Below are positions 1-39,350 of a DNA stretch of 39,350 nucleotides, piece by piece. A program made the position numbers and the translations under genes. The stretch comes from Cytobacillus oceanisediminis 2691 (GTDB lineage Bacteria > Bacillota > Bacilli > Bacillales > Cytobacillaceae): positions 1-39,350 of the forward strand of contig NZ_VEEP01000015.1 of NCBI RefSeq assembly GCF_007678455.1, given 5' to 3'. Numbering within the stretch: position 1 is the stretch's first letter; each line of letters opens with the position of its first letter. The notes under the pieces are model-generated. The model was not told where the DNA came from, ran no database searches, and saw only the letters and a list, made by a program, of their open reading frames with translations.

Positions 1-27
1 TTCATTTGAAAAAACCGATGAAATCCA

Positions 28-65
28 AAAAGGGGTTCGGAATGAGTGCATTCCGAACCCCTTTT
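28..65. terminator. Bidirectional intrinsic terminator
   Basis: A 17-bp perfect inverted repeat (28-44 and 49-65) with a 4-base loop has an A-run on its left and a T-run on its right, so it can stop transcription on either strand. It lies just beyond the stop of ydiK on the minus strand and probably ends the ydiL-ydiK transcript. Confidence 0.85.
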
Positions 66-96
66 GTCTACAAACTGGGCTCCTTCGATGAAGGAG

Positions 97-297
97 CTAT
101 TTTTTATCCATTTGTTTCAGTTTGAAATGGAACAGGATCATTCTGATGCCGGAACCGAAATCGAACGTTGCGAGCAGGACGAGCAAATAACTGAAAAATC
201 CCCAGCCTGTATCGTTGACATTTTGGATGGCGAAATAGGTGAATAAGCTGCCTAACAAGATGTAGACAATGCCTGAAAACATAGGCGATTGCTTCAT
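97..297 (-). CDS. ydiK: YdiK-like small membrane protein (DUF4305)
   Basis: A 66-residue protein with two hydrophobic segments (about residues 5-25 and 33-54) separated by a short polar turn, ending in a basic tail. Its size, topology and place directly after the CPBP protease gene and near groESL match B. subtilis ydiK, a membrane protein of unknown function. The ATG at 297 is 3 bases past the ydiL stop, and a GGGGGA ribosome binding site lies inside the end of ydiL, so the two are probably co-transcribed and translationally coupled. Identity rests on gene order and size more than on a diagnostic motif. Confidence 0.75.
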   Translation of the reverse strand: MKQSPMFSGIVYILLGSLFTYFAIQNVNDTGWGFFSYLLVLLATFDFGSGIRMILFHFKLKQMDKK

Positions 298-300
298 GAC

Positions 301-1032
301 TTAAAATCCCCCAATAAAGCTTTGTATTTTCTCTGCTTCTTTTATCATTCTCTCAATGTCTTCCCTGAATACGGATTGAAGCAGTACAACCATTGTATTC
401 ATTGTAACATGGGCGATGATCGGCACGATGATCCGCTTTGTTTTTACATAAAGGAAGGCAAACGTAAAGCCCATCGCAGAGTATAGGATCACATGCTCCG
501 GCTCCATATGGGCCAGTGCGAATATGACGGAACTGATCAAGGCTGCTAAGAAAAAGTTCATTTTCCTGTGCAGACTGCCAAAAATAATCTTCCTGAAGAC
601 GATTTCCTCCAAAATCGGACCGATGATCGAGCTGACGAGAATCACAACCGGAAACCTTTCAATCAGTTTGATGATTTCCTGAGTATTCTCCGAGCCCATC
701 TCAATTCCAAGCATGCTTTCGATGCTGCCTGCAATCGACTGCGCGAACAAGGCCAGGAATACCCCGGCGAAAGCCCAGGCAGCCGAACTTGCCGGCGAAG
801 ATACTTCACGCAAATCAGCATTTATGGTTCTTTCCTTCCTTAAAATCAGCAGGATTATCAGGAGAGTCAGTGAAAAGCTGATCACAAGCCAGTATGGAAT
901 CGCAAGGGTTTGCATTTCATCAAGGCTTTTTCCCATCGCAGCACCGATGAAAGCAATGATTGGGACCCCGACCAGGCTTGAAAGCTGCATAACAATATAG
1001 GCAATAATCACGTACCAGTATTCTTTTTTCAA
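301..1032 (-). CDS. ydiL: CPBP family intramembrane metalloprotease (YdiL-like)
   Basis: A 243-residue polytopic membrane protein of the CPBP/Abi (CAAX-protease-like) family. The diagnostic residues are visible: EExxxR (E142, E143, R147), a second-motif His (H175) and the C-terminal HxxxN (H208, N212). Family members are glutamate/histidine-type intramembrane endopeptidases; the substrate is unknown here. It starts at TTG (1032) with AAGGAG nine bases upstream. The position divergent from groESL, with ydiK behind it, is the B. subtilis ydiL arrangement. Confidence 0.88.
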   Translation of the reverse strand: MKKEYWYVIIAYIVMQLSSLVGVPIIAFIGAAMGKSLDEMQTLAIPYWLVISFSLTLLIILLILRKERTINADLREVSSPASSAAWAFAGVFLALFAQSIAGSIESMLGIEMGSENTQEIIKLIERFPVVILVSSIIGPILEEIVFRKIIFGSLHRKMNFFLAALISSVIFALAHMEPEHVILYSAMGFTFAFLYVKTKRIIVPIIAHVTMNTMVVLLQSVFREDIERMIKEAEKIQSFIGGF

Positions 1033-1272
1033 TCGAAAAAACTCCTTAATAATGCAGAAATGTATGTTCTGAAATTTTACGTAATAATATGCTGGCCTGT
1101 AAAATAAAATACGGGGATAGCTTTGCTTATCTATACACTCTCTATATTCTACTAGTAAATGATTTGAAAGTTCAAATTGTAGGGCCAGGATGAAAAAGTT
1201 GGTTGTTCGAACTTAGTATTCCCTGACTACCAGATACTTGTTAAGGTGAATTAAAAATGATTGGAGGTCCAA

Positions 1273-1800
1273 ATGGTTTATTTGGAAACATCCCGACTGA
1301 TTTTGCGCGACTGGTTAAGCGCAGATTTAGAGCACTTTTGCAAAATGAATGCAGACCCGGATGTGATGAATTATTTTCCTCGTGTTTTATCCTCGGCAGA
1401 AACTGAGAGATTTTATCAGGCGATTCTTGCCGAGTTCAAAGAATACGGCTTTGGGTTATATGCGGTTGAAGAGAAGAGAACAAAAGAGTTCATTGGATTC
1501 ATAGGGTTTCACAGGGCAACATTCGAATCAGATTTTACCCCGTGCATCGAAATTGGCTGGAGGCTGAAGAAAAATGCCTGGGGCCAAGGTTATGCAACAG
1601 AAGGTGCCAGGGCCTGTTTGGAATATGGATTCAAGAACCTGGGCTTTAGCGAGGTCGTCAGTTTTACAGCAGAAATCAATAAACCCTCTGTCAATGTCAT
1701 GAAAAAAATCGGCATGAAACCTGTTAAAACATTTCTTCACCCAAGAGTGGATCAGGATAGTCCGCTGAAGAAGCACGTCCTCTACCAAACCAGGAAATGA
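1273..1800 (+). CDS. GNAT family N-acetyltransferase (RimJ/RimL type)
   Basis: A 175-residue acetyltransferase of the GNAT_3 group, which acetylates protein N termini or small amines with acetyl-CoA. The start MVYLETSRLILRDW is typical of RimJ/RimL-like enzymes, and the acetyl-CoA-binding region appears as WGQGYATEGARACLEYGF. The reading frame extends upstream to a TTG at 1261, but that codon overlaps the GGAGG ribosome binding site, so the ATG at 1273 is the better start. It stands alone; the substrate cannot be predicted. Confidence 0.85.
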   Translation: MVYLETSRLILRDWLSADLEHFCKMNADPDVMNYFPRVLSSAETERFYQAILAEFKEYGFGLYAVEEKRTKEFIGFIGFHRATFESDFTPCIEIGWRLKKNAWGQGYATEGARACLEYGFKNLGFSEVVSFTAEINKPSVNVMKKIGMKPVKTFLHPRVDQDSPLKKHVLYQTRK

Positions 1801-1879
1801 CGCGGTCAGCAGAGATTTCACCAGCATTCGACACCATCAGGACCCTCGTAAATTTTCATGAAAAATTTTAGCTTCACGC

Positions 1880-1908
1880 TTGCAAAAAAAATAGAGATTC
1901 ATTATTAT
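1880..1908 (+). promoter_or_regulatory. Vegetative promoter of groES-groEL
   Basis: A -35 box TTGCAA (1880-1885) and a -10 box TATTAT (1903-1908) are 17 bases apart, and the transcript would begin right at the CIRCE element. This is the usual SigA-type promoter layout of class I heat-shock operons. Confidence 0.75.
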
Positions 1909-1918
1909 ATAAATTGTG

Positions 1919-1945
1919 TTAGCACTCTATTGAGGCGAGTGCTAA
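1919..1945 (+). promoter_or_regulatory. CIRCE operator (HrcA binding site)
   Basis: TTAGCACTC and GAGTGCTAA are separated by exactly nine bases, a perfect match to the CIRCE consensus. HrcA repressor binding here shuts off groES-groEL until heat shock. hrcA is not in this window. Confidence 0.97.
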
Positions 1946-1986
1946 TAAAAAAATAATCTACATATAATTTGAGGAGGTTGTTTCAC

Positions 1987-2271
1987 TTGATCAAGCCACT
2001 AGGAGATCGCATTATTATCGAGCTTGTTGAGTCTGAAGAAAAAACTGCAAGCGGTATCGTTTTACCCGACACAGCGAAAGAAAAACCTCAAGAAGGTAAA
2101 GTCGTAGCTGTTGGAACTGGCCGTGTACTTGAAAACGGTGAGCGCGTTGCTCTTGAAGTTGAAGTCGGAAACCGCATTATCTTCTCAAAATACGCAGGCA
2201 CAGAAGTGAAGTACCAGGGGACTGAGTACCTGATCCTACGTGAAAACGACATTCTTGCTGTAGTTGAATAA
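1987..2271 (+). CDS. groES: Co-chaperonin GroES (Hsp10)
   Basis: A 94-residue GroES that caps the GroEL cage during ATP-driven folding. The start IKPLGDR, the mobile-loop region [18 protein letters not shown] and the end [14 protein letters not shown] are typical. The frame opens earlier, but the family start (residue 1 followed by [IL]KPLGDR) and the AGGAGG at 1972-1977 place the start at TTG 1987, a rare initiation codon for this gene. It is the first gene of the CIRCE-controlled operon, 57 bases upstream of groEL. Confidence 0.96.
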
Positions 2272-2313
2272 TCACTGCGATTATAGACAAAACGCTATAA
2301 ATTAAAATTCTGA

Positions 2314-3957
<1,644 letters not shown>

Positions 3958-4021
3958 TCTGCCCTCGAACCCCTATATATGGGCTTTGAAGTGGTTTGAT
4001 AACAAAATGCTGACATCTTAT

Positions 4022-4067
4022 AAGAGGCTTCTCATTAGTTCAATGAACTATTGAGAAGCCTCTTTTT
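4022..4067 (+). terminator. groESL terminator
   Basis: The stem arms AAGAGGCTTCTCA and TGAGAAGCCTCTT enclose a short loop and are followed by a T-run; this ends the groES-groEL transcript. Confidence 0.92.
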
Positions 4068-4203
4068 TCTTGTTGAAATTGAATTATTTGAAAAAGAATA
4101 TGGATTCCTCCACAATAAAAAAAGAACATAATGATACTATCTCGACGGAAAAGACTAATTGTCTAATTAAGCAAGATCCATCAAAAACGAAAGGAGCTTT
4201 GCT

Positions 4204-5229
4204 ATGAAGGAAAAAAACCGGCAAATTGTATTAGCTAACAGACCTAAAGGCATGCCCGATGAGGAGACTTTTCATTTTATAGAACAGGACACGAAAGAGC
4301 TTGAGGAAGGGGAAGTTTTACTTCGTACGCTTTATGTGTCTGTTGATCCATATATGAGAGGAAGAATGCAAGATGCAGAATCGTATATTGAACCTTTTCA
4401 GCTTGGCAAAGTGATTACAGGCGGTTCAATCGGAGAAGTGATAGAATCCAAGTCTGAAAACTTTCAACAGGGTGATATCGCTATTGGGATGTTTGGCTGG
4501 CAAACGCATTATGTTGCAAAAGAGAAGGAAATCAGAAAAATCGACCCGTCGTTAGCACCGATTACGACGCATTTAGGGATATTAGGGATGACGGGGCTAA
4601 CCGCTTATTTTGGATTATTGGATATTGGGAAGCCCAAAGATGGAGAAACGGTCGTTGTCTCTGGAGCAGCAGGAGCAGTCGGCTCTGTTGTAGGGCAAAT
4701 TGCCAAAATAAAAGGCGCCAGAGTAGTTGGAATCGCGGGGTCGGAGGACAAGATTTCATTCTTGAGGGATCAACTGCAATTTGATGAAGCGGTTAATTAT
4801 AAAACAGCTGCGGATTTGAAGGAAGCAATCGGCCAGGCATGTCCCGATGGAGTTGATGTTTATTTTGATAATGTTGGCGGAGAGGTATCGGATGCAGTTC
4901 TGACGAAACTGAACCGATATGCACGCATACCTGTTTGCGGAGCGATTTCTTCTTATAACCTGGCAAGTGTGGATTTAGGGCCTCGTGTGCAAACCACGCT
5001 TATTAAGAAAAGCGCGCTCATGCAAGGTTTTACAGTAGGTAATTTTTCAAATAGGTTCCAGGAGGGTGCAACGCAGCTTGGGAAATGGCTGCAGGAAGGC
5101 AAGCTCAAATATCAAGAAACGATTCATGAAGGGTTTGAAAATATTCCGAATGCATTCCTTGATCTCTTTAAAGGTAATAATACCGGAAAGCTGCTTGTAA
5201 AAGTGGCTGACCGTCAACATGAAAAATAA
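4204..5229 (+). CDS. yfmJ: NADP-dependent oxidoreductase, MDR superfamily (YfmJ-like)
   Basis: A 341-residue zinc-independent medium-chain dehydrogenase/reductase of the prostaglandin reductase/double-bond reductase type, which reduces activated C=C or C=O bonds with NADPH. Visible are the N-terminal catalytic region with VDPYMRGRM, the Rossmann motif SGAAGAVGSVVGQIAK, and VDVYFDNVGG in the cofactor domain. Length and motifs match B. subtilis YfmJ. The ATG at 4204 has AAAGGAG nine bases upstream. It is monocistronic, between two terminators. The physiological substrate is unknown. Confidence 0.88.
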   Translation: MKEKNRQIVLANRPKGMPDEETFHFIEQDTKELEEGEVLLRTLYVSVDPYMRGRMQDAESYIEPFQLGKVITGGSIGEVIESKSENFQQGDIAIGMFGWQTHYVAKEKEIRKIDPSLAPITTHLGILGMTGLTAYFGLLDIGKPKDGETVVVSGAAGAVGSVVGQIAKIKGARVVGIAGSEDKISFLRDQLQFDEAVNYKTAADLKEAIGQACPDGVDVYFDNVGGEVSDAVLTKLNRYARIPVCGAISSYNLASVDLGPRVQTTLIKKSALMQGFTVGNFSNRFQEGATQLGKWLQEGKLKYQETIHEGFENIPNAFLDLFKGNNTGKLLVKVADRQHEK

Positions 5230-5339
5230 CGCATCAGACATGATTTTTTCATTATTGTTCGTTAGACAATAAGTTATCAATACGCAGACACTTGTTCAGT
5301 TCACAACAATAAAAAATCGATTTAAAATAAACCTGTTAT

Positions 5340-5380
5340 AAGGCCATCCTTAGTTCATTAAACTGATGGGTGGCCTTTTT
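5340..5380 (+). terminator. Intrinsic terminator after yfmJ
   Basis: A stem pairs AAGGCCATCC with GGGTGGCCTT (one G-T pair) across a ~15-base loop, followed by six Ts. It is the only feature I see in the 313-base gap between yfmJ and the convergent cysteine-rich gene, apart from AT-rich sequence. Confidence 0.82.
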
Positions 5381-5542
5381 TCCATGTAAGCAATCATATA
5401 ACATTTTCATTTTAAGCCTTTCATCTATCAGAATATCGTACGTTTTGAACCTGTTTAGTTTTATGTGTAAGAGCTTGTACTCTTATATAACAAATTAAAA
5501 TTCATAATAAGATGCATCCATTTTCATATCACGATTTAAATT

Positions 5543-6190
5543 CTATGTGGAGGAAATAGCGGGAAGTTGGAAGGCACCTGCAAAGATTATGCTTCTGCAT
5601 ATAATTTGAAGTCCGCAAACTGCACCTGGCCGATTATTATTAAACACACCATATGCTGCAACTGAAATCGTGTCACAGTTCAAATCAGGGAGAGTGGTTG
5701 GTGGAGTTGCCGAACAACCAATAACATGGTCTACACATACTTTACCTGAACAACTTATACGTCCAAGTCCGGAATTATCTAAGGCTGGCTGACAAGCAGG
5801 GTCATTTCCTGTTGTTTCTAATCCTCCGCAATCACCTATTACTGATACGCTTCCAATGAACGGGATGCATCCTGTAACCCTTACTTGATATAATGGTACT
5901 GTTACAGGACCACAGTCAGTATCAACAGTCTTGTCGCATTCCTCTATATAGGTTCTTAATTGATTCGTATTATAAATTAACCTTATATCGTCAACCACGC
6001 CCATAAACCCTTCAGGAATTTCTGCCTCACAGCAAAAACTGACGTTTCGATTAACTGGTCCACACTGAGGGTCACCAGATTGATCAGGAGTAACTGGATT
6101 AAAATCCAAACTCTCAGCAGCATCCTGTTTAGGCAGTGGTGAGAGCTGGTTTTTAACCTCACCCTTCTCGTTAATAAATTCTTTTGGCAT
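5543..6190 (-). CDS. Cysteine-rich protein of unknown function (possible spore coat/exosporium protein)
   Basis: A 215-residue protein I do not recognise. It has 14 cysteines, mostly spaced singly with one CC pair (NVSFCCEAE), and no signal peptide or membrane segment. The first ~50 residues are polar and Pro/Gln-rich; the rest alternates short beta-prone hydrophobic stretches with Cys and Gly, as in VRVTGCIPFIGSVSVIGDCGG. High Cys content without an export signal in a Bacillaceae genome is typical of disulfide-crosslinked spore coat or exosporium proteins, but that is inference. The ATG at 6190 has AAGGGG ten bases upstream. It is monocistronic. Confidence 0.6.
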   Translation of the reverse strand: MPKEFINEKGEVKNQLSPLPKQDAAESLDFNPVTPDQSGDPQCGPVNRNVSFCCEAEIPEGFMGVVDDIRLIYNTNQLRTYIEECDKTVDTDCGPVTVPLYQVRVTGCIPFIGSVSVIGDCGGLETTGNDPACQPALDNSGLGRISCSGKVCVDHVIGCSATPPTTLPDLNCDTISVAAYGVFNNNRPGAVCGLQIICRSIIFAGAFQLPAISST

Positions 6191-6297
6191 TTTATTAACA
6201 CCCCTTATGTTTATTCTTTAATATGGATATGCATATAACACCTTACTTGAGTGGACGAATGTAGTAGTTAGCAAAGGTATTTCCTTAAAAGCACAGC

Positions 6298-6325
6298 TTA
6301 AGAATTTTCATAATAGTAGTATAAT
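6298..6325 (+). promoter_or_regulatory. Possible promoter of the LytTR regulator gene
   Basis: A perfect -10 TATAAT (6320-6325) lies about 20 bases before the coding sequence; the best -35 is a poor TTAAGA (6298-6303) at 16 bases. The weak -35 suggests activated or low-level transcription. Confidence 0.35.
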
Positions 6326-6345
6326 AATATCGAGGTGATAAAAGC

Positions 6346-7065
6346 ATGAAGGATATAACCTTAAGCTCATTGCTGGATGTCATCGGGGAGTTATTTTCTG
6401 ATGAAATCTCGATTGCGGTTTCGAATACGAATGAATATATTTATTATCGTCCCAGCAAGAGGGTGGATTTGAAGATTGCTGCTGGCGATCCTGTGAAGGA
6501 AGGGACGATTGCCTATAAGGCGCTGAAGTCGAAGCAGAAGGTTTCTGAGTTTATTAACCGGGATGTTTTTGGCATTCCTTATCATGGCATGGCGGTTCCG
6601 TTTTTACATAATGGCGAGCTTGAGGGCTGTGTGACGGCGATTTATCCGGCGCTGACCGATGGGAAGTCAGTTGTCACCCTGAAAACCCAGGATGGCTGGA
6701 TCCCGGTTCCTTTTTCGAAAGTGATCTATATTGAGGCAAAAGATAAGAAGACCCATGTCTATACTGATGAAATATCGGGAACACATAAATACTCCCTGCA
6801 GGAGTTTGAATATTTGCTTCCGAAGGATTCCTTTATCCGATGCCATCGCTCATTCATTGTGAATGTGAACCATATCAAGACGATTTATCCCGATACGCAT
6901 TCCACTTTTCTGTTGTCGATGGATAATGGTGAGCATGTGCCAGTCAGCCAATCCTATTCCAGTTATTTTAGAAAACTGCTGGGATTCGGAGTTTTTCTGC
7001 TTAGGTACCTAAATTTGCTGTTTTGTCGGAATCTTTTGTCTAGTGCTCTGAAAACCATTTCTTGA
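6346..7065 (+). CDS. LytTR-family DNA-binding transcriptional regulator
   Basis: A 239-residue regulator. Residues 1-105 form an N-terminal domain I cannot name with confidence; it looks GAF/PAS-like (MAVPFLHNGELEGCVTAIYP) and lacks the receiver Asp pattern of a two-component regulator. Residues 108-213 are a LytTR DNA-binding domain (VIYIEAKDKKTHVYT, DSFIRCHRSFIVNVNHI). The family domain normally ends near YFRKLLGF (residue 214); here 25 hydrophobic, unlike residues follow, so the gene may be frameshifted or read through. GAGGTG precedes the ATG. It lies 53 bases upstream of the CoA-transferase gene and probably controls it. Confidence 0.82.
   Translation: MKDITLSSLLDVIGELFSDEISIAVSNTNEYIYYRPSKRVDLKIAAGDPVKEGTIAYKALKSKQKVSEFINRDVFGIPYHGMAVPFLHNGELEGCVTAIYPALTDGKSVVTLKTQDGWIPVPFSKVIYIEAKDKKTHVYTDEISGTHKYSLQEFEYLLPKDSFIRCHRSFIVNVNHIKTIYPDTHSTFLLSMDNGEHVPVSQSYSSYFRKLLGFGVFLLRYLNLLFCRNLLSSALKTIS
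7001..7012. promoter_or_regulatory. 12-bp perfect palindrome upstream of the CoA-transferase gene
   Basis: TTAGGTACCTAA is a perfect palindrome in the unusual 3' extension of the LytTR gene, about 107 bases before the next ATG. It could be an operator for the downstream gene; no binding protein is shown by the sequence. Confidence 0.3.
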
Positions 7066-7118
7066 TAGTGCTAATGGGTAAAATGGTTATAACTATTCAT
7101 TAAGCGAGGGATCGAGAT

Positions 7119-8639
7119 ATGAAACAGCAATTAGACCGAATTAGAGATCAGCGTCTGAAGGACAAAGTTGTGACTCCTGAACAGGCAGCTTCCTTCATTG
7201 AAAATGGAATGACTTTAGGCTTAAGTGGATTCACGCGTGCGGGTGATGTGAAAGCGGTACCATTTGCCCTGGTTAATAGGGTGAATGAAGATGAAAATTT
7301 TAAGGTTAATGTATATACCGGAGCTTCACTGGGCTCAGATGTAGATAAGCTGTTCGCTGAGGCAGGCATCCTCGGCAAAAGATTGCCATTCCAGGCAGAT
7401 CCGACAATGCGCCGCGGCATCAATCAGGGAGACTTTCTATTTGTGGATCAGCATTTATCGCATACAGCCGAGCTGATTCGAGCGGATGTCATGGAAGTAG
7501 ACGTCGCAATTTTGGAAGCGGTTGCAATCAGTGAAGACGGCATGGTCATTCCGACGACTTCAATAGGGAATTCCATGGCATTCGCCCAGAATGCGAAGTC
7601 GATTATCATTGAGATCAATACGGCCCAGACAACAGAACTCGAGGGACTGCACGATTTATACGAACCAGGAAAACAGGGGGAAAGGCAGCCAATCCCGCTT
7701 ACTAAACCAGACGATCGGATTGGAACCATCGGGATCCCGGTCGATGTAGACAAGATTAAAGGGATTGTGTTCACGAATCAGCTGGACTCACCTTCAACGA
7801 TTGTTCCTCCGGATGAAGAAACGGTCGTGATGGCGCAGCATTTAATCGAATTTCTTCGAAAAGAAGTTCAGAGCGGCCGGCTTACGGAAAACCTGGCCCC
7901 ATTACAATCAGGGATTGGTTCTGTTGCCAATGCTGTTCTGCATGGAATGCTGGATTCAGAGTTTGAGAACTTGGAGGTCTATTCAGAGGTGCTTCAGGAT
8001 GCGGTGTTTGACCTGATCGATGCGGGGAAGGTCAAATTTGCTTCCTGCTGTTCAATCACGCTTTCCGAGGGAAAAATGCAGCAGGTGTTCTCGAATTTTG
8101 AAAAATATCGCGAGAAGTTAATGATGCGCCCTCAGGAGATTTCCAACCACCCTGAAATCATCCGCCGTCTCGGGTTGATTTCCATCAATACAGCTTTGGA
8201 ATTGGACATCTACGGAAATGTGAATTCGACTCATGTCCTCGGCACGAAAATGATGAATGGAATCGGCGGTTCCGGCGATTTTGCCAGAAACGCGCGCCTG
8301 GCCATCTTTGTCACTAAATCGATTGCCAAAGGAGGAAATATCTCAAGCATCGTGCCTTTCGTCTCACATGTGGACCATACAGAGCATGATGTCGACGTGA
8401 TTGTCACCGAACAAGGATATGCAGACTTGAGAGGCCTCGCACCAAGGGAAAGAGTACAACTGATTATTGAAAACTGTGCGCACCCAATGTACCGCGAGCA
8501 GCTGCGCGCCTATTATCAGGAAGCACTGCAAAGAGGCGGGCAAACACCGCATGTTTTGGAAAAAGCTCTATCATGGCATACCAATTTTGCCAGCAAGGGT
8601 ACCATGCTTGAAGAATCGGCGGAAACGGTCCAGGTTTAA
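7119..8639 (+). CDS. Acetyl-CoA hydrolase/succinyl-CoA:acetate CoA-transferase family protein
   Basis: A 506-residue class I CoA-transferase of the Cat1/AarC (acetyl-CoA hydrolase) family, which moves CoA between acetate and succinate or a similar acid via a glutamyl-CoA thioester. The likely catalytic Glu is E290 in YSEVLQD. The substrate-loop motif GIGSVANAV and the C-terminal GYADLRGLAPRERV are typical. Length equals the ~505 residues usual for succinyl-CoA:acetate CoA-transferases. It is cytoplasmic. The upstream LytTR gene is the likely regulator, and a strong terminator follows. I cannot decide hydrolase versus transferase activity. Confidence 0.9.
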   Translation: MKQQLDRIRDQRLKDKVVTPEQAASFIENGMTLGLSGFTRAGDVKAVPFALVNRVNEDENFKVNVYTGASLGSDVDKLFAEAGILGKRLPFQADPTMRRGINQGDFLFVDQHLSHTAELIRADVMEVDVAILEAVAISEDGMVIPTTSIGNSMAFAQNAKSIIIEINTAQTTELEGLHDLYEPGKQGERQPIPLTKPDDRIGTIGIPVDVDKIKGIVFTNQLDSPSTIVPPDEETVVMAQHLIEFLRKEVQSGRLTENLAPLQSGIGSVANAVLHGMLDSEFENLEVYSEVLQDAVFDLIDAGKVKFASCCSITLSEGKMQQVFSNFEKYREKLMMRPQEISNHPEIIRRLGLISINTALELDIYGNVNSTHVLGTKMMNGIGGSGDFARNARLAIFVTKSIAKGGNISSIVPFVSHVDHTEHDVDVIVTEQGYADLRGLAPRERVQLIIENCAHPMYREQLRAYYQEALQRGGQTPHVLEKALSWHTNFASKGTMLEESAETVQV

Positions 8640-8667
8640 TAAGAGCGGCCTATGCTTATACGATGTC

Positions 8668-8699
8668 AACTCCCCAGCCATTGAGGCTGGGGAGTTTTT
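8668..8699 (+). terminator. Strong intrinsic terminator between the CoA-transferase and hyp operon
   Basis: A 12-bp perfect stem (AACTCCCCAGCC / GGCTGGGGAGTT) with a 5-base loop and a T-run separates the CoA-transferase from the hydrogenase operon. A small second hairpin (8727-8743) follows before hypA. I found no convincing promoter for hypA in this short gap. Confidence 0.9.
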
Positions 8700-8784
8700 G
8701 ATGTTCCAGAAACCAAGGGCTCACAGGTCTTTTCCAAAAAGACAGGCATAAAATAAGATGAGGGATATCTTGGGTGGTGCTAGG

Positions 8785-9153
8785 ATGCATGAAATGTCAC
8801 TTATGTCAGAAATCATTGAAATCGTTTCAGAGGACGCTGCTGCAAGAGGTTTTAAAAAGCTGGATCAGATTGATGTCATCGTGGGGGATTTATCCAATGT
8901 CCTGCCCGATGCCCTTGAGCTGGCGTTTCTCTTTTTTCAGAGACAGGAAGGCAGTTTGATTGACGAAGATAGCAGGCTGCATATTATTCGGGAAGAAGCA
9001 AAAGCCTGGTGCCCGGAATGCCGGTGTAATTTTCAGCCTGATTACAGGATTGCGCTTTGTCCGGAGTGTGGCATTCCCGGCAGCCTGCTGGTGAGCGGTG
9101 AAACGTTCAGGGTTGAATCTTATGAAGGAAGGGATGAAGGCGATGAAAATTGA
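8785..9153 (+). CDS. hypA: Hydrogenase nickel-insertion protein HypA
   Basis: A 122-residue HypA that delivers nickel to the hydrogenase large-subunit precursor together with HypB. It begins with MHEMSL, where His2 is the nickel ligand, and carries the zinc site CPEC (C76, C79) and CPEC (C92, C95). The frame opens earlier, but the invariant MHE start fixes the ATG at 8785; the ribosome binding site is weak. It is the first gene of the operon, and its end overlaps hypB. Confidence 0.95.
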   Translation: MHEMSLMSEIIEIVSEDAAARGFKKLDQIDVIVGDLSNVLPDALELAFLFFQRQEGSLIDEDSRLHIIREEAKAWCPECRCNFQPDYRIALCPECGIPGSLLVSGETFRVESYEGRDEGDEN

Positions 9154-9802
9154 GCTTGGCGCAGATGTGTTAAAGGATAACAATCTAGCTGCCGTTTATA
9201 ATAGAAAACTATTTAAAGATCACAAAACACTTGTCATCAATCTCATGAGTTCACCTGGTGCCGGTAAAACGACCCTGCTGGAAGAAACAATCAAGTCATT
9301 GCGCCACGATTTTACTGTGGCCGTAATTGAAGGAGATCTGGCCACGGACCGTGATGCGGAGCGCTTGCGGTCTTTAGGGGTAAAAACAATTCAGATTAAC
9401 ACAGTGGGAGGCTGCCATCTTGATGCGAGGATGATTGCCAAAACACTTCCAGAATTTGACCTGGAAGACATTGATATTCTCTTCATCGAAAATATAGGGA
9501 ACCTGGTTTGTCCTTCAGGCTATGATTTAGGACAAGATTATAAAGTCGTCGTATTAAGCGTACCGGAAGGCAATGATAAAATCCCGAAGTATCCTGTGAT
9601 GTTCAGGCGTACGGATCTGACGATTATCAATAAGGTCGATCTCCTTCCATATGTCTCATTCAGTGTTGAGGAAGCTGAAAGAGACTTAGAGACTATTAAT
9701 CCTGCGGCAGAGCTGATGGTTTTGTCCGCGAAGACTGGTGAAGGTCTTGAAGGCTGGGTCAACTGGATCAAGGAAGCGTACAGGCAATGTACGGAGCAGT
9801 GA
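9143..9802 (+). CDS. hypB: Hydrogenase nickel-incorporation GTPase HypB
   Basis: A 219-residue SIMIBI-class GTPase that drives nickel transfer in [NiFe]-hydrogenase maturation. The P-loop SSPGAGKTT lies at residues 36-44, Switch I is GDLATDRDAERL, the dimer-interface metal site has C91-H92 (GGCHLD), and the guanine motif is NKVD. There is no N-terminal His-rich nickel-storage stretch. In-frame ATGs exist at 9122, 9134 and 9143; 9143 is best placed after GGAAGGG. It overlaps hypA by 11 bases and hypF by 16. Confidence 0.95.
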   Translation: MKIELGADVLKDNNLAAVYNRKLFKDHKTLVINLMSSPGAGKTTLLEETIKSLRHDFTVAVIEGDLATDRDAERLRSLGVKTIQINTVGGCHLDARMIAKTLPEFDLEDIDILFIENIGNLVCPSGYDLGQDYKVVVLSVPEGNDKIPKYPVMFRRTDLTIINKVDLLPYVSFSVEEAERDLETINPAAELMVLSAKTGEGLEGWVNWIKEAYRQCTEQ

Positions 9803-12123
9803 GCATCAGGGTGACGGGAAGGGTGCAGGGAGTTGGGTTTCGGCCATTCGTTTATTCCCTTGCGAAAAAATTTCAATTGACGGGAACCGTCCAGAATAAT
9901 CTTGACCATGTCATGTTGATTCTGGAAGGAAACGAAGATGAGCTAGAAAAAGCCGTAGCAGAACTAAAAAATTCACCGCCACCTCTGGCAAAGATCGATA
10001 GAATTACCGCAACTCCAATTCCCCCTGTCTATTTTCAAGAATTTACGATCATCCCAAGCAAAAAAATAGATTCCTGTTCCTTACCATGGATTTCTGCGGA
10101 TGCGGCGATTTGTGAGGATTGCCTGCGAGAAATGAAAGATCCATCCAATCGGCGATATCAATACCCATTCATCAACTGCACACAATGCGGCCCGCGCTAC
10201 ACAATCATCCAGGCCCTGCCTTATGATCGGCCATATACAACGATGAGTGAATTTACAATGTGTGAACAGTGCCATGAAGAATATGAAAACCCGTTGAACC
10301 GTCGGCATCATGCCCAGCCGATATGCTGTTCTGCATGTGGCCCAAGCATTGCTTTATTTTATCAAAAAGGGAAGTTGGCGGCACAGGATGAGAAGGCGCT
10401 TCTTGAGACAGGTGCACTATTAAGGAGGGGCCATATTGTCGGGATAAAAGGCATCGGCGGTTTTCATCTCGCATGTGATGCTTTTCAGGAGAGGGCAATC
10501 TTGGAAGTGAGAAAAAGAAAGAATCGTCCCTACCGTCCACTGGCCATTATGGCAAGGAATCTGGATGTAGTAAAAAAGCATTGTTATTTATCAAAAGAAG
10601 AAGAGGCAATGCTCACCAGTACAGTCATGCCTATCGTGGTGTTGCGGAAAAGAAAGGAAAGCACCCTTCCGGAAGTGCTGTCACCAGGATTGTCCACGAT
10701 TGGAATCATGCTGCCGTATACTCCCTTGCATCACAGGATATTTGAAACAAGCGGACTCGAAAGTATGGTCATGACCAGTGCCAACCCTTCAGGACTGCCG
10801 ATTCCTTACAGAGAAGAAACTATCGACGGCTATTTATATGATTTTCTATTAACCCACAACCGGGACATTCACCTTCCGATTGATGATTCTGTCGTACAGT
10901 TTGACGGTGAGCATATGCTCTTTCACAGGAGGGCACGAGGATTTGTGCCGGACCCTTTTCACACTCAATCAGAAGTTGATGGAATTCTTGCTTTTGGCGG
11001 AAATCAAAAAAATACCTTTGCGCTTGGGAAGGAAAAGGACATCGTGGTCAGTTCCTATATTGGCGATTTGGACAACGAAGAAATGATTCGTTTTTTTAAG
11101 GACCAGATCTATCACTATCAAAAATGGCTGGATGTTGAAGTGAAGCATATAGCAATTGATCAGCATCCACTGTACGCATCAACGGAACTGGCAAAAGAAT
11201 ATGATTGCAACATCATACCCATTCAGCATCACCATGCCCATCATGTTTCCTGTATGGAGGATAACGGCATCGAGGAACCTTGTTTCGGGATCATCCTTGA
11301 TGGAACCGGCTATGGCGATGACGGGAATATCTGGGGATTTGAGTTTCTCTACGGCGATGCCGATTCCTTTGAACGTCTTGGCCATCTGGAATATACCCCG
11401 CTTCCAGGCGGGGAGAAAGCCGTGAAAGAAACATGGAGAAATGCAGTCGGAATGCTCTATCAATACTGGCAAGAAGACGGAATAGAGATAGCAATGAAGC
11501 TATTCCCTGACAAAGCCAATGAAATCAACATTCTAAAAAAGATGATCTTGAATCAAATTCACACCCCGATGGCAGGTACTTGCGGAAGAATATTTGATGC
11601 AGTCAGTGCGATTCTGGGAACTTGTTTAACTTCCTCATATGAAGGGGAAGCGGCAATCAGATTATCAGATTACATGATGAAAGAGATGGACCATCCAGCT
11701 GACACTTATCCATTCCATCTAAAAACAAACCAGGCAAATCAACTTCAACTAGACCTTTCCCCAATGCTCTCTCAAATCATCCAGGATCAATCCAACAGCG
11801 TCAGTACGGCCAAAATCATTCACACTTTTCATTCAACTATTGTTTCCTGCTGTGTGGAGATGATTGAAAGATTAGCAGAAAGAAACCCGCACCTGAACAG
11901 GACGGTCATGTTGTCAGGGGGCTCATTCCAGAATTTATTTTTAACGAAAGAAATCAAAGCAAGGCTCGTGGAAAAAGGGTTTGCCGTTAAGACGCATAAA
12001 AACGTTCCCTGTCATGATGGCGGCTTATCATTAGGGCAAATCATCATAGCTTCTCATGCTATTAAAAGTAAGGTGGTGGATCACTGTGTGCCTGGGAGTA
12101 CCCGCAAAGGTGATGGAGATTGA
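9787..12123 (+). CDS. hypF: Carbamoyltransferase HypF
   Basis: A 778-residue HypF that makes carbamoyl-adenylate from carbamoyl phosphate and loads it on HypE as precursor of the CN ligands. Domains in order: acylphosphatase (residues ~4-90, GRVQGVGFRP), two zinc fingers with four CxxC pairs (from C109, C131, C159, C181), a YrdC-like domain (~200-385), and a Kae1-like carbamoyltransferase domain with HHHAHHVSCM and a C-terminal SGGSFQNLFL. Full length and intact. It starts inside hypB and its end contains the start of hypC. Confidence 0.97.
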   Translation: MYGAVSIRVTGRVQGVGFRPFVYSLAKKFQLTGTVQNNLDHVMLILEGNEDELEKAVAELKNSPPPLAKIDRITATPIPPVYFQEFTIIPSKKIDSCSLPWISADAAICEDCLREMKDPSNRRYQYPFINCTQCGPRYTIIQALPYDRPYTTMSEFTMCEQCHEEYENPLNRRHHAQPICCSACGPSIALFYQKGKLAAQDEKALLETGALLRRGHIVGIKGIGGFHLACDAFQERAILEVRKRKNRPYRPLAIMARNLDVVKKHCYLSKEEEAMLTSTVMPIVVLRKRKESTLPEVLSPGLSTIGIMLPYTPLHHRIFETSGLESMVMTSANPSGLPIPYREETIDGYLYDFLLTHNRDIHLPIDDSVVQFDGEHMLFHRRARGFVPDPFHTQSEVDGILAFGGNQKNTFALGKEKDIVVSSYIGDLDNEEMIRFFKDQIYHYQKWLDVEVKHIAIDQHPLYASTELAKEYDCNIIPIQHHHAHHVSCMEDNGIEEPCFGIILDGTGYGDDGNIWGFEFLYGDADSFERLGHLEYTPLPGGEKAVKETWRNAVGMLYQYWQEDGIEIAMKLFPDKANEINILKKMILNQIHTPMAGTCGRIFDAVSAILGTCLTSSYEGEAAIRLSDYMMKEMDHPADTYPFHLKTNQANQLQLDLSPMLSQIIQDQSNSVSTAKIIHTFHSTIVSCCVEMIERLAERNPHLNRTVMLSGGSFQNLFLTKEIKARLVEKGFAVKTHKNVPCHDGGLSLGQIIIASHAIKSKVVDHCVPGSTRKGDGD

Positions 12124-12319
12124 GGAGCAGAAAGCTCTGGTGGATGTGATGGGGTCAAGGATGCATGTCGGGATCCTGTTTGTCCCAGAAGTGAAAAAAG
12201 GCGACTATGTATTGCTTCATGCCGGACAGGCGATGACCGTAGTAGACGAGACCTTTGCACGCGAAAGCATCGAGGAATGGAGGAATATTATAAATGGAAA
12301 GTTTGGAGACGCTCTCTGA
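12086..12319 (+). CDS. hypC: Hydrogenase assembly chaperone HypC
   Basis: A 77-residue HypC that shuttles the Fe(CN)2CO moiety between HypD and the large-subunit precursor. The essential Cys2 is present in the start MCLGVPAKV, which sets the start at GTG 12086 with AAGGTGG nine bases upstream. The start lies inside the last 38 bases of hypF, and the 3' end overlaps hypD by 26 bases, so translation is coupled. Confidence 0.95.
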   Translation: MCLGVPAKVMEIEEQKALVDVMGSRMHVGILFVPEVKKGDYVLLHAGQAMTVVDETFARESIEEWRNIINGKFGDAL

Positions 12320-13400
12320 TCCGGCCCTGGCCCGTCAGTCACTGGAGGCCGTGATTGAACTGGCTGGAGAGTTTAAAAAGAAATTTGGAAGAGTGCCAGT
12401 ATTGATGGAAGTATGCGGCTCACATACAATGGCTTTTGCCAAATCGGGGTTAAAAACCAGGTTGAAGGATCATGTCAGGCTGATTGCCGGTCCCGGATGT
12501 CCGGTGTGTGTGACAGACCAGAAATCAATTGATGCAATGATTCAATTGGCTGAAGGTTCCAACAGGATCCTGTGTACGTTTGGCGATATGATGCGCGTGC
12601 CTGGTTCCCGGGTGAGCCTGATGAAGTCAAAAACGGACGGCAAGGATATCCGGGTGATCTATTCACCATTGGACAGTGTGAAGATCGCCGAGGAAAATCC
12701 CAATAAGGAAGTCATTCTCCTCGGGATTGGCTTTGAGACTACGATCCCTATTTTGACTCTTGCCATTTGCGAAGCAGAAAGAAAAGAGTTGAAGAATTAT
12801 AGTGTATGGATGACAACGAAATTGGTGGAACCAGTTATGAGAGCTCTTCTGGATTCAGGAGAGGTCAAGCTGGATGGCTTTATTTTACCAGGACATGTTT
12901 CAGTCGTCTTAGGAAAAAAGAGCTTTGATTTTTTAGTGGAGGATTACCAGGTCTCTGGCGTAATAACCGGATTCGAACCCGTGCAGCTTTTAAGCGGCAT
13001 CTATAAATTGCTGGAGCTCCTTCTCGAGAATAAGCAGGATGTATTAAATGACTATCCTTCTGTTGTAAAAGATGAGGGCAATCTTCACGCACAAAAATTG
13101 CTTAAGCAATATCTGCAGCTCCATGATGAAGATTGGCGTGGAATGGGCACGATTCCAGAAAGCGGTCTTGTCCTTAAGAACGAGTACGCACAATTTGATG
13201 CAAAAAAGCGGTATGAAGTATCTGTAGGAGAGCCGAGGAAAACAAAATGCCGCTGCGGTGAAATCATCAGGGGATTAATCAATCCCGAAAGCTGTGTTTT
13301 GTTTAATAAAGGGTGTACACCAGCGCATCCGATTGGGCCTTGTATGGTTTCAACGGAAGGCACTTGTGCGGCACATTATCAATATATGAGAGGGGAATAG
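12294..13400 (+). CDS. hypD: Hydrogenase formation protein HypD
   Basis: A 368-residue iron-sulfur scaffold on which Fe(CN)2CO is assembled with HypC and HypE. Signature motifs are MEVCGSHTMAFA (C41), GPGCPVC (C69, C72), FGDMMRVPGS, and the C-terminal Cys cluster CRCGEIIRG...GCTPAHPIGPCMVS that holds the [4Fe-4S] cluster. ATG start overlapping the hypC end; hypE starts two bases after its stop. Confidence 0.97.
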   Translation: MESLETLSDPALARQSLEAVIELAGEFKKKFGRVPVLMEVCGSHTMAFAKSGLKTRLKDHVRLIAGPGCPVCVTDQKSIDAMIQLAEGSNRILCTFGDMMRVPGSRVSLMKSKTDGKDIRVIYSPLDSVKIAEENPNKEVILLGIGFETTIPILTLAICEAERKELKNYSVWMTTKLVEPVMRALLDSGEVKLDGFILPGHVSVVLGKKSFDFLVEDYQVSGVITGFEPVQLLSGIYKLLELLLENKQDVLNDYPSVVKDEGNLHAQKLLKQYLQLHDEDWRGMGTIPESGLVLKNEYAQFDAKKRYEVSVGEPRKTKCRCGEIIRGLINPESCVLFNKGCTPAHPIGPCMVSTEGTCAAHYQYMRGE

Positions 13401-13402
13401 GC

Positions 13403-14407
13403 TTGGTCCAGAAAATTGGTTTAGCGCATGGGGAGGGCGGTGAACTTACCCACCTGCTGATTCAGGATGTGTTTGTTAAGTCATTTGGCCATGGAGTCCT
13501 GACGAAACTGGATTCCGCTATTCTGCCTGGGATGATCAATAATATGGCTGTGACGACCGATAGCTTTGTCGTGAATCCGATCTTTTTCCCTGGAGGCAAT
13601 ATTGGAAAGCTGGCGATAACAGGGACCGTAAATGATTTAGCTGTTTGCGGAGCAATCCCGCGGTTTATTACTGCAGGCTTCATTCTTGAAGAAGGGTTTC
13701 CGGTAAAGGACCTGAAGAAGATTGTCCAGAGTATGGCAGAAGAAGCGGAACGGGCGGGTGTCCATATTATTGCCGGTGATACAAAGGTTGTCGAAAAGGG
13801 AAGTGCGGATGGTCTTTTCATCAATACAACCGGCATTGGGGAACTGCAGGAGATGCACCGTCCAAATCCGGAAGAAATGAAAAAAGGGGACGCGGTAATC
13901 GTAAGCGGTACAATAGGGGATCATGGCGTCTCAATTCTTGCCGCCCGAAATGAACTGGGACTGATGACAGATGTCACGAGTGATTGTTCATCATTGAATC
14001 ATCTTATTCAAAAACTCATAGATGAAATACGAGGGGTTCGAATCATGCGGGATCCCACAAGGGGCGGACTGGCCACTACCCTTGTCGAGATATGTGAAGA
14101 CTTTCAGGTGACGATCGAGCTTGAAGAAGGCTCGATTCCAATACGGAAGGATGTCCAGGGAGCATGTGATATTTTAGGATTCGATCCACTTTATTTAGCC
14201 AATGAGGGGAAAATTGTGCTGATTGTAGAATCGAGTTTGGCAGAGAATGCGATGGAAATAATGAAACAAAACGAATTCGGCAGGGATGCTGAAGTGATTG
14301 GCCAGGTATCATCGCTGGAGTCCGGTAAACTGTTGTTGAGGACTCCTTTTGGTACAACACGCAGGCTGCAGCGTCTCTCTGGCATGCTCCTGCCAAGAAT
14401 ATGTTAA
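13403..14407 (+). CDS. hypE: Carbamoyl-dehydratase HypE
   Basis: A 334-residue PurM/ThiL-like ATPase that dehydrates the HypF-delivered carbamoyl group to a thiocyanate on its C-terminal cysteine. It starts MVQKIGLAHGEGG and ends PRIC, the invariant HypE C terminus (C334). Metal/nucleotide motifs include GDTKVV and RDPTRGGLATTL. The frame opens inside hypD, but AGGGGA seven bases before TTG 13403 and the family start support this rare start codon. Confidence 0.95.
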   Translation: MVQKIGLAHGEGGELTHLLIQDVFVKSFGHGVLTKLDSAILPGMINNMAVTTDSFVVNPIFFPGGNIGKLAITGTVNDLAVCGAIPRFITAGFILEEGFPVKDLKKIVQSMAEEAERAGVHIIAGDTKVVEKGSADGLFINTTGIGELQEMHRPNPEEMKKGDAVIVSGTIGDHGVSILAARNELGLMTDVTSDCSSLNHLIQKLIDEIRGVRIMRDPTRGGLATTLVEICEDFQVTIELEEGSIPIRKDVQGACDILGFDPLYLANEGKIVLIVESSLAENAMEIMKQNEFGRDAEVIGQVSSLESGKLLLRTPFGTTRRLQRLSGMLLPRIC

Positions 14408-14463
14408 TTATTCCTGGGCTACCGCATAGGATAGGAGGAAAGCTGCCTTAAGGAGAGGAAGTT

Positions 14464-14985
14464 ATGAACAACATCCAGTTAATCAGATTACAGCTGAATC
14501 ACCTTATCACCCAGGCACGGCAAGACTTGTATTCACTTTCGAGAACGAGTGATTACTATAAAAACCAGCAAATTCTGCAGCGCATATGGGACTCGCTGTC
14601 TTCTATTCATTTTTTAAGTGAACTCCTTGCTAATCAGGCAAGTAAAAACTCTGGGCCAATACAGAATTCGATTCCGCAGCCTGCTACTACAAACCAGCCG
14701 CAAATACCGCCCATCACTCCCCTGCCAAATCCAAATAACACAACAAACAATCAACGATCTTTTACGATACAAGAGTTAGCAGCATTCGATGGCAAAAACG
14801 GAATGCCTGCTTATGTTGCAGTGAATGGCATCGTCTATGATGTGACGAACAATCGTGCCTGGGCGGCAGCGACCCATTTCGGTCTGGTTTCGGGAAGGGA
14901 ATATTCCCGGGAATTTGCCTCCTGTCATGCCGGACAGCAATCCATCCTTGCGATGCTGCCAGTGGTGGGGAGGTTAATGCAATGA
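14464..14985 (+). CDS. Cytochrome-b5-like haem-binding protein of the hydrogenase operon
   Basis: A 173-residue protein. Residues 1-60 are predicted helical, residues 61-98 a Pro/Asn/Thr-rich linker, and residues 99-173 a cytochrome-b5-like haem/steroid-binding domain of the bacterial type (FTIQELAAFDGKNGMPAYVA, VNGIVYDVT). H138 (THFG) and H155 (CHAG) are the likely axial haem ligands. There is no signal peptide or membrane helix, so it should be cytoplasmic. Its stop overlaps the small-subunit start (ATGA), so the two are translationally coupled. Its place suggests it carries electrons to or from the hydrogenase, in place of the usual membrane cytochrome b. Function is inference. Confidence 0.8.
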   Translation: MNNIQLIRLQLNHLITQARQDLYSLSRTSDYYKNQQILQRIWDSLSSIHFLSELLANQASKNSGPIQNSIPQPATTNQPQIPPITPLPNPNNTTNNQRSFTIQELAAFDGKNGMPAYVAVNGIVYDVTNNRAWAAATHFGLVSGREYSREFASCHAGQQSILAMLPVVGRLMQ

Positions 14986-15887
14986 GCCAGTTTATTTTAC
15001 CGCCAGAACCGTTAACGAATGAGGCGATTGCTGAGAGACTTACAAATACAGCTATCAAACAACTTGATCGGGGTTTGATCAAGAAAAGAAACTTAGTATA
15101 CCTGGAATTGAACGGATGCTCAGGGAATATTATTTCGTTATTGAATGGGCAAAATCCTGATTTCGAATATGCGTTAAATTCAATGGTCGATTTGCGGTAC
15201 AGCAACAGCCTTATGGCAGCTGAAGGAGAACAGGCAATAGCAAAACTGATGGAGGTAATGAATGATGATTTCATATTGGCTGTTGAGGGAGCAGTCGCTC
15301 TAAAAAATAACGGTCTTTACAATATTATCGGCAGCTGGCAAGGAAAGCCGCTTACGGGTCTTGAGGCTGCCCGGATGCTTGGAGACAAAGCGGAGAGCAT
15401 CCTCGCTGTTGGTGCATGCGCGACACATGGCGGTGTTTCTGCTGCCAGGCCGAATCCATCTGAGTCAGTGGGCCTGCAAACTGTTCTTCCAGAAAAGAAG
15501 ATGATTAAACTGCCAGGGTGCCCTGTCCATCCAGACTGGTTTTTGGGAACACTTGCCCATATGCTCCTTTATGGAGAACCAGAAACGGATAATCTTGGCC
15601 GCCCGCTGATGTTTTACAGCACCCTCATCCATGATCGCTGCCCGAGGAGGCCGTTTTTTGACAGGGGGATATTTGCAGAGAAATTGGGAGATAAAACATG
15701 TCTTTTCAAGCTTGGATGCCGCGGGCCGGTGACAAGGATTGATTGCCCGACCAGGCAATGGAACGGACATGTGAACTGGCCGATAGGGGACGATACCCCA
15801 TGCATCGGCTGTGCGCAATTTGGTTTTCCAGATGCGATGGCCCCGTTTATCAGCTATGACACGACAAGGGTGGTGAAGGATGAGTAA
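14982..15887 (+). CDS. hupS: Uptake [NiFe] hydrogenase small subunit (group 2a-like)
   Basis: A 301-residue iron-sulfur subunit that passes electrons from the NiFe site. There is no Tat signal and no C-terminal membrane anchor, so it is cytoplasmic. Likely proximal-cluster ligands are C46, C146 and C180, with N49 (CSGN) where most small subunits have the second Cys of CxxC. Distal ligands are H217, C220, C240 and C246. The medial site has C255, C274 and C277 with Pro267 in the fourth position, as in [3Fe-4S] types. As I recall, cyanobacterial group 2a HupS shares the CSGN motif. It overlaps the large-subunit gene by 8 bases. Confidence 0.92.
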   Translation: MSQFILPPEPLTNEAIAERLTNTAIKQLDRGLIKKRNLVYLELNGCSGNIISLLNGQNPDFEYALNSMVDLRYSNSLMAAEGEQAIAKLMEVMNDDFILAVEGAVALKNNGLYNIIGSWQGKPLTGLEAARMLGDKAESILAVGACATHGGVSAARPNPSESVGLQTVLPEKKMIKLPGCPVHPDWFLGTLAHMLLYGEPETDNLGRPLMFYSTLIHDRCPRRPFFDRGIFAEKLGDKTCLFKLGCRGPVTRIDCPTRQWNGHVNWPIGDDTPCIGCAQFGFPDAMAPFISYDTTRVVKDE

Positions 15888-17286
15888 GCGAATTGTCATT
15901 AACCCACTAACACGGATCAGCGGCTTTATGGAAATTGATGTAACGGTAGAAAACAATCAGGTGGTCGAGGCAAAAACAAAAGGCAATTTATTCAGAGGGT
16001 TTGAGCAAATGCTGATCGGGAGAAGTCCATTTGATTCCGTTTATTTTACCCAGCGGATCTGCGGGATTTGCTCGGCTGCACATTCGATGGCTTCTTCTTT
16101 GGCGTTGGAGGATGCCCTGAAGATTGAGCCGATGGAACAGGGGAAGTACTTAAGGGATATTATTCATTGCTGTGAATTTCTGCAAAATCATATACGGCAC
16201 TTTTATCAATATACAGTACCCGATTTTGTGAAAATAGAACAAAATTTGCTGTTCCAGGCCGATCATGATGACTTCCGGCTGCCAACTGAAATCAATGACC
16301 GGATATCCAAGCATTACTTTGAGTCTCTCACAATCAGCAGGCTTGGCCACCAGATGCTCGCAGTCCTCGGAGGAAAAGCCCCACATAACCATGGGGTTTT
16401 CATTGGCGGGATCACAACCCAGGCAACCGCAGAAAAGGTGGTTCACCTGGATTCGATTTTACAGAAGATATCTGCGTTCATTGATGAAAAAATGATTCCG
16501 GATGTATATGATATCGCCCGATATTATCAAGAATACTACCAGTTGGGCAGCGGATACGGGAATTTGCTGTCATATGGCTCTTTTAATAGCTATAAAGAGC
16601 TCGGGACTTTATATGTTGATCCACTTGTATTGACTGGGGAAGGTATGCAGGCTTTTGACGAAAGTAAGATCCTGGAGAAAATTGATTACTCTTACTTTAC
16701 ATCAACAGAACAAACGTATTCACCTGGTGAAGTCGTCCCGGAACCTGATATGGATAAGAAGAATGCGTATTCCTGGGTAAAAGCGCCAAGATATAACGGG
16801 CTTCCATTTGAGGTGGGGCCGCTGGCAAGACTGATACTAAGCGGGAATTATGATAATGACATCTCCGCTATGGACCGGACCATTGCCAGGGCGCTTGAAA
16901 CGAAAAAAATCGCTGAGATCATGAAGTTATTGCTCCAGCAGATCATCCCGGGAGTGGATGTGCAGAAAAAATATGAACTTCCAGAATCAGCTTCTGGAAG
17001 GGGATTGGTCGATACAACAAGAGGAGCCCTGGGACACTGGCTTAAGATAAAAGATAAGAAGATCTCATTCTATCAAATCATCACTCCTTCAACATGGGAT
17101 TTTTCAACAAGGGATGATAATGGCTACAGAGGGACCGCTGAACAAGCGCTGATCGGGACACCCATCCAGAATCCGGATAAGCCTGCCGAAATCGGAAGAA
17201 TCCTGCGTTCTTTCGATCCATGCATGTCCTGTGCGACTCATGTATACACTCCGGGAAAACAAGTGAAAACAATAAAGGTGTTCTAA
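15880..17286 (+). CDS. hupL: Uptake [NiFe] hydrogenase large subunit (group 2a-like)
   Basis: A 468-residue catalytic subunit holding the NiFe(CN)2CO centre that splits H2. Nickel ligands are C61 and C64 (RICGICSAAH) near the N terminus and C448 and C451 (DPCMSCATH) near the C terminus. A 14-residue tail follows H454 and should be removed by the endopeptidase encoded next door, so the enzyme is of the processed type. Length is that of compact soluble (group 2) large subunits rather than the ~550-600 residues of many membrane-bound ones. Confidence 0.95.
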   Translation: MSKRIVINPLTRISGFMEIDVTVENNQVVEAKTKGNLFRGFEQMLIGRSPFDSVYFTQRICGICSAAHSMASSLALEDALKIEPMEQGKYLRDIIHCCEFLQNHIRHFYQYTVPDFVKIEQNLLFQADHDDFRLPTEINDRISKHYFESLTISRLGHQMLAVLGGKAPHNHGVFIGGITTQATAEKVVHLDSILQKISAFIDEKMIPDVYDIARYYQEYYQLGSGYGNLLSYGSFNSYKELGTLYVDPLVLTGEGMQAFDESKILEKIDYSYFTSTEQTYSPGEVVPEPDMDKKNAYSWVKAPRYNGLPFEVGPLARLILSGNYDNDISAMDRTIARALETKKIAEIMKLLLQQIIPGVDVQKKYELPESASGRGLVDTTRGALGHWLKIKDKKISFYQIITPSTWDFSTRDDNGYRGTAEQALIGTPIQNPDKPAEIGRILRSFDPCMSCATHVYTPGKQVKTIKVF

Positions 17287-17741
17287 TGGAGAAGGTCATC
17301 GTTTTAGGCATTGGGAATATGCTGATGATGGATGATGGGATCGGTATTTACTTGGTAGAGGAGCTATCCAGGACGAATTGTGACCCGGATGTTTTGTTTT
17401 TGATTGGTGAATCGGATATTGATTATTGCCTGGAGCAAATAATGGGCGCTCCAATAGTGATTATTATTGATGCTGCCGTTTCAGGGAAGACACCAGGCAG
17501 TCTTACGGTTTATGAGCTTGCTGATTTGCATGAACACTGCGAGTTGGCTTTTTCCCCGCATGATTTCCACCTGTTTAATCTATTATATGGGCAAAAAGAA
17601 TCCATCAGGGGATACCTCTTGGGCGTGGAGCCTGATGAAATCAGGTTTCATATCGGATTAAGCAAAACCTTACAAGATCAATGGGAAAGAATATTGGAGG
17701 ATGTAACACAAACTATAGACGAATTGATAGGAAAGAATTGA
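17286..17741 (+). CDS. hupD: Hydrogenase maturation endopeptidase (HyaD/HupD family)
   Basis: A 151-residue protease that removes the C-terminal tail of the large subunit after nickel insertion. The M52-family N terminus GIGNMLMMDDGIG is clear, with D17 at the usual nickel-sensing acidic position, then IIIDAAVSG (Asp) and SPHDFHL (His). The frame extends upstream into hupL, but the ATG at 17286 overlaps the hupL stop as TAATG, with AAAGGTG just upstream. It is the last gene of the operon. Confidence 0.94.
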   Translation: MEKVIVLGIGNMLMMDDGIGIYLVEELSRTNCDPDVLFLIGESDIDYCLEQIMGAPIVIIIDAAVSGKTPGSLTVYELADLHEHCELAFSPHDFHLFNLLYGQKESIRGYLLGVEPDEIRFHIGLSKTLQDQWERILEDVTQTIDELIGKN

Positions 17742-17775
17742 GTGTATCAGGGTGTGACCAGTTGTATATCGCTTA

Positions 17776-17813
17776 AAAGCCCGGCTTCAACTTCTGTTGA
17801 GCCGGGCTTTCGA
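17776..17813 (+). terminator. Terminator of the hyp-hup operon
   Basis: A 16-base arm AAAGCCCGGCTTCAAC pairs with GTTGAGCCGGGCTTT across a TTCT loop (one mismatch). The T-run is short (TTTC), so termination may be incomplete. Confidence 0.75.
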
Positions 17814-17961
17814 CATTATTCGCCATGGATAGGGTGAAAATTACTTACTAACCGATATGGCAGACAGCGGTATTTCTGATAGAATATAAATATAGACGAT
17901 ATGACTATTGCAATTACGGTTAAAACCTAGCATATTGGTAAATAGGAGGTGCATGTGCGAT

Positions 17962-18663
17962 ATGCGACACGATATACAAGCGAATGAACAGGCATTCTCA
18001 ACGAAGGAAGTGGCAGAGGAGATTGGGATTGCGACGCCTACTGTCCGAAAGTATGGCCAGATTTTGGAACGAAATGGTTACGAGTTTTTGAAAGACGGTG
18101 ACCGCCGGATTTTCGTGCAATCCGATATCCAAGCACTTGTAGCGTTACGCGATACGGACAAGCCGCTGGATGAAACAGCCAAGGACCTTGTGGCACAGCA
18201 AAGAGAGAAGCTGGAAGGAGCGGGCGGTACAGAAATCGCTCTTAACGATACATACGAAAATCTCCCTCAGGACCCGAATCAGTTAAAAGAGGTTTTACTT
18301 TTTGTTGTCAATGAATTGGCAGCGGCGCGTGAAATGAATGTGCAGCTAAAAAACGATATGGCCCAGCTGAAAACGAATGTCTCACAGCTTCAGCAGGATC
18401 ATCATGTGATCAGTTCGAGTATTGGGAATTCAGCACAAAGAACCAATGCGAAAATCGAGAGGATCCTGGAACAGCAAAATGCCCAATATGAAGACTTGCT
18501 GGAACAGGAAAGGGAGCGAAGTGAACTCCTGCAAAAAGAGCTGCAGAAAATGCGCGAGGAACAAAAGAATGAGTGGAATTCTCAAATTGATTTTAACAGA
18601 CGTTTAGAAGAGGAAATCCGGAACAGAAAATGGAGCTGGCTATTTTCGTTGTTCAAGAAATAA
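17962..18663 (+). CDS. MerR-type HTH protein with long coiled coil (DUF3967/RacA-like architecture)
   Basis: A 233-residue protein: an N-terminal winged MerR-like helix-turn-helix (~residues 8-65, FSTKEVAEEIGIATPTVRKY), an acidic linker, then a coiled coil of about 100 residues rich in Gln/Glu/Lys/Leu, and a basic aromatic end WSWLFSLFKK. DNA binding plus a coiled coil and amphipathic tail recalls RacA-type chromosome-anchoring proteins and plasmid-borne DUF3967 proteins; function here is unknown. ATGs at 17953 and 17962 are possible after AGGAGGT (17943-17950); the first is too close to the ribosome binding site, so I prefer 17962. It is monocistronic. Confidence 0.72.
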   Translation: MRHDIQANEQAFSTKEVAEEIGIATPTVRKYGQILERNGYEFLKDGDRRIFVQSDIQALVALRDTDKPLDETAKDLVAQQREKLEGAGGTEIALNDTYENLPQDPNQLKEVLLFVVNELAAAREMNVQLKNDMAQLKTNVSQLQQDHHVISSSIGNSAQRTNAKIERILEQQNAQYEDLLEQERERSELLQKELQKMREEQKNEWNSQIDFNRRLEEEIRNRKWSWLFSLFKK

Positions 18664-18911
18664 ATTAGCGGTATTTATAAGTATAAGAGAATGCTATTAA
18701 ACACAAGCGCATATTGCCAGCCGATATAAAGCAATGTACAAAAAGCATTGGGACTGGTGTCTGTCTGTATATCGCCAGACGATACGCTATGGCAAATAAA
18801 GTCGGAAATGTTTGATCCACTTTCAAAATTCAACAATTTCCCGAGAAATATCTACAAATTTTTAAAGTGGTATCGACAAAATCAGCTTCATACCATGACC
18901 TTATACATAAT

Positions 18912-18945
18912 AGAAATCCCCTATGAAATCATAGGGGATTTCTTT
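18912..18945. terminator. Bidirectional terminator
   Basis: A 14-bp perfect stem (GAAATCCCCTATGA and its complement) with a tiny loop is flanked by A- and T-rich ends. It lies just past the stop of the minus-strand ECF gene and downstream of the coiled-coil gene. The ~250 bases before it (18664-18911) show no convincing gene. Confidence 0.85.
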
Positions 18946-18964
18946 ATTACTCTGATCTTACTGA

Positions 18965-19489
18965 TTAGAACAACTTCTTGATTCGTCCTGCAAGAGGAAT
19001 CACAATCAATCCTGCGAGTACCACCTGCATGATGTTGCCCGGGATGGAGCCGAATGGCTGGATCCAGTTGCCGTAAAGGACGACTTCTGCAAAATAGTAA
19101 CCAACAATCTTGATCAGCATCGCGACGATCACTGCGAGCGAATAAACAACTACCTTTTTGCCTGGCATTTTTTCAGCCATCAAGCCTGCCAGATAACCCA
19201 TCAAACCAACGATGATGAATGTGAATGGAGCCCATACAGCCCAGCCGGAGATCAAGTCGAACAATCCCATTCCGAAAGCTCCTGCAATTGCTCCTGTTTT
19301 TCTGCCGAAAACAAACGCGGCGATGAATAGAGGAACGTTACCAAGGTGGATCAAACCGCCATTTCCCATGATTGGAAGCTTGATGTTGATAAACATGGTT
19401 GCTACCACGGTCAACGCGATAAAAAGAGCATTAATCACAAGAGTCTTTGTTTTAGACATGCTTGTAGATGTAGAGTATGCTGCATTCAT
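18965..19489 (-). CDS. ECF transporter substrate-capture (S) component
   Basis: A 174-residue integral membrane protein with about five to six hydrophobic segments. The N-terminal ALFIALTVVATMFINIKLP and the following GNVPLFIAAFVFGRKTGAIAG fit S components of energy-coupling-factor vitamin importers (ECF-ribofla_trS/HmpT-like group). It would work with a shared EcfA-EcfA'-EcfT module encoded elsewhere. The frame opens at 19525, but AAGAGG upstream of ATG 19489 fixes the start. I looked for a riboswitch upstream and could not recognise one, so the vitamin (B6, thiamine precursor, other) is undetermined. Confidence 0.82.
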   Translation of the reverse strand: MNAAYSTSTSMSKTKTLVINALFIALTVVATMFINIKLPIMGNGGLIHLGNVPLFIAAFVFGRKTGAIAGAFGMGLFDLISGWAVWAPFTFIIVGLMGYLAGLMAEKMPGKKVVVYSLAVIVAMLIKIVGYYFAEVVLYGNWIQPFGSIPGNIMQVVLAGLIVIPLAGRIKKLF

Positions 19490-19833
19490 ATAATTACCTC
19501 TTTCCTTATGATGTCCTTTTCGCAAGATGCCCTTCTATACGAAAATATTATTTTAATTACTATCATACTCCTTATTGGGAAGTTAATAAATACTTAAAAA
19601 TATACACACATACCGAATATTTGAAAATTTAAAGTAAGCTTTTGTTTTGATTTAGAAGATTTATTTCGCTTTTATGACTCATTGAACGTACACATGACGG
19701 GCACCATAACTTTAATTCGGAAAAACGTATAAATCGGTCAAAGGATGTTTTAAAACAACGCATATATACGAATTTTGCCATTCAAGAGATGTATGTTTTT
19801 TTGAAAAAGATATGTATCTTAAGAAATCCAGAT
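19490..19833. other. AT-rich intergenic region, nothing recognised
   Basis: About 340 bases between the ECF gene start and the terminator of the repeat-protein genes. Very AT-rich, with stops in all frames. It must contain the ECF gene promoter on the minus strand, but I see no clear -35/-10 pair or known riboswitch. Confidence 0.5.
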
Positions 19834-19836
19834 TAC

Positions 19837-19864
19837 AAACAAAAAAGCACCCAATGGATGCTCT
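19837..19864 (-). terminator. Terminator of the repeat-protein gene cluster (minus strand)
   Basis: Read on the minus strand, AGCATCC pairs with GGGTGCT around ATT and is followed by TTTTTTG. It lies about 65 bases past the stop of the last repeat gene. Confidence 0.72.
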
Positions 19865-19927
19865 TGAATATGAATGGAGCGGGATGGAAGAAACAAAATG
19901 CCGCAGAGGGATAATGACTCTATAATC

Positions 19928-20524
19928 TCAATAAGTCGGAGCATCAGCATCTTTTTCGGAAGATTTACTATGGTCCTGAGAAATTTGACTATCAACCGGA
20001 TCATCAGATGAGTTGCTGTTTTCCTGGGAAAGAGAGCTGTCAGTCGCATTATCAATGGCACTGCTGTCATTTTGCGCGAGTGCACTATCCGTAGGAGCAT
20101 TTGCTGAACTGCTTCCGCCCTGTGCAATGCTGCTGTTAGTAGGATCATCTGCAGCGTTGCTGTGGTCCTGAGCAACAGCGCTATTAACCGGGTCATCGAC
20201 TGCGTTACTGTGTTTTACAGCAACCGCAGAATGGTCTACATGGCCGATGGAGATTTGTTCAGGGTTTTGATGCTGACTTAAATTAAGATGGAGATTTAGC
20301 TGAAGAGGATAGTTCTGTAAGATGTTCTGCAGCTTGCTGTTAAAATCCCGACCTGAATGCGTTTCTATGAGAGTCGAAAGGTTCTTGTTGATTTCCTTCT
20401 TCAGTCTTGGCTCCAGATATTCAGCCATCATCTTTTTGAATTCTTTCCTGATTTTCTTCGTTAATTCACCAGACAGCTCTTCCAGGATTTCTTTCTTCAT
20501 TTGTTCCTTAGTCCATTTATCCAT
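19928..20524 (-). CDS. Five-repeat protein A: helical N-terminal domain plus 16-residue repeats
   Basis: A 198-residue protein. Residues 1-55 are a highly charged amphipathic helical region, 56-88 a leucine/asparagine-rich linker, 89-104 a half-repeat cap (QISIGHVDHSAVAVK), 105-184 five exact 16-residue repeats (example HSNAADDPTNSSIAQG), and 185-198 an acidic tail. No Cys, no signal peptide, no membrane helix. An in-frame GTG at 20533 overlaps the AGAGGTG site, so the start is ATG 20524. It is the last of three paralogues and the most divergent: the tail cap differs and it alone has the helical domain. Function unknown; a self-assembling beta-structured surface or spore protein is an inference. 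Confidence 0.78.
   Translation of the reverse strand: MDKWTKEQMKKEILEELSGELTKKIRKEFKKMMAEYLEPRLKKEINKNLSTLIETHSGRDFNSKLQNILQNYPLQLNLHLNLSQHQNPEQISIGHVDHSAVAVKHSNAVDDPVNSAVAQDHSNAADDPTNSSIAQGGSSSANAPTDSALAQNDSSAIDNATDSSLSQENSNSSDDPVDSQISQDHSKSSEKDADAPTY
19973..20212 (-). repeat. Five tandem 16-residue (48-bp) coding repeats, gene A
   Basis: Five uninterrupted 48-base units encode xSNAxDDPxxSxxAQx. Ser at positions 2 and 11 and Gln at 15 are invariant in all five units; position 14 is Ala or Ser. Confidence 0.9.
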
Positions 20525-20569
20525 AAAATTCACCTCTTTTTCTAATACTTCTCAGCGGCTGGAAATGAC

Positions 20570-20612
20570 ACAATCGATCCCCACTGCACATGGGCTGTGG
20601 GGGATCGATTGT
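20570..20612. repeat. Long inverted repeat between five-repeat genes B and A
   Basis: ACAATCGATCCCC (20570-20582) is the exact complement of 20600-20612. The stem may extend two more pairs with a one-base bulge, around a loop of about 15 bases. It lies between the stop of gene B and the start of gene A. On the genes' own (minus) strand no T-run follows, so it may be a processing or attenuation hairpin rather than a full terminator; on the plus strand a T-rich tail does follow. Confidence 0.7.
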
Positions 20613-20623
20613 TATTTCTTATT

Positions 20624-20974
20624 TTAAAAAACTTCCGTGGACTTGCTGTCGTCGAGGGCGACAGAGCTGTCGAAAGGATTGTCGGATGCATTGCTGTCGT
20701 CTTGAGCAAGAGCACTATCGAGAGTATTATCCGCAGAATTGCTCTTACCCTGTGCAACTGAAGAATCAACAGGATTTTCAGCTGCATTGCTCTTTCCTTG
20801 AGCAACAGAACTGCTTACCGGGTTATCTGAAGCATTACTGAACCTTTGAGCAACGGCACTTGTATCGGGGTTGTCGGATGCGCTGCTGCCTTTTAATGCA
20901 ACGGCTCCATTTTCAATGTAGCCAATAGCAAATTGCTTGCAGCTTTGGGACTTGTTTTTTTCATCTTTGTACAT
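20624..20974 (-). CDS. Five-repeat protein B: short 16-residue repeat protein
   Basis: A 116-residue protein: a 13-residue basic N terminus with one Cys (C12), a half-repeat cap (QFAIGYIENGAVALK), five 16-residue repeats (residues 29-108, example KSNAAENPVDSSVAQG), and the closing DSKSTEVF. No signal peptide or membrane segment. The ATG at 20974 follows AAAGGAGTGAAT. It starts 37 bases after gene C, so the two are probably co-transcribed. Its repeat 5 and tail are nearly identical to those of gene C, showing duplication of a whole gene. Function unknown. Confidence 0.82.
   Translation of the reverse strand: MYKDEKNKSQSCKQFAIGYIENGAVALKGSSASDNPDTSAVAQRFSNASDNPVSSSVAQGKSNAAENPVDSSVAQGKSNSADNTLDSALAQDDSNASDNPFDSSVALDDSKSTEVF
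20651..20890 (-). repeat. Five tandem 16-residue (48-bp) coding repeats, gene B
   Basis: Five 48-base units encode xS[NS]AxDNPxxS[AS]VAQx, the fifth ending in ALD rather than AQD. The third base of codons varies among units, so they are kept similar at the protein level. Confidence 0.9.
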
Positions 20975-21011
20975 CTAAATTCACTCCTTTTTTTACTAGT
21001 AATGAACCATT

Positions 21012-21458
21012 TTAAAAAATCTCTTTGGCCTTGCTGTCATCCAGTGCAACAGCGCTGTCGAATGGATCGTCAGAAGCGTTGCTGTCATCCTGAGCCAGGG
21101 CACTGTTATCAGTGTCGTTTGCAGAGCTGCTCTTATCCTGGGAAACAGAACTATTCGTTCCGTCATCCAATGAATTGCTTTGGCCCTGTGCAACAGCACT
21201 GTCATCTGGATTGCCAGAAGCATTACTGTAATCCTGTGCAACGGCACTATTGGTTGGGTTATCTGATGCATTACTGTCATCGATGGCAATGGCCCCATTA
21301 GTGATGTAGCCAATCGCGATCTGCTCTGGTTCCTGCTCCTGCTTATACCACTTTTTATCCTCTTTCTTGTCGCATTTGTCTTTCTTTTTGGATTTTTTGC
21401 GGTCTTTTTCGGGATAATCCCACTGTGGCATTGGATACTTCTTGTACTCTCTATACAT
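21012..21458 (-). CDS. Five-repeat protein C: basic N terminus plus 16-residue repeats
   Basis: A 148-residue protein. Residues 1-42 are Tyr/Lys-rich and very basic with one Cys (C29; PEKDRKKSKKKDKCDKKEDK), 43-60 a half-repeat cap (QIAIGYITNGAIAID), 61-140 five 16-residue repeats (DSNASDNPTNSAVAQD), and 141-148 the closing DSKAKEIF. No export signal. An in-frame GTG at 21467 overlaps the ribosome binding site, so ATG 21458 is the start. It is first in the three-gene set; a TATAAT-like sequence lies upstream on the minus strand without a clear -35. The lysine-rich head and Ser/Asn/Gln repeats would fit a spore-surface protein, but this is unproven. Confidence 0.82.
   Translation of the reverse strand: MYREYKKYPMPQWDYPEKDRKKSKKKDKCDKKEDKKWYKQEQEPEQIAIGYITNGAIAIDDSNASDNPTNSAVAQDYSNASGNPDDSAVAQGQSNSLDDGTNSSVSQDKSSSANDTDNSALAQDDSNASDDPFDSAVALDDSKAKEIF
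21039..21278 (-). repeat. Five tandem 16-residue (48-bp) coding repeats, gene C
   Basis: Five 48-base units encode [DYQK]S[NS][AS]... ending SAVAQD or close variants. Units 4 and 5 match units 4 and 5 of gene B better than their own neighbours. Confidence 0.9.
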
Positions 21459-21939
21459 TTCATTCACTCCTTTTTACTAGATTCCTTAGCATTATATTTT
21501 CGTTTCTTTTTTTTGAATGGACAAACAAACTAATTGGTTTTTAAAAATGTAAAATGTACGTTTGTATCAGTAAAGCCCCGATTTTCATTTGCTGCCAGAT
21601 AATAGCAGGCAGGCCGTTTAGTTTTGGAGTAAAGTCAGCAAGTTTTTCGCAGGAATAACTTACAATTACAAACTGATATTCATGTTAATAACTATTCTGG
21701 ATAAATATAACTATTTTCAGGAATGTAATGACCACCAAAACATTGATAAATAAAGCCTTTTTTATAAAATTAATGATAACTGAATTATTAGGTAAAAAGA
21801 CTGAATATTAAGAATCGTCGTTGACTTTATTAAATACCGCTGATAGTATCCTGAACTGACAAGCAAGTTGAAAGGGGAATTGAGATGGCGACTTGAAGAT
21901 TGCTTGATATATTTAAATTTTTGAGGGGGAAATACAAAG
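21459..21939. other. Intergenic region between divergent five-repeat genes and soxB-like gene
   Basis: About 480 AT-rich bases. It must hold the promoter of the repeat genes (minus strand; only a TATAAT at about 21493-21498 is suggestive) and holds the clear soxB-like promoter at 21821. I see no gene, known riboswitch or mobile element in it. Confidence 0.55.
21821..21849 (+). promoter_or_regulatory. SigA-type promoter of the soxB-dsrE pair
   Basis: TTGACT (21821-21826) and TAGTAT (21844-21849) are separated by 17 bases. The leader is about 85 bases before the TTG start. Confidence 0.7.
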
Positions 21940-23766
21940 TTGAAGACTTCCATTTATCGTAAAGTGGCCGCAAGTATTATAACAGTCGCTTTTTTAACCA
22001 CTGGGTATACAGCTTATGCAAACCTGACCGAATTAAAAGAGAATAGACATGCAAATCCTTTGGAGGGGGAAGAGCATATTCAACAGTCGGGCTGGGATGA
22101 AAGCGCTGACAAATCGGTGACACTTATGCAGCTTGGAGACCTTCATGGGCATCTTATACCCAGGAAAAACCTTAATACCGAAAACTTTGAAGGGACTGTG
22201 GGCGGGCTTGCCCGAATTGCAACGGTAATCAAGGAAATTAGAAAAGAATCTTCCCAAAACCTGTTGTTTAACATAGGGGACACACTCCATGGCGGAGCAG
22301 AGGCACTTTATACTGAGGGCAAGGCAATGACAGATATTTTAGATAAATGGCGGATTGATGGGTATGCTTCTGGAAACTGGGATTTTCTTTATGGAACCGA
22401 ACGCTATCTTGATCTTTTCGAGAATGGGCGCTGGGGAGCTGTCGCGGCAAATCTATATTACGAGGGCGAGCCATACGCCGACAAGGCTGGTGAGCGGGTC
22501 CTTCCGCCTTACCGGGTAATCAAGCGGGCTGGTCTTAGTGTGGGAATTGTAGGTTTTACAAGTGAACGCGGACCAACTGTTGGAACAAGCACGACAAAAG
22601 GTTTCCGGTTTACTGGGGAAGGTGAAGAATTGCCTGAAATGATTCATGAATTGCGTGAAAAAGAAAAGGTAGACTTAATCATCATGATTTCTGAGCTCGG
22701 TCTGGCCAAGAATCTTCAGCTGGCAAACCGCTATCCTGGGGTAGACGTTCTTCTGTCAGCGGATATGCATGAAGAGACTCCTAGGCTGATTGAGACAAAG
22801 TCAGGCACCCTTGTTTCCGAGGTGAGCCATGATGGAATAGCTGTCGGGCAGCTTGATCTCCAGGTAGGAGAAGAGGGCATTACAGGCTGGCGCTATGAAT
22901 TACATAAAATCGACGAAAGCATAAAAGAGGATGAAGGCACTTCAAAACTAGTCGAAAAGGAACGAGCCATGTTTGTGAAAGGCAAAGGGTTTCACTCACA
23001 CGAAAATCCAATAAATAAGACAATTTTGTATAAACCTATTGATACAGTTATTGGTGAGGCAAAAAAACCTCTCTATCGAGGGAATTTTTCTGATCATGAA
23101 ATGCCGGGTGTAGTGGAGGGTTCTTCTCATAACTTCCTGGCAGATGTGTTCCGGAAAGAAGCTGGAGCCGACATTGGCACAATCCGGGGTTTTCGTTATG
23201 GGACCCACGTTGCAACTGGCGATATCCGTCTGGAGGATATTTATCACTTTATCCCGGTGGCCCCTTTCATTGCGAAGGGAACGATAACAGGGAGCCAGCT
23301 TCACGACCAGATAGAGAGGAGCCTGAACGGCTCACTAAATCCGGATCCATTCAAATGGACAGGAGGATGGGTCCAGGCATACAGCGGTGTTCGTTATGAA
23401 CTTGATCCATATGCTCCTGCCTTCGGTAAAGCAAGTAATATTGAGATATTTGATCAAAAGAAAAGAATCTGGCAGCCTCTTGATATGGACAAACAGTACA
23501 CTGTTGCCGGGTATTGGTATCCAGGCCGGCCGGATGACATTGGAACTGGACTTAAGATCAATGATAATGCTCAGACAGTAAATGGTCCTGACGGCAATCC
23601 GCTGGACGCGACCGAAGTAGTGGCAAGATACTTATCTAAAAATCAGGCGGATCCTGAATTGGGGCGAGTTAAGCTACTTCATAAGCTGCCTGAACCAGCC
23701 TTTGGAAATAGGGAAATCCAGCCACTGAATGGAGTGCCTGAAAGAGTCGGTACAATTCAAAACTAA
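21940..23766 (+). CDS. soxB: Exported SoxB-like metallophosphoesterase (thiosulfohydrolase homologue)
   Basis: A 608-residue enzyme of the 5'-nucleotidase/SoxB family with an N-terminal signal peptide (cleavage near A27). The dinuclear-metal motifs are D67-x-H69 (GDLHGH), D114 with H117 (GDTLHGG), N146-W-D148 (GNWDF, where 5'-nucleotidases have GNHE and SoxB has a W in the same place), and SADMHEE. The C-terminal domain contains RGFRYGTH and NPDPFKWTGGW, which resemble SoxB more than nucleotidases. SoxB removes sulfate from a SoxY-bound sulfonate. TTG start with GAGGGGG upstream. A DsrE-type gene follows. No SoxYZ, SoxAX or SoxCD is in view. Confidence 0.82.
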   Translation: MKTSIYRKVAASIITVAFLTTGYTAYANLTELKENRHANPLEGEEHIQQSGWDESADKSVTLMQLGDLHGHLIPRKNLNTENFEGTVGGLARIATVIKEIRKESSQNLLFNIGDTLHGGAEALYTEGKAMTDILDKWRIDGYASGNWDFLYGTERYLDLFENGRWGAVAANLYYEGEPYADKAGERVLPPYRVIKRAGLSVGIVGFTSERGPTVGTSTTKGFRFTGEGEELPEMIHELREKEKVDLIIMISELGLAKNLQLANRYPGVDVLLSADMHEETPRLIETKSGTLVSEVSHDGIAVGQLDLQVGEEGITGWRYELHKIDESIKEDEGTSKLVEKERAMFVKGKGFHSHENPINKTILYKPIDTVIGEAKKPLYRGNFSDHEMPGVVEGSSHNFLADVFRKEAGADIGTIRGFRYGTHVATGDIRLEDIYHFIPVAPFIAKGTITGSQLHDQIERSLNGSLNPDPFKWTGGWVQAYSGVRYELDPYAPAFGKASNIEIFDQKKRIWQPLDMDKQYTVAGYWYPGRPDDIGTGLKINDNAQTVNGPDGNPLDATEVVARYLSKNQADPELGRVKLLHKLPEPAFGNREIQPLNGVPERVGTIQN

Positions 23767-23800
23767 GATTCATACCCATTACTAGATAGGAGAGATCAAC

Positions 23801-24277
23801 ATGCGAGAGAAGATAGTCTTTATTGTAATGACAGCATTGCTTTTAACTACAGGCCTTTCCTGGGCTGCAGCCAAAACAGACGGAGAAACGGGACGGCCAA
23901 GTACGACGCCGCAGGGACATTATCAGGTTGTCTGGCAGGTCTCTGATCCTGCTGGAACAAATGAAAGCACTTGGGCTGGAGTTTTGAACAATATTGAAAA
24001 TTCACTTTCTGAAATCGGTGAGGACAAAATGGAGATTGAAGTGGTAGCTTTCGGAGCAGGCATCCATATGCTTAGCAAGGAAAAAAGTTCTCCAGAGCTT
24101 CAAGAGCGTATCCGGAAACTTCAAGAACGAGGCGTGGTATTTGCAGCCTGCGCAAACTCAATGGCGAAAAACGGCTATGTTATGGAAGATATGGTCGAGG
24201 GAGCAATCCAAGTGCCATCAGGAGCAGCAGAAGTGATTCGCAAACAGCGACAGGGCTGGATTTATATGCAGTCTTGA
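23801..24277 (+). CDS. Exported DsrE-family sulfur-carrier-like protein
   Basis: A 158-residue protein with a signal peptide (cleavage near A24, LSWAAA) and a DsrE/YchN-like alpha/beta domain (residues ~40-158: VVWQVSDPAGTNESTWAGVLNNIEN). A conserved Cys lies at C117 in VVFAACANSM, where DsrE-family proteins carry persulfide. Most relatives are cytoplasmic; this one is predicted to be secreted or periplasm-equivalent. It starts 34 bases after the soxB-like gene with AGGAGA upstream, so the two form an operon. A joint role in extracytoplasmic sulfur chemistry is inferred. Confidence 0.8.
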   Translation: MREKIVFIVMTALLLTTGLSWAAAKTDGETGRPSTTPQGHYQVVWQVSDPAGTNESTWAGVLNNIENSLSEIGEDKMEIEVVAFGAGIHMLSKEKSSPELQERIRKLQERGVVFAACANSMAKNGYVMEDMVEGAIQVPSGAAEVIRKQRQGWIYMQS

Positions 24278-24301
24278 TCATTAATAACTTTTTATATTAG
24301 G

Positions 24302-24328
24302 AGGACTCTCATCAATGAGGGTCCTTTT
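24302..24328 (+). terminator. Terminator of the soxB-dsrE pair
   Basis: AGGACTCTCAT and ATGAGGGTCCT pair with a 2-base spacer (one G-T pair), followed by TTTT. Confidence 0.82.
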
Positions 24329-24394
24329 AGTTAAGTGAATTTGTATTGCTTCCGAAAATTATTGCTTATATAATAATAAAGTTTAAATTTACTA

Positions 24395-24423
24395 TTGTCT
24401 GACATTTTAGCACGTGTTAATAT
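24395..24423 (+). promoter_or_regulatory. SigA-type promoter of the ABC substrate-binding protein gene
   Basis: TTGTCT (24395-24400) and TAATAT (24418-24423) are 17 bases apart. About 100 bases of leader follow, containing an isolated AAGGAGG (24459-24465) that has no usable reading frame. Confidence 0.65.
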
Positions 24424-24529
24424 CAGAATATTAAAAATAATAAGAAAAACATTCCTAAGGAGGATTGGCAGCTTTTTCATTCACCAAGAAGATACATAAC
24501 TATTTTTATGAATTTGGGGAGGATGAAGG

Positions 24530-25525
24530 ATGAAAAAGAGTTTGGCTGTTTTATTGAGTGGTGCGATGCTGATGCTTGCCGCGTGCGGCGGGGGTGGTAA
24601 CCAGGCGAGCGGAGAGAAGAAGGAAAAGACGGTGAAAATCGGGATTACCCAGATTGTGGAGCACCCTTCTCTTGATGCTGCGAGGGAAGGATTTATCGCT
24701 GCCCTTAAGGATGCCGGTTATGAAGAAGGCAAGAACCTGGAGATCGATTACCAGAATGCCCAGGGTGACATGAATAACAATGCGTCGATTGCCCAAAAGT
24801 TTGTTTCAGATAAAAGTGACCTGATTTTAGCGATTGCGACACCGAGTGCCCAGGCAGCAGTCCAGGCGACGAAGGAAATCCCGATTCTGTTCACTGCGAT
24901 CACGGATCCTGTCGGCGCTGAACTCGTCCAGTCAATGGAGAAGCCGGGCGGAAATGCGACTGGAACCTCTGACACACATCCTGATGCCATCAAGAATACC
25001 ATTGCTGCCATCAAAAAGTTCGTCCCGGGAGCGAAGAAGGTCGGAATTATTTACAACAATGGTGAACCCAATTCGGTGGTGAATGTTAAAAACGCTAAGG
25101 AAGCTTTGGAGGCTGAAGGACTGGAAGCCGTTGAATCGACGATTTCGACAAGTTCTGAAGTGAAGCAGGCAGCCGAGTCGATGGTTGGACGTGTAGATGT
25201 CCTGTATATTCCAAAGGATAATACCGTCGTTGCGGCGCTTGAGTCGGTAATCACTGTTGCGAATGATAAAGATATTCCTATGTTCGCGGGGGAAGGTGAT
25301 TCAGTGAAACGGGGAGCATTCGCATCCTATGGGCTGGATTATCATGACCTTGGCTATACCACTGGAAAAATGGCAGTGGAGATCCTTGAAGGCAAAAAGC
25401 CGGCTGACATCCCGGTTGGTTACCCTGAAAAGCTTGAGCTGGTCGTTAATAAAAAGGCAGCTGAAGAAGAAGGAATCACGCTGACAGATGAGTTGCTGAA
25501 GGACGCAAAAGTTGTAGGAGAATAA
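24530..25525 (+). CDS. ABC transporter substrate-binding lipoprotein (ABC_sub_bind family)
   Basis: A 331-residue periplasmic-binding-type lipoprotein: signal peptide with lipobox LAAC (C19), then a Gly-rich linker and a type I binding fold (VKIGITQIVEHPSLDAAREG, GIIYNNGEPNSVVNVKNAKE). This is the COG2984 family, some members of which bind aromatic amino acids or related ligands; the ligand here is unknown. Usually permease and ATPase genes follow; here a terminator and an unrelated lipase follow, so it is an orphan or uses a transporter from elsewhere. Confidence 0.88.
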   Translation: MKKSLAVLLSGAMLMLAACGGGGNQASGEKKEKTVKIGITQIVEHPSLDAAREGFIAALKDAGYEEGKNLEIDYQNAQGDMNNNASIAQKFVSDKSDLILAIATPSAQAAVQATKEIPILFTAITDPVGAELVQSMEKPGGNATGTSDTHPDAIKNTIAAIKKFVPGAKKVGIIYNNGEPNSVVNVKNAKEALEAEGLEAVESTISTSSEVKQAAESMVGRVDVLYIPKDNTVVAALESVITVANDKDIPMFAGEGDSVKRGAFASYGLDYHDLGYTTGKMAVEILEGKKPADIPVGYPEKLELVVNKKAAEEEGITLTDELLKDAKVVGE

Positions 25526-25533
25526 TAGTCTGA

Positions 25534-25563
25534 GAGCCTGCCGGGTTGGCGGGTTCTTCTTGT
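25534..25563 (+). terminator. Intrinsic terminator after the ABC lipoprotein gene
   Basis: GAGCCTGCC pairs with GGCGGGTTC (G-T pairs) around GGGTT, followed by a T/C-rich run. Confidence 0.65.
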
Positions 25564-25678
25564 TCAAGAAGTGAGATAATACTATCTTCCCAATCAAAAT
25601 GAAGCAAAGTACCCTTCTAATCCAACATGCTTTTTAATATTTTTAAATGATGTGTGTAAAAAGGAGGAGGGGTAAAGT

Positions 25679-27136
25679 TTGAGAAGGAGCAAAAGGATTA
25701 TGTCATTATTAATGGTTTTATTGTTGATGGTTCCTGTTGCCGCTAAAGCAGGTGATCTGGGCGGGGGTTCCTCCGGGGTTCCAGGCACATGGTATCTGGG
25801 GGCAGATCCTTCCTGGATTGATCCGGCTAAATCGCCGATCGTCTTCATTCATGGATATAACAGTTCGGCCTCCGTGTGGTGGGACGGCAATGATATGTAT
25901 GAGACTGCACTGGCCAATGGCTATCAGACAGCATTTATCGATTTATACCCCGAAAAGGACATGTGGGAAAATGGAGCGATGCTGGCCGGAAAGCTAAAGC
26001 AAATTTATGAGCATTTCGGCAATAAGAAGCTGGTCGTGGTCGGCCACAGTAAAGGCGGGGTTGACACACAGACTGCGCTCGTCCACTATGGCGCCCACCA
26101 GTATGTTTCAAATGTCATCACCCTCTCCGCGCCGCATCATGGCACCCAGCTGTCAGACCTGGCTCACAGCAGTTCTGCCTGGTGGCTTGCGGCATTGCTT
26201 GGAAGCAATAATGATGCTACACGGTCACTGCAGACTGGAAATATGAGTTATTTCCGCAGCATTACCGATAATCACGCGAATGCAGCCAAGAACCGTTATT
26301 ACACACTGGGCGGCTATAAATGGGGCTCTTTTGGCAGTGCATTGTACTGGGGTGGGCTTTATTTAAGCAGTTATGGCTCGAATGATGGTGTTGTGACAGT
26401 CTCCAGCTCCCGCTTGCCAGGCGGAACCATCGTCCGGGAAGGAGCCTGGAACCATACAACAGTCCGGGAAGGCTCATATACATTTTCAGTATTCAAACCA
26501 TATACAATGTCAGCACAGCCAGCCGCTGCCGGTACATTTTCACCAGAAGAAGCAGTGGCGGAGCCTGATACAACCCAGATTGTCCGAGGCGGGAAATCGG
26601 AAAAAGCCATCAATGACCGCTTCATCATTGAGGAAGGGGCAGAGCGTTTCCAGATGGCTTTTCTGAGTGAAAAAAAGCTGCCATCACTCAAGCTGAAAGG
26701 TCCTGATGGCAAAGAATACAGCGTGATGAAAATCGAGCAGGACAGCAGTGATTTCTTCAAAGGAGCATGGGTCCACCTGTTTGAAGTCGATCGGCCAAAG
26801 GCTGGGATGTGGAAGGTAAACGGGCCGGGCGCTGCCTACTTGATGGTAGTTGGTATCAATAGCCCGCTTAGTATTGAATTGAAAAAAGACCAAAGCCAGA
26901 AGATGAAAGCTTCTTATAAAACAAACTGGATCAAATTTGACCATGACAATGAAAAGAAACTCAAAGAAGCAGGTAAAGGTGTTAAAGCAGGCAAAATCGC
27001 CGATGGGGATTTTGACCAGCCTGGCGTTTACAACCTGACAACAGAAGTCACCGGAGTTGACAGTAAAGGGAAACCATTCGAACGGACGATCGTTGAATCG
27101 ATCTATGTTGACGAAAATGGAAAGATTCACAGATAA
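25679..27136 (+). CDS. Secreted lipase-like alpha/beta hydrolase
   Basis: A 485-residue exported esterase/lipase. The signal peptide ends near A24 (VAAKA). The hydrolase domain (residues ~45-270) has the oxyanion-hole HG (FIHGY, H58-G59) and the nucleophile elbow GHSKGG with Ser124; the catalytic His is probably in the EGAWNHTTV region. Residues ~290-485 form a second beta-rich domain without a motif I recognise, ending in YVDENGKIHR. TTG start at 25679 with a strong GGAGGAGGGG upstream. Monocistronic. Substrate unknown; triglyceride lipase or esterase are both possible. Confidence 0.85.
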   Translation: MRRSKRIMSLLMVLLLMVPVAAKAGDLGGGSSGVPGTWYLGADPSWIDPAKSPIVFIHGYNSSASVWWDGNDMYETALANGYQTAFIDLYPEKDMWENGAMLAGKLKQIYEHFGNKKLVVVGHSKGGVDTQTALVHYGAHQYVSNVITLSAPHHGTQLSDLAHSSSAWWLAALLGSNNDATRSLQTGNMSYFRSITDNHANAAKNRYYTLGGYKWGSFGSALYWGGLYLSSYGSNDGVVTVSSSRLPGGTIVREGAWNHTTVREGSYTFSVFKPYTMSAQPAAAGTFSPEEAVAEPDTTQIVRGGKSEKAINDRFIIEEGAERFQMAFLSEKKLPSLKLKGPDGKEYSVMKIEQDSSDFFKGAWVHLFEVDRPKAGMWKVNGPGAAYLMVVGINSPLSIELKKDQSQKMKASYKTNWIKFDHDNEKKLKEAGKGVKAGKIADGDFDQPGVYNLTTEVTGVDSKGKPFERTIVESIYVDENGKIHR

Positions 27137-27148
27137 ACAAAGGGGGCG

Positions 27149-27175
27149 GCTGGCATGGGCCAGCTGTTTCTTATT
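27149..27175 (+). terminator. Terminator of the lipase gene
   Basis: GCTGGC and GCCAGC pair around ATGG, followed by a T-rich run. Confidence 0.75.
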
Positions 27176-27328
27176 TACAGGAATGAAATTCTTTTAATAG
27201 CCTGTTCTGCCTACTGCCATTATCTATGCTGTGTCTTAATGACTAATTTTCACATAAATGATGGAGTGGCGGAGTTGCCGTCCGATATAGAAGATAAGCA
27301 GAGTTTTTAACATCAGGAGGAGAAAGTG

Positions 27329-27703
27329 ATGCACGTTTTGGATTTGATTGCCAGGATCAACAATCGTGTCGAGGAATTGGATTTTGCTGCTGCGAGATTG
27401 TATATGGAAGAGAACATTGAAATCCTTAATGAGAACCGCAGCCATTTAAAGTCGAATGCCAGAGAGTTGCTTGAATTTTTGACAAAACGCATGGAAGCCG
27501 GCCAACAGCCGCTAACCAGGAAGGACATGGCAGTCATTAATGCTGTGAACAACTATGCATCCAAATTTGACTTGCGAGGTTTGAAGGTAGTCATCAAGGA
27601 TCACTCGCTGCTGTTTTTGCGGAGCGATATCGAATCGTATTTGAACACAGACGCGAGGATCATTCTCGAGGGCATGGGTGCGATTCCAAAGGCTGCAAGC
27701 TAA
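27329..27703 (+). CDS. Small hypothetical cytoplasmic protein
   Basis: A 124-residue, mostly helical, charged protein with no signal peptide, Cys or membrane segment. I do not recognise it. The stretch LDFAAARLYMEENIEILNEN suggests helical-hairpin packing. AGGAGG (27315-27320) supports ATG 27329 over the GTG at 27326. It stands alone between two terminators. Confidence 0.75.
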   Translation: MHVLDLIARINNRVEELDFAAARLYMEENIEILNENRSHLKSNARELLEFLTKRMEAGQQPLTRKDMAVINAVNNYASKFDLRGLKVVIKDHSLLFLRSDIESYLNTDARIILEGMGAIPKAAS

Positions 27704-27726
27704 ATAGATAAATAGATGAAATGTTG

Positions 27727-27760
27727 ACGGCCTCTCAATTGAAGGCCGTTTTCTCTTTTT
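27727..27760 (+). terminator. Intrinsic terminator
   Basis: ACGGCCT and AGGCCGT pair across a nine-base loop and are followed by TTTTCTCTTTTT. Confidence 0.88.
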
Positions 27761-27918
27761 ATGAAACTTTCTTTTACGAATTCACGTCTATCGCAAAGCA
27801 GAAATATTTTCATCACAGCAATTACAGGATTTTGACAGAAAAATAGAGAATATAGACTTATTGGAAATAAAAATAAAACGTATTTTCGTAGATAAATAGA
27901 TATAAGGGGGAAATTTCA

Positions 27919-28872
27919 ATGAGGGACCAGATGAATCCAACGGTTGATCGAATTCTGGGTAATATCGATAAGGTGATGACAGGCAAGCGGAACGTGGCGG
28001 AGTTAAGCCTTATTGCGCTGCTCGCTGGAGGACATGTGCTGCTTGAGGACGTGCCGGGTGTCGGCAAGACGATGATGGTCCGCGCGCTGGCGAAGTCTGT
28101 CAGTGCCAAGTTCAGAAGGATCCAGTTCACTCCTGACCTGCTGCCTTCAGATGTGACAGGCGTTTCGATTTATAATCCAAAAGAAATGGAATTTGAGTTC
28201 AGGCCGGGACCAATCATGGGCAACATCATCCTGGCTGATGAAATCAACAGGACGTCTCCGAAAACTCAATCAGCTCTGCTTGAAGGAATGGAAGAGCATA
28301 GCGTTACGGTCGATGGCGTAACGCATATTCTCGACAAGCCGTTTTTTGTCATGGCGACACAGAACCCGATTGATTATGAGGGAACGTATCCGCTGCCCGA
28401 AGCCCAGCTGGACCGTTTCCTCCTGAAAATGAAAATGGGCTACCCGGCGCTTGATGAGGAAATGGAAGTGCTTGACAGGGCGCAGCGCAATCTTCCAATC
28501 GAGGATTTGCAGCCGGTGGTCTCGCTTGAAGATTTACGCGACCTGCAGCAGAGCATAAAAGAAGTCATCGTCGACGAAACGCTCAAGCGATATATTGTAG
28601 AACTGGCAAGCCGGACGCGCGGCCATTCAAGTGTCTACCTTGGCGTAAGTCCACGTGGATCGATTGCCTTGATGAAGGCGTCCCAGGCGTACGCTTTTAT
28701 ATACGGAAGGGATTATGTCATTCCGGATGATGTCCAGTATCTGGCACCCTATGTCTTCGCCCACAGGATCATTTTGAAATCAGAGGCAAGGTTTGAAGGG
28801 GTCACCGCTGAGGATGTCGTAAACAGGGTGATGGCGAGAGTGCCTGTGCCGATCCAAAGGCTCGTGAAATAG
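27919..28872 (+). CDS. yeaC: MoxR-family AAA+ ATPase (YeaC-like)
   Basis: A 317-residue MoxR ATPase, a chaperone-like AAA+ protein thought to activate partner proteins. Walker A is GVGKTMM (residues 47-53), Walker B ILADEINR, sensor 1 ATQNP, and the ATPase ends with a four-helix lid. GGGGG precedes the ATG. It is the first of three genes with a DUF58 protein and a membrane transglutaminase, the usual MoxR-DUF58-TgpA cluster and the yeaC-yeaD-yebA order of B. subtilis. Confidence 0.92.
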   Translation: MRDQMNPTVDRILGNIDKVMTGKRNVAELSLIALLAGGHVLLEDVPGVGKTMMVRALAKSVSAKFRRIQFTPDLLPSDVTGVSIYNPKEMEFEFRPGPIMGNIILADEINRTSPKTQSALLEGMEEHSVTVDGVTHILDKPFFVMATQNPIDYEGTYPLPEAQLDRFLLKMKMGYPALDEEMEVLDRAQRNLPIEDLQPVVSLEDLRDLQQSIKEVIVDETLKRYIVELASRTRGHSSVYLGVSPRGSIALMKASQAYAFIYGRDYVIPDDVQYLAPYVFAHRIILKSEARFEGVTAEDVVNRVMARVPVPIQRLVK

Positions 28873-28873
28873 T

Positions 28874-30091
28874 ATGAAACTATATTTTCAAAAGTTCAAA
28901 GAAATATGGAAGCTGATCGTTTTGCTGTTCTTGATTCTGCTTACTTTTTCATATGCGATGTTCCAGGGCGGTTTTGTCAGCTGGTTCCTTTTTTACAGCT
29001 TCGTGCCATTCGGGCTGTATGCACTGAGTCTTGCTTTATATTCTTTAAAAGAAATAAAGGCGGAGAGAGTATACACAAAACAGGAGTACAACGCTGGCGA
29101 AAAGTTCAGGGCGAGCATCGTCCTTGAAAGAAATATCCCATTCCCGCTGTTTTACGCAATCGCCGAAGAACAGGCAGGAGAGACGCTTGCCGGGAACCGG
29201 GATCTGCAACAGGCGAATACCATGGTATTCCCGGGATTCAATCGGGTATTCAGCTTCGACTACTCGATCGAGAACCTGCCCCGGGGCGAACATGTCCTGA
29301 CAGGTATCAAGCTGAAGACGGGAGATTTGCTCGGCTTGATTGAAAAAGAAAAAATCCTGCCGGCTGAAAACCGGATTCTTGTCTATCCTGCTTATCAGGA
29401 TTTGGTTTACCGCCCGGTCGCACACCATTTTGACCAGGGCATGACTGCCTCGAAGGAGCGTGTCCAGCGAGATACATCGATGGCCATTGGTGTTCGTGAG
29501 TACCAGCCGGGGGATCGGTTTTCCTGGATCAACTGGAAAGCGACAGCAAGGCGAAATGATATCATGACAAAGGAATTCGAACAAAGGCAATCACATAATG
29601 TGACACTTTTGATGGACTGTGCGCCGGACCCGCGATTTGAAGTGATCGTTTCGTTTACCGCTTCCGTCCTCAGGGCGATTTTGCGCAAAGGGGCCCAGGT
29701 CGGACTGCTGACATCGAGCAATGAGCGTGTGGCTTTTCCTGCCCGCGGCGGGGAGAGCCAGCAGCAGCAGCTTCTCTACCATCTTGCCAAAATCCAGGAT
29801 GGCAGTCCGGTCCCATTCGACCGAGTTCTGGAAGCAGAAACCTTCCTAGCGCAGCAGAACAATTCAATCATGCTGGTTACCGCCCAACTCACGAAAGAGT
29901 TGATTGAAAAAGCGGCGTTCTACAATCAAAGAAACGGAGCGGTCAGTATTTTCCTGATTAAAAATAGCCAGGAATCACCGTCAAAAACAGAAATAAACTT
30001 AAGGTCATCGGCAAATGCAAGGGGAATCCGGCTTGTCATGGTACATGACGGCCAGTTCCCGGAAGCCTTCTCGGAGGTGAACAAGGGATGA
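28874..30091 (+). CDS. yeaD: DUF58 domain membrane-anchored protein (YeaD-like)
   Basis: A 405-residue protein with two N-terminal membrane helices (residues ~12-30 and 33-52) and a cytoplasmic DUF58 domain, marked by REYQPGDRFSWINWKATARR and, further on, a vWA-like region (NVTLLMDCAPD). DUF58 proteins occur with MoxR ATPases and are likely their clients. It starts one base after the yeaC stop and overlaps the next gene (ATGA). Confidence 0.9.
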   Translation: MKLYFQKFKEIWKLIVLLFLILLTFSYAMFQGGFVSWFLFYSFVPFGLYALSLALYSLKEIKAERVYTKQEYNAGEKFRASIVLERNIPFPLFYAIAEEQAGETLAGNRDLQQANTMVFPGFNRVFSFDYSIENLPRGEHVLTGIKLKTGDLLGLIEKEKILPAENRILVYPAYQDLVYRPVAHHFDQGMTASKERVQRDTSMAIGVREYQPGDRFSWINWKATARRNDIMTKEFEQRQSHNVTLLMDCAPDPRFEVIVSFTASVLRAILRKGAQVGLLTSSNERVAFPARGGESQQQQLLYHLAKIQDGSPVPFDRVLEAETFLAQQNNSIMLVTAQLTKELIEKAAFYNQRNGAVSIFLIKNSQESPSKTEINLRSSANARGIRLVMVHDGQFPEAFSEVNKG

Positions 30092-32313
30092 CAATCGCTA
30101 AGCCGAAAAAAGATGCAGCCTTCTTCTTGCTGTATATCTTCAGCTTTTTGCTGTTATGGGAATGGCTGAGGCCATTAAAGGAACTGACTGATACAGGCCA
30201 TTTGAGTGTCTTCCTTGGCTTTGTATTTGTCTCGCTGATGATGTCGTACTTCAACATGCCGGTGATTCCGGGAGCACTCGTGAAAATCATCATCATCTTA
30301 TACTCAGTCCACTTCATGTATTATGAAGGAACATTTTTCAGTTTGAAATGGTTCACCGAGCTTTTCACCGAGGCGATGTCGAATGCCATTTATATAGTGA
30401 ATGCGGACTGGACAGAGATTTCTAATGTATTTCGGACATTGTTATTCTTTACTCTGCTCTGGCTGATGGCTTATCTGATTCAATATTGGCTGATCAACCG
30501 AAAACAGATTTTTGTGTTTTTCTTCATGACGTTAGTTTACATCACGGTTCTTGACACGTTCACTCCATATGAAGCAGATGCGGCGATTGTCCGGACAGTC
30601 ATTGCCGGTTTTGCTGTGCTGGGAATGCTGTCGTACCACCGGATTGCTGACAAGGAAGTGGTGAAGAAGAACCTCAACAGCGTGAAAAAATGGATGGTTC
30701 CTTTGGTGGCGATGATTGTTTTAAGTGTGGGGATCGGCTATGCTGCTCCTAAAGCTGACCCGATCTGGCCGGACCCTGTCCCATTCATTACCTCCTATAA
30801 CCAGGATTCCGGGGAAGGCAGCGGCGGCGTTAAGAAGGTTGGCTATGGAACAGATGATTCAGCTCTTGGCGGACCATTCATCGGTGACGACCGGGTTGTT
30901 TTTACCTCAGAAGCAGATGGACGGCATTACTGGAGGATCGAAACGAAAGATGTCTATACGGGAAAAGGATGGATCACAGAAAAATCCGAAGCGGCAACAC
31001 CAGTTGAATTTTTACCAGAACAGGCAATTCCGCTGCAGCCTTTCGATGCGGGTGTGAAAACAGAAGAGCGTAACAGCAGGGTCATTCCGAAAATCGGGTA
31101 CCCACACCTTGTCTATCCGCTCGGGGTGAAACAAGTGAAGGCTTCTGCAGGTTACTCGTCATTGCAGTTCATGCTCGATCCCGAGACAGAGAAAATTACT
31201 TCCCTTCCTGATGGACAATCAGGGTCATTCGGCCCGTACTCACTCACATTCGATTATCCTGTCTACAGTGTCGACAAGCTCAAGGCGGCTGGGAAAGAGG
31301 ATATTGCAGGAGAGGAGAATGCGGCTTTCCTGGCAAAATACACACAGGTGCCAGAAGCGCTTCCAGAGCGGGTTGTGAACCTGGCTGAGGAAATTACGAA
31401 GGATAAACAGACGTGGCTTGAAAAAGCCCAGGCAATTGAAAAATACTTCCGTTCGAACGAATTTGTCTACGATCAAACGGATGTTGCTGTCCCGGCTGAT
31501 GACCAGGACTATGTCGATCAGTTCCTGTTCGATACACAGCGGGGCTATTGCGACAATTTTTCCACATCGATGGTTGTCATGATGCGTTCTGTTGGCATTC
31601 CAGCCCGCTGGGTAAAAGGCTATACCGAAGGGGATTATATCGATACTCTTGATAGCGGCCGCCGGCTTTACGAGGTCACAAATAATAACGCCCACTCCTG
31701 GGTGGAGGGATATTTTCCCGGTGTCGGCTGGGTTCCATTCGAACCGACTCAAGGATTTTCAAATAATGTCCAGTTCGAATACAACAACGACAACAACACT
31801 GAATCCACTACAGAGGAAAAGGATGAAAACGTAACGGCACCAGAGGCGCCAAAGAAGCCGGAACTGCCGGAAGAACAGGCACAGGTTGGCAAGCCTGAGG
31901 TTTCCTTTTCAGAAGGTCTGAAAAATGCCGGTGCGTTCCTGAAGGATAATTTCTGGAAAATTCTGCTGACAATGCTGGTTCTTGCTATGTTCGCTGCGAT
32001 CATGTACAGGCTTCGCGGGAAATGGCTTCCGGCACTGTATATCCTTCTCTATAAGTATAAAAAGCAAAACAAGTACCTGGAGAAAGCCTATATTGCCCTG
32101 TTGAAGCAGCTTGGACGATACGGGCTTAGGCGGGAGGATGGCCAGACATTGCGTGATTACGCCTATTATGTGGATTCATTTTTCTCGACAAGCGATATGA
32201 GAAGACTCACCTCCAAGTATGAAGAATATCTCTATCGCGGCGAATTGAATGAAGAGATGTGGCAGGACGTGAAAAAGCACTGGGAAAACATGATTCGGAA
32301 ATCTGGGGCTTGA
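30088..32313 (+). CDS. yebA: Membrane transglutaminase-like protein (TgpA/YebA-like)
   Basis: A 741-residue membrane protein: N-terminal membrane segments (residues ~10-225), an extracellular transglutaminase-core domain, and a further membrane helix (~630-645) with a cytoplasmic tail. The catalytic Cys is C488 (RGYCDNFSTSMV) and His H536 (NNAHSWVEGYFP); the third acidic position is Glu (FEPT), as is common in Firmicute relatives. It probably modifies or cleaves cell-surface peptides; the substrate is unknown. Its stop overlaps the guaA promoter. Confidence 0.88.
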   Translation: MTIAKPKKDAAFFLLYIFSFLLLWEWLRPLKELTDTGHLSVFLGFVFVSLMMSYFNMPVIPGALVKIIIILYSVHFMYYEGTFFSLKWFTELFTEAMSNAIYIVNADWTEISNVFRTLLFFTLLWLMAYLIQYWLINRKQIFVFFFMTLVYITVLDTFTPYEADAAIVRTVIAGFAVLGMLSYHRIADKEVVKKNLNSVKKWMVPLVAMIVLSVGIGYAAPKADPIWPDPVPFITSYNQDSGEGSGGVKKVGYGTDDSALGGPFIGDDRVVFTSEADGRHYWRIETKDVYTGKGWITEKSEAATPVEFLPEQAIPLQPFDAGVKTEERNSRVIPKIGYPHLVYPLGVKQVKASAGYSSLQFMLDPETEKITSLPDGQSGSFGPYSLTFDYPVYSVDKLKAAGKEDIAGEENAAFLAKYTQVPEALPERVVNLAEEITKDKQTWLEKAQAIEKYFRSNEFVYDQTDVAVPADDQDYVDQFLFDTQRGYCDNFSTSMVVMMRSVGIPARWVKGYTEGDYIDTLDSGRRLYEVTNNNAHSWVEGYFPGVGWVPFEPTQGFSNNVQFEYNNDNNTESTTEEKDENVTAPEAPKKPELPEEQAQVGKPEVSFSEGLKNAGAFLKDNFWKILLTMLVLAMFAAIMYRLRGKWLPALYILLYKYKKQNKYLEKAYIALLKQLGRYGLRREDGQTLRDYAYYVDSFFSTSDMRRLTSKYEEYLYRGELNEEMWQDVKKHWENMIRKSGA

Positions 32314-32339
32314 CCGTTAAAATATTATACTGATACAAT
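32310..32339 (+). promoter_or_regulatory. SigA-type promoter of guaA
   Basis: TTGACC (32310-32315) and TACAAT (32334-32339) are 18 bases apart. The -35 overlaps the yebA stop codon, and the transcript begins just before the riboswitch. Confidence 0.65.
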
Positions 32340-32361
32340 GTGTGCAACTATATAGAATCAA

Positions 32362-32432
32362 CCTTCATATATCCTCGATAATATGGATCGAAAGTATCTA
32401 CCAAATCACCGGAAATGATTTGACTATGAAGG
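32362..32432 (+). ncRNA. Purine (guanine-type) riboswitch aptamer upstream of guaA
   Basis: P1 is an 8-bp helix, CCTTCATA (32362-32369) with TATGAAGG (32425-32432). P2 pairs TCGAT with ATCGA around an AATATGG loop, P3 pairs CAAATCA with TGATTTG around CCGGAAA, and the joining segments TATCTACC and GACTAT fit the purine aptamer core. The specificity base is C (GAC before TATG), so guanine rather than adenine is expected. Confidence 0.92.
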
Positions 32433-32456
32433 CAGGCTTCTTTTTGTTCGTAACGG

Positions 32457-32509
32457 GCTGGAATTCTGCTTTCCTATTATTTTTGGATGGCAGGATTCTG
32501 GCTTTTTTT
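32457..32509 (+). terminator. Riboswitch-controlled terminator upstream of guaA
   Basis: GCTGGAATTCTGC (32457-32469) pairs with GCAGGATTCTGGC (32490-32502), 13 pairs with three G-T, followed by seven Ts. It should form when guanine binds the aptamer and lower guaA expression. Confidence 0.8.
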
Positions 32510-32582
32510 ATGCGTAACAAGCCATACTACTTACATAACCATCTAATGGAAGTACCGCGTCTATTTTAAATGAGGTGAATTT

Positions 32583-34130
32583 ATGAAAAACGAGCTGCAA
32601 GACCAGGAAATGATTATAGTATTAGACTTTGGCAGCCAGTATAACCAGCTGATCACAAGACGGATCAGGGAGTTTGGCGTCTACAGTGAGCTTCATCCGC
32701 ACACGATTACAGCGGCTGAAATCAAGGAAATGAACCCAAAGGGAATCATTTTTTCAGGAGGGCCGAACTCTGTTTATGATGAGGGAGCCTTCCGATGTGA
32801 TGAAGAGATTTTCGAGCTGGGCTTGCCGATTTTGGGCATCTGCTACGGAATGCAGCTTATGACAATGCATTTCGGCGGGAAGGTCGAGAAGGCAAAGAAC
32901 CGTGAATACGGAAAAGCCCTGCTGACTCTCCATAACCAGAACACATTATTCGAAGGGACTCCGGGTGAACAGGTTGTCTGGATGAGCCATGGCGACCTCG
33001 TCACCATGTCACCGCCAGGATTTTCTGTAGATGGAGTCAATCCATCCTGCCCGATTGCAGCAATGAGTGACGAGAGCCGTAAGCTTTACGCGGTCCAATT
33101 CCACCCTGAGGTTCGCCACTCCATGTATGGGAATGACCTGTTGAAGAACTTTGTCTTCAAGGTGTGCGGATGCGAAGGCAACTGGTCGATGGAAAACTTC
33201 ATTGAAATCGAAATGGAGAAAATCCGCCAGCAGGTAGGAGACAAGAAGGTTCTATGCGCATTGAGCGGCGGTGTTGATTCCTCAGTTGTGGCCGTATTGA
33301 TCCATAAGGCGATTGGCGATCAGCTGACATGTATTTTCGTTGATCATGGATTATTGCGCAAAGATGAAGCAGAAGGTGTCATGAAGACTTTTGCTGATGG
33401 CTTCAACATGAACGTTATAAAGGTGGATGCCAAGGATCGTTTCCTCAGTAAGCTCGAGGGTGTATCCGATCCGGAGCAGAAGCGTAAAATCATCGGAAAC
33501 GAGTTCATCTATGTTTTCGATGATGAAGCGGAAAAGCTTAAGGGCATTGAATTCCTGGCACAGGGAACATTGTATACCGATATTATCGAAAGCGGCACTG
33601 CAACGGCACAGACAATCAAGTCCCACCACAATGTCGGCGGGCTGCCTGAGGATATGCAGTTCAGTTTGATCGAGCCATTGAACACATTGTTCAAGGATGA
33701 AGTCCGTGCGCTTGGCACCGAGCTTGGCATTCCTGATGAAATCGTCTGGCGTCAGCCATTCCCTGGACCTGGACTCGGCATTCGTGTTCTTGGGGCCATT
33801 TCAGAAGAAAAATTGGAGATTGTCCGTGAGTCGGACGCCATTCTTCGGGACGAAATCAAGAAGGCGGGCCTTGATCGTGAAATCTGGCAGTATTTCACCG
33901 TCCTTCCGGATATTCGCAGCGTAGGTGTCATGGGGGATGCGAGGACATATGATTACACAATTGGCATCCGTGCAGTAACATCCATTGATGGAATGACGTC
34001 CGATTGGGCAAGGATTCCTTGGGATGTCCTTGAGATAATCTCCACAAGGATCGTCAACGAAGTCGATCACGTCAACCGCGTCGTTTATGATATCACCAGC
34101 AAACCGCCTGCAACTATTGAATGGGAATAA
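32583..34130 (+). CDS. guaA: GMP synthase (glutamine-hydrolysing)
   Basis: A 515-residue enzyme that converts XMP to GMP with glutamine and ATP. The class I amidotransferase domain has the nucleophile C87 (GICYGMQL) and the His-Glu pair in VQFHPEV; the synthetase domain has the PP-loop LSGGVDSSV; the C-terminal dimerisation domain ends [15 protein letters not shown] precedes the ATG. It lies between yebA and pbuG as in B. subtilis. The riboswitch upstream gives feedback by guanine. Confidence 0.98.
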
Positions 34131-34149
34131 AATACGAACGATTTTTAAA

Positions 34150-34176
34150 AACGGACATGAAAATGTTCGTTTTTTA
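34150..34176 (+). terminator. guaA terminator
   Basis: AACGGACAT pairs with ATGTTCGTT (one G-T) around GAAA and is followed by six Ts. The pbuG -35 box follows at once. Confidence 0.87.
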
Positions 34177-34205
34177 TTGACTCAGGGCAAAAGTCCTGTT
34201 AGAAT
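34177..34205 (+). promoter_or_regulatory. SigA-type promoter of pbuG
   Basis: TTGACT (34177-34182) and TAGAAT (34200-34205), 17 bases apart, lie just upstream of the second riboswitch. Confidence 0.75.
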
Positions 34206-34232
34206 AAAACCGAACTTAATAATTTGTCATAA

Positions 34233-34305
34233 TTCGTCGTATAATCTTGGGGATATGGCCCAGAAGTTTCTACCGAGCTACCGTAAATGGCTTGACTACG
34301 AGGTA
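34233..34305 (+). ncRNA. Purine (guanine-type) riboswitch aptamer upstream of pbuG
   Basis: P1 includes TCGTA (34237-34241) with TACGA (34297-34301). P2 pairs CTTGGG with CCCAG around GATATGG, P3 pairs CCGAGCTA with TGGCTTG around CCGTAAA, and the core segments TTTCTACC and GACTA are present. The specificity base is C, predicting guanine/hypoxanthine. Confidence 0.93.
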
Positions 34306-34313
34306 AATAAATC

Positions 34314-34356
34314 ATGGCTGGCAATCTGTCATACTTTCAATGTATTGCCTGGCCAT
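34314..34356 (+). repeat. Hairpin in the pbuG leader (possible antiterminator)
   Basis: ATGGCTGGCAAT (34314-34325) pairs with ATTGCCTGGCCAT (34344-34356) apart from one mismatched position. It lies between the aptamer and the terminator and could be the alternative structure. Confidence 0.55.
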
Positions 34357-34379
34357 CATTTCTGCTATTGCCTTTAGTC

Positions 34380-34411
34380 AACGCCCGGTAACCCGTGGCG
34401 TTTTCTTTTTG
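34380..34411 (+). terminator. Riboswitch terminator upstream of pbuG
   Basis: AACGCC pairs with GGCGTT around an 11-base loop with further GG/CC pairing inside, followed by TTCTTTTT. It ends about 40 bases before the pbuG start. Confidence 0.8.
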
Positions 34412-34449
34412 GCCTTATTTCCTGAAACTATTCAGGGGGAAAAGAAAAA

Positions 34450-35781
34450 ATGAAGAAATATTTCGAGTTTGATAAGCTTGGCACGAATTATCGCCGCGAA
34501 TTCATTGGCGGAATGACCACGTTCCTTGCAATGGCGTATATCCTGATTGTAAATCCTAATGTACTCACACTGTCAGACATAAAGGATCTTCCGGAAGCAT
34601 TGAGAATGGATGCTGGTGCTGTATTCGTGGCAACAGCTCTTGCAGCGGCGATTGGCTCCATCATTATGGGTTTGATCGGAAAATACCCAATTGCCCTGGC
34701 GCCGGGTATGGGCTTGAATGCCTTCTTTGCTTACACAGTTGTTCTAAGCCACGGTGCACCATGGCAGCATGCGCTTGCAGCAGTGTTTATCTCAAGTGTA
34801 TTCTTCCTGCTGCTAACGATTACAGGCTGGCGTGAAAAATTGATCAATGCCATCCCAGTTGAACTAAAGCACGCAGTCGGAGCAGGGATTGGATTGTTCA
34901 TCACCTTTATCGGATTGAAGAATGCAGGTATCATCGTCGATAATCCGGCAACGCTCGTTGGGTTAGGCGACCTGACAAACGCCAACACATTGCTTGCGCT
35001 TTTCGGATTGTTAATCACCGTCATCATGCTGACAAGAGGCATTCACGGTGCGGTATTCTTCGGCATTATCATCAGCGTCATCGTTGGTATGGTTTTTAAT
35101 CTTATTGAAACACCTGAAAAAGTAGTTGGTGCAGTACCAAGCGTAGCGCCAACCTTTGGAGCTGTTTTCACGGCATTCGGCGATCCATCTTTCTACACAT
35201 CGACCATGCTCGGTATCATTTTGACTTTCCTGTTCGTCGATTTCTTTGATAATGCAGGTACACTGGTTGCAGTTGCCAATCAGGCAGGCTTAATGAAAGA
35301 AAACAAGCTGCCTCGCGCAGGACGTGCGCTATTTGCAGATTCAATCGCATCCCTTGTTGGTTCCATCTTCGGAACATCGACAACAACATCGTATATTGAA
35401 TCATCTGCAGGTGTAGCTTCAGGAGCGCGAAGCGGATTTGCTTCTTTAGTAACAGCAGGATTCTTCCTGTTATCGCTATTCTTTTTCCCGCTGCTTTCAG
35501 TGGTCACTTCAGCCGTAACAGCACCAGCATTGATCATCGTTGGTGTACTGATGGTTTCTTCACTTGGGAAAATCGAATGGGGCCGCTTTGAAATCGCAGT
35601 ACCATCATTCCTTACAATGATTGCGATGCCATTGTCATCCAGCATCGCAACTGGGATTGCGGCAGGATTCATCTTTTATCCAATCACCATGCTCGTGAAG
35701 GGGAAATCAAAAGATGTCCATCCGATTATGTACCTGTTCTTCGTCATCTTCGTTCTATACTTTGTGTTTTTAACAGAATAG
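34450..35781 (+). CDS. pbuG: Hypoxanthine/guanine permease, NCS2 (AzgA-like) family
   Basis: A 443-residue purine permease with 12-14 hydrophobic segments. The start YFEFDKLGTNYRREFIGGMTTFL, the Q/N-free TAFGDPSFYTSTMLGIIL and the motif GTSTTTSYIESSAGVASGAR are typical of AzgA/PbuG proteins. It follows guaA as in B. subtilis and has its own guanine riboswitch. AGGGGGAAAAG precedes the ATG. Confidence 0.95.
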   Translation: MKKYFEFDKLGTNYRREFIGGMTTFLAMAYILIVNPNVLTLSDIKDLPEALRMDAGAVFVATALAAAIGSIIMGLIGKYPIALAPGMGLNAFFAYTVVLSHGAPWQHALAAVFISSVFFLLLTITGWREKLINAIPVELKHAVGAGIGLFITFIGLKNAGIIVDNPATLVGLGDLTNANTLLALFGLLITVIMLTRGIHGAVFFGIIISVIVGMVFNLIETPEKVVGAVPSVAPTFGAVFTAFGDPSFYTSTMLGIILTFLFVDFFDNAGTLVAVANQAGLMKENKLPRAGRALFADSIASLVGSIFGTSTTTSYIESSAGVASGARSGFASLVTAGFFLLSLFFFPLLSVVTSAVTAPALIIVGVLMVSSLGKIEWGRFEIAVPSFLTMIAMPLSSSIATGIAAGFIFYPITMLVKGKSKDVHPIMYLFFVIFVLYFVFLTE

Positions 35782-35789
35782 ACATTTCG

Positions 35790-35818
35790 GTCCAGCGGAT
35801 GCCGCTGGATCTTTTTTT
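35790..35818 (+). terminator. pbuG terminator
   Basis: TCCAGCGG and CCGCTGGA pair around ATG and are followed by seven Ts. Confidence 0.9.
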
Positions 35819-35854
35819 GGCAAAATTTGAAGACTGCCAGGTAAACACTTCAGA

Positions 35855-35883
35855 TTGACTTCTAAATTCTCCTTATATACGAT
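35855..35883 (+). promoter_or_regulatory. SigA-type promoter of glcT
   Basis: TTGACT (35855-35860) and TACGAT (35878-35883) with 17-base spacing. Confidence 0.6.
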
Positions 35884-35917
35884 ATTCCCATAGAACAAGC
35901 TGAAACGGGGAAACGGC

Positions 35918-36760
35918 ATGGACAGAATCGAAGTGAAAAAAGGCTTGAACAATAATGTATTGATTGCTGACCATCCAACATTCGGGGAAGTCATCATGAT
36001 TGGCAAGGGAATTGGCTTCAACCGGAAAAAGGGAGACCTGATCGAAGAGGGCCAGGCGGAGAAAATGTTTGTCCTCAAGGATGAAAAAGAGCAGGCAAAC
36101 TACATCAAGCTTTTGCCTTTTGTTGAAAATGACCTGCACGAAGCAATCATATCTTCCATTGAATTAATCAAGAAACGGACAGCTGGCCAGCTGAATGAAC
36201 ACATCCATGTCGCCTTGACGGACCACTTGATGTTTGCAGTAACAAGGATTTCAAAGGGGATGGAGTTCAAAAATCCATTTTTGGTGGAAACAAAGACACT
36301 ATATCCAATGGAATTTGAGATTGCTAAAGAAGTGGTTCAGCTTATCAAGGATCGATCCGGAATTGAACTTCCTGATGGAGAAATCGGTTTTGTTGCCCTC
36401 CATATCCATAGCGCCATCATGAATCGCAATCTGTCTGATGTGAACAAACACTCACAGCTTGTGACAAAACTAGTACAAATGATTGAAGAAAACCTGGATG
36501 TCGAAATCGATAAAGAAGACATAGACTATATGAGGCTTGTCCGCCACATACGTTTTACCATCGAGAGGGTCAATAACGGAGAAAAAGTAGAAGAACCGGA
36601 AAAATTTGCAACCCTCTTGAAAGAGGAATACCCTCTGTGTTACAATCTTTCGTGGAAACTCATTAAAGTGATGCAGCAGACCTTGAAAAAACAAGTATTC
36701 GATGCCGAAGCCGTGTATCTGACGATGCATCTGCAAAGGCTTCAGAAAAAAGTTAAATAA
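35918..36760 (+). CDS. glcT: BglG-family transcription antiterminator GlcT
   Basis: A 280-residue antiterminator: RNA-binding CAT domain (residues 1-~58, IEVKKGLNNNVLI) and two PTS regulation domains (PRD1 ~65-170, with HIHVALTDHL; PRD2 ~175-280, with VRHIRFTIERV). It should bind the RAT in the ptsG leader and prevent termination when glucose is present; phosphorylation of PRD histidines by PTS proteins controls it. It lies directly upstream of ptsG, as in B. subtilis. GGGG precedes the ATG. Confidence 0.95.
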   Translation: MDRIEVKKGLNNNVLIADHPTFGEVIMIGKGIGFNRKKGDLIEEGQAEKMFVLKDEKEQANYIKLLPFVENDLHEAIISSIELIKKRTAGQLNEHIHVALTDHLMFAVTRISKGMEFKNPFLVETKTLYPMEFEIAKEVVQLIKDRSGIELPDGEIGFVALHIHSAIMNRNLSDVNKHSQLVTKLVQMIEENLDVEIDKEDIDYMRLVRHIRFTIERVNNGEKVEEPEKFATLLKEEYPLCYNLSWKLIKVMQQTLKKQVFDAEAVYLTMHLQRLQKKVK

Positions 36761-36778
36761 GCAGTTATATCTTACGTG

Positions 36779-36804
36779 TTACTGATTCGATCAGGCATGA
36801 GTAA
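36779..36804 (+). promoter_or_regulatory. Ribonucleic antiterminator (RAT) of ptsG
   Basis: An imperfect hairpin with TTACTGATT on the left and GAGTAA on the right, including GATTCGATCAGGCATGAG, matches the GlcT target seen in Bacillus ptsG leaders. Its right arm (36794-36804) is also the left arm of the terminator, so the two are mutually exclusive. Confidence 0.88.
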
Positions 36805-36882
36805 AGAATGTAATTGAAATGGAGTTTTATGGGTACTATATCCGTATGCTTCTTTTCGATACACCTTACTCATGCCTTTTTT
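36794..36882 (+). terminator. GlcT-controlled terminator in the ptsG leader
   Basis: GGCATGAGTAA (36794-36804) pairs perfectly with TTACTCATGCC (36866-36876), followed by six Ts; the loop of about 60 bases is unusually long. Confidence 0.85.
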
Positions 36883-36940
36883 ATTTGTTTTTTTAATGTT
36901 TGTAACCGCTTTAAGAGAAAAAATTTCAGGAGGTCTTCCT

Positions 36941-39016
36941 ATGTTTAAGAAAGCTTTTGGTGTTCTTCAAAAAGTAGGTAAAGCGCTGATGCTTCCGGTT
37001 GCACTACTTCCGGCAGCGGGTATTCTGCTTGCACTTGGTGCTGCGCTTAGAAACCCTGCTTTGTTAGAGCTTGCTCCATTTTTAAATAACGGCGGCGTCG
37101 ATCTGGTTGCTGCTGTCATGCAAAAAGCCGGAGATATTGTCTTCGGAAACCTTCCGCTGTTATTCGCGGTTGGTGTAGCTGTTGGTTTAGCGGGCGGTGA
37201 GGGTGTTGCCGGTCTTGCTGCGATTATCGGATACCTGATCATGAACGTGACAATGGGTACTGTCTTAGGCATTACTCCAGAAGATGTCAACGGACTGAAC
37301 TACGCAAATATCTTGGGTGTCCCAACACTTCAGACAGGGGTGTTCGGTGGTATCATCGTGGGTATAATTGCCGCAGCTCTTTACAATAAGTTCTTTGAAA
37401 TCGAATTGCCTTCTTACCTTGGTTTCTTTGCAGGTAAGCGTTTCGTCCCGATTATCACTGCCGGAACAGCCATCCTGCTTGGATTGGTAATGATGGTTAT
37501 CTGGCCTCCAATCCAAAACGGCCTGAATGCATTCTCGCAAAACATGGTTCACGCAAACTTGACTTTATCAGCATTTATCTTTGGTGTGGTTGAACGTTCA
37601 TTAATTCCTTTCGGTCTGCACCATATCTTCTATTCACCATTCTGGTATGAATTTGGTCAGTACACTACTCAAGCTGGAGAAGTTGTTCGCGGGGACCAGC
37701 GTATCTTCATGGCCCAAATTGCAGATAACGTACAAAATCTTACTGCAGGTACATTCATGACAGGTAAATTCCCGTTCATGATGTTCGGTCTTCCAGCTGC
37801 AGCATTGGCTATTTATCATGAAGCACGTCCTGAAAGAAAAGTGGTAGTCGGCGGTCTAATGGTTTCTGCTGCCCTGACTTCATTCTTAACAGGTATTACA
37901 GAACCACTTGAGTTCTCATTCTTGTTCGTAGCACCAGTGCTTTTCGGAGTACACGCCATTTTTGCTGGTCTATCATTCATGACAATGCATCTATTAAATG
38001 TAAAAATCGGTATGACTTTCTCTGGTGGTCTTATTGACTACATTCTGTTTGGATTGATCAACCCGCAGACAAACGCATGGATTGTAATCCCTGTAGGCCT
38101 AGTCTTCGCGGTCATCTACTACTTCGGGTTCCGTTTCGCAATTCGTAAGTTCAACCTGATGACACCAGGCCGTGAAGCAGTTGAAGAAGATGGGGAAGAA
38201 GGCGGAGTGAAGGGACAAGTTAGTGACCTTCCATATGAAGTCCTTGATGCAATGGGCGGTAAAGAAAACATCGCTCACCTTGATGCATGTATCACACGAC
38301 TTCGTGTATCAGTTAATGATATTGGCAGCGTCGATAAAGATCGCTTGAAAAAGCTGGGTGCTGCTGGAGTCCTTGAAGTCGGCAACAACATCCAGGCAAT
38401 TTTCGGACCGCGTTCAGAGACTATTAAAGGTCAGATGAAGGACATCATGAGCGGTAAAAGACCTCGTCCTGTAGAAACGAACCAGGCAACAGAGGTTGAG
38501 CAGCAAATTGAAGAAGTGAATCCGGAAGCATTGCAGACTCATCATGATGCAGATTCCGCAGCTGAAACATTCGTTTCTCCTATTAAAGGGGAGATAAAAC
38601 CAATTACAGAAGTCCCTGACCAGGTATTCTCTGGAAAAATGATGGGTGACGGTTTTGCAATCGTACCTGCTGAAGGTACAATTGTTTCACCGGTAGACGG
38701 AAAGATCGTAAACCTTTTCCCAACAAAGCATGCAATCGGAATCCTCTCTGACTCTGGACGGGAGATCCTTATTCATGTGGGTATCGATACGGTTAATCTG
38801 AAGGGACAAGGGTTCGAAACACTTGTTTCTGAAAATGACACTGTCACAAAAGGACAGCCGTTATTGAAGGTGGATCTTGATTACATCAAGGAAAACGCAA
38901 CGTCTATCATTACTCCAATCGTATTCACTAATCTATCTGAAGGCGAAAGCATTGTCATCAACAAAGAGGGTAATGTGGATGTGAAAGACGAGAATATCAT
39001 TACGATATCTAAATAA
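36941..39016 (+). CDS. ptsG: PTS glucose transporter subunit IICBA
   Basis: A 691-residue glucose permease/phosphotransferase. The IIC domain (~1-410) has about ten membrane segments with [20 protein letters not shown] and PLGLHHI-like [15 protein letters not shown] (~425-500) has the phospho-Cys C450 ([10 protein letters not shown]); IIA (~535-691) has the phospho-His H612 ([10 protein letters not shown]). The order C-B-A is usual for Bacillus PtsG. The frame opens at 36872 within the leader, but AGGAGG before ATG 36941 fixes the start. Controlled by the GlcT/RAT switch. Confidence 0.96.
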
Positions 39017-39024
39017 GGTAAATA

Positions 39025-39061
39025 AACAGCTGGTCTCCCGGATGGAGATCAGCTGTTTTTA
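39025..39061 (+). terminator. ptsG terminator
   Basis: AACAGCTGGTCTCC and GGAGATCAGCTGTT pair (one G-T) around a six-base loop, followed by TTTAT. Confidence 0.88.
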
Positions 39062-39120
39062 TATACAGAAGGAAAGTGAACAATCGAAACTTTTCCCAAT
39101 TATTTCAAGGTATAATCGTA

Positions 39121-39149
39121 TTGACTCTGCGCATGTCGGGTGATAGTAT
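39121..39149 (+). promoter_or_regulatory. rRNA operon promoter P1
   Basis: TTGACT (39121-39126) and TAGTAT (39144-39149), 17 bases apart, about 90 bases upstream of a second strong promoter: the tandem arrangement of Bacillus rrn operons. Confidence 0.75.
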
Positions 39150-39212
39150 ATAGAAACAGTCGCGAACAGGTTAACAACATTTTGGTGATGAAAAAATAAA
39201 ATCAAAAAGCTG

Positions 39213-39242
39213 TTGACATTCAACGCTGTGATGTGATAAATT
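39213..39242 (+). promoter_or_regulatory. rRNA operon promoter P2
   Basis: A perfect TTGACA (39213-39218) is followed by GATAAA/TAAATT at 16-18 bases (39235-39242). The exact -10 is uncertain. Confidence 0.7.
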
Positions 39243-39274
39243 ATTAAAGTCGCTTCTGAGCGGCGCACACAATT

Positions 39275-39287
39275 TGCTCTTTGAAAA
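39275..39287 (+). promoter_or_regulatory. boxA antitermination element of an rRNA leader
   Basis: TGCTCTTTGAAAA followed by CTAAACAAAC is the conserved pre-16S leader of Bacillaceae rRNA operons (NusB/NusE binding). The 16S gene should begin beyond the window end. Confidence 0.85.
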
Positions 39288-39350
39288 CTAAACAAACAAG
39301 CGTCAACAAACAATAAATTATCATGCTTCTATTAATAGAAGACATGAGCC

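What the first reader, a model, noticed from the sequence alone, without database searches (positions are those of the whole stretch)
19928..21458. Three tandem paralogues, each with exactly five 16-residue repeats
Seen: genes C, B and A carry a half-repeat cap (x[IF][AS]IGxxxxxAxA), five uninterrupted 16-residue units (consensus xSNASDNPxDSAVAQD), and a short tail. All 15 units are 16 residues with no insertions. The alternation of SAVAQ strands with SNASDNP turns is the rhythm of beta-solenoid or amyloid-type repeats, and loosely recalls curlin (N.A...Q) and YadA-head repeats. No signal peptide is present. In a spore-former this could be a self-assembling spore-surface or cytoplasmic filament family. 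I do not know a described family with this repeat.
Basis: partly seen in the sequence, partly recalled or inferred. Interest (0 to 1): 0.8.

Follow-up and report, generated by a model that had tools for sequence, protein, structure and literature searches.

The report
Unknown spore-former repeat protein cassette
Three neighbouring genes carry the same 16-amino-acid repeat and belong to an undescribed, rare gene cassette of spore-forming bacteria that probably makes a structural layer or fibre of the spore surface, though this has not been shown by experiment.

Summary
Genes A, B and C (19928-21458, minus strand) each have a cap and five uninterrupted 16-residue units; two serines are invariant in 15 of 15 units. 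"Exactly five" is not a family rule: outside this genus, relatives have one to three regular units or irregular spacing. They belong to a rare cassette found in 8 genomes, which I group into five independent clusters, one in Bacillus inaquosorum. One or two A/B-type genes come first and one C-type gene is last. Purifying selection is strong (dN/dS 0.05-0.11). No credible match was found in Pfam, NCBIfam, PHROGs, PDB sequences, phages or plasmids. Upstream lies a conserved element that fits the recalled SpoIIID (mother-cell sporulation) consensus in 4 of 5 clusters versus 1 of 60 cleaned control upstream regions; 8 of 8 carriers encode SpoIIID. A hairpin precedes the C gene in 4 of 5 (clearly beyond shuffles in 3). 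Best reading: mother-cell-made spore coat or crust proteins, A/B as bulk subunits, C as a scarcer anchor or nucleator. Expression, location and assembly are inferred. AlphaFold monomers were low-confidence, so solenoid, amyloid and disorder all remain open.

The parts
21012..21458 (-). gene A: K/D/Y-rich N-terminal tail, cap, five 16-residue units, short tail (148 aa from ATG)
   Evidence: orthologues in G303 and G013; dN/dS 0.09 against G013
20624..20974 (-). gene B: short tail, cap, five 16-residue units (116 aa)
   Evidence: dN/dS 0.11 against G013
19928..20524 (-). gene C: predicted long N-terminal helix (AF2 residues 9-58 of the 201-aa reading, pLDDT about 70), amphipathic strand YPLQLNLHLNLSQHQN, cap, five units (198 aa from ATG)
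   Evidence: dN/dS 0.05 against G013
21511..21525 (-). conserved upstream element TTTGTCCATTCAAAA; the reverse complement, with the flanking bases, contains ATGGACAAAC, a full match to the recalled SpoIIID consensus WWRRACARNY
20570..20612 (-). predicted stable hairpin between B and C
   Evidence: -29.8 kcal/mol, z -3.5; hairpins at the same place in G013, G157/G099, G022 and B. inaquosorum, not clearly in G439
19843..19865 (-). terminator-like stem with T tail downstream of C
   Evidence: 1 found, 2.0 expected in shuffles, so weak

Best explanation
A small cassette, probably an operon, of spore-surface structural proteins. Shown: a family of cap-plus-repeat proteins in conserved gene order, A/B types first and C type last, under purifying selection (measured in one genus), in spore-formers, behind a conserved upstream element. 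Inferred: the element is a SpoIIID site, so the mother cell makes the proteins during coat formation; the hairpin before the C gene lowers its expression relative to A/B; A and B are bulk subunits whose repeat domains associate side by side or end to end on the spore; C, with its helical segment and amphipathic strand, anchors or nucleates the layer. The Lys-rich N-terminal arms and the Gln recurring every 16 residues would suit transglutaminase cross-linking of the kind known in coats.
For: Same gene order in five clusters. Perfect minus-oriented WWRRACARNY at -59 to -81 in 4 of 5 clusters versus 1 of 60 control upstream regions after removing family genes and an out-of-frame ORF that shares gene A's own upstream region. 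The exact pattern TTTGTCCAWWCAAAA occurs once in each of G000, G439 and G574, always before the cassette. SpoIIID over cut-off in 8 of 8 carriers. Hairpin before the C gene in 4 of 5 clusters. N-terminal segments of the 9 A/B-type proteins examined are 47-72% K/D/E/H/Y/C. dN/dS 0.05-0.11.
Against: No expression, proteomic or localisation data. The SpoIIID consensus letters are recalled, and the orientation and distance window were set after seeing the sites; in either orientation anywhere in 150 bases a perfect site is common (0.12-0.28 per promoter by simulation and 3 of 22 window promoters). The f37 pair (G157/G099) lacks a perfect site. Sigma-K-like promoters at 7 of 8 or better occur in 3 of 5 clusters but also in 8 of 61 controls, and the window's own best is 6 of 8. 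Hairpin z is -2.5 or lower in 3 of 5 clusters only. Assembly is not supported by the models. The family is rare, so it cannot be a core coat component.
Confidence: 0.55

Rival explanations
1. Soluble, disordered hydrophilic protectant proteins (hydrophilin-like) that work in the cytoplasm or spore core without assembling.
For: Repeats of A, B and C lie on the disordered side of the charge-hydropathy plot; AF2 mean pLDDT 47.6 and pTM 0.11 for B; 8 of 9 A/B-type proteins have pI below 6.
Against: Fifteen units without an indel and a hydrophobic residue at position 13 in 15/15 suggest a structural register; the C type has an amphipathic strand with hydrophobic moment 2.09 at 180 degrees versus 0.27 at 100. 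AF2 with 11-15 rows says little either way.
Confidence: 0.22
2. Extracellular adhesive or biofilm fibre of vegetative cells, curlin- or TasA-like, exported by an unknown route.
For: Alternating short-strand rhythm; A and B have dS near 1 between window and G013 while nine neighbours have 0.18-0.43, as when alleles of exposed proteins are exchanged.
Against: No signal-like N-terminus by eye; no secretion partner seen among neighbouring ORFs; no curlin profile match.
Confidence: 0.12
3. Cargo of a mobile element or phage (tail or decoration protein) rather than a host structure.
For: Patchy occurrence and different neighbours in different genera.
Against: No match in 72,556 plasmid or 50,697 phage records for two queries; no relative confirmed in viral contigs with one query; no mobility gene recognised by eye in the ORF lists read, which were not searched by profile for one.
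Confidence: 0.06

Closest known systems
CotX/CotV crust proteins (PF07552 Coat_X) and the CotVW filament of B. subtilis (PMC12630357; outline with abstract and section 6 read)
   Same: Spore-former proteins; CotX of B. inaquosorum has a charged Asp/Lys/Cys-rich N-terminal part; CotV pairs with the helical protein CotW, a loose parallel to the helical segment of C.
   Different: No profile match; Coat_X found in 1 of 6 carriers searched, as separate genes; CotV has an alpha/beta fold without 16-residue repeats.
CotB/CotG repeat coat proteins (PMC7821199, PMC9765600; only search listing and start of abstract seen)
   Same: Repeats in abundant spore coat proteins.
   Different: CotB's are described there as serine-rich repeats phosphorylated by CotH; no relation was detected or tested directly here.
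Curlin (CsgA) repeat
   Same: S, N, A and Q recur in a strand-turn-strand rhythm (recalled).
   Different: Curlin repeats are longer and the protein is secreted (recalled); no Pfam match, no signal-like N-terminus.
YadA-like head repeat of trimeric adhesins
   Same: Rhythm SxAxQ-xx-SxAxD resembles the SxAxG head rhythm (recalled).
   Different: No signal-like N-terminus and no stalk or membrane anchor visible; no Pfam match.

Membership tests
CotX/CotV (Coat_X, PF07552) | match to the Coat_X profile | tested here: not met
   No Coat_X hit for 3 window proteins, 15 family members or 3 proteins with max E 10, though HMMER's filters drop most matches above about 0.1; the profile is found in 1 of 6 carrier genomes, as separate genes
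Curlin | curlin repeat profile | tested here: not met
   not listed; same filter caveat
Curlin | Sec signal peptide | tested here: not met
   charged or polar N-termini by inspection; no signal peptide program was run
YadA-type trimeric autotransporter head | YadA head profile | tested here: not met
   not listed; same filter caveat
YadA-type trimeric autotransporter head | trimeric beta-roll fold | not testable with these tools
   only monomer prediction on offer; models low-confidence
Ena / DUF3992 spore appendage subunits | DUF3992 profile | tested here: not met
   not listed; same filter caveat
Spore coat or crust protein (functional class) | made in the mother cell under sigE/sigK with SpoIIID or GerE | tested here: inconclusive
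   SpoIIID-like site in 4 of 5 clusters versus 1 of 60 cleaned controls; sigma-K-like 3 of 5 versus 8 of 61
Spore coat or crust protein (functional class) | found in the spore surface layer | not testable with these tools
   needs proteomics or microscopy
Spore coat or crust protein (functional class) | carried by spore-formers | tested here: met
   SpoIIID profile over cut-off in 8 of 8 carriers

The most novel reading that the evidence does not exclude
A portable two-part kit for a spore-surface polymer: A/B repeat proteins form a new short-rung beta-roll or fibre with an external ladder of glutamines that transglutaminase locks together, and C is its dedicated nucleator or anchor, dosed down by the hairpin. 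It would be a fibre system built in the mother-cell cytoplasm without secretion, unrelated to Ena, BclA, CotVW or curli.
Probability: 0.2. Interest if true: 0.72.

Novelty: new variant of a known kind. Interest (0 to 1): 0.47.

Why it matters
Spore surfaces differ between species and part of that variation is unannotated. This cassette is compact and has a carrier in the B. subtilis group (B. inaquosorum, where it sits between a gene I recall as mutL and genes I recall as ymzD and ymcC), so it gives a ready test of how a minimal self-assembling coat polymer could be built and controlled.

Tried and rejected
AlphaFold2 on B (15-row alignment) and C (11 rows): mean pLDDT 47.6 and 50.1; the residues above 70 lie in C's N-terminal part. 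No fold search was run because the models are too weak.

Matches inspected and dropped: G459 (an unrelated repeat ORF), G1084 and G1350 (a trigger-factor-like ORF and a cell-wall-binding-type protein by eye). They are counted as misses. PDB hits (TLP-1 and TLP-2 at E 4.3 and 5.9; homoserine O-succinyltransferase at E 0.37; none) are taken as chance. Weak Pfam, NCBIfam and PHROGs hits (best 0.0026) each came from a single family member and were dropped. PADLOC was not searched.

Motif scans for sigmaF/G, sigmaE, sigmaB and sigmaA consensus gave no consistent pattern. The search for other genes with the element gave 45 sites in four genomes at up to one mismatch; 30 were read by script for ORF context, and only the three exact ones stand before the cassette. 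Against the reversed-pattern control the counts were 13 versus 9 in G000, 6 versus 9 in G022, 12 versus 3 in G439 and 14 versus 2 in G574; the last two excesses were not followed up.

My first control set for the SpoIIID-like site was flawed: the 64 upstream regions (2 hits) included C-type family genes, and one of the 2 hits was an out-of-frame ORF sharing gene A's own upstream region. One search removed the family genes (61 left, 2 hits, the same ORF still among them), so 1 of 60 is the proper count; in either orientation at -100 to -50 it is 3 of 61, that ORF included. The controls are ORFs found by a script, not annotated genes.

The idea that five units are an inherited constraint of all three genes: A and B units correspond by position (diagonal ranks 3 of 120 permutations), C units do not (64 and 34 of 120).

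Full report
Observation. The three genes lie on the minus strand, in the order A, B, C of transcription. Starts that fit the ribosome-binding sites are ATG 21458 for A and ATG 20524 for C; the longer GTG readings of the ORF list overlap the Shine-Dalgarno-like sequences. Each protein has a cap followed by five 16-residue units without any insertion, 15 units in all. Ser2 and Ser11 are invariant, position 13 is always V, L or I, position 15 is Q in 13 of 15. Period-16 self-identity exceeds the best of 5000 shuffles for each gene. Mean pairwise identity between units is 51% in protein and 60% in DNA, so the duplications look old.

Distribution. Counts include the window's own genome. 3 of 41 relatives; 6 of 397 genomes of the order; 6 of 193 of the family at threshold, 5 after dropping G459, an unrelated repeat ORF; 2 of 398 of the class with the C-type profile; 1 of 44 of the genus of B. 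inaquosorum, that genome itself; 4 of 398 of the phylum at threshold, 2 after dropping two chance hits. The samples overlap. The one scan of named genome contigs matched 103 stretches and confirmed 2, one in a record titled Chryseobacterium sp. ISL-80 and one in Bacillus inaquosorum KCTC 13429. In all, 8 carrier genomes are known to me: G000, G303 (same species), G013, G022, G439, G099, G157, G574. I group them into five independent clusters: G000/G303/G013, G099/G157, G022, G439, G574. No relative was found in plasmids or phages with two queries or confirmed in viral contigs with one.

Anatomy of the family. Each cluster has one or two A/B-type genes and then one C-type gene. The neighbours differ between the five: a hydrogenase operon and transporter gene here, mutL and genes I recall as ymzD/ymcC/pksA in B. 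inaquosorum, other genes elsewhere. C-type proteins share a segment like PLQINIYLNLTQEQNPEQISIG, then a cap with SNA. In the window this segment alternates as a beta strand would (moment 2.09 at 180 degrees, 0.27 at 100). AF2 gives gene C a helix at residues 9-58 with pLDDT about 70; whether other C types share the helix was not modelled. Unit number varies: 2-3 regular units in the first genes of the f37, B. inaquosorum and G439 clusters, 1-2 in the C types counted outside the genus, irregular spacing in G022's first gene. In this genus, A and B units match by position (rank 3 of 120), C's do not (64 and 34 of 120). The N-terminal segments of the 9 A/B-type proteins examined are 47-72% K/D/E/H/Y/C.

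Selection. Between the window and G013, dN/dS is 0.09, 0.11 and 0.05 for A, B, C (Nei-Gojobori in my script). dS is 0.91 and 1.08 for A and B, 0.16 for C, and 0.18-0.43 for nine neighbouring genes. The genes are therefore real and constrained, and the A/B part looks as if it was exchanged for a divergent allele in one lineage.

Regulation. A block before the first gene is conserved across genera whose proteins are 25-53% identical to the window's: TTTGTCCAAACAAAA in G439 and B. inaquosorum, TTTGTCCATTCAAAA in the window, TTGTCCAAACA in G022. The pattern TTTGTCCAWWCAAAA, which I derived from these sites, occurs without mismatch once each in G000, G439 and G574 and not in G022. PMC517825 (passages and section 14 read) gives the consensus as a figure; PMC3789822 (passages read) gives no letters; PMC5025042 (passages read) gives KRTAACARK for C. 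difficile, called partly similar to the B. subtilis one. A perfect site in minus orientation at -100 to -50 is in 4 of 5 clusters (-59, -68, -77, -81) and also in G013 (-59). The control is 1 of 60 after cleaning; first gave 2 of 64, with family genes and an ORF sharing gene A's upstream region among the 64. A binomial figure of 2e-5 is post hoc, because orientation and window were chosen after seeing the sites. In either orientation over 150 bases, chance is 0.12-0.28 per promoter and 3 of 22 window promoters have one. The f37 pair has only 9 of 10. A sigma-K-like AC-N15-17-CATAnnnTA at 7 of 8 or better is in 3 of 5 clusters and 8 of 61 controls; the window's best is 6 of 8. SpoIIID itself is in 8 of 8 carriers.

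Hairpin. Between the last A/B gene and C a stem is predicted in the window (-29.8 kcal/mol, z -3.5), G013 (-37.0, -4.7), G157 (-16.9, -1.5), G099 (-15.9, -2.6), G022 (-24.4, -0.8) and B. inaquosorum (-29.5, -2.5), but not clearly in G439 (-12.6, -0.5) (shuffles simulated from dinucleotide frequencies). The stems differ in sequence between clusters. In B. inaquosorum, G157 and G099 a run of five T follows within a few bases, as in a leaky terminator. I infer lower expression of C than of A/B.

Structure. The models do not decide it. B: mean pLDDT 47.6, pTM 0.11. C: 50.1, pTM 0.23, repeats mostly below 50. The repeats fall on the disordered side of a charge-hydropathy plot. The fixed register and single hydrophobic position argue for some structure; loop-length variation in G022 with a preserved SAxAQxxSxA core is what a strand-turn-strand element would allow. 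The likeness to YadA-head and curlin rhythm is recalled and not backed by any profile match.

Known families. No match shared by members in Pfam, NCBIfam or PHROGs, and no credible PDB sequence match. Coat_X is found in 1 of 6 carriers searched, as separate genes. A full-text search for four repeat strings found 0 papers. In other literature searches I saw only the top rows: 5 of 233, 15 of 6,616, 10 of 10, 8 of 177; none of those rows names this family. The cross-linking idea rests on established knowledge of the coat transglutaminase (PMC6490927, only start of abstract seen).

Verdict. A genuine, rare protein family for which I found no description, most likely a spore-surface structural cassette made in the mother cell. 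The sporulation link is suggestive, the assembly claim is open. The mended control (1 of 60 instead of 2 of 64) did not change my odds.

Noticed in passing
window 20624-21458 versus L048 7248-8109: A and B have dS near 1 against G013 while C and nine neighbours have 0.16-0.43: a local allele replacement or conversion confined to the first two genes.
   Followed up: partly
window 5543-6190: Gene with a CryBP1 (PF07029) match, E 1.7e-9; possibly another spore or parasporal protein.
   Followed up: no
window 8758-17741: NiFe hydrogenase operon with hyp-type genes and, between them, a cytochrome b5-like domain gene (14464-14985).
   Followed up: no
window 21570-24382: The metallophosphoesterase/5'-nucleotidase and DsrE-like genes next to the cassette have no counterpart at the same place in G013.
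   Followed up: no
window 32345-32446 and 34217-34318: Two purine riboswitches (Rfam RF00167), upstream of ORFs 32583-34130 (looks like GMP synthase by eye) and 34450-35781 (looks like a purine permease by eye).
   Followed up: no
L049: Record titled Chryseobacterium sp. ISL-80 carries the cassette; G013, whose contig has the same length, is about 91% identical in DNA to the window over 10 kb, so the name looks wrong.
   Followed up: partly
L044 3539-4525: Unrelated ORF of 328 aa with many near-identical repeats (SPLSQ...IAEK).
   Followed up: no
G439 and G574 genomes: One-mismatch copies of the upstream pattern outnumber the reversed-pattern control (12 versus 3 and 14 versus 2).
   Followed up: partly
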